DNA of 64,000 nt, from contig NC_054748.1 in assembly GCF_018143015.1 (NCBI RefSeq), positions 18,511,225-18,575,224 on the forward strand. Direction: 5' to 3'. The position numbers and the translations under genes are program-made. This document shows, piece by piece, positions 1 to 64,000 of the stretch. The notes under the pieces were generated by a model. It had not been told where the DNA came from. It saw only the letters and a list, made by a program, of their open reading frames with translations, and made no database searches. Position 1 is the stretch's first letter. Each line of letters starts with the position of its first letter. The DNA is from Lytechinus variegatus (taxonomy: Eukaryota > Echinodermata > Echinoidea > Temnopleuroida > Toxopneustidae).

Positions 1-243
1 ATGAGAATATTGGATAACTCGTTCAAATCGCTTAAGGACAAAGAGTTAAGCTATTAGCTAATCCATACATGCCATAATATATCTTTATTACCCTTCTTAA
101 TTGTGCGACACACAAATGCCCTGCAAGAATGCAGAGAGATCCATTTTGTAAGTCTCAGATCGGACTTTACAGAGGTTAAGGGATTTAAGTAATGGCCTTC
201 CATTCAGAAGGCCACAGATCACTGATCAACCACGCCCAGCAGA

Positions 244-1433
244 CAGGGTTCCCAGCCCATCAGGGAAATCAGCGAAAATTATTTTTCATTTTTCTAGTCA
301 GGGAAAAATCAGGGACCTTGATAAAAATTACCTCAAATCAGGGAAAAATGCCTCAAATGAGGGAAAAATCAATCTTGATCAGCCCAAAAGTCGAAAGCGT
401 GGAATTCAATCAGACTCTGTTATATTTTGTTGCATATCAAAACAACACCCATTGAATAAATGGTTATGGTGATGCTAATTAGTTTCACATTATTGTTTTT
501 ATCCTGAAAATACATATGTAGGGCGTGGTTTTGCCTAAGACTGATGCGGCGCATGTTCGTTTGGATTAGCCAGTAGTTAACTGGGGGTGTTTAAGAATTA
601 GAAACATACTAAAAGTTTGATGTAATGACTGTCATCTCTCGTCCCTCACAACACATACACACTGATTATAAACTAAACTGAAATGAAGAAACATAAGTGT
701 AACTAAAATTAATGTTTAAATTATCATCATTTAATTAAATTGTTTAACTAAATATCAACTAAATGTTAACCCTATCGTCCCTAGCCTTAAGCCACATCTA
801 CATTATAATGTACTTGCCCATTGCAATGGCCAACCTCTCTCCTCCACCACCATTTGAATAGACGAAGCTCAAAACAATACCGCACTACATTTTGATATGT
901 ATCCTTCTCAAACTACAAATCTGAACTGCCCACAACTACCAAAAAGCATGAGGTCCATGCCCCAACCCTGATATCCCATAATAATTTCTTTGTTTTTCAC
1001 TGCATCCATCCCATAATATCAGTATAACACTAGTGTATAAAACAAGGATACAAGAGAGGGAGAGAGAGGGGGAGAGGGAGAAAAGAGAGAAGAGGGGTAA
1101 GGAAGAAAGTGGTCATTGTGCATTAATGCACTACACTGATAGATTTATGGTCCAAGGGTGCAATAAAGATCCCTTGATCCAAGACCAGAAGCCTTGGAAT
1201 GGACATGAATGAAAAGTAGTAATTTTGAAGATAGTATAACAATTATGAATGGAAAAAATGCAGAATTTCAATTACCCAAAAATTCTCAAGCTTACACCTA
1301 TACATGTAGTTCACTACAACAACTTTGAAAACATGCGAAACTAGGAATGGGTTTAAATAATTATCAAGGAACTTTTTAAACTTCATCAGGGAAGAATCAG
1401 GAATTTTGTTTTCTTGAAAAGCTGGTAACCCTG
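244..1433. repeat. TIR-bounded non-coding element (hAT-like, tentative)
   Basis: The stretch opens with CAGGGTTCCCAGC and closes with GCTGGTAACCCTG, a 13-bp terminal inverted repeat with one mismatch. Just inside both ends are short 'CAGGGAAAAATCAGG'-like repeats, several of them near the left end. No reading frame of note lies between. CAGGG ends are typical of hAT elements, but I found no matching 8-bp flanking duplication, so the family is only a guess. It could also be two unrelated repeat ends. It lies upstream of the first recognised choline kinase exon, probably within an intron of that gene. Confidence 0.3.
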
Positions 1434-1790
1434 CAAATACTTAATTTTAAAAGAAAACGTTTTACATCCTAGATTCATGATTTCACACAGTCAGCGGCTT
1501 ATAAATTACTATTAACTTTACTACACATGACCGATAACCCTTTCTTGTGCTATGTGTTGCTGACTTCGCACATAAAACTGTTCACAGGAATACTAGATTT
1601 ATAATGATATAGTATTGAAATATTGACTCATGATGGTGATAGTAAAAGGTATTACCTTTTAATTGTCCTACTATTTTTCCTACGTGTAGGCTGAAGGTTG
1701 AGGGATAACAGTTAGACTTAAGTCTCAAGATCAGCAAATGTATTATGTGTGGTAATTTTAATGTACCATATTTATTTTAACCCCTTTCAG

Positions 1791-4700
1791 GAGACTGATA
1801 TCACAGACTAAGAGCCCTGTCGTCTTCTGCCATAATGACTGCCAAGAAGGTATGAACATTGATTTCTTATTATGATACTTCCTTTAAAGGGAAGTTCACC
1901 CTGGCATAACTGATATGATGATGATGATGAGGGGGATTATGATGAAGATGATGAAAATGAAATTGATGATGATGAGGATGATGATGGTGGTGGTGGTGGC
2001 GGTGGTGGTGGTGGTGATGATAATGGTGATGGTGAATAATCAATTAAAACTGAAACTAGAAAAGTAATCAAACACATTGATGAAGATTTGGAAGAACTTT
2101 TCAAAATGTTGGTTTTGTGACGTAACATATGAGCAGCTCCCTATTTGTACCTGATGTAAAAAAACACAATGTTCTATTAGCTTTAATTCCTTACAAAATA
2201 ATTGTTCATCTTTAATATGTTGTTATGTGGCTAGCTTCCTTTGACCACACTTTTCCACTCTTCACAATGGAGATAAATTGTATGCTGTAATGAGTTTGGA
2301 AATTCTTGTTGGTATGCTCCCCAGGGAGTGGAGAAAGTGCTTTCATTGTGTACAGATGACCAGGGTTCCATTTCAATTGTTCCAATCAAAAATCTGCACA
2401 TAAACCCAAACATAAAATCTAACCTCCAAGTTTTATTTATTCAAAGTCCAACAGTAAAGAAACCCTAATCATTATCTTTACCTTATTCTGGATCAAAAAC
2501 TCTATTACAATTCTAAATCTAACCTAACCCTGTGCCCTCTGAGATATTAATACCAGGTGGATGTTTCATAAAGCTGTTCATAAATTAAGAGCAACATTAA
2601 GAACGACTGGTGATCCTTTCTTGCGGTAAATAGTTTATGCATGAAAAATGTTCATTGGTGATGGTTTAGCACGTAAGGATGGTTCACCAGTTGTTCTTAA
2701 AGTCGCTCTTAACTTATGAACAGCTTTATGAAAAGGCATCCTGAGAAAATGTCGAAGGAGCAAGTGTTGTGTCTCCCTTGGAAGTGTCTAGAGTCATTGT
2801 GTATTATTGCCCTATGGAAAAGCATAATTGTGAAAGGCTGTTAAAACCAAAACAACACCAGTAATTGTTGATAGTGTTTGATTTTTTCTTTTAATTCTAG
2901 GAAACATACTCCTTACCAGTGGTGAGAACTCCAATGAGAAGAATCTCATATTGATTGACTATGAATATTCCAGTTATAATTTCAGGTAAGAATACTGGTG
3001 CCCATAACGAAGCTTAGCAATGATTGTAAAACATTTGTTTTTTAATGATTGATTGCATTGACTACAATGTACAATCGATCGTGAAAATTAAGCGGACTTA
3101 TTAATTGCTAACCTTTGTGTTACGGGGTCCAGGTTGTCACTTGGTCTACATGTAGGGCCCTTAACACAAAGCTTTGCAATCATCATGCTTTCCATTCATT
3201 CTCATCTCACATTGTCTAATCCAAGTTCAGTGAAACATTTTTTTTGACAAAGTGGTTCTTAGCTTGATAGATGCCAGTTGTTTTAATCTCAAAATTAGTT
3301 CATACAGAATCCAATAAAATGATGACCAAGTGTCTGTATGTATAAATAAAAAATCTGTACCAAAGGATTCTGGAAGTTATTGTGTAATTGCTGAGAAATT
3401 AGCAAAACAGCATGGAATCCATCAAATTGTCCGGTCTTTTTCCTAACAAAAACACACTGTCCCACAAGTGCTTATCTATGTTGGTGATCTTCATCGTGAT
3501 CGTTTTTTACCCTTACATGTAGATTTCATGATTTCACAAAGTTCAGTTTATGTAACTACTAGAGCTAGATCTTGGATGATATATTGAAAACAGAAAACAC
3601 CAAAACACCAAAACACCAATTTCTCAGGAAATTGGTGTTTACTGCAAATAATTTCATTTACTCCAACTTGGTATATCTCATATTTCTTACTCTATTAGGG
3701 AATTTGATTTAGCGAATCATTTTGTGGAGTGGTCCATGAATTACTGCATCAAGGAAGCACCCTACTATTCCCTGATACCGGAGGATTTCCCCTCTAGAGG
3801 GCAGCAGCTCACCTTCATCAGGGCTTACATCGCAGCCAGCCGTCAGATGGGCATGTACCAGCCAAGTTGCCATGGCGATTCGGCGGATGAAGAAGAAGCT
3901 ATTCTGCAGGAAGTGAAAAGGTTGGTTGTAGTCTAGATGTGATTGATTGCACTGTTGCACAAAATTGTGTGTGAATATGAATCACTAAAATCAAGCGCAA
4001 TCCTGAATCGACACTTCTGATTGGCTAGGAACCAAGTTATGTTTGATTTCCTTGATTTTTATGATGATATGTGTAAACTAATGAAATAATACCCATCGAT
4101 AAACAAACTCACAAGCCAAATTTCGATACAATAAAACCTTATATTAATTATATATTCTTTCAGAGGTTTGCCTGCCGGCTTGTAATATTGTTAGAAAATT
4201 ACCTGTCTTCAGTATTTCGTATTACCTGTTGAATGGAGATCAATCAAGTGCAATGTTGTTACAATATTCAACTCCACAGGGCCATCAGCCAACTAAATTG
4301 CATGAAACGGACAATGGGTGCAATAAGCAATGCCATGCAATGTGCAGTGATTGTATTTTAAGTCATAAAAAGTTATTTATAAGTCATATTTCAGTGATGA
4401 AAATGATTTTTGTCTCACCTGCATAGCAGAGTGAGACTATAGGCGCCGCTTTTCCGACGGCGGTGGCGTCAACATCAAAATCTTAACCGAAGGTTAAGTT
4501 TTTGAAATGTCATCATAACTTAGTAAAATATATGGACCTAGTCCATGAAACTTGGCCATAAGGTTAATCAAGTATCACTGAATATCCTGCATGAGTTTCA
4601 CGTCACATGACCAAGGTCAAAAGTCATTTAGGGTCAATGACCTTTGGCCGAATTGGGGGTATGTGTTGAATTACCATCATAACTTTTAAAGTTTATGGAT

Positions 4701-6427
4701 CTGATTCATGAAACTTGGACATAATAAGTAATCAAGTATCAGTGAACATCCTGTGCAAGTTTCAGGTCACATGATCAAGGTCAAAGGTCATTTAGGGTCA
4801 ATGAACTTTGGCCACATTGGGGTATTTGTTGAATTACCATCATATCTCTGTAAGTGCATTGGTCTAGTTCATGAAACGTGGAAATAAGAGTAACCAAGTA
4901 TCACTGAACATCTTGTACGAGTTATACTAGTTTTTAAAGTCAGCACTGCTGCTATGTTGAATCGCCAGATGCATTCCACTTGTTATTTCTTTCTTTGTTA
5001 TATTATATTTCCTCTGTATAGATTCTGTCCTGTCAGTCATTTCTTATGGGCTCTGTGGTCTATCGTACAAGCCAAGATATCTCACACAACCTTTGGATAC
5101 ATGGTAAATATCATTCATTTTTTAAAAGTCAAAGACTTTACTACCAAGTTTGGACCCCATCATCGTACAATCTAGGGGGTGGCTGCAGCTTTTGTCTTTG
5201 CCTTGATGGTCCCTATTCTCAAAAGAGGTTTCAATTGCACCATGGTACAAAACCATGGACTAAGCATTCCATTAACACGCTTCATTTAATTGGATTTAGC
5301 ATTGAGTGATTTCAAGTCCGGTGTTAGCCATGGTGTTGGTGTTGGTGTTGAAATTTGGATTGCTTCCCCTAGCTCCAAAACTTACTCATCGTTTGTAAAA
5401 CTGATCCAAATCATGTTATTGACATCTCAACAACTAGTGGGTGACTTTTCGGGACCTTCTTCATTTTGTGTTTGGCGTTTTAATCGTGTAAAAATTGACC
5501 TAACACCAACACCAAAAGGTCAACACTGAACTTGAAATCACCTGTTTTGTACGTGATAAAATTAGTGTAATTATGTTAATAATCTGCATAGGTACCATGG
5601 TACAATTGAAACCTCATTTGAGAATACGGGCCGATGAGTCTGATGCGATTATTCAAAACAATCAGCGATATGTCTGCTGCGGAAGACTATGAATCGTACC
5701 TATGAAGCAACCTCCATGGTAATAAAACTTGTAAGTGCATAGGGACATTATATAAGAATTGTGTTATACAGTGCATCCCAAAAATAAAAAACCCATTTTC
5801 AGAGATAGATTTTACAATTTTCAAGTACTTCTTACCATAAATTTGATACTCCTCGCAAGAGTGAAAACTTAGCTCTCATGTGAAACGAATAGCTCAGCAA
5901 ATCGTTCATGCATAGCAAATTACAAACAAGATATCAGAAACAATTTGCGCAGAAACTTACGTGTGAATCTACATCCACTCTCATTTCAGGGATCAGTGAG
6001 AGAAGCTTATTAACAAAGAATACAAAGGCTAATGAGCCAATCGTCGAATAGGCATGGGCGTCATATCATGAACCAATGTTGTCCCATTTTTCTGCGCAAC
6101 CTGGTTTTTACATTAAAATTTCAAACTCGTCTTGGTCATTAATGCGTGAAGTGTTTGTCTCATATTAGGTTTTAAAAATAAAGAAGAATAATTGAATGAT
6201 ATTATTATGTAAATGAAATATCATAATTCATATGCCTTGTATATTAATTTTATGGGATTTCTATTTAATAACAGGAATATGCCGTCGCAAGGTTCAAGGA
6301 ATATTTCCGTCATAAGGCCTTAATTCCAGTGGACATGTTGCCTTCTACTGCTGACCAGAGAAGCCAAGAAAGAGATGAAAGTGCCTCAATCCATCCAATG
6401 GAACAGAGACAAGCTATCTTGACCTGA
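1791..6427 (+). CDS. Choline/ethanolamine kinase, last five exons (5' part missing)
   Basis: This enzyme phosphorylates choline (and often ethanolamine) with ATP, the first step of the Kennedy pathway to phosphatidylcholine, in the cytosol. Coding exons: 1791-1849, 2901-2985, 3699-3920, 5022-5103 and 6275-6427 (TGA at 6425-6427); splice phases agree throughout and give about 199 residues. Visible motifs: the Brenner phosphotransferase motif VFCHNDCQEGNIL across exons 1-2, the choline-kinase motif around LIDYEYSSYNFR and FDLANHFVEW across exons 2-3, then SHFLWALWSIVQAKIS and the C-terminal EYAVARFKEYF. The tail after this helix is about 37 residues longer than I expect of vertebrate homologues. 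The exon 3 donor is GTTGGT, a weak consensus. I could not find the N-terminal lobe exons; they should lie left of 1791, probably beyond the window. The sequence does not settle choline versus ethanolamine preference, so no symbol is given. Confidence 0.93.
1914..2035. repeat. GAT/GGT microsatellite
   Basis: An interrupted run of GAT, then GGT, then GAT triplets in the choline kinase intron between the first and second visible exons. The proline- and serine-rich reading frame on the minus strand is a by-product of the repeat. Confidence 0.8.
2556..2742. repeat. Family A palindromic MITE
   Basis: A fold-back element with long inverted arms: GTTTCATAAAGCTGTTC near the left end and GAACAGCTTTATGAAA near the right. 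Internal arm sequence is of the AAGAACGACTGGTGATCC type. Related copies in this window lie at about 8331, 8588, 60869 and 63650. It is non-coding and lies in a choline kinase intron. Confidence 0.75.
2994..3139. repeat. Family B MITE (decayed copy)
   Basis: The left arm reads CGAAGCTTAGCAATGATTG and the right arm TTGCTAACCTTTGTGTTAC, imperfect inverses, with ATTGATTGCATTGACTAC between. A better copy is at 7787-7927. Non-coding, intronic. Confidence 0.55.
3264..3662. repeat. Family C interspersed repeat, copy 1
   Basis: About 400 bp that can be followed along its length with the stretch at 26372-26771. Shared anchors are CCAAAGGATTCTGGAAG, TAATTGCTGAGAAATTAGCA and GATTTCACAAAGTTCAG. Both copies run in the same direction on the plus strand. 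No coding potential is seen. Confidence 0.7.
4412..4984 (+). repeat. DR1-array element, copy 1
   Basis: Starts with GTCTCACCTGC, soon followed by GTGAGAC (a terminal hairpin), and ends with ATTCCACTTGTT. Inside are degenerate repeat units of about 150-170 bp containing 'CATGAAACTTGG' and 'AGGTCAAAGGTCA'. This copy is about 570 bp, with one perfect and one imperfect DR1 motif. It lies in the choline kinase intron before the 5022 exon and ends about 38 bp upstream of that exon, so its edge is close to the splice acceptor. Longer copies are at 29670 and 58026. Confidence 0.75.
5211..5630. repeat. TIR element, about 420 bp, in a choline kinase intron
   Basis: Left end TATTCTCAAAAGAGGTTTC and right end GAAACCTCATTTGAGAATA form an inverted repeat of about 35 bp with few mismatches, including CCATGGTAC just inside. 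The reading frame at 5290-5529 is short and unremarkable. A weathered end of the same kind may be present near 10980 (GTGAAACCTCGTTGTAGAATAC). Confidence 0.65.
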
Positions 6428-7540
6428 ACTTTGACCTCTGACCTCTCATCATGGATCAAATCGGCTTGGGAGAATGGAACATTAATGATTGAGATCATAA
6501 ACAGTGGTGATACAAGTGCTGCAGCTCCGTAATAGCAGTTACGCCAAAAAAATTAACTGTTATTAATTTTGGAGTGGATGGGTAGTGCATTGAGCGGATG
6601 TAAGTGATTGAGTATTTTACGAGAATGTGCAGTGCTCTCAGAGTGTCAAACAGACATGTAAGCCATACAAAAAGCCTCATTCCTTTATAGTTGTTGAAAA
6701 CAATGATCAGGAGTATCTGAGATTTTTTTAGACAATCTATGATTTAAACCACTTGTCTTTGAAATGTATGTAATATTCTGCAATATAAAGGTGATTACCT
6801 TTCACTCCATAGCATGCAGTGATATTAAGGGTCCATATTGATGCTTATGACCATTGTCATAATCACAGCAATTAAAAAAAATGATTAGCTTCAAAATCTC
6901 GGCTCGTTCTTGTCTGACCTGAAGGTTTGCCATTATGATAACAGCATTAGCAGTAAAAGAAAAATTATTTTTAGATTCTGAATGAAGACTAGCATCCCTT
7001 TATGCTCTGCACATATACGTTCTTTGCCAACTTTAGCTTACACTTTGATGGAGAGCATCACGAAACCATTGTTCACTTGTAAATTACTAAATATTTTATT
7101 TTAACAACTCATTTTCTTACTTTGATAAATGTGTGTTATATACAATATTCAGCTTGCCTTCAAATATAGAGGATAAGATATCTTCTATTGATCAATGCAT
7201 TTATCATGTAATTCTAATTCACAACATTGCAGTTCAGGTAAATGATAAATAATTATACAATATGAAAATAAGCAGGTAGACCTAATGGCTTGATAATTTA
7301 GAAGGAATAATTCATGGTAGAGTTTATGAAACAAAATGAAATGGGGAAAGTAATAAAATGGAGAGTGGATACTATAATGTGTTATCACACAATTACAATG
7401 TTGATTTTTTAATTAATGGAAAGATAGTTTCACCTTTTACTTGGACCATTCTCTACAACTCTGTTTCACTACCTTTCAATCGCACTGCATTCCATTCATG
7501 TTTTTTTGCATTGATATACAATAAACTGGATTGAGCTCGT
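6428..7540 (+). other. Probable choline kinase 3' UTR with polyA signal
   Basis: AT-rich sequence after the choline kinase stop, with no repeat ends or coding frames that I recognise. An AATAAA hexamer lies at 7520-7525 just after a T-rich tract. It is the first canonical polyadenylation signal I noticed downstream, which would make a UTR of about 1.1 kb. The true cleavage site cannot be told from sequence alone. Confidence 0.45.
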
Positions 7541-7786
7541 CTCATGCTGGCAACGCAAGACTTAGAAGCTACAGGACACAATTAACAGTATATGGGACCA
7601 GGCCAAAACGAAGTGTTTCTGGTAGCCTCAAAAGAATGTGTTGTTGCTCTATCAAGTTTTTTATATCAATGGTTTTTTTACCACCAACTGGACTATGGAA
7701 AGCCAATCATGCATCTCAATCCATTATATTTGTTTTGAATACATGTACATGGTGATGCCTGCTTCATGCAAAAATCTGAATCCATG

Positions 7787-7927
7787 CCCCAGTAACACAA
7801 AGTTTAGCAATGATTGTGGAACAATTTTTTTTTACGATTGATTACATTGACTGCGTTGTTCAATCAATTGTGAAAATCAATTTTACAATCAATCTTATAA
7901 CCATCGCTTAGCCTTGTGTTACAGGGA
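7787..7927. repeat. Family B MITE, best copy
   Basis: Ends CAGTAACACAAAG and CTTGTGTTACAGGG are inverted, with GTTTAGCAATGATTG and CCATCGCTTAGCC just inside. The core contains ATTGATTACATTGACTGC. The element is about 140 bp and non-coding. Decayed relatives lie at 2994-3139, about 10573-10690 and about 55015-55105. Confidence 0.7.
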
Positions 7928-8330
7928 TTTTGTATTCAATTTTAATGAATGTTTCAAGTTGCAGTTCAGTAATCATGTAATGTACATGTTGAAACTTGCA
8001 GTTCTATGATCAAATGTAAAGTTATGAATCAATTCTGAGCCAGAGAAAATGATATTTCTCAACGTTTCAACTCGTCCAGTTCAACAGGCAGTTGAATATG
8101 TATGTCTACACCAGGTTTCAACTATACTCTGTACCACTTTGCCATTTACAAACATACCAATCTTAATGTACATATGGCATGTCTCACGTTTCATTGTTCA
8201 ACATATATGTTGCGGACATCTCATCAATATTGTTTGTATGCTGGTACAGGTCAATATTCTGTTGTATATTTCATGTGTAATCTGCTGTGAAGGAATGCTA
8301 CTTCCTATAATCTGCAATACAAGAGTACCT

Positions 8331-8527
8331 GGTGCTTGTTTCATATAGCTGATCATAAGTTAAGAGCGACTTTAAGAACGACTGGTGAACCTGAAAATGT
8401 ACTTTATGTATTACATGGAGCATAAAGACTCCAGTGCTAATCTGGTGGATATCATTTACCTTATGAAAGTATCACCAGTTGTTCTTAAATCGCTCTTAAG
8501 TTACAAACAGCTTTATGAAACGGTCTC
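8331..8527. repeat. Family A MITE carrying a 48-bp foreign insert
   Basis: Arms TTAAGAGCGACTTTAAG and CTTAAATCGCTCTTAAG mark a family A palindrome. The centre differs from the other copies: 8394-8441 is identical to 12172-12219 in the intergenic DNA 3.8 kb away. See the matching finding. Confidence 0.75.
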
Positions 8528-8587
8528 CAGGGTTGCTTGTCAATTCTATCCTGTTATGTGCCCTTGACTTGGATTGTTATTGTACTG

Positions 8588-8972
8588 GTAGGTGTTCCAT
8601 AAAGCTGTTCATAATTTTGCATGACATTACGCAAGACAGCTGACTCTTTCTTGTTCTTATGGAGCGTTGCAAAAAACTCGAGATCAATTGCAAGTCTTTT
8701 TTTGGTCCCTAAATCAATCATGACTTTTGAAATTGATTGCGAATTTGCGATTGATTGCTAATCCTTGAAACAAGGAGTGTAATCTGATTTACTTAGCTCA
8801 AATTAATATATCAATTGTAAAATTGCAACAGAATGTCTGCAAACAATTACAAATATTTTCTTGCAACACTCCCTAAGTCGTATATCCCTATGTAGCCGAC
8901 TTTGCACCTAAGAACATCTTCCAGTTGTGCGTAAAGTCGTTTGTAACGTTACAAACAGCTCTTCAAATTCCC
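8588..8972. repeat. Family A MITE interrupted by a second MITE
   Basis: Outer arms GGTGTTCCATAAAGCTG and CAAACAGCTCTTC belong to a worn family A element. Inside, about 8661-8874, is another element with ends GGAGCGTTGCAA and TTGCAACACTCC. The inner element has AATTGATTGCGA-like sequence. The inner and outer ends are distinct, so this is a nested insertion; I could not define the inner target duplication. Confidence 0.55.
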
Positions 8973-9086
8973 ACCTACGTGTAGCGTATTAACAGTAGAA
9001 ATTTGTTTTTTCATCAATGATTGTCAATTAAACAATACAGTATCATGGTACAGGGATCAATAGTGCAATCACCTATGTTATGAAGC

Positions 9087-9249
9087 TGGGCACCGTTGCA
9101 TAAAATTACTATTATAGTAACTTTGCCATCCAGTGGTGACTACCATGGTAACGCTGATCAACAGCCAATCAAATTCAAGGATTCAAGACAAGTTGCAATT
9201 GGATGGCAAAGTTACCACAATGGTAAATTTTTATGCAACGAGGGCCTGG
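9087..9249. repeat. Family D MITE
   Basis: Ends CCGTTGCATAAAA and TTTTATGCAACGAGG are inverted, with AACTTTGCCATCCA and TGGATGGCAAAGTT inside them. The element is about 163 bp and non-coding. A decayed relative with TGCCTTGATGGTAA and CCATGGTAGTTAC sits at about 53480-53645 in NOSIP intron 2. Confidence 0.7.
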
Positions 9250-9350
9250 TATGTCTTACAATGTATAATCAGCTTCACATTTAATACCTCATGTAATAGA
9301 CTGGTTCGTAGTAAGCCCATGTCCCAAATTACCTCTTAGTGGATACTAAG

Positions 9351-9565
9351 AGGAGCTGTAGCTCAGTCAGTAGAGCAGAGGTTTTGGATTCCAATGACTC
9401 AGGTTTGATAAGGCATTAATCCTGATTACCAGGTCCCTCGGACAGGACCTCAGGCCATCAGTCAGTGCTTTCTTAGAAATCGGGTAAAAAATCACCACCA
9501 AAACATGCAGAAGTCTTTATGTACATAAAGATATGGCACTTATAAAGTATTACGAGTGTTTGGTA
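9351..9565 (+). repeat. tRNA-derived SINE
   Basis: The head has an A box (TAGCTCAGTCAGTAGAGCAG) and a B-box-like GGTTTGATAAGG at tRNA spacing, then a SINE body with CAGGTCCCTCGGACAGGACC and a tail near GGCACTTATAAAGTATTACG. It is not a tRNA gene: the acceptor and anticodon arms do not pair. Intergenic. Confidence 0.6.
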
Positions 9566-10109
9566 GTTCAGCTAGTTTAAGTTAATTAAGTATTCATGTT
9601 TTATAATATAAAACGCTTCGACTTTTTTTTTAAATTAGGCAGTATTATTATCTCAAAGATGCAACTGCTCTTCAAATATGGAATTATTGCAAAAGCTTAC
9701 ACTAAAGTATGCAGTCTTTTTTTGAAATGGTAGCCAATAGCCCAATCAGCCTACGCAATTTTTTTTTTTTGGGGGGGGTGTTTAGTAGGGTTTGTAGTTA
9801 CATGTAGTACGTTTAATGATGCTGGAATTTACGTAAATTAGACAATGACGTGATCCTGTATTGTGCCGGCTGAGGTCGGTCTCCTCTCTTCCATGAGAAA
9901 AAAAAATATTAACATATGATCTTTTTTTAAATAAAGAGTTGTAATTATCGTAATAATTATGAAATTAAAAACAAAAAATAATGAAAAAAATTGTTTCAAT
10001 TTAATCTTGCTTGTACTCATTTAATTCCAGCTAGCAGCATGGGTATTGTCAGCTTCTGAAAGTTAGGGGACACTGACGAAGGAAGGGTTGCCTTCTCCCC
10101 CGGAAGGAA

Positions 10110-10232
10110 CCTGTGCAGTAGCAGACCGTGACCCGGAGGAGACAAAGCATTGGGGGGCATTGCATTGTTTGTGAACAATGCTGTGCCCCCCCATGCTTTG
10201 TCTCCTCCGGGTCACGGTCCGCGACTGGACCT
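10110..10232. repeat. Near-perfect 40-bp fold-back
   Basis: GACCGTGACCCGGAGGAGAC on the left is matched by its reverse complement on the right. The stem extends through the AAAGCATTGGGGGGCA region, with a loop of about 20 nt. The flanks CCTGTGCAGTAGCAG and CTGGACCTGTG suggest a small inverted-repeat transposon. The GC content is far above its surroundings. Confidence 0.65.
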
Positions 10233-10802
10233 GTGAATTTTTGCCATCGATAATAGGCCTTTTACGTAATGTGTAGCAGAAATCAAGCCAAATGAATGTT
10301 ATAGGATTATGTGGTGGATTCTCATCAGGACAAGCAGCAACCTTCATAAATGGAGTGGGTTTCACCCCCCTAATAAGTCCAGGGGGGGGGATATGTCCCC
10401 CTATCTTCCACCGTATGATGCCAATGGAGTGCTATTGGACATAGTGTATTCTTTGAGTCTCAAGCAGCTTTGTTTTTTTTACTATCAGCTGATTAAATTA
10501 ATGTATGGTTAATCTTGATTTCTGTTCAACTTTACCAAAGATATTGTTTGTTTAATGCCTCTACTACTTGTTCCCAGTTTCACAAAACTTAACAATCGAT
10601 CACAAGGTCGCTATTTATGCTTTATTGCATTGAAGATTGTGTGTAATCAGTTGTAAAAAAAGGCAAAAGATTGATTGCTAAACTTTGCTAGATGTGCCTT
10701 GATCATTTGATTCTCTTTTGAGAGTCTCAAATCATTCCTAACTGTCTTGGAAGGTTTAATAAGATTTTCTTCACCGTTAATGAATTATGAAAATGGAGCA
10801 AA

Positions 10803-11375
10803 ACGGTTTGAATGATTGGTGATTAGCTTCTTTAAGTGATAGATTTTAGCCAATCTTACATGAATAACGTAGGGTTAAAGAATTAGGAAAAAGGAGCACT
10901 GTTAACTTAAATACCATGTGAACAAATTTTGACATGTTTTGATTCCCATAATTTTGGCAGAGAGTTAGACCACAGTCTAAGTGAAACCTCGTTGTAGAAT
11001 ACAGGCCATGTTCATTATTTAATGCAATGCAGCATATTAGCTTCGTACTCTAAGGGAATTCATGTTAAGTAAGTTTAACATTAATAAAGTTAAGGATACA
11101 TATTAAGCTTTTTTTAAAGTAAAAATTGTAGTGGATAATACAATACTGAAGCAATATTTTGTCATAATATTCTAGCATGAAATGTAGTTTACATTCTAAT
11201 TAAGTGTATGGCATGATTTTCTTAGATAATGATTTTAAGTAATAATTGTAAATTCAGCAACTCAGCAGAAAAAATATGTAATTTCTCTTCAAAATTGTTT
11301 GAATTATTGGTGATTAGCTTCTTTAAGTGATAGATTTTAGCCAATCTTACATGAACTTAATAATGTAGGGTTAAA
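10803..11375. repeat. Pair of about 75-bp direct repeats
   Basis: GGTGATTAGCTTCTTTAAG and about 55 further bases occur at 10806-10877 and again at 11295-11370 with few differences, followed in both by GTAGGGTTAAA. The DNA between is AT-rich and featureless. This could be a local segmental duplication or the two ends of an unrecognised element. Confidence 0.55.
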
Positions 11376-14300
11376 TTGTGTGTATGCTGGTCTTCCTAAT
11401 ATTTTCATTAAACTTACCATAAACGAAAACTTTGAAGTTTCATAAGTGCTTAAGCAACATATTTGCCTAGGTCATAACTTTTAAGTCAAATTTTGCATTT
11501 ATGAAGTTTTTGCTTAAGTTAAAAGCTGGTTTATTTGGGATGAAAGTATTGTATAATGCAGAGCATAGCATAGCTGCAAAACTGCATAAGTAAGGTATTT
11601 AATTTGTAAACAATTCTGTGTAAAGCAAAACTGCATATGTTCAAACTTTGCATGTGCCAAAATGTATAAATGATAAATCAAAAAATTTTATTGCCTGAAA
11701 ATGTGCGTATTAAACCCAAAATGTGGAGAGGTCAAATATAAACATAAATTTTAAGTCAGTTTTATTTTGCAAAACAATCACAGGGTTTCATGGTTATTAA
11801 ATGAATAAACAAGGAGAAAGAGCAAAAATCGACATTTATACATTTTACCTGTCATGTAAATTAACAACTTACATGTATCCTTATTGTATGTTCATGAAAC
11901 TTTTTGAAATAAATTATAGTATGTGTATATTCATTGATATAGCTGTATATGTAAGTGATACTAATAGCTAGTAAAACATTTTTGTGATTATTCTACTTTT
12001 TTCCTTTCACAAGAAGTATAACTGTCATGACTCCATATCTAACATGTATATAGCTGCAAATATTGCATCTCGATGAAAATGTATGCCTTTTCTTATCAAC
12101 GAAAAAAAAATTTGATTACTTTCATTCAAACTGTTTCAATAAATAGTTATAGTGTATTGGAAAAACACCTCAAAATGTACTTTATGTATTACATGGAGCA
12201 TAAAGACTCCAGTGCTAATAAGCCTGTTCGTAATTCCATTCTGCGTTTGATCAGAGGAAGGTCATTGGTACTAAAGTGACATGGTTTAAAAATTTAATGA
12301 GATAAGCACCAACTTTTGCGTCTTGATTATTCATATATTCTTTCCAATTGTGTTTTTTATTTACATCCACAAAGAAAAAAAATGCGTCCACGAACGACTG
12401 GTATTTCAGTTTGCCAAGTACGTTGTACAGCATGCTTTAATATGCATTCAAAACAGAATGCAACAAATAGCTTCATGGAGTCTTCATTGGCATGCTATTC
12501 TAGTCACCTGGTATAATTCAATTTCTTCATCTTGTTATGTAAGGCATACATGTTATATCTTGCTTTGAAATCTGCCTATCATAATGAAAGAAATGAAAGG
12601 TCATTTGACCAAAATTGTCCGTGATGTAACTAAAAACTTGTCTATTTGGATGCGTAGGGCACACGGTCTGTTGTGTATTATAATGCTGGTAATTTCGATA
12701 TTAGGTATGTTTGTTCAATGGGATTACTTTAATTCATATAAGAAACTTGTTGCCACACTACAGTATGTGTAAGATGTCATTATGAGTTTTCCAAACTTCT
12801 TGGAATGAATGTATTTACTGTTTTCTAATGAAACATTTATTGCCTTGGACAATGCAAACATGCCTATCAATGCAAGTTTATCGCTAAATATTCTCAAATA
12901 TTTAAGTGTGTTTATAGGATAGCAGAGGTATATTTTATCTTTCTGCTTTATTATTTTTTTAAACCTTTCCTTTCTCCATCTTGTCACTCACTCGCTCTCT
13001 GAACTCTTTTTTTTTTCATTTACTTTTCCTTTTTTGTCTTCTTTCATCTTGCTCTTTTCTCTTCTCCCTTCTGTTATTTTTCTTACTCCTATTCATTTTC
13101 TTTCCTTATTTCTCTTTTTCTTTCTCCTCACATTCTTGTCTGCCTAACTCATGCATTTACTCCCATATGTCTTACTCTAATTTTCTCCTTTCTATCCCCA
13201 CGGCCCTGTCTTGCAATGAGTTACAATTTATTAAATCTATGGAAATCCAACATCAAGAATACATGTGTCTGTTTAGTGTTTACTAAATAGGATGTATGTT
13301 TTGATAAATCAGAGTTGCAATTGATTCAGTCAGTCATATCTATGGAAAGCCAACATCACCAACATCTATAATAACACGTGTCTGTTTAGTGTTTTCGAAA
13401 TATGATGTATGTTTTGATAAATCAGTGTACTTCTCTTCATTCCATACTGAAGGAATTATGACATTGATGGCTTTATACAGTTGAGATTTATGACCATTTG
13501 CTAAATATCGGAAATGTACAAAGGTAATTTCATCGAATATTGTTTTTGTAACCATTGCATTTGTATTGTAAACTTTGGCAAGAATATGTTGCATAATTTT
13601 AATCCAAGTGTCTATAAACTGTTTTATATGTATTGTGATTCTTGTCCGTTTGTTTACTCCACATTGCCCAGAACTTATATCGTTTTCCATTTTTCTGTAG
13701 GGTTCATATGAGAGTTTGTTTCTTTACAATGCCATAGGGCCTTTCAGAGATAGTGAAGAGGGCTTACCTGTTCATTATTTTCGATTCACCGTGCATATTT
13801 CAACTACAGTATTGATGCTATTGATACAGCATAGAACAAAAAAGCCCTGTCTGGTTAGGGTTAAGGCTCTATCACATCGTTCTTTGCAAACTTTGCGGGT
13901 GATTGCCTGCAACAAATTTTTAGCATGTTCAAAACTTTTCTGCATTCAGACTTGCGTGTGCTCCTGTGGACAACTGCATGAAGATATGTGCTAGATACTG
14001 TCAATGTGGGTGACCTGCAGGTAGCAGAAATAGTTACCTGCAAGGCTTGCACAGAACGATGTTAAACAGGGTCTTTGATAAATTTTCCAGTCTTACTATC
14101 CCTCGCTCATTTTCTCCAGCTAGGCTCCTTTCTCTTCAGGCATTCTCCCTTCCAACCTTCTTTCTCTCTCGCTCTCTCTCTGTTGTCAATTCTCCTATTC
14201 CACTTTGCCCACTCTCCACAATTGTTCTAAAAAATATACAATTCTGCTTACATAAACTGTCTACTTATCGTTTTTAAGTAATTCTGTAGACTAGTCTGTT

Positions 14301-14687
14301 TTTTGGGTCCGTTAAACCTTCATCAGTATTGCAGATTTGTGACGAATGTAAAAGATCTGTATATATTATGTGTTACACTTTATTGATAATACATATTGAG
14401 AAGCTCATTGTTTTATCGCATTTACTATCTCTACATTCATCCAATATTTTGTTTATTGAAAGATATAAAAATGATCAGTCAGAATATAATTGGGCTGATA
14501 ATACATGTATGTATGTATGGTGTATAATGATAATGTATTGCTCATATAATGAAAAATGCACAACAAATGTATGTGATTCGGACATATCTTCCTTAACATG
14601 TCATTTTATTTGATTTATTAATGAAATAAATATAATAAAAATGCTCAATTATGATACTCTGCCTTTTTGTTTTGCTGTTCTTTTTAC
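11376..14687. other. Intergenic DNA, no gene recognised
   Basis: AT-rich sequence with many stops in all frames. The only items recognised are the 48-bp repeat at 12172-12219, a T/C-rich tract at about 12960-13180, and a worn family E MITE around 13200-13420 with CCAACATCAAGAATACA and a second GTGTCTGTTTAGTGTTT copy. The open frames here, up to 116 codons, have compositions expected of AT-rich non-coding DNA and no motif I recognise. Confidence 0.5.
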
Positions 14688-14966
14688 TACCTCAGTCACA
14701 TTTGCTCTGCAGCAAGTGAAAAACAGCCCTTTTTACTTTTTTGTACCATGTATATAGGACTTGCCTTACAGCTGTCATAGAGCAAATGTTACCTAGGTAT
14801 AAATCATTGAGTATGAACATTAATACCTTGGTCACATTTGCTCTACGGCAAGTTGAAAACAGCAGTTTTATTCAAACCACCCATCTTTAGTTGGTACAAA
14901 AAATGATAAAAGGGCTGTTTTTGACTCGCCATTATGGCCGCCGTAGAACATATGTGACCAAGGAAT
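14688..14966. repeat. Two adjacent related palindromic MITEs
   Basis: Unit 1 (about 14690-14798) has ends CCTCAGTCACATTTGCTCT and AGAGCAAATGTTACCTAGG. Unit 2 (about 14827-14965) has ends CCTTGGTCACATTTGCTCT and GAACATATGTGACCAAGG. The two are related and lie 28 bp apart, 135 bp from the BEL element. Confidence 0.65.
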
Positions 14967-15095
14967 TAGATGGGGACAATTTAAGATTGCAGGAAAATAT
15001 TGGTACAACAGAAAAGCAGAGAGGATTTTGAAAGGTGTGAACAGATGGGAAAGAAACAAGAGAAAGGGGAAGAGGGGAAGAAAGAATGGGAGATA

Positions 15096-15100
15096 GATGG
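15096..15100. other. Target-site duplication of the BEL element, left copy
   Basis: GATGG directly precedes the left LTR, and GATGG directly follows the right LTR at 23973-23977. A 5-bp duplication is usual for BEL/Pao integration. Confidence 0.9.
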
Positions 15101-16044
15101 TGTAACTGCCACCAAGTTATTTACACAAAGTCAAAAGATCCAACGTTTAGACGGATGTTGAAAGTTTATTTCCAAACAGTGCCGTGAAACTGTAACAAAC
15201 ATTGAACAATTAAAACAATTAATTTCATATCTCATAACATTGCAATGATATATCTTTTCTAATTAAACATATTAATCAAGTCTTATTAAATTACTCTTTT
15301 AGTGAAATTTCCTCAACTATGACATTTCAAACAAGACATATACAATCATATAACAATTCATACAATAATTCTTAACTAATTCTCATCATTCATAACCAAA
15401 TGTCATGTCACTAAGTTTCAAGTACAATTACGTAATTTAAACAAAAGCACATCAATATCAACCCAGTTCCGAAACATAAATATCCATAATATTCCACAAT
15501 CATTAGAATAATGTTACATGAAAATAAAGAATTGATTAATAATTTATAACAGCAATATCATGAATAAAACTTCTTTCGATCCAACTCACCTCGTTGGCTG
15601 GACATAAATAACGTGTGCATGGCAGTAAATGTTATAACAGATTTTGCAGAGGAGCCGTAAACAAAGGCCTCCTTCTATAGGTCAAATAACAGCAAAGTGA
15701 CAAAATCAAGAAAATAGTTATTTTGGGTTGTCATGGCACTTTGCGCGCATTGATATCATAAAAATATAATCAAGAAAAATATGTTTTATAATTACACTGA
15801 ATTGGCAAGTTAGACCGAGAAAGTGTTGGAAAATATAAACTACTATTATACACAAGAATTATGATCCAATTCGTTCGATTAACAATTCAAATAATGTGAA
15901 AACAAAGAATTATCTTTAATTATCGGAAGAATCACTGGTAAAGAGACTTAAAACTAATTAGCGCAGCGCGTAGACAATAAGGTAAAAAACGCGCATCCAC
16001 AAGGGGCGCGGGAAGCTGCCAAAATGAGATTGGGGGCAGCCACA
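15101..16044 (-). repeat. BEL 3' LTR
   Basis: 944-bp long terminal repeat. On the minus strand it starts TGTGGCTGCC and ends GGCAGTTACA. It is nearly identical to 23029-23972. Confidence 0.95.
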
Positions 16045-16053
16045 CTCCCACCC
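16045..16053 (-). other. Polypurine tract of the BEL element
   Basis: On the minus strand GGGTGGGAG directly abuts the 3' LTR. It is purine-rich with one T and is in the expected place for plus-strand priming. The 16054-16324 spacer between it and the coding frame is AT-rich and holds nothing else that I recognise. Confidence 0.7.
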
Positions 16054-16324
16054 AAAAATCTTCTTTGATTTTTTTTTCTTTGTTTTTTGTTTTGAATATT
16101 ATATATATGTATAGATACACACATAATATCCAGAATGTGAATAAAACACATTAAAGTACAATCAATAGCAAAAAATATAATCACCATAAATATCAGGTAA
16201 GAAATCTCTTACACAAGTCACTCAAAGATAGGCAAATAAAAAGGGTTGTCTATATGTAAATATATATATGTATATAACAACCATAAGACAAAATGATATC
16301 AGTGAAAGAGTCAAAGGGGTAAAC

Positions 16325-19300
16325 TTAGTCGGAGTTAGGGACTAAGGAGATCAACTTGTGGACAGGTCTTTCAAGCACAGTTCTCTTTTGGAGAGGTTTT
16401 CCATTCTTGTCTAAGTCCGGAGTTGCCTTGAGAAGTTTAACTCGACGAACGAAGCCATCATCGCTTACGAAAGTCTGAACAACCTTGGCTATACTCCAGT
16501 GTGTTCTACAAAGACCATCGTCTCGTAGCATGACTATGTCATTTACTTCGAAGTTTCGCTGTTGTTTTGGCCAGGTCTTCCTGGTTTGGAGGGTGTGAAG
16601 ATACTCTTTCTTCCAACGAATCCAAAAGAGATCTGTTAAGTATTGCACACGTCTCCATCTTTTTGAGAGATAGAGGTCTTCTCTCTCAAATTTTCCTGGT
16701 GGGGGCATCACAATACCTGACTTCATGGTCAAGACATGATTCGGAGTCAAGGGGAGTGGACCATCCGCGCATTCCAGATCTTCAACTGTCAATGGCCTGC
16801 TATTGATGATAGCCATAGCTTCGTACAGGAACGTTCGAAGAGAGGATGTATTTAGTTGAGTTCCTGACTGTTCTAGTATTCCATCGAGAACATTTCTGAC
16901 ATTCCTGATTTGTCGTTCCCAGATTCCTCCCATGTGACTTGAAGAAGGAGGGTTCATCTTGAATTCGCAGTCAAGTTTCAGTAATTGAGTGGCAACGCAA
17001 TCTCCATCTAATTCACGGAGGCCTTTTTTCAATTCATGCTTGGCTCCAATGAAGTTAGATCCTTGATCACAACGAATGAGGCGAACATTTCCCCGGATAG
17101 CAATGAAGCATCTTAGTCCATTGAGAAATGCATCGGTGGACAGATCGTCTAGCATTTCGATATGTACGGCCCTCATAGCCATACAGGTAAGAATGAGCCC
17201 ATATCGCTTTATCTCCTTTCTTCCTTCCTTGATAGTAAAGGGACCAAAACAGTCAAGTCCACAGTAGGTGAAAGGAGGAGAAGGGTCTACTCTATCCTGA
17301 GGTAGATCGGCCATCTTTTGTCCTCTTGGCTTGCCTCGGGATTTGATACAGATTACACACTTGCTGATTAGAGATGAGACAATACTCCTGCAACCAATGA
17401 TCCAATATCCACTGGAACGAATGGCATTGATGGTCAGATTTCTTCCTTGATGTGCAGTTCTTTGATGATAGTGCAAGGCAACGAGGTTGGATAGATGGCT
17501 TCGCTTTGGTAGGATGATAGGATGTTTTGCACCATACATCATCTCGGCCTTTTTCAACGGACCTCCCACCCGTAGAAGATTGTCATTATCAAGGAAAGGG
17601 TCAAGCTGCTTCAATGAGTTGGACTTTGAACCGACTGAGGGATCTGACTTGATTTGCTTCCTTTCTTCACGAAATGCTTCTTTCTGAATTGCACGGATAA
17701 TATTCCTTTCCGCTATTCGTCTTGCTTCTACTTCATCAATGCTCAGGTCCTTCTTTCTGTAGCAGCACTTTACTATCACTGCAACTGCTGACACTGCATT
17801 ATGAAGACTGGAGAACCGAGTCAATCTATCTTCGAAAGATGTGAAGTTCTCTACCTGTGTAACATGAACAGTAGCTGCTGATTTCACTTCAACATCGTCA
17901 GGAGAAACCTCAACATCGACATCTTGTGTAGGAATCTCACTCTTCCAAAGAAAGGTAGGTCCTGTAAGCCAGTTGGATGATAGCATTTCTTCTGTCGTCA
18001 ATCCTCGAGAAGCATGATCAGCAGGATTCTCAGCACTGGATACATAATTCCATTGTTCTGGGCATGAAGTCTGAAGTATGCGTTCAACACGATTGGCAAC
18101 ATACATATGGAAGCGCCTAGTCTCGTTGTATATGTAGCCAAGAACAACTTTTGAGTCTGTCCAGAAGTAGTGCGTGAGAGAATCGTAGTCAAGTTCATCA
18201 TTTAGGATACTAGCAATTCTTACGGAGCAGGTAGCTGCCTGTAGTTCTAACCTTGGGATTGTTGTTGGCTTTAGAGGAGTCACTCTTGCCTTTGCCATGG
18301 CTAAGGAGCAGTGGACCTTGCCATTTTCATCCTTTAGACGCACGTAGGAGCACTGACCATATCCTGATAAGGAGGCGTCTGAAAAGTGGTGGAGCTGCAC
18401 TTCCTGAGGTGTCCCAAAGTCTTGTGGTTCGAAGCAACGAGGGATGGTAACTTTGGGAAGTTTCAGAATCTCAAGTCTCCACTTTTCCCATTGTGGACGG
18501 AGATCTTCAGGAACAGGATGGTCCCAGTCCATCTTTTGTCTACACATTTCCTGGACAATCTGTCTTCCAACAAGAACCACAGGTGCAATCAAACCGAGTG
18601 GGTCGTAAATGGAAGCAACGGTGGCAAGAATCCCGCGTCTTGTCAGGGGATGATCTTTGAGGGTTAGTCTGAAACAGAATTCATCTGAGTTGATGCACCA
18701 TTGTATCCCAAGTGCTCTTTCAATTGATGTGGAGCCTTGTTGACCGAGTTCCAGACTAGTCTTTGCAACAACAGTTCGTTCCGATTCAGGGATACTGCTT
18801 GTCACTCGTTGATTGTTGCAGACAAACTTATGAAGACGCAGGTTACCTTTGGCACACATAGACACTGCCTTCTTGATAAGGTCAATGGCATCTTCTTCAG
18901 AGGATACACATTTTAGGCCATCATCGACGTAGAAATTCCTCTTCAAGAATTCTGCAGCTTCTACACCAAGGACTTTGTGGTCTTCTGCTATTTGCTTCAG
19001 CCCGAAGTTTGCACATCCCGGAGAAGAAGTGGCTCCAAAGAGATGGACCTTCATTCGATAATCCACTGGGGGCTTAGAGAGATCCCCATCCTCCCACCAC
19101 AGGAAACGGAGATAGTCTTGATGTTCCTTCGTCACACGGAACTGGTGATACATCTTTTCTACGTCGCAAGTGAAGGCTATAGGTGCTTGGCGAAATCTAC
19201 ACAGAACTCCGATAAGGGGATTGATCAGGTCGGGCCCTTGTAGAAGATGATCATTCAGACAGGTTCCTTGGTATCGAGCACTACAGTCGAATACGACCCT

Positions 19301-22276
19301 GACTTTGTTCGGCTTTTTAGGGTGATATACACCATGATGTGGTATATACCAACTGCTTGAAGTAGACACTTCATCTGTGGGAATCTTCTCAGCATCACCT
19401 CGCTTAAGAATCTCATTCATGAAAGTCATGTAGTGTTCATGGTACTTTGGTCTCTTCAGGAACTGATTTTTCAATCCGTGAAGTCGGCTCATAGCAGCTT
19501 TCCGATTGTCAGGCAGATCAGGTTCACCCTTCTTGAAAGGTAAGGGCATTTCATAATATCCATCATCCCTTTGGTGGATTCCATCTTTGATGATCTTTAG
19601 AAATTTCTTGTCTTCCTGGGACATCGTTTCCTTTCTGTCTAATTCATGAAAGTCTCTTTCCATCATCTGAAGGAAGTCTCCAGCAGTAACTTCCTTTAAC
19701 TGTGTCTTGTAAATGTACTTCACATTAGACTGACTGTCTGTCAGACTAGGATCTGCTACCTTCACATTGACAGTACGATATGTCTGCCCAATCGTGTCAA
19801 AGCTCTCTGTGGAGTCGTTCTGAGAACCACCGACGATGCTCCATCCCAACTCCGTCTCTACTGCAAATGGCTCATCATTCTTTCCAAGAATGCAATTCTT
19901 TGGTGCAAGAGCCCGGGCACAATTGTATCCAATGAGCAGACCTATGGGGCAATCTTGCTTTGGTGCGAGCTGGTTCGAGATATTGTTTAAGTGAGTCCAC
20001 TTGTTGGCTGTCTCTTCTGTGGGGATATGAGCTTCATCAAGAGGGATGGAGTCCCTGGAGTATGCAGCAGGAAGAGGTATCTTTACTGCTGACTTAAAAC
20101 CTCGAACGACAAGATTCTTGAATTTCCTACATGGAATTGTCTTGGAATCTGTCATTGTAGTCAAACTTAACATCGCAGTTTCAGAGGACACCTGTAGGTC
20201 ATTTCCAATACTATCTGTGATAAATGTTGTATCCGACATCGTATCTAGTAAGGCATATACTAGTATCTCCTTCTGAGGGTCATCCAAACTAGATAGGTAA
20301 ACAGGCAGCACCATCGATGTGAGAGAAACATCTACATCTGACCTGACTCTGTTGCAAGAAGCTTCTTTCTCCTTGGTAACTTCTTTGGTCTGAGTAGACT
20401 GTGCCTCACTTTGATCATGTTTTCTTTCCGTAGACAGCTGATTTAGTGTCTCATTGTGTAGACTTGTTGGGTGGCGCTTGTTGCACTTCTTGCACTCAGC
20501 CCTTTTTTGACACTGCTTTGACATATGACCTTTGGAGAGACATCCGAAGCAAAGACCTTCTTTCTTCACTAAATCTCTCCTTTGCTCCAAAGTTTTCTGA
20601 TTGAAGTCCCAGCACTCATTCAACCCATGATTCTGCCGTTTGCAGAGGACACATGTCTTCTGGGTAGTGCTTGTCTTGCTGGCTACAGAGAAGGTTGTCC
20701 TTTGTTGACGAGATGTAGGATTCTTGCTTTCTTCCTGTATCTGGAAAGCATCGTTATGATTCTTGTCTTTTCCTGCCTTTACTGTGTCATATGTAACATA
20801 CGGATCATTGGCAATATCAGTTTCTTCTGATAGAAATGAGACAAATTCTCTGAATGATGGATACCTGCCATTGTCTTTCTTGACTTTCGCTACCGTGCGA
20901 TTCCATCTGTGTACAATCCAATCCGGAAGTTTCATGCAAATTTTGCTCATCTCCCGAATGTCATTCAAGATTTCCAAGTCTTTGATTTCTGATGATGCTT
21001 GAAGACATTGTTGCAAGAAATCTGAAAGTTTCTGAAGGCCTTTGGAATCCCTATTGCCGATCCTTGGCCACGAGTCAAGTTTGGATCGAAAGGCTTCTGA
21101 AATGGTGAAGGGGTTGCCGAAACGCTTCTCAAGTATTTCTCTGGCTTGTTCATATGCTTTCTCAGACCTCAGCAAAAAGAAGCCGCTGACAGCCTCTCTT
21201 GCTGATCCTCCAATGTACTTTCTTAGGTAGTGTATCCTTTCACCAGAGGGAATTCCACGACATTCAATTAAAGTTGTGAAAGCTGATAGCCAGTTAGGAT
21301 ATTGGAGAGGATCACCCATAAATACTGGAGGCTCAGGAATTGGTAACCGACTAAGTGTCATCGTTCGAGTGAGAACTTCTGCTAGACTTTCATTCTGTTG
21401 GGCCTCGCTTGAAGAATGAGATGGCTGGAAGACAGGTGAATCAGGATTTAAGGCCTTGCTCTTTGTGAGAGGAGGATCAATGGAGGCGTCATGTTTTTGC
21501 GACTTAACCCTTTTGTCATCTTGATTAGGGGATTTAATCAATTGTTTTGTCGATCTCATCGTATCTGTTGACGCACCATCATCTTCTACTTCGTCATACA
21601 CTCTTATCATTGCCTCCTGTGCCTTTAGTTCACCTTCTAGGCGTTCCTCTTCTAGTTTTCTTCGTAGCTGTTCTATCTTGAGTGATGCTTCTTTCCTTCG
21701 AGCATCTTCTTCCATCTCGAGGCGTTCTAACACCATCTGGCATTCATTCTGGCGCTTGTGAGCAGCAAGTTTCTCTTGCAATGCTGCCGCTTCAGCTACT
21801 ACAACTGCCCTTTTTGAAGAAATTGTAGACATTTTCGACATCTTAGACGCAGCAGACTTCTTTGAAACAGAGGGTGCTTCAATGAATGTTTCCCGTCGTG
21901 ATTCAGAAACGGCAACCACAATTTTTGAAATTGTGTCTACAATAATTGGGGAAAGCTCATCTAAATGCTTGGCTATGTCCTCATTCACACCGCCTTGAAT
22001 TTCTTCAAGTTCACTTGCAACTTTTCGCAGAGAATCGAATCTTGCAGAAATATCAGATTTCCGCAGAGAAAGTTCATTTTCGTTAATGGGGACTGAAGAG
22101 AGCAATCTATCAGTGTCCTTTAGGGTTGTTAGCAGGTCAAGGTGTTCTGAATAAAATTTGCCCTGCAACTCATCATCTTTCTTTTGCATGATTGCTTTTT
22201 CTGTTAGTTTCTTTATGCGAGCAGAACGGCGCATATTCTCTACAGACATGCTATCTATGTCTACATGAATATCCAT
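16325..22276 (-). CDS. BEL/Pao gag-pol polyprotein
   Basis: A single 1983-codon frame. From the N-terminus: a charged coiled-coil region rich in K, E and R (about 150-240); a BEL-type gag region (about 310-450) with MGDPLQYPNWLSAF; zinc knuckles at about 542-600 (CVLCKRQNHGLNEC, CFGCLSKGHMSKQC, CKKCNKRH); an aspartic protease region (about 660-760); reverse transcriptase (about 980-1200) with NFYVDDGLKC at about 1114; an RNase H and Pao-type region around 1290-1420 with HHFSDASLSGYGQC; an integrase zinc-binding domain (about 1600-1645) and catalytic core (about 1665-1790) with GLDCFGP, RCDQGSNFIGA and HMGGIWERQIRN; and a C-terminal BEL-specific domain (about 1850-1960). It should supply the proteins for the element's own reverse transcription and integration. 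It looks whole. Confidence 0.95.
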   Translation of the reverse strand: MDIHVDIDSMSVENMRRSARIKKLTEKAIMQKKDDELQGKFYSEHLDLLTTLKDTDRLLSSVPINENELSLRKSDISARFDSLRKVASELEEIQGGVNEDIAKHLDELSPIIVDTISKIVVAVSESRRETFIEAPSVSKKSAASKMSKMSTISSKRAVVVAEAAALQEKLAAHKRQNECQMVLERLEMEEDARRKEASLKIEQLRRKLEEERLEGELKAQEAMIRVYDEVEDDGASTDTMRSTKQLIKSPNQDDKRVKSQKHDASIDPPLTKSKALNPDSPVFQPSHSSSEAQQNESLAEVLTRTMTLSRLPIPEPPVFMGDPLQYPNWLSAFTTLIECRGIPSGERIHYLRKYIGGSAREAVSGFFLLRSEKAYEQAREILEKRFGNPFTISEAFRSKLDSWPRIGNRDSKGLQKLSDFLQQCLQASSEIKDLEILNDIREMSKICMKLPDWIVHRWNRTVAKVKKDNGRYPSFREFVSFLSEETDIANDPYVTYDTVKAGKDKNHNDAFQIQEESKNPTSRQQRTTFSVASKTSTTQKTCVLCKRQNHGLNECWDFNQKTLEQRRDLVKKEGLCFGCLSKGHMSKQCQKRAECKKCNKRHPTSLHNETLNQLSTERKHDQSEAQSTQTKEVTKEKEASCNRVRSDVDVSLTSMVLPVYLSSLDDPQKEILVYALLDTMSDTTFITDSIGNDLQVSSETAMLSLTTMTDSKTIPCRKFKNLVVRGFKSAVKIPLPAAYSRDSIPLDEAHIPTEETANKWTHLNNISNQLAPKQDCPIGLLIGYNCARALAPKNCILGKNDEPFAVETELGWSIVGGSQNDSTESFDTIGQTYRTVNVKVADPSLTDSQSNVKYIYKTQLKEVTAGDFLQMMERDFHELDRKETMSQEDKKFLKIIKDGIHQRDDGYYEMPLPFKKGEPDLPDNRKAAMSRLHGLKNQFLKRPKYHEHYMTFMNEILKRGDAEKIPTDEVSTSSSWYIPHHGVYHPKKPNKVRVVFDCSARYQGTCLNDHLLQGPDLINPLIGVLCRFRQAPIAFTCDVEKMYHQFRVTKEHQDYLRFLWWEDGDLSKPPVDYRMKVHLFGATSSPGCANFGLKQIAEDHKVLGVEAAEFLKRNFYVDDGLKCVSSEEDAIDLIKKAVSMCAKGNLRLHKFVCNNQRVTSSIPESERTVVAKTSLELGQQGSTSIERALGIQWCINSDEFCFRLTLKDHPLTRRGILATVASIYDPLGLIAPVVLVGRQIVQEMCRQKMDWDHPVPEDLRPQWEKWRLEILKLPKVTIPRCFEPQDFGTPQEVQLHHFSDASLSGYGQCSYVRLKDENGKVHCSLAMAKARVTPLKPTTIPRLELQAATCSVRIASILNDELDYDSLTHYFWTDSKVVLGYIYNETRRFHMYVANRVERILQTSCPEQWNYVSSAENPADHASRGLTTEEMLSSNWLTGPTFLWKSEIPTQDVDVEVSPDDVEVKSAATVHVTQVENFTSFEDRLTRFSSLHNAVSAVAVIVKCCYRKKDLSIDEVEARRIAERNIIRAIQKEAFREERKQIKSDPSVGSKSNSLKQLDPFLDNDNLLRVGGPLKKAEMMYGAKHPIILPKRSHLSNLVALHYHQRTAHQGRNLTINAIRSSGYWIIGCRSIVSSLISKCVICIKSRGKPRGQKMADLPQDRVDPSPPFTYCGLDCFGPFTIKEGRKEIKRYGLILTCMAMRAVHIEMLDDLSTDAFLNGLRCFIAIRGNVRLIRCDQGSNFIGAKHELKKGLRELDGDCVATQLLKLDCEFKMNPPSSSHMGGIWERQIRNVRNVLDGILEQSGTQLNTSSLRTFLYEAMAIINSRPLTVEDLECADGPLPLTPNHVLTMKSGIVMPPPGKFEREDLYLSKRWRRVQYLTDLFWIRWKKEYLHTLQTRKTWPKQQRNFEVNDIVMLRDDGLCRTHWSIAKVVQTFVSDDGFVRRVKLLKATPDLDKNGKPLQKRTVLERPVHKLISLVPNSD

Positions 22277-23028
22277 GCTACCGATGAGGGCATTAATTCA
22301 ATAATCAACTTGCTGAATCACAACAGGGAACCTATTGTATATATTCTTCATAAAAAAAGCATAGAAATTCCAAATGGACAATATATAGTTACATCTGACT
22401 TCTCAACATAGAAATGGAAATTGTTGAATCATATAGCAAAGATTGAAATTTAGCTTCCGCAAAATAATCTGGAGTTAAATTGCAAGTAACAGATACTCCA
22501 TCAAACTTCAAAATTGAGAAGAATGCATTCAAATAATTTCTCGGCAAAATATCTCAAAGACCGAAATATGAATTTAGAAAATATAATGAGATATATGAAT
22601 TATATCAATCATTTGCAAACTGATGAAAAGAAATAAATAGAATGGTATGACTTACTGAAGACGAATCATGATACGATCGACTTACATGTAGATGCAATAA
22701 AATAAAATTAGTCCGGTTGTAACTCTTGCTTCAGTTCGTTGTTTGTCTACTTCAATTAATTGTTATAATTCTAAGCCTATAGTTCTAGTTCTCGTTCATT
22801 GGTTCTTTGACATCTTTAAAGTTCTGGGATGCGTTGTAGATCTAGATGTGTTTCCAAGGTTTTGAAGCCGTCACTCAGTTGCCGAATATCCCGCGATGCG
22901 CCTTAACCGATGGCTTGAAGGGACCGAATGCACTGGTTGACATCGAATGGCTCAGCTTGATACATCTACACGATCATCTAAGCATACCGGTACTTGTTGG
23001 ACAGGATTCAATGTCCATCGAGTTTCAC
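22277..23028 (-). other. BEL 5' leader
   Basis: About 750 bp between the 5' LTR and the first Met of the gag-pol frame, AT-rich, with no coding frame on the element strand. The short plus-strand frame at 22846-23115 runs into the LTR and is not a gene. Confidence 0.6.
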
Positions 23029-23972
23029 TGTAACTGCCACCAAGTTATTTACACAAAGTCAAAAGATCCAACGTTTAGACGGATGTTGAAAGTTTATTTC
23101 CAAACAGTGCCGTGAAACTGTAACAAACATTGAACAATTAAAACAATTAATTTCATATCTCATAACATTGCAATGATATATCTTTTCTAATTAAACATAT
23201 TAATCAAGTCTTATTAAATTACTCTTTTAGTGAAATTTCCTCAACTATGACATTTCAAACAAGACATATACAATCATATAACAATTCATACAATAATTCT
23301 TAACTAATTCTCATCATTCATAACCAAATGTCATGTCACTAAGTTTCAAGTACAATTACGTAATTTAAACAAAAGCACATCAATATCAACCAAGTTCCGA
23401 AACATAAATATCCATAATATTCCACAATCATTAGAATAATGTTACATGAAAATAAAGAATTGATTAATAATTTATAACAGCAATATCATGAATAAAACTT
23501 CTTTCGATCCAACTCACCTCGTTGGCTGGACATAAATAACGTGTGCATGGCAGTAAATGTTATAACAGATTTTGCAGAGGAGCCGTAAACAAAGGCCTCC
23601 TTCTATAGGTCAAATAACAGCAAAGTGACAAAATCAAGAAAATAGTTATTTTGGGTTGTCATGGCACTTTGCGCGCATTGATATCATAAAAATATAATCA
23701 AGAAAAATATGTTTTATAATTACACTGAATTGGCAAGTTAGACCGAGAAAGTGTTGGAAAATATAAACTACTATTATACACAAGAATTATGATCCAATTC
23801 GTTCGATTAACAATTCAAATAATGTAAAAACAAAGAATTATCTTTAATTATCGGAAGAATCACTGGTAAAGAGACTTAAAACTAATTAGCGCAGCGCGTA
23901 GACAATAAGGTAAAAAACGCGCATCCACAAGGGGCGCGGGAAGCTGCCAAAATGAGATTGGGGGCAGCCACA
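23029..23972 (-). repeat. BEL 5' LTR
   Basis: 944-bp long terminal repeat matching 15101-16044 with about two differences. It is followed on the plus strand by the second GATGG duplication at 23973-23977. The element promoter is expected here, but no TATA-like box stands out. Confidence 0.95.
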
Positions 23973-24546
23973 GATGGGAAGGGAAGGTGATAAAAAGGAG
24001 GCAGAGATAAGTGGAGTGGCAAAAATAATGAGTAAGGAGGGGTGAAATAGGAATAAAAAGTGGCAAATCTACCTAAAAATTTGCATTTTTTTAAATAATT
24101 CAATGTAGCCCACAATTTTTTTTTTTTTTGGGGGGGGAGTAAGGAAAGAACAATCATACAACTTTTTTTTTCAAAGGAGCATGTCTGATAATTCAATGTA
24201 CCACAGTATTCCCCAAGGAATACAATATTTCTGTATCCCCCCAAAAAAGGTTGAAACACTCAATAAATGTGATATTTGGCCAGTCAATGATAAATTTGGT
24301 TGTGAGGCACTTTATTCACTGTTCTGCTAAATGGCGTAATACATAATTTACACATGTATCTATGCAAGAAAGATTATATAAATATCATATTTCTTCAAAA
24401 ATTGAAGTTGGCCAGCTTTCTGACATTTTCAAGAAAATTATCCATTATTACCCGATTATAAGTTTGAACAGTTCCACCATTTGGTGTGAGATATGTAATT
24501 GTGACAGTAGCTTATAATCTAGATGGATACTGTAGCTATCTTTCCC

Positions 24547-24697
24547 CAGGGGCCCGTTGCAGAAAGAGTTGCAATCAATCGCAAGTCTAAAAATCATGCG
24601 CAACTTGATTTTCAACCAATCAACAGCGCGCATTTGGGACTTGCGATTGATTTTTTGACTTGCGTTTAAACGCAACTCTTTCTGCAACGGACCCCTG
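24547..24697. repeat. Family F MITE
   Basis: 151 bp with 26-bp inverted ends: CAGGGGCCCGTTGCAGAAAG on the left and CTTTCTGCAACGGACCCCTG on the right, one mismatch over those 20 bases. AATCGCAAGTC and GACTTGCGATTGAT are paired inside. It is the cleanest small MITE in the window and lies 3' of POLR1F. Confidence 0.85.
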
Positions 24698-25165
24698 CTA
24701 TGAGTCTAATGTGAAAGACTACAAATAGATGCAGTCACTGTTTGTGGTCTTGTCACATCAGACTTTTTGCTTAGTTGAGTAAAACAGCAAAGACATGAGC
24801 TCCAGTGTTCACCTAGATTATAGGCTAATAACAGAGGCACTCATGCTGAATTTTGTGTATGGGAATTTGGTTTGATTTTCATGATTTTCAATGCATATTT
24901 GGTAACTCAAATTATTTGCCTGAAAATTGTGCTTTTTGTGAATTTCTGTGAATTCCATTTCTTCTAGAATTCCATTAATTCAGTTTATCTTATCATGGAA
25001 AACTTGGTACTCAAGTGGATGGACAGCCGTGTGTATTTTAAAATCACGAAAGACATTTTTTAATTTTAGTTCATACTTGCCTTTAGAGAGTGCAAGAAAT
25101 GGAAGACATCAAAATGAATTTGGGTTGTTTCGTAATATATTTTACTTTGATAAAACAGACCAGTT

Positions 25166-28100
25166 TTATATGACCTCTTCCTTAATGTGTTTCTTTTTCT
25201 TCTTTTTCTTCTTGGGAACACTGTCAATTCCTTCATTAGTCCCATGTATTTCATTTTGTGTAGTCCTTTCACCATGATCACCACCTCCGTTCACATTGCA
25301 GAACACATCACTGTGTTTCCTCTTCAATTTGTTTTGCTTTTCAATTTGTCCTTCACTCTCACCATCAGATTCTGATATTTGATGGTCAATGTGTCTTTGC
25401 TTATGCTTTTTACTTTTCACTTTCTTTTCTCTCATCTGATCATCATCCGATCCTGGCTCTATCTTGATTCTGATTTCACTGGTAGGTTCAACGGCTTTGC
25501 TCATATTATGATCACAATTCTCAGATACCCTCTCTTTGTGCTTCTTTTTCTTCTTCTTTTTGCCCGACTGACTTACATCGTCGATTAATTCTTCTGGATC
25601 AATGACCTCTGTCTTCACAACGATGCTTTCCACATCACCATCCATGTTTGATTTCTTTTTCTTTTTCTTCTTTTTCTCCAAGATTTGCTCTACGTTCGAT
25701 CCATCATCAACGACGTTAGTACTATCCTCATCCAGTGACCAGCCTGGCTCCTTCTTCATCGTCGTCTCTAATAATGAATCGTTCATCTCATTTCCCCTTT
25801 TTTTATCCTTCTTTTTCTTTTTCTTCTTCTTTCCCTCTATACATTCTCCTTCAATAATTCCTTCCATCCCTCCGTCAGCACTAACATCAAGATCTGGTTC
25901 TACTTTAACAACGATGTCATCCATCTGTCTATCCTCAGTTTTCCTCTTCTTTTTCTTCTTCTTTCCAACATTCTCTCCATCATTCTCACTTGTCGACTCT
26001 AGAGGGAGCTTTGCACTGTTTTCTGGGTCGCTTATGAAACCACTGTCATGTTTTCTTTTCTCAGGAGCATCTGTCTCCATTGCGGTATCTTCTGCACCTT
26101 CGCCATCAGAAACATCCTGTTTTAATGGGTCCACAAGCGGCAAATCTGAGAACCTGACAATACAAACAGAAAATAATATTTGTATTTAGGACAATTCTGT
26201 AAACACATTGCAGAAAAGAGAAATCTAAACGTAAATATTGACATCCATAATACCTCTTTCTTAGCTGGAATTATTTGTATTAAACCCTTTTTTTCAAATT
26301 GTCTCAGAGTATATTCCAAAGGGGGGGGGGGGTGAGGTCATCTACTTATTAGTTAGGTTACAAGTGAAACTTAAAGGTAAATGCCAGTTTTGGTAACGAT
26401 ATCAAAATGAGTTCGTACAGAATCCAATGAAATGACCACCAAAATGTTGTTTGTATAAATAAAGAACATGTGCCAAAGGATTCTGGAAGAAATTGTGTAA
26501 TTGCTGAGAAATTAGCAAATAAGCACAGGATTCGGGTCAAGCGTCGGGCACGACATTCAAAGCAATAATAATACACTGTCCCACGAGCGCTTATCTATGT
26601 TAGCGATCTTCAGTGTGAATATTTCTAGCGTAGATTTCAAGATTTCACAAAGTTCAGGTTATGTGACTGTACCAGATCTACATCCTCGATGATGTACTGA
26701 CAATTAAGCCTGGTTTTACAGACTTTCTCATGAAATCACTGTTTACTGCAACTATTGGCATTTCTCTTTAACAAAAATAGGTAACATGTTCTTTGCTTTA
26801 AAATGAGATACCAAAAATTTGTATTGGTATTTCAACAAAGTGTAACAAAATTATTGATAACAATAATAAAGCTTTGTATTCAGATACTTGTGAATTTGAA
26901 CAACAGGAACTGTGATTTAGAAAAAGATTGTTTTTCCATGTTTGCTGATGAGAATCTAAATCATTTGAAATCTGATTTTGCACTCAATGTAAAATCTTAT
27001 ATAACTTTATAGCTCCATGAAACAACCCCTGGTGAGACCATCTTGTCCCCAAAACTACCCTTTCTTACTTTCAAACATTACCTCAAAACAAATCTTCTTA
27101 ATTTCTTTTATAATTTCCTAAAAAGCGCCTTGAGCACTCTACAGAGTGGATTTGGCACGATATAAGTTTAACCCTAAAAAGACTGGGGGGGGGGCTGATT
27201 CAGCCCCCCCTCGACATTTTTCGCGATAAATCCGCTGCGCGAAATTTTTTGACCACGTCGCTCGCTGACTTTTTACTTTCAAGTCTCGCGCAACTTTTGA
27301 GACCAAAATTGTGACCCCCGGGTACGCGGTTCCAAAATTACGCAGCATTTCGTAAGTGCATGCAGACCCAAAATTACTCAAAAACGTGAATTTGTGTACA
27401 AATCCAATGCAAATAGTGTTCTTAGCCAAAATTCATAAATGTTTCATTATTTTTCCTTTTACTGCTTAAAATCAATTAATTTTATCTTGTTTATGGTCAA
27501 AATAAAGTCCCCAACAATTTCCATTGAAAAAACAATAAAAAACAAAAAGTCGAAAAACAAAGAAATACATAAGAAATTTAGAAAACAATAGAATACATAA
27601 GAAAATAAATTTGATTTTGAAATTTTTTTAAAATCAATTTGATCAGATGCCTATCTAGAGTATGTGAAACAAAAATTAGCATTTCAGGGGCATTATTTTA
27701 TTAATTAGAGCAAACTTACGATTTTACGCATAAATTAGCATAATTAATGAGACATGAGATTTTTTGCCGAATTTGATGTTACAGTTTTGTAGATAATGCC
27801 ATGGGTAACGCGTGTGCCAATTTTCGTCGCGATCGCGCGATCAACGGCTGAGATCATAAGGGGGGGCTGAATCAGCCCCCCCCCAGTCTTTTTAGGCGTC
27901 GAAATAGCCCAGTCTATTTAGGGTTAATAATTATTATTATTATTATCATTACTAAAACTAGGGTAGTAATTTTGTATGTGTAGAAACATTTGTATGAGTA
28001 TATAAACATTGCATGAGAAGCCATTTTTGTAATTACAATTTGCCCATCAGTAGGAGGTCATTGGCGGAACAAGAAGAGTGCTATTCAAATCATTGAGATG

Positions 28101-31100
28101 AGCATGATCATTCATATGCTTATTCTTTGCATGCTGAATTAATCTCGGGGGTATAACAATGATTATTGTTTTCACATCTATTTCTTTAATTCAATATTTT
28201 CATATTGTGTCATTGATAATATTATTATTATGTAGATGTTATCCAAGAACTATTACCTTTTATTAACTTATCTAATTTGAAGGTACGGGAGAAAGCTAAT
28301 TATTACAATTGTTTAATTTAATTGTACGAATGTGCAAAATTGCAACATCAGCCTGCAAAGATGCTTATTAGCCCACAAAAATAACAACAAAGTGTTTCAG
28401 CAATGTGTGCTATTTGGCAACAAGCCAAATAATAGTCAATTAATAAGTAGTTCAAAGTGGACAATGTAACAGAAGCTTTCCAAATTGTTAATTAACATAA
28501 CCTCTATGTTATGTCACCTGGTCTATGCAGTAAATCCTTTTATAGAGTTTAATATTACTGATTGGCATTCCAGACAAATTTGTAACATCCTCTTTCAAAA
28601 AAAAATTAGTAGAGTATATATGAAGCTAAAGAAAACAGAGAGGCCATTGCAAAATCTTGCTAAAATGCTAATTACCAAATAGCTTAATTTTATATCATAC
28701 CTTTCTTCTGTTGGAGTACCCTGGATTGCGAGGATCCCATTCTTTGCTTGAATCTTGGTGACCTTTGCCATGACCTTTGACCCTTTAGGTAACCTCTCCT
28801 CAGCGTCTGAACCCCGGAGAGGGAGTGAAAGATTGAACCAGTTATGAACCAGGCAGCTGACGTGATCCTTTGCAAGCTCGTTAACCACACACTGTGAAGG
28901 AATAAATAGAAAATGATATAAAATAATAACTATAATGATGATGAGGATGAAATTAATAATGATGATATTAATGATAATTATAAACGTGGTGATAATTACG
29001 ATAACAGTGATTATAATGATGATGATTGTGATGATTATGATGAAAATGATGGTGGTGGTGGTGATGACGATGATTTTTAAGGAGCTTAACTACTGGTGTT
29101 TCTAAGCACACTGTGTTCAGTTTATTGTTTGTACTTGGGATTTAAAACAAAATATGACACAGCTAATGAAACTATACTAATAATAAAAAAATAGAAACTG
29201 GTGTGCACCTCCAATTGACCGACCAACAACTGTGAATCATCTATTAAACAGGTAGGTTTTGAGTAGGGTTTTGAACTGATTCACAGACTTGGCATTATGA
29301 ATGTAAGTGTGTGTGTATTTGAGTTTTGTCAGACGTGTATCAATCAGATATGATTATTTATGCCTGGGACCACCTTTAACGTCACCATCCGAAAGACGTG
29401 ACCAGGGCTCGAACCTCGAACCTCTGCATCAATTTGTAACTTCCCCAAAGCTTGGATTACAGGCGCACGCCACAACGCCCAGTTTTGAATTCTGTGAAAC
29501 CCTACCAATTTTAATACTCTCAAGACACATTGTAAGATGGTAGCTTGATAGTGATATTGATGATGATGAGGACGAGGATGATAATGAGGATGATGATGAT
29601 CAGGATGATAATGACTATGATGATGATGATGATGATGATGAGGATGTCAGGATGATGATGATAATATTAAACAAGTGGAATGCCTCTGGCCGTCTCACCT
29701 GCATCACGCGGTTCAATATACATGTAGCAGCAGTGCTCACTTTGAATACTACTCTAACTCGCACAAGATGTTCAGTGATACATGGTTACTCTTATGTCCA
29801 CTTTTTATGAACTAGACCAATAAACTTACAGAGATATGATGGTTATTCAACAAAAAACCCCAACATGGCCAAAGTTCATTGACCTTACATGACCTTTGAC
29901 CTTGATCATGTGACCTGAAACTCGAACAGGATGTTCAGTGATACTTGATTACTCTTTATGTACAAGTTTCATGAATCAGATCCATAAACTTTCAAAGTTA
30001 TGATGGAAATTCAACAGATACACCCAATTCGGCCAAAGTTCATTGACCTTGGTCATGTGACCTGAAACGCACACAGGATGTTCAGTGATACTTGATTACT
30101 ATAATGTCCAAGTTTAATGAACTAGACCAATAAACTTTCAAAGTTATGATGGTAATTCAACAGATACCCCCGATTCGGCCAAAGTTCATTGACCCTAAAT
30201 GACCTTTGACCTTAATCATGAGACCTGAAACTTGCACAAAATTTTCAGTGATGCTTGATTACTATTATGTCCAAGTTTCATGAATCAGATCCATAAACTT
30301 TCAAAGTTATGATGGGAATTCAACAGATATCCCCAATTCGGCCAAAGTTCATTGACCCTAAATGACCTTTGACCTTGGTCATGTGACGTGAAACTCATGC
30401 AGGATGTTCAGTGATACTTGATTAACCTTATGTCCAAGTTTCATGAACTAGGTCCATATATTTTCTAAGTTATGATGACATTTCAAAAACTTAACCTCGG
30501 GTTAAGATTTCGATGTTGATTCCTCCAACATGGTCAAAGTTCATTGACCCTAAATGACCTTTGACCTTGGTCATGTGACATGAAACTCTAATAGGATGTT
30601 CGGTAATACTTGATTAACCTTATGGCCAAGTTTTATTAACTAGGTCCATATACTTTCTAAGTTATGACGTCATTTCAAAAACTTAACCTCAGGTTAAGAT
30701 TTGATGTTGACGCTGCCGCCGCCGGAAAAGCGGCGCCTATAGTCTCACTTTGCTTCGCAGGTGAGACAAAAATTATTTTGTTAAAATTCTAATCATCATG
30801 AGGAATGAGGATTACACTGCAGGTATATTGCACACACATCTACACTGCATTTACTATATACAGGTCTCTTGGAGTAAAAATAAAATCATTTTAACTTGTT
30901 TTGAATTCTGTGAAACCCTACCAATTTTAATACTCTCAAGACACATAGTAGACCCAATAGAAAAATGCACTAATAACATAGGTTTTCTGAAGCTGTGGGT
31001 CCCATTTCATACAGACTTTATATAATAACAAATGCACAATTTCTATACGAAATTCACTATCAGCCAATCAGATTGAAGGATTTGTTATTGTAACAAGTTT

Positions 31101-34100
31101 TGTGAAACAGGTCTTACTTTCAAGATGGATCCAAGGGAAGGTTTGAAGATGACTGCCTTGAAGGAAACATTGAAATGAATGTAAGGTTGATCATCAAGAA
31201 TGTTGCCGGTTTGCTGAAGAAGTTGCAGATTGCAGTACGCCAAGGGGACACCACCAAGGCTGCAAGATTTAAGGAAAATGATTAATTAGATTAGGCTTTT
31301 TTTTTTAAATTGGCAACATTAAAGGACAAGTCCACTAAAACAAAAAGTTGATATGAACAAAAAGAGAAATATCCAACAAGCATAAAAGCATCGCATCGTC
31401 ATTGTCTCAGAGTCAGACTCAGCTCATTCTGAATTCTGCTTTAAAAAAAGTTGAGCAAGGCAAAGCCTGGACCAAAAGCTTTGGTGTCTTATATTGGTTG
31501 TTCCGCTGAACTCTGTTGGCTACACTAACAAATTACAGAGTCCGAAGTTCTAACTCGATCTGTACTGGGACTCAATGGCCATATTGCCCGGGGGGGCCAC
31601 TTCCATTCACGAGTGGATACCATGCGCGACCATGGGGTCTCGAAAAGCACCCTAAACACGTAATTTCCATATTCTGAAAATGCACCCCTTAACAAGTATT
31701 GGCGTGTGAAACCTAACCCTTAACAAGTATTGGAAACAAAACGATACTCTTGGCAAATATTTCCTGAAATTAACCCCTAAACAAGTAAAGGAATGTTTTA
31801 TTGTTACGGGTCCTTTGGTTGTCGGCTTTACCTTATTTGGTTTAGTACGACCCCACCTTCTACACCTCGCGCAAATAGGACTCTAAACACGTAGTGTTGG
31901 GGCAAAAAGGACATCCTTTATAAAACATTTTAATTTTGTTTTATCATCCCCACAAATTCGACCCCAAACACGTAATTTTACTAGCGAAATAGATACCCTT
32001 TTTTCATTATTTTTGTGTTTTTGGCACCCTTTTCACGTTACGTACGTAACGTGCCCTATCGTGAAAAGGACATCCTTTTTACGTGTTTTTTTGGTCGCGC
32101 ATGGTATCCACTCGTCAATGTAAGTGGCCCCCCGGGCCATATTGTTATGTGATGATAAGACATATCTCACATATTCAATATTATAACAGTACATAATCAA
32201 TACTTAATCAATACTTCTACAGGAAGTATACCAGCTCCAACTTTCATTAGAAAGTATTACTCATTCTCCTTCCAGCTAAACTTCTGACGCACACACATTT
32301 TATGGGTTTCTTATTCACTACATTTCATGTTCTCCCTAAAAGGTCAACTCCCCAATTCAGAGTAAAGTTATGGCGTACAGATTGTTTTGGTCAAGCGTCC
32401 AAGGTTGACCAACACCTGTTTGATCGTAAAGAGTCTAGACCAGACCAATATAAAAGGGGTTCACTTCTGAACCCAAATCAGATTGTTATACCCTTTTCAT
32501 AAACCTATCCTCCAATTAGCCGCCTAAGAGTAGTAATTGGGTTTATGAAAGGGGTATTAGATTGTTAGAGATTATTACAGAATGCAGATTGGTTAGACTT
32601 AGAGATTGCAGATTACTTTACAGATTGTTCCAGCATACAGATAGATTAGAGATTGGAGTTTAGAGAGTATAGTCACCATCAGACTTACTCATGTTCCTGT
32701 ATTATTTGTCATCATCATCAAGTTAGTTATCATCTTCAATAAATGTATAAATAAACTGTATAGGCTTTGTATTGCTTCGTCTCATTTTAAGTCTGGTAAG
32801 ATCCCACCCCAACACAACAATATGATTATGTATTAAATTCAGATAAACCAGGGAAGTGGGAGTTGCGTGACAGCCAAAGTAAGCCACTTTTTTTTCCCTT
32901 TTGAGTTCATGTCTTCCCATTTTGGTGCATTACAGGCGAAAACTAAATATTTTTTTTATTTTGGTCTAATTTTGTTTTGATAAGGATTTTTGTTGTCATC
33001 CACACACAAAAAAAATGGGCTTCTGACCTCAGTGAGACAAAATTTTTGGTGGAAAAAATCATGCTTTTGTTGGTGTTGTTTCTTTTGCAAAGCAAGTCTC
33101 CAATACGGGAGATTATCTCCCCTATTGGAGAGTCTCCCGTTGGCTGTGCGCCTCTACTGTCAAACATGTCAAAACAGACAGCTGCCAGCTGTCTAGGCAA
33201 AGCGAGGTTAGTAATACTAACCTCGCACAACGCATGTGGTTTCATAGTGGACTTTGACGTTTTCATTCATCACACGAATGTGAGGGAATGAAAACGCCAA
33301 ACGTTTCAGTATTTCTCCACTATGGAATTCTTTTTTTAATGATTTAAATTTGTTTTAAAATTGAATTGGAAATTATTTATAAAAGTGTTTTTATCGCTTA
33401 CCTCCACGTCTCAACCAGGATACTCCGTTCGATCCGTCCTTAATACTGTGGTGGAAAGTACGCAAACAACAATCGAAAAGCAATTTTTCGTATCGAACAT
33501 TCTCAATTCAAGTCGTCAGCGCATAATAGGAAATTGTACCAAAAATCAACAGGTTGCATTTCATGTGTATACTTATTGGTAAAGTACGCCATCTTTTGAC
33601 AAGATGATGACAAAAGTGGATTGAACAAGCAAGAAAATAATGCTGATCGCCTAGAATGCAGCTAGCTTGCAACACCGTAAACAAAGGTACGGTAGGCACT
33701 TAAGAACCAAGTTTGAAAGGACACTCGTAAAATTATGTCACTCTCGCGATGAATATTCATTAGATCGTGGTCGTGCGTGTTCAATACAAACTCTCTGCAT
33801 GCATGCACTCAGTGTGTATTGAACACGCACGACCACGATCTAATGATTATTCATCGGCGAGAGTGACATAGTTTTACGAGTATCCTTTCAAACTTGGTTC
33901 TTAAGTGCCTACCGGCTTTAAATAATATCGCGCTCCCTCTTTAGGCAAAAGTTGATATCAACGCTGATCCAGAGGCATCTACGTGAAGATCACGAAAAAT
34001 GCTCTTATTTTATTTAAAAAAACAGCAAAGAGAATTCAACAAACAATCCATATGGTTCGGTGTCAAAGCGTAATTATAATTCTTAGCTACGATGTAAAGT

Positions 34101-37100
34101 CATAGTTATTTTAGTAAAAAGGGTGTGAAAGATTCGCGTGCACCAGGTGCATATGAATCCTTCACACACGAAACGATTTGAAACCATGAGTGGCCTAGAC
34201 CAAAAGCTTCGGTCTCTGTTATGTTGGTTGTTCAGCTGAGCTAACTCTGTTGGCTTCACTCACCAAATACAGAGACCAAAGTTCTAGCGCGATCTGTACA
34301 GGGGACTCAATGGCCATATGTTTATGTATTATAAGTTCGGATAAAACAGGAAGTGAAGTTGCGCAACAGCTGAGATAAGTCACTGTTTTGTTCCTTTTAA
34401 CTTGAATTTTCCCTGTTTTGGGGCAATTAATGCCAAGAGGGAATATTAATTTGCATTTCGGTTGCGTTAATTTTGATTGATTAAAGACAAAAATTGAAGA
34501 GCCCTGACGGGGGGATTTTGCATTGTAAGTTCCCTTACCTTAATGGTGGCTACACGATAGCGAGCCGTCTGTGTACGAGGAGAAATTTAAAAAATTAAAA
34601 AATGTTTAAAAACTCCTCGAAACAGATGGCTGCCAGCTGTCTAAGCAAAGCCCAAAGCTAAAAGCAGGCCTAATTTTGGGCTCTCGCAAAGTAAGGAATT
34701 ACGCGTGGCGCATTTTTCAGAATTGATAATATTTTCCAACACCCAAATTTAGCGTCTGGCCGCGCCGTTGCGCGCGCATTACGCGCGCAAAAGATACATG
34801 CGCGCGCATGCGCGCTGCTTAAACGGGCGATCGGGAACATTTTAAAATTGATTTGAGCCGCTAATTAAATTTAAAAAATACATGTACTTTATATACCCTC
34901 CGATATGAACTCCCGTTCTCCAAAAAGAACGGAGGAAAGGAAAATAAAACAGAATACAAATAAGAAGTCCTAATTATATCAGATTACTAAACGGACATCC
35001 AGGAACATTTTAAAATTGTTCTGAGGTGCTAACAAGTAAAAATATATTTTATATACCTTCCGTTATGAACTCTCGTCCTCCAAAAGGAACGGCGGAAAGG
35101 AAAATAAAACAGAATAAGAATAAGAAGTCCTAAATATCTCATATTACTAAACGGACATCCAGGAACGTTTTAAAATTGTTCTGAGGTGCTAACAAGTAAA
35201 AATATATTTTATATACCTTCCGTTATGAACTCCCGTCCTCCAAAAGAAACGGCGGAAAGGAAAATAAAACAGAATAGAAATAAGAAGTCTTAAATATCTC
35301 AGATTACTTAATGGATAATCAGGAACGTTTTAAAATTGATTTGAGGTGCTAACAAGTAAAAATATATTTCATATACCTTTCGTTATGAACTCCCGTCCTC
35401 AAAAAGGAACGGCGGTAAGGAAAGTAAAACAGAATAGAAATAAGATTCCTAAATATCTCAGATTATTAAACTGACAATCATGAACGTTTTAAAATTGATT
35501 TGAGATGCTAACAAGTAAAAATATCTTTCGTTATGAAATCCCGTTCCCCAAAAAGAAATGTAATGACATAATATTATTTAGATGATGGTAGAAAGGAAAA
35601 TAAAACAGAATAGAAATCTTAAACATCTCAGATTACTAAACGGACAACGAGGAACGTTTTAAAATTGTTTTGAGGTGCTAACAAGTAAAAATGTATTTTA
35701 TATACCTTCCGTTATGAACTCCCGTCCTCCAAAAGGAGCGGTGGTAAGAAAAATAAAACAGAATAGAAGGAAAATTAAACAGAAGTTGTGAATATCTCAG
35801 ATTACTAAGCGGACAGCCAGGAACGTTTTAAATTGTTCTTAGGTGCTCACAAGCAATTAAAGCAAAAGTATATTTTATATACTTTCCGTTATGAACTCCC
35901 GTCCTCCAAAAGGAACGACGGAAAGGAAAATAAAACAGAAGTCCTAAATATCTCAGATTCCTAAACAGACAATCAGGAACGTTTTAAAATTGATTTGAGG
36001 TGCTACCAAAATATATTTTATGTAACTTTTGTTATCTAAAAGGAACGGCGGAATGGAAAATAAAACAATAGAAATAAGAAGTCCTAAATATCTCAGATTA
36101 CTAAATGGACAATCAGGAACGTTTTAAAATTGATTTGAGGTGCTACCAAAATATATTTTATATACCTTTCGTTATGAAATCCCGTTCTCTAAAAGGAACG
36201 GTGGAATGGAAAATAAAACAATAGAAATAAGAAGTCCTAAATATCTCAGACTACTAGTACTAAACGGACAATCAGGAACGTTTTAAAATTGATTTGAGAT
36301 GCTAACAAGTAAAAATATATTTTATATACTTTTCGTTATGAATCACGTTCTCCAAAAAGAAATATAAATGGCATAATATTATTTAGACAAGGTGGAAAGG
36401 GAAATAAAACAGAATAGAAGTCGTAAATATCTCAGATGTACGGACAATCAGGAACATTTTGAAAAATGTTTTGAGAACTGTGCTAACAAGTAAAAATATA
36501 TTTTATATACATTTCGTTATGAAATCCCGTTCTCGAACATAAGTCACAAAAATCTCAGAATAACGATCGATTTAGAATGTTTTAGAATTGTTTTCGTGTA
36601 TTAATGGCTTAGAATTAGTTTTATATACATTTTGTTATGATCTCCCTTTCTTCTCTGGTTTGGCTCTCGTACAAATGATTAGCCTCAGTGTTTTGACTAT
36701 AGGTCAGATAAGGACAGCTTGTCCCCCAGGATTTTCGTAGGTTACATTTTATTTACAGTCGATCAAGTTATCTACACAAGTGGATCCCCAGGCTCGATGT
36801 GGCGAGTAAGTTACGAGGGTCGTAAAACTTTTTTTTAATTCTTCTGACCATTGAGTGACACCACATGTTTGCGCTGTAATTTGTGTGTGGATTGTGTGAG
36901 CAGTTGGTCTGCTGTATTGGTAGATGATAACACGCCCCCCCCCCCAGAATTTTTTTTGGTACCAATTTCCAACTCCATATGTCCCTCCTTTCGGCATCAG
37001 TTCATCTGACTTTCCTTGAATCAGAGCACAATGCAGCCATTCTCCATGCTGGTCTGAGTGGTCTCTCCTCCATTCCATCTTTTCTTCCATGCTTATTCCT

Positions 37101-40100
37101 CTACTATTGTTCTTTATTTCTGTTCTAACAAGTTGAACTTCTTTTATTAAGAGTTTGGAACAGGATACCATATGTAATTAGATTGAATAAATCAAATTGA
37201 ATAATATATTTAGCATGACATATTTTGCCACTTTTGATCTTATTGTATGCTATATATTTTTCAATTTGATATCCTTGTATATACTTTATTTCAGAGTTAC
37301 CCCCCCCCCCCGAGTTGTTTATCTCTTCCATATTGAGAAAATTACGTTCCATCTTTCATCATTCTTTTGGACAAGTATAGTTTGTTTGCTAGTCTTAAAT
37401 TGGAGGCTTGCCTTATTGGCAAGAAATCAATGATAGCACGATATGATTAATAAAAGTACCAGTCGTGGTTCAAATTCAATTATGGACAATTTCCAGTTAT
37501 ATTTAATGCAAACGTTTTTAGTTTCATCCAACTATTCCTTATTTTGAATACATGTATAGTTTACTGAAGAATATGCATTTTGGTAGTTTGACATTTTAGA
37601 ACCGACTGAAAACGTAGACTAGCCCCTTTCACGAACCCTCCTCCCATCCCATCCCTTTTGTTTACGGAAAAGTACAAATTGCGCAATCTTGATCGAGAAC
37701 CACATGGTCATCAGAAATCTGATACTTGTGTTGTCTGGGGTTTTCATTCTAGATGGGAGGTGTGGGGGGGGGGGTGGAAAATACCGTCAGATCAAATACG
37801 CAAAGGCGACGCAAAGGCGAGACAAAGCTTATTTGACTTTGAGGGAATATTGCTTAGATATCGAGGTTTCTTGAGCATTCATGATGATGTATTTTGGGAT
37901 TTATTCAATGTTGGCCCGTTTTAGCACAACTGTGAGACATGAAATATAATGGTAAGAACATGGAAAATATTGGCATTCATGATCTATTATGATTGCCTAA
38001 CTTTGGTAAAAACTATTTCAACTTATTTCAAACATTGCAATTTCTGTCAAACACATATAAAAAAAATTGTATAACTTTTATCTTTGCTTGAAAAAAAATT
38101 ACAATTATCCAACTTTTCACCCTAATAATTGTAAACAAAGGCATATCTTTCAGTTTCAAGATTGATTTGACAATTCGTGCAGGTAAAAAAAATACCAAAA
38201 CCTCACCTCAACCCAAGTCCCAAATATTACACATTCATAAATCAGTTCAAATAACATTCAACCATCGAATACCATTTACCACTAACACTAAAAATTGCAA
38301 CTTCGACTTTCTTTGTATTTATACACTTTAGAAAAAAAATAGGAACTTTTTTCAAATGACCCATGTACTACCTTGTAAACGCCAACTGCGTGTATGAATT
38401 CAGTTGGCGTTTTCTATTTTGTGAGTGTTCATTACATATGATATTTCATTAGCGTCATGGGTACCATCAAAGAAAGAAAAATTATAGATTGTGACATAAG
38501 AATATTTCAATCAATTTAAGTCATTAAAAAATGAAAATGAAAATAAAATATCAGGTGTATTATAACAGACAGGCGCGGATCCAGGGGTGGGGTGCGTGCA
38601 TACATGTACACAAAACAAGTTTGGAATTGATGACTTTTATTATTTGCTTGTCATTTTTCAGGGGGGGGCAAAATTCCTCTATGAATGATGGCATTTTTTA
38701 TTATTTTTATAATGGAGAGAGGTCGTCTAATTTAGGAGACACAACCACCCCCTCAAAATTTTGGAACCGCGCCAATCTATTGGCCCATATGATTAAGAAA
38801 AAACACAAACATCCTGTAATTGTGAAACTTGACAACGATGAAAAAGGTAGGTCGGAAAATAAGGGTAAACAAAATCATACATATAACATTTGATGGAGTT
38901 AATTCTTTATCAAGTCACTCAAAACAATCATCAAAAATTAATTTTGAAATACTAGATCATGCACAGACTTCGAGGATACTGAATTCATAGCAATACATTC
39001 TTTCTCAGTCACTGATTGTGTGTGTACATTGTACCTCTGTTAGAAAATGTGTTGCTCTCTGGCTATACCACATGTAGCTCGTCATGCAGGCAAATAACGT
39101 AAACATGCTCACTAAAACCGCCATGCCTACACTGTCAGGGCGGTGTGCTCAGTCAGTCAGTGCTGTGGTGAGCGGGGTGCAGCGCGCTAGCGCTGGCATC
39201 CCCGGGTTTGGGATGCATGGTATACCGGTAGCGGTCAGCCAGGCGCTTGCTTCGAGCATGGAGGTAGAAAATGCTTCGAGCAATTCAGGCGTGGCGCTCG
39301 CAGAATTTGGCGTGGCGCTATTTTTTTAGGCGTGGCGCTTCATCGATGGAATGATTTACGCGTGGCGCTAAATCTCCAAAATTGAATTACGCGTGGCGCA
39401 AGCGCCACGCGTACTCAACGGCAGCGAGGGCCTTGGGTAGATCTAGCTCAGCTCATGTCACGAGCTACAAGTGTGTCTGATTTTGTTGTTTTCTGGAAAT
39501 TCTGTCTGATATGACAATGTCAATGACATTCAATTTCATGCCCAGCGCACCAGGCTAGGTACGCTACTCTAGCGCGAGAGGGCGCGATTTTCGTGTCATC
39601 ATTTTCGCGTACGAAAATGGCGACAAGCTGCTTCGGGGGCCGGTGCGAGCAATAACGGCAAGCCCTATTTGAGTCTCCTGTCTAGGATAGTAAACTTATA
39701 TCAATGGGAATGAAAACGATGACATCATCTTCCCAATGCATTCAGCTATACTGCACGGTTAGCTCCTGCGACGGAGGATCGAGATCGGAACAAAAATTGC
39801 TCTAAAACAGTCTGTAAGTACAGTTTATGCATCAAATCATCATTGTATGTTATTTTCATGGAAATATCAGACATATTACGCTAAAAGTACATATGCTACT
39901 CGAAAATTGAAGTCGTAAGCTTTCATTTCATACCTCATTCATGGCAGCATTTCTTGCCACCATTTGCCACCGCCGAGTGTTAAACACCCTTGCTATTTGT
40001 TTCGCGGGATCTTGTTTGAAGTTTGGCGACGCGTTTCGCGGGCTAATTTACGGCGGCTGCTAGGGTTTTTGGTTGCCCGCGGTATGTAGTCCCGCGCATT

Positions 40101-43100
40101 GGAATTTGTGTAGCAGACCGCTTACCGTGATATGTCTGGTATTTCTTTGATTAAAAAAAACTTTTTCCTTTTTATAAATTAGGAATTCAAAACCACAGAC
40201 ACAAATGTAGAAATCAGAAATATATCTCACACTGACACTCACACATTCATTTTGATTGAATAGAATACTGAAAAAAATGGCAAATGACGCAACCAACTTT
40301 CTGAATCTTCTCGAACCTAATTTTAGGCAATTTATTTTAGTCTTCATTTATTACTTGATGATTATATTCTGTTGAAAATTCGTGACACAATTTCTTTTTA
40401 CTAGACCTTAATTTTATTATTTAAAAAAATGAGTGGCCTAGATCTAATTTTATTTACTTATTTCTTTTGTTTTCATATTTTTATTTTCATTCAGATTAAT
40501 TTCTTATCTCCATTTGAACATGGCAATACTTACTGATCTGAAGTCTTGGAAGTCGAGGGGCCCAACAATGAACAGACTGGGGCTGAGCCGTCGAATATCT
40601 GTGGTTCCAAGAAAGGGTGACGAAAATACCACCTTAAAAAAACCAACCTCACCTCTACCTCTGGACTTTGTTCTTGGCGATCCTGCATTCCATTCAGACT
40701 GCAACTTTAAGCAGGAATTTTTCTACCAACTACTTAATAATTCACAAATGTGAATTGCAGCTTTTAAATTGACAAGAAAGAAGCAATTGATATATCTCAT
40801 CCCCCCTGTCTTCTAACATTTTCTATTACACCAAACTAATACTTTTTTTTCTTGCATGTCTGTTTAAATATTTTTATTTAGATTCATGTAATTTTTTCAT
40901 GATTTATAAAGGAAGTATGGGTAAAAAACATTTTCCACATGCAGTAGAGAAGAGAAGGAACATTGTGTTAAAAAGGATACACATACAGATCTGAATGTTA
41001 AAAATAATTTTAAAAAGAAATGACAAATCCACACTGACATATGAAAGTATTCATTTATTTTTTTTCCTTGTTGGCATTGGTTCACATAAAAATATAAATT
41101 GGGTATTTTAACAGTATTAATGAAGTTGCTCAATAAAATTAAAAATGAGGTATTCTCATTGCGCTTAGAAACTACTGTAATAAGCGCTATATAAATGTAC
41201 ATTATTATTATTATTGGAGGTAATGGTTGATACAGACGGGTGGGTGGACCTGCAGCCACTAGCATACCTATGGGAGGGGCAGATTGCCCCCCCCCCCCCC
41301 GATGAGAAACCAGTGGCCCCCTCTGAAGTTTAAGACCTTTTTTTTGTTGCGAAATGTACTTCATAATCTTAGGACCTTTCATTTTTTTCTATTGCGTGTC
41401 ATTTTTTTTCTGGTACGAAATCCTTTATTTGTGGTTGAAGACCTTTTTATTTTGCTTGTTAAATTTTTGAGCGCATTATTTTGCCCCACATTCCCCCCCC
41501 CCCCCGTGGAAAATCCTAGGTACGCTACTGCATGCAGCTCTATTTTATTAGATTTTCATTTTTCTATTGCTGGGGGGGGGGGGTTATTATGTAGAGATGA
41601 ACCCAAATGACATGAAGCAAGATTCAGTGTACAGCTCAATATGATGCATGTAAAGTGATATATTAAACTTTTGAAATATCAATTAAGAACTGGAATGATG
41701 AATGTTATGAATATAAGAAATCTATTAAGTGCTAGTTCATCACAACTTTAGCTGGGAGACGAATGATACTTTCTGTACAAGTGATTTTGGTATACGTGTA
41801 CTGTCCAACTACATTTATATGTTCATTACAGGAAAATTATTAACTAAATTGTTGGCTTTTTATAACACCATGGCCAATAATAGCAGTCCTGAGTAGTTCT
41901 ACAAATATCTCGGGTGAGAGGCAGTTTGGCAGAGCGGATGCAATGCTTCATAGGGCCCCTAAAATTTCTGTGGGTAAGGTTGAATCTAAACTGATGTTTT
42001 CATCAAATGATACAGCCTCCTGGCAACAAAAATTTCCTGTAGATGAAAGAGAAAACAAAATAATGAATGCAATGAAAATGGGAAAAATGTGAGGCTAGAG
42101 GAGCAAAAACAAAGTGTTGTGAAATAAGTACAGGAGAGGAAAAAAATGAGAAGAAAGGAACTCACAGAAAAGGAAACAAAACAGAGAGACAAACTTGAGA
42201 TCATAGAGGAGGTAATTAAAGAGGGTCTAGTTAGGACAGCAGATAGACTTACAGTAATCAAAGACAAATCGGTTACAAAACAAAAAAAGATGCTCACAGC
42301 TCAAATCAGATTTTATGAATGTGTAAACAACATCAAATCCAAACATGCATTATTGAAATGCTGTGTAGATGAACTCAAGTCCATCCTAACACAAGGGATT
42401 GATAAGGAATGTATGCATCCTACAGTTGTTGAGATAATGCATAACCCTGAAGTTCTTCTAAAGAAAATGTTCAAACAGAAATGGGAAGAAGAGGAAAACG
42501 GGGGACTGGACATATTGAAAAATACAATGAAAGCGAAGAGGAATACAGCATAATTTATGATTGTCAGAAAGAGACAAATTACATGACAAGAGCAGAAGTG
42601 GCATGTGACCTGCTTTCTTCTGTCTTTATATTTATATTATAATAGTAAACATTATACATCTTACCATCATGTTTCCCAACCTGCATGCAACGTTGAGACT
42701 ATTGGGAAAGATACCGCTTTTTATATTTGTAATGTACATGGAGGAGTCCAATAAAGATGAAGGTTTGTTGCATCTCTGATAATACTGTTGTTGGTGCCAT
42801 TGGATGCAGAAGAGCAATCAAATTTAGCCCTGAGAAAAAAATACAACAGAAAGGTAAGTCGAAATTTCTCACATGTTTAATAGTCTACTTTGAATATTGC
42901 TACATATTTTTTTATCCATAGCCAAGTCAATCTAGAATGTCAGTTAAGATGGGAGAAATTGATATTGCATTTTGATTGGACATAATTTAAAAAATATAAA
43001 AAGATTTAGGAAGAAAAAAATCAAGAAAACGTAAATTGACAGAATAAAAACAATATTCATAATTAATAACAAAATTAATAAAAATTAATGATAATAAAGT

Positions 43101-44524
43101 TGAAATTCGTGGCATTCATTCATCAGCCGAGTACGATTGACTAGCTCCTTTAAAAAAAAAGTTCTGTATGGCGTACTATGGATCTGTAAAAATATTTTTA
43201 AAATGTGTGAAGTTTCAAGGATTGAGCAGGCATAGGAAATCATGTAAAGACAAGGATATCAAGTCACGGTTAGAAAAAAAATGGGAATTACATCGTCCCC
43301 CCCACCTCGCCACTCTAAAAAAACTAAAAAAAACGACATCAATAACTTGTCAAAACTATATCTTATGTTTCTTGTCATTTTTAATGTTATTGTTAGGGCT
43401 CGAGAGAAAGGATGAAAGGGGTGGGTGCATTTTTCTGTTTCATACTTTCAAGCATCAGTGTGCTGGAGAGAAAAATTTAACATCTACAAACAATTATACA
43501 GTGGACAGACAAGAAACAAGAAATGATAAAAAAAATAAAATGAAAGAAAAAATTATCGATCTAAAAACTTGAAAAAAGAAAGATGCAAAACCGATGTTAT
43601 CAACTCACATATTTGATATCCATCCCAATGGTTTTCCATGTCGTAATTGTGCACTGTAATTCAGATAATCTAGTTAAAACATGTGAAATTAACTTCAAGT
43701 CTCAAATCAATCGTCATGCACACTGTGCCAGGTTGTTTTGCAATGCCAGCGATCATCAGCTGTCTGCTCCAGCTGATCAGCAAAACAACAAACCCGGCGC
43801 TCAATCCTTGCAAAACAACAAATATGCGTATCGTGAACGCACATGCATATTTATGAGCGCCGCGAAAATGACCAATCTCATTCACAAATGATGCGCTCTT
43901 ACGCTTCGTCACCATGCCGCGAGAAGCGCTTGTGCGCGATGTAAAATCTCCGCCCCGAATTGGCGATCCCCGAATGCGCATGCGCGGTGGCAAGTGATAC
44001 TCGACGGTCGACAATTCGTTCGGAATGGACAATACTTAGAAATAATTTTTTCAAAAAATCATAACTTGAGTTATTCTTCATCATATGTCTTAATCAATGC
44101 ATCATCGTAATGTGTGACACATTTTCTTTATGTTGAGGTAAGTTTCAACAGATTTGGATGAAGATTTTAATTATCAGTGGCGTACCTAACCAGGCCACCG
44201 GCGCTTGTCTAAAACTTGTTTAAAATGTATATAATAAACCAGGATATTACTCACATGGAAACACAGTAAAATAAGATGTCTTTGTGGATAATAATTCCTT
44301 GTTTTTGTTTGCTACTTTGTAAAGAAAATGAGAGAAACAAACCTTTCTGAATAATACCCGATCTCCGACTCCAGAGCCTCCATCGCTCCCTTCTTCAGCC
44401 GCCCGAGGTAGCGGGGAGAGAGAGCGAAGTGCCGCTGGGACACGACAGTGCAACATCCATTGCACGGATCTTTTGTCAATTTTGCTGCCTTTTTGAAGAT
44501 CCCGAACAATTCCACATTACTCAT
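25166..44524 (-). CDS. POLR1F: RNA polymerase I subunit RPA43 (POLR1F/TWISTNB)
   Basis: RPA43 forms the Pol I stalk with its partner subunit and contacts initiation factor Rrn3/TIF-IA in the nucleolus. Coding exons on the minus strand: 44524-44343, 31259-31118, 28891-28701 and 26153-25166 (TAA at 25168-25166). Junction phases agree and give 500 residues. Recognisable stretches are RHFALSPRYLGRLKKG (exon 1), SESLGGVPLAYCN at the exon 1/2 junction, DDQPYIHFNVSFKAVIFKP (exon 2) and CVVNELAKDHVSCLVHNWFN (exon 3, the OB-like domain). Exon 4 (about residues 172-500) is a low-complexity tail with at least five lysine blocks of 7-8 K alternating with acidic spacers. The human tail is also lysine-rich but, from memory, about half as long. 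I chose ATG 44524 because a good acceptor (TTTTACAG) sits at about 44560, which would exclude the in-frame upstream ATG at 44575 and implies a non-coding 5' exon further right. Confidence 0.95.
26372..26771. repeat. Family C interspersed repeat, copy 2
   Basis: About 400 bp in POLR1F intron 3, matching 3264-3662. Its ends AAATGCCAGTTTTGG and CTATTGGCATTTCTCT are roughly inverted, which suggests a TIR element. Non-coding. Confidence 0.7.
27012..27171 (+). repeat. 3' end of a non-LTR retrotransposon (LINE fragment)
   Basis: One frame reads LPFLTFKHYLKTNLLNFF before a stop in the GGCACGATATAAG region. This resembles the last residues of CR1/L2/RTE-like reverse transcriptase ORFs followed by a 'GCGCTATATAA'-type tail, which the SINEs here share. 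It is 5'-truncated to about 160 bp and is broken from its ATT-repeat tail (27928 onward) by a later insertion. Confidence 0.55.
27172..27923. mobile_element. piggyBac-like non-autonomous element
   Basis: 752 bp flanked by TTAA on both sides (27168-27171 and 27924-27927). Ends CCCTAAAAAGACTGGG and CCCAGTCTATTTAGGG are inverted with one mismatch, and GGGGCTGATTCAGCCCCCCC-type sequences follow inside both ends. TTAA targets with CCCT ends are the piggyBac signature. No transposase frame is present. It sits in POLR1F intron 3. Confidence 0.8.
28910..29075. repeat. GAT-rich microsatellite
   Basis: Interrupted GAT/AAT/GGT repeats in POLR1F intron 2, ending in a GATGGTGGTGGTGGTGATG tract. A second GAT-rich tract lies at about 29550-29665. 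Confidence 0.8.
29303..29484 (-). repeat. SINE with 7SL-like head, copy 1
   Basis: Read on the minus strand, the head is GGGCGTTGTGGCGTGCGCC, then TGTAATCCAAGC and a GGGG run. This follows the order of the 7SL RNA 5' (Alu) domain. It continues with a B-box-like GAGGTTCGAGCCC and a body containing CGTCTTTCGGATGGTGACG and GGTCCCAGGCATAAATAATC. Copy 2 is at 55471-55666. I infer an RNA-derived SINE; the head could instead be an unusual tRNA relative. Confidence 0.6.
29670..30767 (-). repeat. DR1-array element, copy 2
   Basis: The same family as 4412-4984, on the minus strand: right edge GCAGGTGAGAC and left edge AACAAGTGGAATGCC. It is 1098 bp, built of about six degenerate internal units. Four carry a perfect DR1 (AGGTCAAAGGTCA read on the minus strand; TGACCTTTGACCT on plus) near 29890, 30197, 30362 and 30552. 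It lies in POLR1F intron 2, sense to the gene. Confidence 0.85.
31470..33300. repeat. Interspersed repeat G, copy 1 (host of the hAT-like element)
   Basis: Flanks of the hAT-like element match the stretch at 34199-34340: CCAAAAGCTT, TGGTTGTT, AACTCTGTTGGCT, CAGAG and ACTCAATGGCCATAT occur in the same order. Further shared pieces appear at about 32820-33220 and 34330-34640, for example CAGCTGTCTAGGCAAAGC against CAGCTGTCTAAGCAAAGC. The edges of the copies are not clear. Confidence 0.5.
31587..32136. mobile_element. hAT-like non-autonomous element with 8-bp TSD
   Basis: 550 bp between two copies of CCATATTG (31579-31586 and 32137-32144). The ends CCCGGGGGGGCCACTT and AAGTGGCCCCCCGGG are inverted, and the inverted repeat continues about 45 bp through GAGTGGATACCATGCGCGAC. 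No transposase frame is present. Internal repeats of 'AAACACGTAA' are seen. A related unoccupied site is at about 34306-34325. It lies in POLR1F intron 1. Confidence 0.88.
33691..33913. repeat. Long-armed palindromic MITE
   Basis: 223 bp with arms of about 100 bp, nearly perfect. GGTAGGCACTTAAGAACC on the left pairs with GGTTCTTAAGTGCCTACC on the right, and TCGTGGTCGTGCGTGTTC pairs with GAACACGCACGACCACGA near the centre. Non-coding. Confidence 0.85.
34199..34640. repeat. Interspersed repeat G, copy 2 (empty site)
   Basis: A related copy of the repeat that hosts the hAT-like element at 31587-32136. Here CAATGGCCATATGTTTATG runs on without interruption, which supports the insertion model for the other copy. 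Confidence 0.55.
34820..36640. repeat. Tandem array of about 165-bp units in POLR1F intron 1
   Basis: About eleven degenerate units, each with GGAACGTTTTAAAATTG, GAGGTGCTAACAAG, TATATACCTTCCGTTATGAA and ATCTCAGATTACTAAACGG in order. Recognisable unit starts lie near 34830, 34995, 35160, 35322, 35483, 35650, 35819, 35967, 36115, 36274 and 36446. Outer units are more diverged. No open frame runs through the array. Confidence 0.88.
36641..38570. other. Intron 1 sequence, no gene recognised
   Basis: AT-rich DNA with several C or G homopolymer runs (near 36925, 37300 and 37767). Open frames here arise around the runs and carry no known motif. I see no clear repeat ends. Confidence 0.4.
38571..38775. 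repeat. Short TIR element with G-run edges
   Basis: AGGCGCGGATCCAGGGG at the left and TTTTGGAACCGCGCC at the right are roughly inverted. Together with the adjacent C/G run at 38660, this matches a general marine-invertebrate repeat look. The edges are uncertain. Confidence 0.4.
39059..39700. promoter_or_regulatory. CpG-rich island with GCGTGGCGC motif cluster
   Basis: The most CpG-dense stretch of the window after the BEL and hAT ends. GCGTGGCGC occurs five times between about 39290 and 39400; the last copy is followed by its inverse (GCGCAAGCGCCACGCG). The right part (39560-39700) is rich in GCGCGA and ends about 40 bp before the candidate 5' exon below, so it could be a promoter. It could equally be a GC-rich repeat, since GCGTGGCGCA also occurs at 34702. 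Confidence 0.35.
40520..40753 (+). CDS. Candidate small protein, 77 aa, function unknown
   Basis: A reading frame MAILTDLKSWKS to LLNNSQM opens 25 bp after a good splice acceptor (TTTTCATTCAG, ending 40494). Upstream, after the CpG-rich stretch, a strong donor GTAAGTA lies at 39814, so a non-coding first exon ending at 39813 is plausible. The peptide is basic at the start (GLSRRISVVPRKG) and has a PTSPLPLDF stretch, a mixed composition unlike nearby AT-derived frames. No signal peptide or membrane segment is seen, and I recognise no family. It may be the first coding exon of a longer gene, or chance. It lies in POLR1F intron 1 on the opposite strand. Confidence 0.3.
   Translation: MAILTDLKSWKSRGPTMNRLGLSRRISVVPRKGDENTTLKKPTSPLPLDFVLGDPAFHSDCNFKQEFFYQLLNNSQM
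41262..41531. repeat. Repeat fragment with inverted GTACCTA-type ends
   Basis: CACTAGCATACCTATGGG on the left and CCTAGGTACGCTACTG on the right are imperfect inverses, each followed inward by a C run. A SINE-like tail (AAGCGCTATATAAATG then ATT repeats) lies just upstream at about 41183-41218. Confidence 0.4.
41919..42553 (+). pseudogene. Interrupted coding fragment of unknown gene or transposon family
   Basis: Coding-like sequence lies in two neighbouring frames. An upstream part includes QFGRADAMLHRAP and SKLMFSSNDTASWQQ. A downstream 135-codon part (42146-42553) is highly charged, with IIEEVIKEGLVRTADRL and KKMLTAQIRFYECVNN. The composition (K/E-rich helix, conserved-looking W, C and aromatic residues) is unlike the surrounding AT-rich noise. 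It resembles in general character the multi-copy transposon-associated proteins of marine invertebrates, but I cannot name the family. It appears interrupted at least once and has no introns, so a dead copy is likelier than a host gene. Confidence 0.45.
42554..44342. other. POLR1F intron 1, distal part; no gene recognised
   Basis: AT-rich DNA apart from a GC-richer stretch at about 43720-44000. The frame at 43168-43572 runs through poly-A and poly-C tracts and shows no motif. Nothing else is supported. Confidence 0.4.
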
Positions 44525-44575
44525 TCTTGAAGGAGAACGTCCGGAATTATCATGAATCACTGTAAAATTACACAT

Positions 44576-47440
44576 TTAAGCAAGGAATGTGTTTTTAAAA
44601 ACTAAAATGTGCCGACATGAGCAAGACCACGCCAACATGCTTCCCGTAGAATACGGTGTCTTACATTAACTCAATCGAAAAAGAAAAGAAAAAATAACGA
44701 AAATATAAAAAGGGGAAGGGGCATGCCGGGGGCATGGTCCTTGGAAGCACCCCTGGAAAATTTGGTTGGTAGGTGTACTAAACAGGAGAAATCTTATGCG
44801 AAACATTTTTTTTTTACTTTTTTTTTTCTTGTAAAATTCTCCATAACCATATTAACCTTCATTTGGAAAAGAGAACTTTTTATATTTGCTTTTTAAAAAA
44901 ATATTTTAGCCATCACCGTTGTTAAGAAAAAAAAATCGTTCCCAGTGCCCCCCCCGGGGGGGATGAGGGACAGAAAAAAATCAAACTTTTAGCCAGGTCA
45001 CTGTATCAATTTTAAAATGACTGGCATAGCTCTTGATTAAATATGAATATCCGAAGCTTGGTGATTAGGCCTACATACATTTTCCTGCGTGTTTTTTTTA
45101 ATTCAGAGCAGCCCCGACATCTACCCAAAAGAGAGAGAGAGCGAGAGCGATTGATTTTATTTCTGTGGTGGTCACATTTGTAAGCACATCATTTCATAAA
45201 CACTATATAATAAAACATACAGTATTCATATCATATTATATCGAGAAATTGGAAGTAATGGACTTTATACAGTGCGTATCAAAAAAAAAGTTTACACTTA
45301 GAAACAAATCCTGTAAAATATACATTTGTAATATCCTGAAGATTTTTCCACATTATTGGTAGAGATCCATTTAAGCAAATGACGATATAACTGTCGAAAA
45401 ATATTTTTGCTTGAGTGAGCACCACTTTCTTTTGCAAAGATAGTGAAAAAATGATTTGCGTAGAATTTTGAAGTAGTTATGTGAATAAAAGTAGACCTTA
45501 ATCATGAAGAACATGTGAATTTTGCTAGTAGAATTGATTTGAAGACATCTTTTACCTTTTTAAAACTTGTTTCCTTGCCCAAAACACTTCGAATTGCTGC
45601 ATTACGCCCCACTCCCCCACACACCGAGGCCACAGTGATTACATTGCTTTACACTTAGCTGTGATTTACATGAAATGGCTTAGGCTTTATTTTTATTTTT
45701 TCATTTTTTGTCAAGCTTAGGAAAAGTGTGGAGAAACAAGTATCACAATGAAAAATGAAATGTAGACCCACTTTAAAGGATAAAAACTTGGTGAAAAAAT
45801 GCGAGAGATGTCTGATATAAACTTTTGTTCGGATTCAGTTATGTCCTCAGATCCAGCTGGCAGAAAAAGGGTAAAGGTTGTGCTTACTAAGTGGTGAAAT
45901 TTTTATTGCCAGAGTGAACTTCCCGGCTCCGAAAATATAATCACCATCTTCATAAAAATCCCTCATATTTTTTTAAATGCTGCGTGAACAAATAAACATA
46001 TGAATACAATATGCAATATTCAACCTGCAAATTCAATAAAGATTTTGTTTTACGTGAAGAAAATTAAGAAATTTACTTTCAATTAAGATTCGATTCTAAA
46101 TGGTGCTATATCCATGAAAATTGAAGTTGTGAAATATTCTCACAAAATAAGATTAAATTCAATTTCAAATTCCATTCTATTTCCAACAGAACATAAAGTA
46201 TAATACAAATGTACTTACATGCATTTATTTGTAATAATTAATTCAAATAAATGATAAATTAAAGAAAACGACTATCTGATCGAAGCGCTAGCACTATGAG
46301 ATAGTTATATAAAAATATAATAATAGTGGATAAACGAATTAAGTGGTAATTTGGAAAAAAGATATACTTTGAGAAAAAAATGATAATCATGCCAATTCAT
46401 GCAGCTCCTTTTAGAATCACAAACTTTATACTTTTACAAAAGGAAACATTCAAGCACTATATTTATCTCTCTCCAACAGGGGAGGATCCAGAATTTTCCA
46501 GGAAGGGGGATTTTTGTACAGAAAAATTGAAAGCCTCCCCCAATTTTTTTTCGCAATTAATGGTGACGTAACTATATCTCAGGAAAAATTTGACGAGCAA
46601 AAAAAAAAAAAAAAAAAAATCCTCGATCACTTGCATATGCAGGGGCCGCGGAACAGTAATTCCAGCAGTTATCAAAGTTGGGGCGGGGGACTGACCATGC
46701 AAAAATCACAATAATATGGTCATATTTATGTTTTTGTACGTGGTTTTGGAAAAGAGTGGGGGGGGGGCTGAAGCCTTATTAATTATTATTATTATTAATT
46801 ATTATCATGATTATTATTAGTTATTATTATTATTATCATTATTGTTAGTAGTATTACTATTACTATGATTTATATTGTTAATATTCATTATCATCATCAT
46901 CATCATCATTCAATTTCAATTTATTGACCATTAAAAAGACTCAAAATATTTACAAAAATAACATGATACAAACAAACTAATTCAAAATATAAGAGGTTAC
47001 AAGTTACTTGATGGTCACGACCCCTAAGAAGCAAGACTGCTTATCTATAAAGACTTGGCCCTACAAATATAAATATAACATGAATGGTAAAAAAGTTATA
47101 TAAATAAACAAACATACACACACACACACACACACTTCCACACATCATCACACAATGCAAAAACACATCATCATCACATCATGATGATCATCATCATCAA
47201 TGATCATCATCATCATCATCATCATCTTCTTCTTCTTCTTCTTCTGTATCCTTCCTCCGCTGTATCGGAGATCCGCAGTTTGATACTGCATTAATGGTAG
47301 CGTTACATATTTTGACGTGAGAGTAAGGAAGACCGAGAGAGGTGAATCTTATGCAAGAAATTTAAGACAAGTAGGTTAAGGTCGTTTCTGGAGGAATCAT
47401 CATCATCATCATCATCATCACTATCCTCACTATCATCACT

Positions 47441-47474
<34 letters not shown>

Positions 47475-47476
47475 CT

Positions 47477-47516
<40 letters not shown>

Positions 47517-47527
47517 CTATCATCACT

Positions 47528-47558
<31 letters not shown>

Positions 47559-47723
47559 CACATCATCATCATCATCATAATTATTATTACTAGGATTGTT
47601 ATGATTATTATTTTAGTTTATTTTTATAAATTTTAAGTATTCGCCCCTCGCCTCGACCCCAATCTTAGCGGTACCGACCCTAAAAATTCTGAAGAAAGCT
47701 AAATTAATGTAGGATGGGGGGGG
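44576..47723. other. Intergenic region between POLR1F and NOSIP 5' ends
   Basis: The two genes are divergent, so promoters or non-coding first exons of both should lie here or just beyond. I see no convincing core promoter. Contents: G/C and A homopolymer runs, a GA tract at about 45131, a repeat fragment at about 46464-46720 with GGGGAGGATCCAGAATTTTCC-like edges (shown in part), ATT repeats at about 46775-46900 and a CA tract at about 47108. Confidence 0.4.
46880..47580. repeat. CAT trinucleotide repeats in three blocks
   Basis: CAT runs at about 46890-46910, 47165-47245 and 47396-47578, the last interrupted by ACTATCACT. The poly-Asp and poly-Met frames on the minus strand are by-products and are not genes. 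Confidence 0.9.
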
Positions 47724-47789
47724 GGGGTCGGGTGTCCGGACACTTTATATTTTTGAAGCCTTCTTTTTTTGTCTTTGATAAGTTTGATT

Positions 47790-49353
47790 CAGGCGCGTAG
47801 CCAGGGGGGGGCGGTGGGGGCGGTCGCCCCCCCAAAACGTCCTCAAAAAGAAAAAAAAAGAAGGGAAAAAAGAGAGGAGAAAAGGAAAAGGGAAGGGAGG
47901 AAAGGGAAGAAATCTAGCTTTGTGTTTTTTTCTTTTTATTCTTTATTTTTTTCTCAAAAGAGAAACTCCTTCACTCTTCTTGCTCTAAATTCATATATGA
48001 ATTTTGCTTCCGCGCTGCGCGCGGTCAAATGACAATATTGAAGTTCTCCATTGTTTCCCCACCTTTTCTCTAACCCTGTTTTTCCACCTCAGCTATGTGC
48101 TTCTTGCCAGTTAAAGTTAAAATTGTATACATTAGGGCATGAATTTGAGTAAGGTTATTCCGAAGTAAATATATGAAGTTACCTTTTTTTTCAATTGATC
48201 GCGCAACTTCTGGTCTGGTCGGCTCCGAGCGGGTAAAATCTTTATATCAGTTTCTGCCGTCACCTCCATAAAGTCAGCTTCTCCCGCTTTTCAGCTCATT
48301 ACTATAAACAACCATAATTTGGGGGCAAACAGGTTCCTAATTTTAAAAGAGGAAGGTATGGAATTCGTGTCGTATTAAATAAAAAAGTACAATTTTTTTT
48401 AATCAAATTGTATTAAACTTCATGTCATTTCCCTGTATACATTCATCTCCTGTCCTGCGCCCTCAGTTTGAAATTTTGAATGACACTTAAGTTTCTTTAT
48501 ATTCAAAATGAAGTGCTTCAGGATGAGTCAAAAAAATTAATCATCCTTAAAAGAAAATAGTGCGCATAAAGTTGAAACTTCTTGAAACTATCTATCTATA
48601 TAATAAAGTTTATTATATAGATAGATAGTTTCAAGAAGTTTCAACTTTATCTTGAAACTATCTATCTATATAATAAAGTTTATTATATAGATAGATAGTT
48701 TCAAGAAGTTTCAACTTTATGCGCACTATTTTCTTTGTAATGAAGTTCAATAATCTTAGAAAATCAATTAAATTAGAGACGATTGGGTATTACAGATATC
48801 TACATTTGATGAAACGTCCGCCCTTTGAAATTTCAGAGTTTCATTGCTCTGCGCGGGGAGGAATATCTTCCTCTACCAATCTTCTCCTCTGTTTTGCGAG
48901 TTAAAAATATGCACTGATGCTAAATTGTTTGTAATCAAATCTGATCTTTCCAAAGAAAGTTTCAATATATCTTTGAGAATACCCTTTTCTCGGGACCCTT
49001 TTTATGGCAAGAAAAATTGATAAAACACTTTAGCTTCCGCGCTTCGCGCGGAGTTATTATCATTTTAATTTCCTCCATTGTATACCTCTTTTGTTTGTTC
49101 ACAATCACTTTTGAAAACAAGGTTCAAAATCGCAATATAGTCAACCGAATTGGAGGTACTAGAGACAAGAGAAACGGCTCCTTTTCATTTTAATTTATGA
49201 AACACTAAAAGCTTCGCGCTTCGCGCGGGAGGGGGAAACTCCCCCTCCCTGCACCCACCCCCTAGGGAGCGCGCGTTGCGCGCTCTGTAAGTGTTGGCAC
49301 GCTTCGCGTGCATTTACCGCCCCCTCCAAAATGAAATCCTGGCTACGCGGTTG
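47790..49353. mobile_element. hAT-like element, 1564 bp, with 8-bp TSD
   Basis: Flanked by GTTTGATT (47782-47789 and 49354-49361). Ends CAGGCGCGTAGCCAGG and CCTGGCTACGCGGTTG are inverted with two mismatches. Inside are G/C runs near both ends, several CTTCGCGC-type motifs and a large palindrome at 48550-48746. No transposase is present, so it is non-autonomous. Confidence 0.82.
48550..48746. repeat. Compound palindrome with a duplicated hairpin
   Basis: GAAACTATCTATCTATATAA pairs with TTATATAGATAGATAGTTTC, and this hairpin occurs twice in tandem. The outer arms AAGAAAATAGTGCGCATAAA and TTTATGCGCACTATTTTCTT also pair perfectly. Confidence 0.9.
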
Positions 49354-49601
49354 GTTTGATTACACTAAAAATAGGAATTCAATAGTTGCAATCATCTTTT
49401 ATTTTGTTCTCTATAATATTTTCTAACATTTTGTACTAAACATTGATGAAACTTTGCTTGTTAATGACTTTCTAAATTGATCGTCCGGACACACAACAAC
49501 TGCGTATATAACTAAGGTCAATGAACTTTCTTTATTATAGTTGCCCAACTCACTCCCTGAGGGTCCGATTTAAGCCCCAGAAGGAACACAATTGAAACAA
49601 A

Positions 49602-52600
49602 ATGACACGACATCAGAGAAATTGCACAGCAGGAACTGTTTATACATATCATGAAAGACAAAAGGACGCTGGTGAGCATATAAATCAAATCATTTTGATA
49701 TGTAAAATCTGTGTTTGATTGATTGTCTTGACTCTGTGTTTTTGCATGAGAAATGGTGTTGTCCCACTCGTTCATTTCTGTGTACCGGGCGGTATTTGTC
49801 CTCGCATCATTCTGAACTAACGTTTTATCGTTAAGACTAGGCCTATTAGATCTAATTCTAATTGACAATTTTCATAATGGTCAGTGACAGATGAGACGAA
49901 GAAGAAGATTATCTATTGAATGTCACACTGAAATAGATAAAACTTGAACTGAAGTGGAGTCAGCTGTGTGTGGAGAGCATTTTCATGATTTTCATGAATA
50001 AAATATGCAGCAAATTGCACTCGGATATTGCAGTGATTTCCTCTGACATTTTGAGTTTTGTTAGAAGCTGCTAACGCTAGAATCTAGGAACCTTTAATGA
50101 TTGGCATTTATATAGCGCTTTATCAATCTACGACTGTTCAAAGCGCTTCACAATTATTATTACCCGGTCACTGGATTCATAGCATTCCAAGCAGCCCGCG
50201 CCTGTTAGGCGCAAACTTTTAAACCAACCACAATGATGGTTGTTTCCTACCGCCGGTACCCAATTAGCACCTGGGTGGGAGTGGCAAAGTGTGGATTGGC
50301 GCCTTGCCAAAGGGCGCTAGGCCATGGTGGGATTCGAACACACGACCCTCTGATTACAAGGCGAGAGTCAGAACCGCTACACCACGGCGCTTTAACTAAG
50401 TTTGGCTTTGCAGTTTGCATCTGACTCGACTCTGCTTCTGATACATTTGCTGAGTCGAGTGGGAGAATGAATGAGGGAATGACAAAATTCTTTGTGAAAT
50501 TCATCCCTTAACTAAAATCCAAACAGAACTGTTCATTTTTTTCTGTTTGTTCTTGTTTGAATTTTGTTATTATTATTAATATTAATTACGGGAGCTGATG
50601 ATGTCATATCCCCACTTAATCTTTTGTATTTCATTATGAAATTAGGTTTACTAAAAAAATTTCTACCTAAAACTATAATAATTGGATGAACAACTGATTA
50701 AGTGCATTAGTTATTTATTGCCTCAACTTATTTCACCCACATGCCACAATTTTTTTTGGCTCGCTTCATCAAAAGCACCAATGTCAACTTCTAGCACTAG
50801 TATACCCAGTTGTTGTGTGTCCGGACGATCAATTTTAGAAAGTCATTTGGAAAAATTTACAAGGGAAGTTTTATCAATTTTTAGTACAAAATGTCAGGAA
50901 ATATTATAGAGAGCAAAATAGAAGATGATTACAACTATTAAATTCGTATTTTTAGTGTAATCCAAAGACAAAAAAAATAAGGATTCAAAAATATAAAGTG
51001 TGCGGACACCCGACCCCCATCCTAATATCTAAACAAATAGTACCTACATTGTATCAGCTCATCAACCTTGTCGCAGACACACTGAGAGTATACCAAGGAG
51101 ATCATTTGGGTGTGGAAACAACCCACTACGAACAACAACACCATAATGGAGACACATCATTTAAACATGTATGAAAAAATGAAACAATTCTGATTTCATA
51201 TAATAACAGAAGAAAAAGGAAAGTGGTGATATGACATCATCGCCCCCTAATGAATATTCATGATGATGTGCATATATCCATTTAAAAAAAATATGGATAA
51301 ACTTTTGAATTCAATAGCTTTGCTAATTATTATCTGATTTTGATGAAATTTTCAGCATTTTGCTTTGTGAATTTTACTCTATTTATTCAGATATAAATAT
51401 TTTCAGTCAGTACCTTCCCTTTAAATTGATGTGAGTTAACTTGTCTGTCATAGCAAATTACAAAGATACATGTATTGCAAACTTCCCAAATGCTGGCATC
51501 TTGTGCCTGGTATTAAAAACCTATGAGAAATGTTTTGTCCCGTTGCACTGCTTCTGTTTCTCTTCATATTTGTTTGCCTTTTAAGGCTTTATGTTAAGCT
51601 AAAGAGTATTTGCTTAACTCTTCAAGTTAAGCATACTTGCTCTTTAACTCTTAATTATGAATAATTGCCTTTTAAGTGTTAAGAGGATGTGTTTTTAAAT
51701 CTTTTAAGTAATGAGTACATTTGCTTTTTAAAGGAAATCAAAACCCAAGATGAGAAGCAATCTTATTGGAAAGAGTAAAATAAGAGGAACAATTTAAAAC
51801 AAGTTTCATCAAAATCGGTTGTGAAATAAGCGATGTTATGGACGCTTAAAAAGTCTTGTACTTTCTATGGGATCCTCAAATTGGCAAACATGCTTTAAAA
51901 TGGCTGATTTTGTGGACAACTCTCCAATTGTTTTGTACACATATTTTCAGATTTTCCCCATTATTTGAGATATTTCACATTATCTCCTGACCTTGACATA
52001 TGTGGTGTGAATTATATTTTCCCATGACATATGTTGTGCTCAGAAGGAGGCAAGATGCAATTTGAAAGATAACAAAGAAAATCTGAATATTTGTGTACAA
52101 AACAAATGGAGAGTTGTCCACAAAATTAGCCATTTTGAAGCATGATTGCCAATTCAAGATCCCTAAAGAAAGTACAACAAGACTTTTCAAACTTATAACT
52201 TGCTTATTCTATGTCCGATTTTCATGAAACTTGTTTTAAATTGTTCCTCTCATTTTACTCTTTCCAATAAGTTTGCTTCTCTTCTTAGGTTTTGGTTTTC
52301 TTTAACTATTATGATAAGAGTACTTGCTTTTTCAAGGGGAATCCAGCCTTGGCCACAAAATGTTGTGTTGGGAAGGAGAATAAACAGAATAGTGAAAGTT
52401 TGAAAGAAATCGGACAAGCAATAAGAAAGTTATAGCTGCTTTAAAATTGAGATCACTAATAGTATGTAGATTTCAAATTGGCAACAGGGTAAGTAAATTA
52501 TGACAAGGGGCAAGGACAACTTTCCCATAGGCCATGTACTTTATTATCAGAGATTTGTTGTTTTCTCCTAAGTACCAATTTCCCTGGGGCAGTAATCTAA

Positions 52601-55600
52601 ATATAATCCAGGTAGTATATTGTTTTATGTCCTCATGAACGAAAAATATAATTTGAAATAAAACTTTTGGGAAAAATGACATTTTAGCCATAATATGTAT
52701 TGGAGTACATGGAAGAGTAGTCCTTGCCTTAAGTCACTATGCCATCCCATATGCGGCCAATTTGAAGTCTCCATGAATATACTTTTATATAGTGATTACC
52801 AATATTTACAACTTTTAAAAATTCATAACTTTCTTGTTGTTTGTCCAATATTTTTCAAACTTTCACCTATCAACCTGTCTGATTTTTCTTTTTCTTATGA
52901 AAACAAGTTTTTATTTGGGTTGGATTCCCCTTTAATTCGCTTGCATTTTTTCTTTTTAAGAAAGGAATACTTGGTTTTAACTTATTTTTAAACTCAACTT
53001 ATAGAGCACTTTATTTCCTTCTTCCAAATATAGCTGCATCGGGTTATGGCACCAATAAAGCTCGTCTTGGGAAAGACTCCGAGAAAGATTTTGATTGCTG
53101 TTGTCTTACCTTACAACCGTGCAAGAACCCTGTCATTACGTAAGGAAAAAAAATGTACTTTATTAATGCTTGCACTTTATTTCATTGTACTTCCCTTTGT
53201 TTTTTATTCAAATAAAGGTTAAAAAGTCAATTCTCTCTCTAAAACAATGTCACTTTACCCAATTTCATCTCGCATTTGATATCTGTGATGAATTGGATTC
53301 TTTTTGCTGTATTTTAGTTACATTTTTTCTTAAACAACCAGGGACTTTTTTTCACTCTCTTACTTACACTTTGTTGAGGAAAATTGCATCAGTTTGATAA
53401 GAGTCCATTCTCATTAGAAAAAAATTAGTGCATATTGTTAAAAGTCGGTTAGAGCTTTGCTTTGTTAGTGTAGTCTTCAGAGTTAGTTTCATACAAGACT
53501 AAGAACATTTGCAACTTTGCCTTGATGGTAAATACCACATGTGGTAACATGGCTCAACATTCAATGAAAATCAAGGTTTCCATGGTAGTTACATTGTTAC
53601 AATGATGGAAAAGTTACGATGATTAAAAGTCCTTTATGAAACAAGCTCATATTTTCATATTTTCAATTTCCAGGAAAGATGGCTACTTGTATGACAAGGA
53701 AGCCATCTTGGAGTATATTCTCTTGAAGAAAAAAGAAATCAAACTTCAGATGAGTGAATATGAGAAACAAATCAAGAAACAAGAGGTGAGCAATTCTGCA
53801 GAGTTTGATCGATAATTTGGAAAAAATAATTATTTAATAGAAGTATAAAAACATAATCAGTGAAAGTAATTGAATATATATCAAGAGAATTACAACCATT
53901 CATGATAACAAAAATGTAAATTTTATAAATTATTATTCTTGAAATATGACATTATCAGTGCATATAATAACAAATATATCAAGAAAATCATGAGCATACA
54001 TACTAATGAATATATTTACAGTACATGAAGAGTATCGACGGAAAATACTAAAAAAGTCTTAAGTCCATTTACAAAAATGTGCAGAAAGCAAACCTTTCTT
54101 TTTAGTGATTCCGTATTCCATATTATTGAAACTCATTAAAGTGAGGTTTAAAGCTAGCAAAATCAGGGATCTAATTTTGAAATTTGCAGAGAAAAATTAA
54201 AGTATTTCAACGATAGAAAATTAATGAAATATAAGGACTGTGTTATTTTCATGTGATTACAACAGAAACACTCAATATTAATAGCTTTATCTAATCCAAT
54301 TTCATTTTATTTTTTTCTCGAGTATTGATCTATATTTTGTTAACCTTCATTTGATCACCTCAATACAAATTTAATTGTGTTGATATCTTCTCAACTGTAT
54401 GTATAATTTATCCTCTTATTCCAACACCTTTCACTTAGAAACTGGATGAAGATGGAAAGAAATCACAACAATTGAAGAGAGTCCAAGACTTTGTTGAATC
54501 AGGTAAGTTAACATATAAAGGACTAACATCAAGAAGATTTACAGTTCACCATGTGTAATATGAAGAAGGGAAAGGGCAGAAAAATTGAAATGGAAAGATG
54601 AGAAAGGATGTAAAGAGGAAATTAGAGGTATTCTTTTCTCGAAAGTGAGTGAAGTCCTGAAAAGGACTGTAAACCAGGTGAGATTAGCTGAATATGTCTT
54701 GAGAATGGTTGGATCAATTAAAACTCATTGTAAGACATGGCCTGGATTCGTCTTTTATAACAATAAAAAAAAATTACAAAGATTTCTTCTTTATTACACA
54801 GAGAGCAGTATCATTGGTGGAGCCTCTTCTGCGAAGCGAGCAAGGATGGGCGAGGCTTCGACATCGAACGGTACCAAGTCGGTTTCTAACATGATCGATG
54901 GCAGAAATAAAGAATTGCCGAGCTTCTGGATCCCTGAACACACTCCGGATGCAAAACCAACCCTCGTCAAAAAACCTGTGAGTAAAAAAATCACGAAGAC
55001 CCTGTTCCATTAAACTTTGTGATTGATTGTCGGGCAGATTTTTACCATTGATTGCATTGTAGAAATCAACCCCACAATCAATTGCTAAGCTTTATGTAAC
55101 GTGGCTCAGTTTCATGTTTTTCTATAATGCAAATTCTGTGTTCTTTTGGTGCTCTAACATCAAAGTATATATTACATGAGACCCAGGAAGGATTTAATGA
55201 AACAGGGCCCTGTCTTACAAGAGTTGCAATTGATCCGATCAATCACAACTATGGAAAGCCAGCAACGTCAACATCTATTATTCATGTTCAAAATATTTTC
55301 TAACTGTGATGCATATTCATGCATTTACTGTTTTTTTTCTTGCAAATTCACTGTGCTTCTCTTTGTTTACAAAGGACATTGTGCAACTATCCTGTAGAAA
55401 AAATTATACCATTGATGGATTTCCATAGAGTTACGTTTGATTGGATCAATCGTAACTCTTTGTAAGACAGGTGTGTGTGTATTTGAGTTTTGTCAGACGT
55501 GTATCAATCAGATATGATTATTTACGACTGGGACCGACCTTCAACGTCACCATCCGAAAGACGTGACCAGGGGTCGAACCTCGAACCTCTGCATCAATTT

Positions 55601-58600
55601 GTAACTTCCCCACGTAGCTTGGATTACAGGCACATGTGCCGTAACGCCCAGTTGTGACATGATCAATGTAAGACAGGACCCAGATATTCATTTATTTATA
55701 AGGACTATTGTTATAAGCTATTGTAAATCCTTGCATCTGATTGGCTGAAAGCAAGTAATTGAGTGAAAATCACTGACAAAAATTTTTCATGTAATGCTTC
55801 CCAGTATTTGTTTTGATGTTAGATTTAGTATTTAGATATGATCATGTCTTGGATTGATGGATCAAAACTTAAAATAGCACTTAATCCTTGTATGGTTTTT
55901 GCTGTAGTTATATTATTCATTATTGTGCTTTATTTTTTATAATGCTTTATAATGCCAAGCACGTGAAAGCTGCTTGAGCTACAGCCAGGGTAATAATATC
56001 CAAGTCCTTTGGAAGCCCATAGAGACGTTATTCATAATGTGTTATGCACTATACAAGAACTGACTATTATTATTATATTTATACTTCCTTTTTTTCTTTC
56101 TTCCTTCTCTCATTCATCTTAGACACAAAATTAAGTTATGATGTATATTACTTTACCTTTGCCCGAGATTCTGGAAGAATGCTGATGATCCCAGCAATCG
56201 TGCCTCCAGTTTAAGTCCTTCATCCTTCTCGTTAGTTAGGTATCTTCATAGCAGTCCAGCTCGGAAATCTACACCGTCCTCAACAAATTGTTTGTAAATT
56301 GTTTACAGATTGTTTGTAAATTTACCCCTTCAGCTTGTTCTGTTGATCAATCTTAAATAATGAAATAGATATATATTTCTGTAACATTCTTTTTGCAGGA
56401 CAAGACAATCTACTGTCCGATGAGCAAGAATCCTCTTTCTCTGAAATCACTCATTCCTGTCAACTTCACACTAGTAGACGAGAAGGACAAGACACCACTC
56501 GTTGCTAAGAGAGAGAGATTTAAGTGTGCAGTCACCCATGATGTTCTCTCAAACTCAACGCCGTGTGCTGTTCTTAAACCAAGGTACATCTTTCATCCCC
56601 TCCTCTTTCATTTTCTCATATGTTTACTGATTTTTCTTTTTTATCTTGTTCTGATCTTCTCCTTATACTTCTTTCCTCTCTTATCTCCTTTTCCAATTTT
56701 TTTTATTCATCTTCTTTCCCCACTCCCCTAATTATTTATTTCTGAATTTGTTGCATCTTCACATCTGTCTGATGAATAATTGCTATAATTAGAACATAAT
56801 TTCTTGTATATTTGCAAAAGTAGAATTTTTCTCCTCCCTTTGTTTTTATTATCTCAGTGGTAAGGTAGTCACAATGGAATGTATCAAGAAATTTGTTCTT
56901 TTTCTTCTTCTTCCTCTTTTGCTTCATCAATCTCCTTTTGTTATTGTTCTTTTCCCTCCTCTTGCCATTTCTTTTCTTCTTTGTCTTTCTCTCTTCCTTA
57001 TTCTTCTTTTTGATTAATTTTCATTTCTTCTTTTATATCAATTGCTGTTTTCAGTACATCTCTTGTTTATTTACAAAAGTGAATTATCTTATTTCTCCTC
57101 TCTTTGTTTTATTATCTCAGTGGTAAGGTAGTCACAATGGAATGTATCAAGAAACTTGTTCTTCTCCTTCCTCTTTCTCTTCCTCAATCTTCTACTATTC
57201 TTCCTCCTTTTTTATTGTTCTTTTTCCTCCTCTTGCCATTTCTCTTCTTCTTTGTCTTCCTCTCTTCCTTATTCTTCTTTTTGATCATTTTTTTTCTTCT
57301 TTTAAATCAACTTGCTGTATGATTGCTGTTTTCAGTACATCTCTCGTTAACAATAGTGTATGATCTTTTTCTCCTCTCTTTTTGTTTTTTCATTCCAGTG
57401 TTAAGGTAATCACAATGTAATGTATCAAGAAATTTGTTTTTGTTCTTTTATTTTCTTCTCTTCTTCGATATTCTCCTCTTCTTCTTCCTCTTGCGATTTC
57501 TCATCTTTTTCCTCTCTTTTTAGCTCATCCGGCCCGAAGGGCAAGATGAGCTTATGCCGTGACGTGGCGTCCGTCGTCTGTCGTCCGTCCACAATTTCAA
57601 AATGCTACTACTTCACCATTTCAAGTCCGATTTCAATTCTGTTTGCTTTATATGATAGCACTAGGTGGGGCATTCAAAACTTCTACACAGAATTTTGAAA
57701 TGCATTAAATATGCTAATTTATGCGCATTTTTCAAAATTTACAAAAAATGCTATTCTTTATTTGTTGACCGATTTTGATTTTTTTGCTTCCATCTGGTAG
57801 AGCTTCATAAGGTTCACCAATCTTCTACACAGAATTTTGAAATTTTGACCAGAACAATTTTTATGCTAATTTATGCGAAATTTATGCATTTTTTAAAAAT
57901 TCACATAAAAGGCTTCTTCTTTATTTGTTGACCGATTTTGAATTTTTTGCTTCCATCTGGTAGAGCTTCATGAGGTTCACCAATCTTCTACACAGAATTT
58001 TGAAATTTTGACCAGAACAATTTTTGTCTCACCTGCGAAGCAAAGTGAGACTATAGGCGCCGCTTTTCCGACGGCGGCGGCGGCGGCATCAACATCAAAT
58101 CTTAACCTGAGGTTAAGTTTTTGAAATGACATCATAACTTAGAAAGTATATGGACCTAGTTCATGAAACTTGGCCATAAAGTTAATCAAGTATTACTGAA
58201 CATCCTATTAGAGTTTCATGTCACATGACCAAGGTCAAAGGTCATTTAGGGTCAATGAACTTAGACCATGTTGGAGGAATCAACATCGAAATCTTAACCT
58301 GAGGTTAAGTTTTTGAAATGTCATCATAACTTAGAAAATATATGGACCTAGTTCATGAAACTTGGACATAAGGTTAATCAAGTATCACTGAACATCCTGC
58401 ATGAGTTTCACGTCACATGACCAAGGTCAAAGGTCATTTAGGGTCAATGAACTTTGGCCGAATTGGGGATATCTGTTGAATTCCCATCATAACTTTGAAA
58501 GTTTATGGATCTGATTCATGAAACTTGGACATAATAGTAATCAAGCATCACTGAACATCCTGTTCGAGTTTCAGGTCACATGATCAAGGTCAAAGGTCAT

Positions 58601-61600
58601 GTAAGGTCAATGAACTTTGGCCATGTTGGGTTTTTTTTTGAATAACCATCATATCTCTGTAAGTTTATTGGTCTAGTTCATAAAAAGTGGACATCAGAGT
58701 AACCATGTATCACTGAACATCTTGTGCGAGTTAGAGTAGTATTCAAAGTCAGCACTGCTGCTACATTTAACCGCGTGATGCAGGTGAGTTGTGCAAGTTT
58801 CAGGTCTCTTGATTAAGGTCAAAGGTCATTTAGGGTCAATGAACTTTGGCCGAATCGGGGGTATCTGTTGAATTACCATCATAACTTTGAAAGTTTATTG
58901 GTCTAGTTCATTACACTTGGACATTAGAGTAATCAAGTATCACTGAACATCCTGTGCACGTTTCAGGTCACATGACCAAGGTCAAAGGTCAATGAACTTT
59001 GGCCGAATTGGGTGTATCTGTTGAATTACCATCATAACTTTGAAAGTTTATGGATCTGATTCATGAAACTTGTACATAAGAGTAATCAAGTATCACTGAA
59101 CATCCTGTTTGAGTTTCAGGTCACATGATCAAGGTCAAAGGTCATGTAAGGTCAATGAACTTTGGCCATGTTGGGGTTTTTTGTTGAATAACCATCATAT
59201 CTCTGTAAGTTTATTGGTCTAGTTCATAAAAAGTGGACATAAGAGTAACCATGTATCACTGAACATCTTGTGCGAGTTAGAGTAGTATTCAAAGTCAGCG
59301 CTGCTGCTACATAAACCGCGTGATGCAGGTGAGACGGCCAGAGGCATTCCACTTGTTATGCTAATTTATGCATATTTTTTAAATTCACATAAAATGCTTC
59401 TTCTTTATTTGTTGACCGATTTTGAATTTTTTGTTTCCATCTGGTAGAGCTTCATGAGGTTCACCAATCTTCTACACATAATTTTTATGCGAAATTAATT
59501 TATGCATATTTTTTAAAATTCACATAAAATGCTTCTTCTTTTTTATTTGTTGACCGATTTTGATTTTTTTTCTTCTATCCGGTAGAACTTCATGAGGCCC
59601 AACAAACTTCTACACAGAATTTTGAAAATTTTCAGTAGAAAATTATTAATGCTCATTTATGCGAAATGTATTCATGAATCACAGAAAATTCATCTTTTTT
59701 TTTATTTGTTGACAGATTTTGATTTTTTTTCTTCCATCTGGTAGAGCTGCATGAGGTTCTCCAAACTTGTACACAAAATTGTGAAATTTTGTCTGGAAAA
59801 TTGTTTATTCTAATTCATGCAAAATTTATTCATAATCACAAAAAATGTTTTTTCTTCTTCATTTGTTGATCAATTTCAGTTTTGTTTGCTTTATATGATA
59901 GCTCGAGGTGGAGATACAAAATTTAAACATAGAATTTTGAAACTCATTGAATCTGCTATTCATATATTTTCAAAACTCACAAAAATTGCTTACTTATTTG
60001 TTGATTGATTTTGGTTATTTTGTTCCATCTGAGAGCTACATTAGGTTCACCAAGGTTCTACACAGAGTTAAGAAACTTTGACTAGATAATAATTAATACT
60101 CAATTCATATGAAATTTATTCATAGATCACAAAAAATGCTTCTATGTCATGTCTTCATCAATTTCAATTCTATATCCTTAATTTATGTCACCAATATAAT
60201 TCACTACAGTGTCAACTGGGCTGAAATTAAAATTGTGTTGCGAGATACCGGATGAGCTCCACATCATTGATGTGCTAGTTCTTCCTTATTCTGCTTTTTG
60301 GGTATATTTTCTCATTGTTTTGATCTGGTTGTTGTATGATTGCCATAATGATCATCACATCATCTCTTGTTTACAAATTACAAAAGTATGTCATTCTCCT
60401 CTCTTTGTTTTTCATTTTCTTGGTGGTAATGAGGAAATCTCTTGATTATTTACAAAAGTGATCTTGTTTCTCCTCACTATGTTTTAATTTACAGTGGTAA
60501 GGTAGTCACAATGGAATGCATCAAGAAGCTCATCAAGAAAGACATGATTGATCCTTTTACCGAAGACAAGCTTGAAGAAACAGACATCATTGAATTCAAA
60601 AGGGTAATTCTTATTGTAGCTCACTGATCTGGGCCCCGTCTTACATAGAGTTACAATTGATCCAATAAATCACAACTATGGAAAGCCAGCAACATATTTT
60701 CTAGATATAATGTAAACCCATACATTTATCGCTTTGTTTAAAATTCAGGATACTTTTCTTTCCTGACAAAGGACATTGTTAAAATTTCCTGGAGAAAAAA
60801 TTATGACATTGCTGGATTTCCATATAGTTTAGGTTGATCAGATCAATCATAACTCTGTATAAGACGGGATGATTCACAAAGCTGTTCATATAAGTTCCAA
60901 GCAATTTACAAACGACTGGTGATCCTTTCTTGTGGTAAATGATATACACAACATTTCCATTGATGTTGATTTATCGCCTAAGAAAGGATCACCAGTCATA
61001 AAGCCGCTCTCAACTTTTGAAACAGCTTTTTGAAACACCCTCCTGTAGAGTGACAATGCTAAAGCATCTTGTAATAAAGCAATCAAGTCATTTCTTTGTA
61101 GTTCCAAAAATCAAATCTTTAATGTGCTCATTAGGCCTTTTTAACAGTAGATTTTTATCAAATTGTACATGGATATCTCAAATTGACATGATATGATTCT
61201 TTTGAAATAAAAAAGGGTGCCATTTCCTCATAGAAAGATAGATAGCCTGAAGAATGTGCTCGAAACATACCGTAATCCTGAATCATCCAATGAAGTTAGA
61301 TCAATCACTGAAACTTTTGATATTACATGTACAGTCTTTTTTTATACCTGCCTATAATGGTTATGTATTCTTACTCTCTTGAGGGGGAAATTTGACTGAT
61401 GATCCTGTTCGAACATCCACCAGTTTATCGTGCCCATTTAGTTTCTGCCTCTCTATTTCTTTCTGCGTGTATGACTCGTATGTGTTTATGCCTATGCAAT
61501 CGCCTCATAATTGGGGGCAAAATTTTGCCACTCAAGTTTCACACCAGGGAAGATTCGAATGGCTGCTAGTCTTATGCAGATGGTGCTAAGAGACTTAAGA

Positions 61601-61787
61601 TATGGCAATGCCCTTTTACATGGAAGTATCTTTATAAGATGTGATATGAATGCCATATTTTGTGTGTAGTCCCATTTTAACCATATTTTTTTTTTTTTTT
61701 TCTTATTTTTACCAGGGAGGAACAGGTTATGCCAGCACTGGGGCCAAGGCAGCAGAGAAGGCTAGGCCTGTCATGATGGCCTCATAG
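49602..61787 (+). CDS. NOSIP: Nitric oxide synthase-interacting protein homologue (split U-box)
   Basis: NOSIP family proteins are U-box E3 ubiquitin ligases; the vertebrate protein binds eNOS and shuttles between nucleus and cytoplasm. Coding exons: 49602-49671, 53034-53139, 53674-53785, 54439-54502, 54802-54977, 56399-56583, 60495-60603 and 61716-61787. All junctions are GT-AG and phases agree, giving 297 residues against about 301 in human. In order: N-terminal MTRHQRNCTAGTVYTYHE; first U-box half DFDCCCLTLQPCKNPV with GYLYDKEAILEYIL (about 38-75); a coiled coil rich in K, E and Q; a basic SSAKRARMGE patch that could be a nuclear signal; LPSFWIPEHTPDAKP; second U-box half IYCPMSKNPL, CAVTHDVLSNSTPCAVLKPS, GKVVTMECIKKLIKKDMIDP; and the conserved tail RGGTGYAS with ARPVM. 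A T-rich tract and AG at 49540 suggest a further non-coding 5' exon upstream. Introns 1 and 6 are swollen by mobile elements. Confidence 0.97.
50099..50394 (-). repeat. tRNA-derived SINE, nearly full length
   Basis: On the minus strand: GTGGTGTAGCGGTTCTGACT (A box), GTGTTCGAATCCCACC (B box), a body with GGCGCCAATCC and GGTACCGGCGG, and the tail AAAGCGCTATATAAATGCCA. The head resembles a Leu- or Ser-type tRNA. Pol III SINE in NOSIP intron 1, antisense to the gene. Confidence 0.85.
50815..51014 (+). repeat. Family H MITE, right copy (uninterrupted)
   Basis: About 200 bp with ends GTGTGTCCGGACGATC and GTGCGGACACCC, approximately inverted. It is the reverse complement of the split copy at 47724-49500. 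Together the two copies bracket NOSIP coding exon 1. Confidence 0.8.
51730..52304. repeat. Long fold-back element
   Basis: Arms of about 230 bp. AAAGGAAATCAAAACCC pairs with GGTTTTGGTTTTCTTT, AGGAACAATTTAAAACAAG pairs with CTTGTTTTAAATTGTTCCT, and GTGGACAACTCTCC pairs with GGAGAGTTGTCCAC. The centre is near 52010. Non-coding, in NOSIP intron 1. Confidence 0.85.
52334..52932. repeat. Second fold-back element
   Basis: AAGGGGAATCCAGCC at the left pairs with GGTTGGATTCCCCTTT at the right. Inside, GAAAGTTTGAAAGAAATCGG is roughly paired with a CCAATATTTTTCAAACTTTC stretch. It starts 30 bp after the first fold-back element but is a different family. Confidence 0.75.
55205..55681. repeat. Family E MITE interrupted by a SINE
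   Basis: Left arm GGGCCCTGTCTTACAAGAG and right arm CTTTGTAAGACAG are inverted over about 60 bp including GATCCGATCAATC, with GGATTTCCATAGAG against CTATGGAAAGCC. The right end is broken by the SINE at 55471-55666. A sister copy is at 60629-60868. Confidence 0.75.
55471..55666 (-). repeat. SINE with 7SL-like head, copy 2, with 10-bp TSD
   Basis: Flanked by TGTAAGACAG on both sides (55461-55470 and 55667-55676), as expected of LINE-driven insertion. On the minus strand it shows GGGCGTTACGGCACATGTGCC, given here only in part as GGGCGTTACGGCAC, then TGTAATCCAAGCTACGTGGG, GAGGTTCGACCCCTGG and the same body as copy 1. It sits in NOSIP intron 5, antisense. Confidence 0.7.
56858..57440 (+). repeat. 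Three tandem partial copies of NOSIP exon 7
   Basis: Exon-like starts follow a TCAG or CCAG acceptor at 56858, 57121 and 57399. Copies 1 and 2 keep TGGTAAGGTAGTCACAATGG and ATGTATCAAGAAA, encoding SGKVVTMECIKK, then run into pyrimidine-rich sequence instead of the rest of the exon. Copy 3 is more worn. The period is 263 then 278 bp, and intron sequence on both sides is part of the unit. A fourth, very worn unit lies at about 60340-60430. The true exon 7 at 60495 is last in the series. Confidence 0.88.
57522..60258. mobile_element. Large internally repetitive TIR element in NOSIP intron 6
   Basis: Edges AGCTCATCCGG and CCGGATGAGCT are inverted. After the left edge comes a CGTGGCGTCCGTCGTCTGTC stretch, then about nine units of roughly 120-150 bp with TTGTTGACCGATTTTGAT, CATCTGGTAGAGCTTCATGA and TTCTACACAGAATTTTGAAA. 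The DR1-array element 58026-59357 is inserted inside. Intron array sequence resumes on the far side (CTTCCTTATTCTGCTTTTTG), so it landed in the third exon 7 unit. No protein frame is present. Confidence 0.7.
58026..59357 (+). repeat. DR1-array element, copy 3
   Basis: 1332 bp, starting GTCTCACCTGCGAAGC and ending GGCATTCCACTTGTT. It holds six perfect AGGTCAAAGGTCA motifs near 58222, 58425, 58589, 58818, 58980 and 59132. A GCAGGTGAG fragment at about 58780 looks like an internal end, so this copy may be a dimer. The host repeat supplies an empty site: GAACAATTTTTATGCTAATT at about 57863. Confidence 0.85.
60629..60868. repeat. Family E MITE, uninterrupted copy
   Basis: Begins GGGCCCCGTCTTACATAGAG and ends CTCTGTATAAGACGGG, with ATGGAAAGCCAGCAAC on the left and GCTGGATTTCCATAT on the right. 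It lies in NOSIP intron 7, 25 bp after exon 7, and is followed at once by a family A element. Confidence 0.75.
60869..61045. repeat. Family A palindromic MITE in NOSIP intron 7
   Basis: CACAAAGCTGTTCATATAAG and ACGACTGGTGATCCTTTCTT on the left pair with AAGAAAGGATCACCAGTC and GAAACAGCTTTTTGAAAC on the right. It abuts the family E element with no gap to speak of. Confidence 0.7.
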
Positions 61788-62890
61788 TCCAGACTCTATA
61801 CTCCAATTCCTAGTCCTACTTATCTCTCTGCGGTAGTCCTGTTCAGACCTTTATCTATCCAGATTTAAACTTGGATCCTTGTCCAGCTTGTCATCTAGAG
61901 GAAAATCCACTAATCGGATTCTAAGCAGGACCTTAATTTAAACCATGGACCTGTCATGATGGCCTCATAGTCCAGACTTTATACTTCAGTTCCTAGTCCT
62001 GCTCATCTCTCTGTGGTAGTCCTGTTCAGACCTTGATCTATCCAGAGCTAAAATTGGATCCTTGTCCAGGTTGTCATTTAGAGTCTATCCACTAATAGGA
62101 TTTTAAGCAGGACCTTAATTTAAACCATGGACCTGTCATGATGGCCTCATAGTCCAGACTTTATACTTCAGTTCCTAGTCCTGCTCATCTCTCTGTGGTA
62201 GTCCTGTTCAGACCTTGATCTATCCAGAGCTAAACTTGGATCCTTGTCCAGGTTGTCATTTAGAGTCTATCCACTAATAGGATTTTAAGCAAGACCTTAA
62301 TTCAAACCATGGACCTGTCATGATGGCATCATAGTCCAGCCTTTATACTCTGATTCCTAGTCCAGCTCATCTCTCTGCTGTATGCCTATTCAGACCTTGA
62401 TCTATCTAGATCTAAACTTGGATCCTTGTCCAGCTTGTCATCTAGAGTCTAATCCACTAATAGGATTCTAAAGAAGACCTTAATTTAAACCATGAACCTG
62501 TCATGTTGGCCTCATAGCCCAGACTTTATACTTCAGTTCCTAGTCCAGCTCATCACTCTGCAGTATGCTTTGAGTCCTTGTCAGACCATGATCTTACACC
62601 CAGGTCTGACCTTGGATCCAAGTCAAGATTTTCCTCCTGAATCTACGCCACTTGTCTGGATTCTAAACCAGATCTTGTTTTTAAACTGTAGACCTGTCAT
62701 GAATTGCATCAGAGCCCAGACTCTATACTCTGGTTCCTAGTCCTGCTTATCACTTAGGTGTATAGTAGTCATAGTCAGAGCATGGTCTAAAATCCACATC
62801 TACGCCTGGGCTCTTGTTTCATCACCGACCTCTCCCAGACTTGACTTGACATCCTTGTCTGGATTTTCAAGGCCACCACACACCTTACAA
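61767..62890 (+). repeat. About 182-bp tandem array seeded from the NOSIP last exon
   Basis: Six units start at 61767, 61950, 62132, 62314, 62497 and 62693 (periods 183, 182, 182, 183 and 196). The first lies inside the last coding exon: its opening CCTGTCATGATGGCCTCATA plus G encodes the final residues and stop of NOSIP. Later units repeat this with increasing change, followed each time by CAGTTCCTAGTCCTGCTCAT, GATCTATCCAGA and GGATCCTTGTCCAG. The last unit is the most diverged. The array forms most of the 3' UTR. Confidence 0.92.
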
Positions 62891-62985
62891 TTGCTCTGCA
62901 ACCAGATGTAGGATTATAATCATAATTTAATGATAACGTCGAGACATTTAATATCCTAGTATGTAAAGTTCTAAATCACTGTACG

Positions 62986-62991
62986 AATAAA
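62986..62991 (+). other. Probable NOSIP polyadenylation signal
   Basis: AATAAA about 100 bp after the tandem array, with a second AATAAA at about 63029-63034. A T-rich or GT-rich downstream element is weak. The 3' UTR would be about 1.2 kb. Confidence 0.5.
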
Positions 62992-63049
62992 TATGTTCAA
63001 ATCTGTGACTATCCTGTCATCCTTGTTAAATAAAGGCAAATTTAATATG

Positions 63050-63482
63050 TAGTCATAATGATGACATAGCAATCATACGATTGACTAAGATTTGAATCTA
63101 AGTTTGCCTTTACTCCAAAAATAAAGGCTTGCAATCATCCAAAATTATCATATTAGTATTCTTTCAGTTAATTTGAACCTCAAATAGATACAATATCATT
63201 CACATTTTCAGAAAATGAGCAAAATGCGATTTGTTCCAAAATCGAATTTTGAACCAGTCATAAGGTGTGCGATGGCGTCAAGACAGACATGGCTTTAAAT
63301 CATAAACATGTCATGGTCAGAACAGCGCCCCCAATAATATTGTTTTTAATTTTCCTTCATTTTATTGATTTTAAGATGAAATGTTTTTTCAGAATTTGAT
63401 TTTAATCAAGCTCTTATTAGTAAATCAGATTTAAACGGCTTGGTATGTGAAATGTCGTTGCAATTTATTGATATTATTAGGA
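63050..63482. other. Intergenic DNA, nothing recognised
   Basis: AT-rich sequence downstream of NOSIP. I see no repeat edges, coding frames or RNA genes in it. Confidence 0.4.
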
Positions 63483-63648
63483 GGTGTCCTGTGTAGAGGT
63501 TTGGACTCTCATCTCCTAAAGAGAGGGTTGTTCGTTCAAATCTTACTCCAAGCATTGATTTCCTTTGGCAAGAAATTTACCTGTATCCATATTGTGCTGC
63601 ACTAAACTCTGGTCAGATAAAAGGAACCTTGGAGGAATTCATTCCTTG
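63483..63648 (+). repeat. tRNA-derived SINE
   Basis: A box TGTAGAGGTTTGGACTC and B box GTTCGTTCAAATCTTAC at tRNA spacing, then the body motif TTTGGCAAGAAATTTACCTG and ATTGTGCTGCAC. It is immediately followed by a family A MITE. Confidence 0.6.
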
Positions 63649-63649
63649 A

Positions 63650-63825
63650 CACCCGGTGGGTGTTTCTTAAAGCTGTTCGTAAGAGCGACTTTAAGAACGA
63701 TCCTTTCTTGTGGTAAATGGTATGTTCATTGGCGATGGTTTTGCGCGTAAGAAAGGTTCACAGTCGGTCTTAAAGCTGCTCTTAACTTACGAACAACTTT
63801 ATGAAATGGCCCCCCGCAGTGTGTA
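63650..63825. repeat. Family A palindromic MITE
   Basis: GTGTTTCTTAAAGCTGTTCG and GAGCGACTTTAAGAACG on the left, and CGGTCTTAAAGCTGCTC and ACGAACAACTTTATGAAA on the right. It is among the better preserved family A copies. The last 175 bases of the window hold nothing further. Confidence 0.75.
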
Positions 63826-64000
63826 ACAGCAGTTCTGCTACTAAACATAGGGTAATTATGCTACATTTATTGTATAGTGCTTAGAGACATGATAAAGTTT
63901 GTATTCATATGCCTAAAAAAATTCCCTTTTTTTTTACAAAATGAGTCGTGTCCCTTTTCATAAACTTGATTCCAAAAGCTTTGTAAGACAAGAAAGGTCC

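Follow-up and report, generated by a model that had tools for sequence, protein, structure and literature searches.

The 64-kb stretch of DNA analyzed (the window, from whose first letter positions are numbered) contains a complete NOSIP gene of eight coding exons on the plus strand (49602-61787), with a spliced open reading frame of 297 amino acids without a stop (Table 1). Pfam domains zf-NOSIP (E 8e-39) and U-box (4.1e-08) are found in the product, which also matches the NOSIP chain of PDB entries 8c6j and 9fmd, a chain that we take to be the human protein, over residues 1-296 (E 6.3e-101). The alignment crosses the start of exon 7 (PSGxVVTxEC). Exon 7 is conserved with the PDB protein and is therefore ancestral, and the pieces resembling it in intron 6 are copies.

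Table 1. Features of NOSIP and of its sixth intron in the window; slashes within motifs mark splice points.
Feature	Position	Strand	Details
NOSIP exon 1	49602-49671	+	spliced translation
NOSIP exon 2	53034-53139	+	spliced translation
NOSIP exon 3	53674-53785	+	spliced translation
NOSIP exon 4	54439-54502	+	spliced translation
NOSIP exon 5	54802-54977	+	spliced translation
NOSIP exon 6	56399-56583	+	spliced translation
NOSIP intron 6	56584-60494 (3911 nt)	+	weak donor AAG/GTACAT
Tandem array	56826-57447	+	TRF: period 271, 2.3 copies
Copy 1	56858-56893	+	~36 nt exon-derived; CTCAG acceptor; cryptic donor GTG/GTAAGG at 56857-56865
Copy 2	57121-57156	+	~36 nt exon-derived; CTCAG acceptor; donor GTG/GTAAGG as in copy 1
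Copy 3	57399-57434	+	ATTCCAG acceptor kept; donor destroyed by GGT to GTT; in-frame stop (ATG TAA)
Outer inserted element	57522-60258 (~2.7 kb)		11-bp inverted ends AGCTCATCCGG and CCGGATGAGCT; splits unit 4
Nested element inside the outer one	58026-59335		11-bp inverted ends GTCTCACCTGC and GCAGGTGAGAC
Copy 4 (worn)	~60388-60431	+	AG replaced by GG behind a retained pyrimidine tract; exon part gone after GGTGGTAA
NOSIP exon 7 (true; source of the copies)	60495-60603 (109 nt)	+	starts TGGTAAGGTAGTCACAATGGAATG; GTG/GTAAGG motif at start
NOSIP exon 8	61716-61787	+	spliced translation

Intron 6 carries three tandem copies of a segment that runs from the intron end through the AG into exon 7, of whose 109 nt it takes in the first ~36, in units of 263-278 nt. 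The sequence-only reading had described a tandem duplication of exon 7 with its acceptor, present as three recognizable copies and one very worn copy of a unit made of intron end, AG acceptor and about 12 codons. The number of copies and the make-up of the unit were borne out, and the AG is present in each of the three recognizable copies, but the duplication covers only the start of the exon and not the whole of it. Identity to the first 34 nt of exon 7 is 32/34 in copies 1 and 2 and 29/34 in copy 3. As had also been claimed, the first two copies keep the reading frame as well as the AG, and both read SGKVVTMECIKK. At both sites where they depart from the true exon (TGT/TGC and AAA/AAG) the change is synonymous, as would be expected had the mutations occurred in the true exon. 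Copy 3 differs from copies 1 and 2 by three changes in 34, one of which is the stop. Copy 4 sits beyond the ~2.7-kb insertion and ends ~60 nt upstream of true exon 7; its boundary reads CTTGG/TGGTAATGAGG where the other copies have AG, and most of the exon part is gone. The AG is thus retained in three of four copies, and is preceded by a pyrimidine tract in copies 1-3.

Recurrence was scanned within 4.5 kb on either side using 34-nt queries from all 16 NOSIP exon edges, with five shuffles per edge. For 14 of the 16, the best recurrence was 18-20/34, within the range of the shuffled queries (16-23); only the 5′ edge of exon 7 and the 3′ edge of exon 8 exceeded this background. A 73-nt array query returned four matches from the 869.6-Mb (~870-Mb) assembly, all of them in intron 6 or at its end. 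The 3′ edge of exon 8 recurs at 25, 25, 24 and 23 of 34 positions, and a 182-bp array there runs into the 3′ UTR. A possible homology of the array unit to the exon 6 end or donor was considered by eye, from the motif TACATCT that they have in common.

The array is older than the nested-element insertion that splits it; by eye, no clear target-site duplication was seen at the outer insertion. Rightward from ~56826, units 1 and 2 differ at 1, 0, 5, 6 and 4 positions in stretches of 31, 34, 52, 93 and 44 aligned sites, whereas to the left they are more divergent (5/32 and 9/29 mismatches). This step in identity, 32 nt upstream of the exon edge, is more in keeping with the boundary of a recent exchange than with selection on the exon piece. 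A second, partial NOSIP lies at C9:18.684-18.722 Mb and comprises exons 2-5, two extra copies of exon 4, one extra copy of exon 5, and exon 8. Exons 1, 6 and 7 are absent among the matches found there, so this paralogue cannot date the array and was rejected for that purpose. Exon 6 and full-length exon 7 each occur once among the 16 NOSIP matches in the one assembly, where the best candidates were scored.

The exon-derived parts of the copies are not significantly better conserved than their flanks (Fisher p 0.054-0.75). Between copies 1 and 2, substitutions number 0/34 in the exon part and 16/220 in the flank (p = 0.14; 0.054 with gaps, which hints at constraint but falls short of significance), and between copies 2 and 3 they number 3/34 and 21/129 (p = 0.41; 0.21 with gaps). 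Comparing exon part with flank for each copy against the true exon gave p = 0.13, 0.71 and 0.75. Coding constraint on the copies is unsupported by these values, and copy 3 contains a stop.

The pyrimidine-rich open frame with a Leu/Phe-rich tail that had been reported behind the first two copies does exist, but it is not a special one. Counted with the exon-derived codons, the frames following copies 1, 2 and 3 remain open for 53, 67 and 7 codons, and 37% and 26% of 2000 first-order Markov simulations reached the lengths of the two long frames (p 0.37 and 0.26), as expected from base composition. Each of the three reading frames is free of stops over 38 codons or more. Over the 937 nt from its start to 57520, intron 6 is 74.5% pyrimidine, and since the Leu/Phe-rich tail follows from this richness, it is no sign of coding. 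TCTT occurs at 61.9 per kb in the same stretch, compared with 6.2-16.7 per kb in the six other NOSIP introns. UCUU is a type of motif recognized by pyrimidine-tract-binding repressors, and repression of the copies by such proteins is plausible.

Splice sites were scored with approximate matrices of human splice-site frequencies. On the acceptor matrix, copies 1-3 score 7.4, 7.4 and 10.4 and true exon 7 scores 3.9, the seven real NOSIP acceptors together spanning 3.9-12.0. When the 158 AGs scored in intron 6 (the true one included) were ranked in this way, copies 1 and 2 tied at rank 9-10. The cryptic donor GTG/GTAAGG in copies 1 and 2, overlooked in the sequence-only reading, scores 9.4 on the corresponding donor matrix, on which the real NOSIP donors score 4.7-12.8 and that of exon 6 scores 4.7. 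The copy 1 donor and the copy 2 acceptor bound a potential intron of ~261 nt, and the copy 1 acceptor and the copy 2 donor at 57122 bound a potential exon of 265 nt. Donor-like sites also lie behind copy 2 (57405) and behind copy 3 (57664, inside the inserted element), scoring 6.5 and 9.0 on the same donor matrix and giving potential exons of 285 and 266 nt. With these three sites behind them, the copies could be defined as exons, and the proposition that they cannot be exons for lack of a donor was rejected. Each of the potential exons includes a stop and would be a poison exon. The branch-point pattern yTnAy is found at -19 at the true site, at -30 in copy 2, only at -10 in copy 1, and at -49 and -7 in copy 3; two real NOSIP acceptors are also without it between -15 and -40.

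Arrays of this type have been described in lancelets. The 'mirage' minisatellite BflGb6 consists of 150-160-bp units that span an intron's 3′ end and the 5′ portion of exon 2, with six copies in one haplotype and three in another at 81-100% identity and with AG/GT signals in many but not all copies; RT-PCR suggested that regular splicing was undisturbed, and mirages were put forward as a model of intron gain (PMC3087553). PGBD5 was added as a similar case, and Adh and TnC were cited, in PMC3902484. As in BflGb6, the NOSIP units lie head to tail in the intron that precedes the genuine exon, each spanning an exon-intron boundary (intron end, AG and beginning of the exon); they adjoin the genuine source boundary, and many but not all copies carry a splice signal. 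The NOSIP array differs in its echinoderm host, in its longer units (10-160 in lancelets) and in being split by nested elements, and the likeness is one of anatomy, whereas the lancelet case as there reported included haplotype copy numbers and RT-PCR.

The potato RdRp gene offers a second parallel. There, a duplicated intron end and exon start gave rise to a new intron that uses the cryptic GTAAG of the exonic piece as its donor and is spliced, with 106 RNA reads (PMC4974935). The duplicated piece is alike in both genes, a polypyrimidine tract with AG and an exon start bearing a cryptic GTAAG, and in NOSIP also neighboring copies supply both a donor (copy 1) and an acceptor (copy 2). The potato intron is spliced, however, whereas the NOSIP copies all lie within an existing intron and the latent intron is a predicted one. 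Lehmann et al. present novel Drosophila introns seemingly derived from tandem duplication (PMC2891723), and decay of badly spliced transcripts is discussed as a shelter for new introns in PMC2809761.

Tandem exon duplication, which can give alternative exons, resembles the NOSIP array in that exon sequence is tandemly duplicated along with its acceptor. It would involve the whole exon and both splice sites, whereas the NOSIP copies stop near nt 36 of the 109, do not include the exon's own donor and cannot serve as a replacement exon. No exon-edge array of this kind was reported in echinoderms among the matches listed from open-licence literature, as judged from titles, term counts and abstract openings.

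The likely explanation for these observations is that intron 6 holds a decaying, mirage-like minisatellite that arose at an exon edge and was later broken up by nested inverted-repeat elements. The sequence-only reading had raised such a minisatellite, and the tandem anatomy, the graded decay and the published parallels support it. A segment that starts in the pyrimidine-rich stretch closing intron 6, crosses the AG and ends near codon 12 of exon 7 would have been duplicated in tandem, giving the anatomy observed, and the array would then have re-expanded via slippage or unequal exchange. The latest exchange, from near 56826, may be what keeps copies 1 and 2 alike. Decay would have followed, copy 3 gaining its stop and copy 4 losing its AG, and the inverted-repeat elements would have been inserted later. 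In the majority of transcripts the copies would most likely be passed over by the splicing machinery, as lancelet mirages are reported to be, and the UCUU-rich tract around them may be recognized by pyrimidine-tract-binding repressors. An array of this nature would do nothing in particular, although copies 1 and 2, with a strong donor ~261 nt from an acceptor, could provide the starting material of a new intron or exon. The NOSIP case suggests that exon-edge minisatellites are not confined to lancelets. It also supplies a natural array, decayed to differing degrees, whose neighboring copies carry the two ends of a latent intron or exon, and hence a concrete test case for the origin of introns by tandem duplication and for why good-looking decoy acceptors are ignored.

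That the acceptors of the copies outscore the true one (on the approximate human-type matrix), and that donor-like sites follow at exon-like distance, counts against a minisatellite and speaks for the other option raised in the sequence-only reading, decoy acceptors that tune NOSIP splicing, with the copies acting as false 3′ splice sites or as poison exons. In a share of transcripts exon 6 would then be spliced to copy 1, 2 or 3, a stop would be met after the 53, 67 or 7 codons given above, and destruction of the transcript would lower or tune NOSIP output. Such an arrangement would also be favored by distance, copy 1 being only 274 nt from the exon 6 donor and true exon 7 being 3.9 kb away, and by the closeness of copies 1 and 2 to the true exon. 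However, eight intronic AGs, including that of copy 3, score above copies 1 and 2, so high acceptor scores are common in this intron; the potential exons of 265-285 nt exceed every internal NOSIP exon (64-185 nt); and the hydrophobic open tail is that expected from composition. The absence of significantly better conservation in the exon parts, the stop in copy 3 and the similar lancelet copies reported to leave splicing undisturbed (PMC3087553, PMC3902484) also argue against it. A decoy function is considered unlikely.

The exonic donors permit a further possibility, in which the array is a source of nascent introns that are already processed, GTG/GTAAGG of one copy being joined to the next CTCAG so that nested introns of ~261 nt are removed inside intron 6. 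The potato gene is a precedent (PMC4974935), and on the approximate matrices the donor (9.4) is stronger than that of exon 6 (4.7) and is followed by an acceptor of 7.4 in the adjacent unit. Each joining of copy to copy would nevertheless leave a 2-nt 'TG', so that the splice site is not cleanly restored, and positions -15 to -60 of copy 1 contain no match to yTnAy. We regard such processing as very unlikely.

NOSIP is listed among the proteins recruited to the C complex (PMC3079748) and is placed in the step-2 C* spliceosome, in which the 3′ splice site is used (PMC12071946). It is therefore conceivable that the 3′ splice sites arrayed within the NOSIP gene sense the gene's own product: the level of NOSIP would shift the choice between the decoys and true exon 7, the decoy products would be destroyed, and NOSIP would control its own dose. 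The donor-like sites behind the copies, and the stops inside the resulting exons, make this mechanically possible, but we consider it highly improbable.

Very unlikely, too, is an artefact in which one exon edge was placed repeatedly, a concern prompted by the use of a single assembly and by paired same-score matches elsewhere (111 matches in an RRM-family search) that suggest possible uncollapsed duplicates; substitutions and indels distinguish the copies both among themselves and from the true exon, which makes misassembly unlikely, and one of them is split by the nested elements.

The array at the 3' end of NOSIP is the gene's second exon-edge array. Its unit starts within the final codons of exon 8 (PVMMAS and the stop) and extends across the 3' UTR. 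A related array was located at G000:C9:18721532-18722313 (a contig of the genome assembly searched), adjoining a partial NOSIP paralogue. In this paralogue, exons 2-5 were matched, together with two extra matches to exon 4, one extra match to exon 5, and exon 8; exons 1, 6 and 7 were absent among the matches listed.

Features located in the window and on contig G000:C9
Feature	Position	Strand or placement	Description
Tandem array at NOSIP exon 8/3' UTR	61763-62754		182-bp unit, 5.4 copies
Partial NOSIP paralogue	G000:C9:18684762-18721551	~112 kb downstream	exon matches
Open frame	16325-22297	minus strand	1990 aa

The inverted-repeat element of NOSIP intron 6 occurs more than once within the window. 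Its ends, GTCTCACCTGC and GCAGGTGAGAC, are paired at 58026-59335 (the intron 6 instance, which is nested inside another element) and at 29692-30767, and a single unpaired GTCTCACCTGC is present at 4412. These sites adjoin 163/192-bp repeats.

The long open frame resembles a BEL/Pao-type retroelement. Tandem repeats of 20 bp with one common consensus were found at 15368 and 23296, and may lie in the long terminal repeats of this element.

Many of the RRM-family matches in the assembly form equal-score pairs with both members on one contig, an arrangement seen on several contigs; these pairs are perhaps uncollapsed haplotypes or recent duplications.
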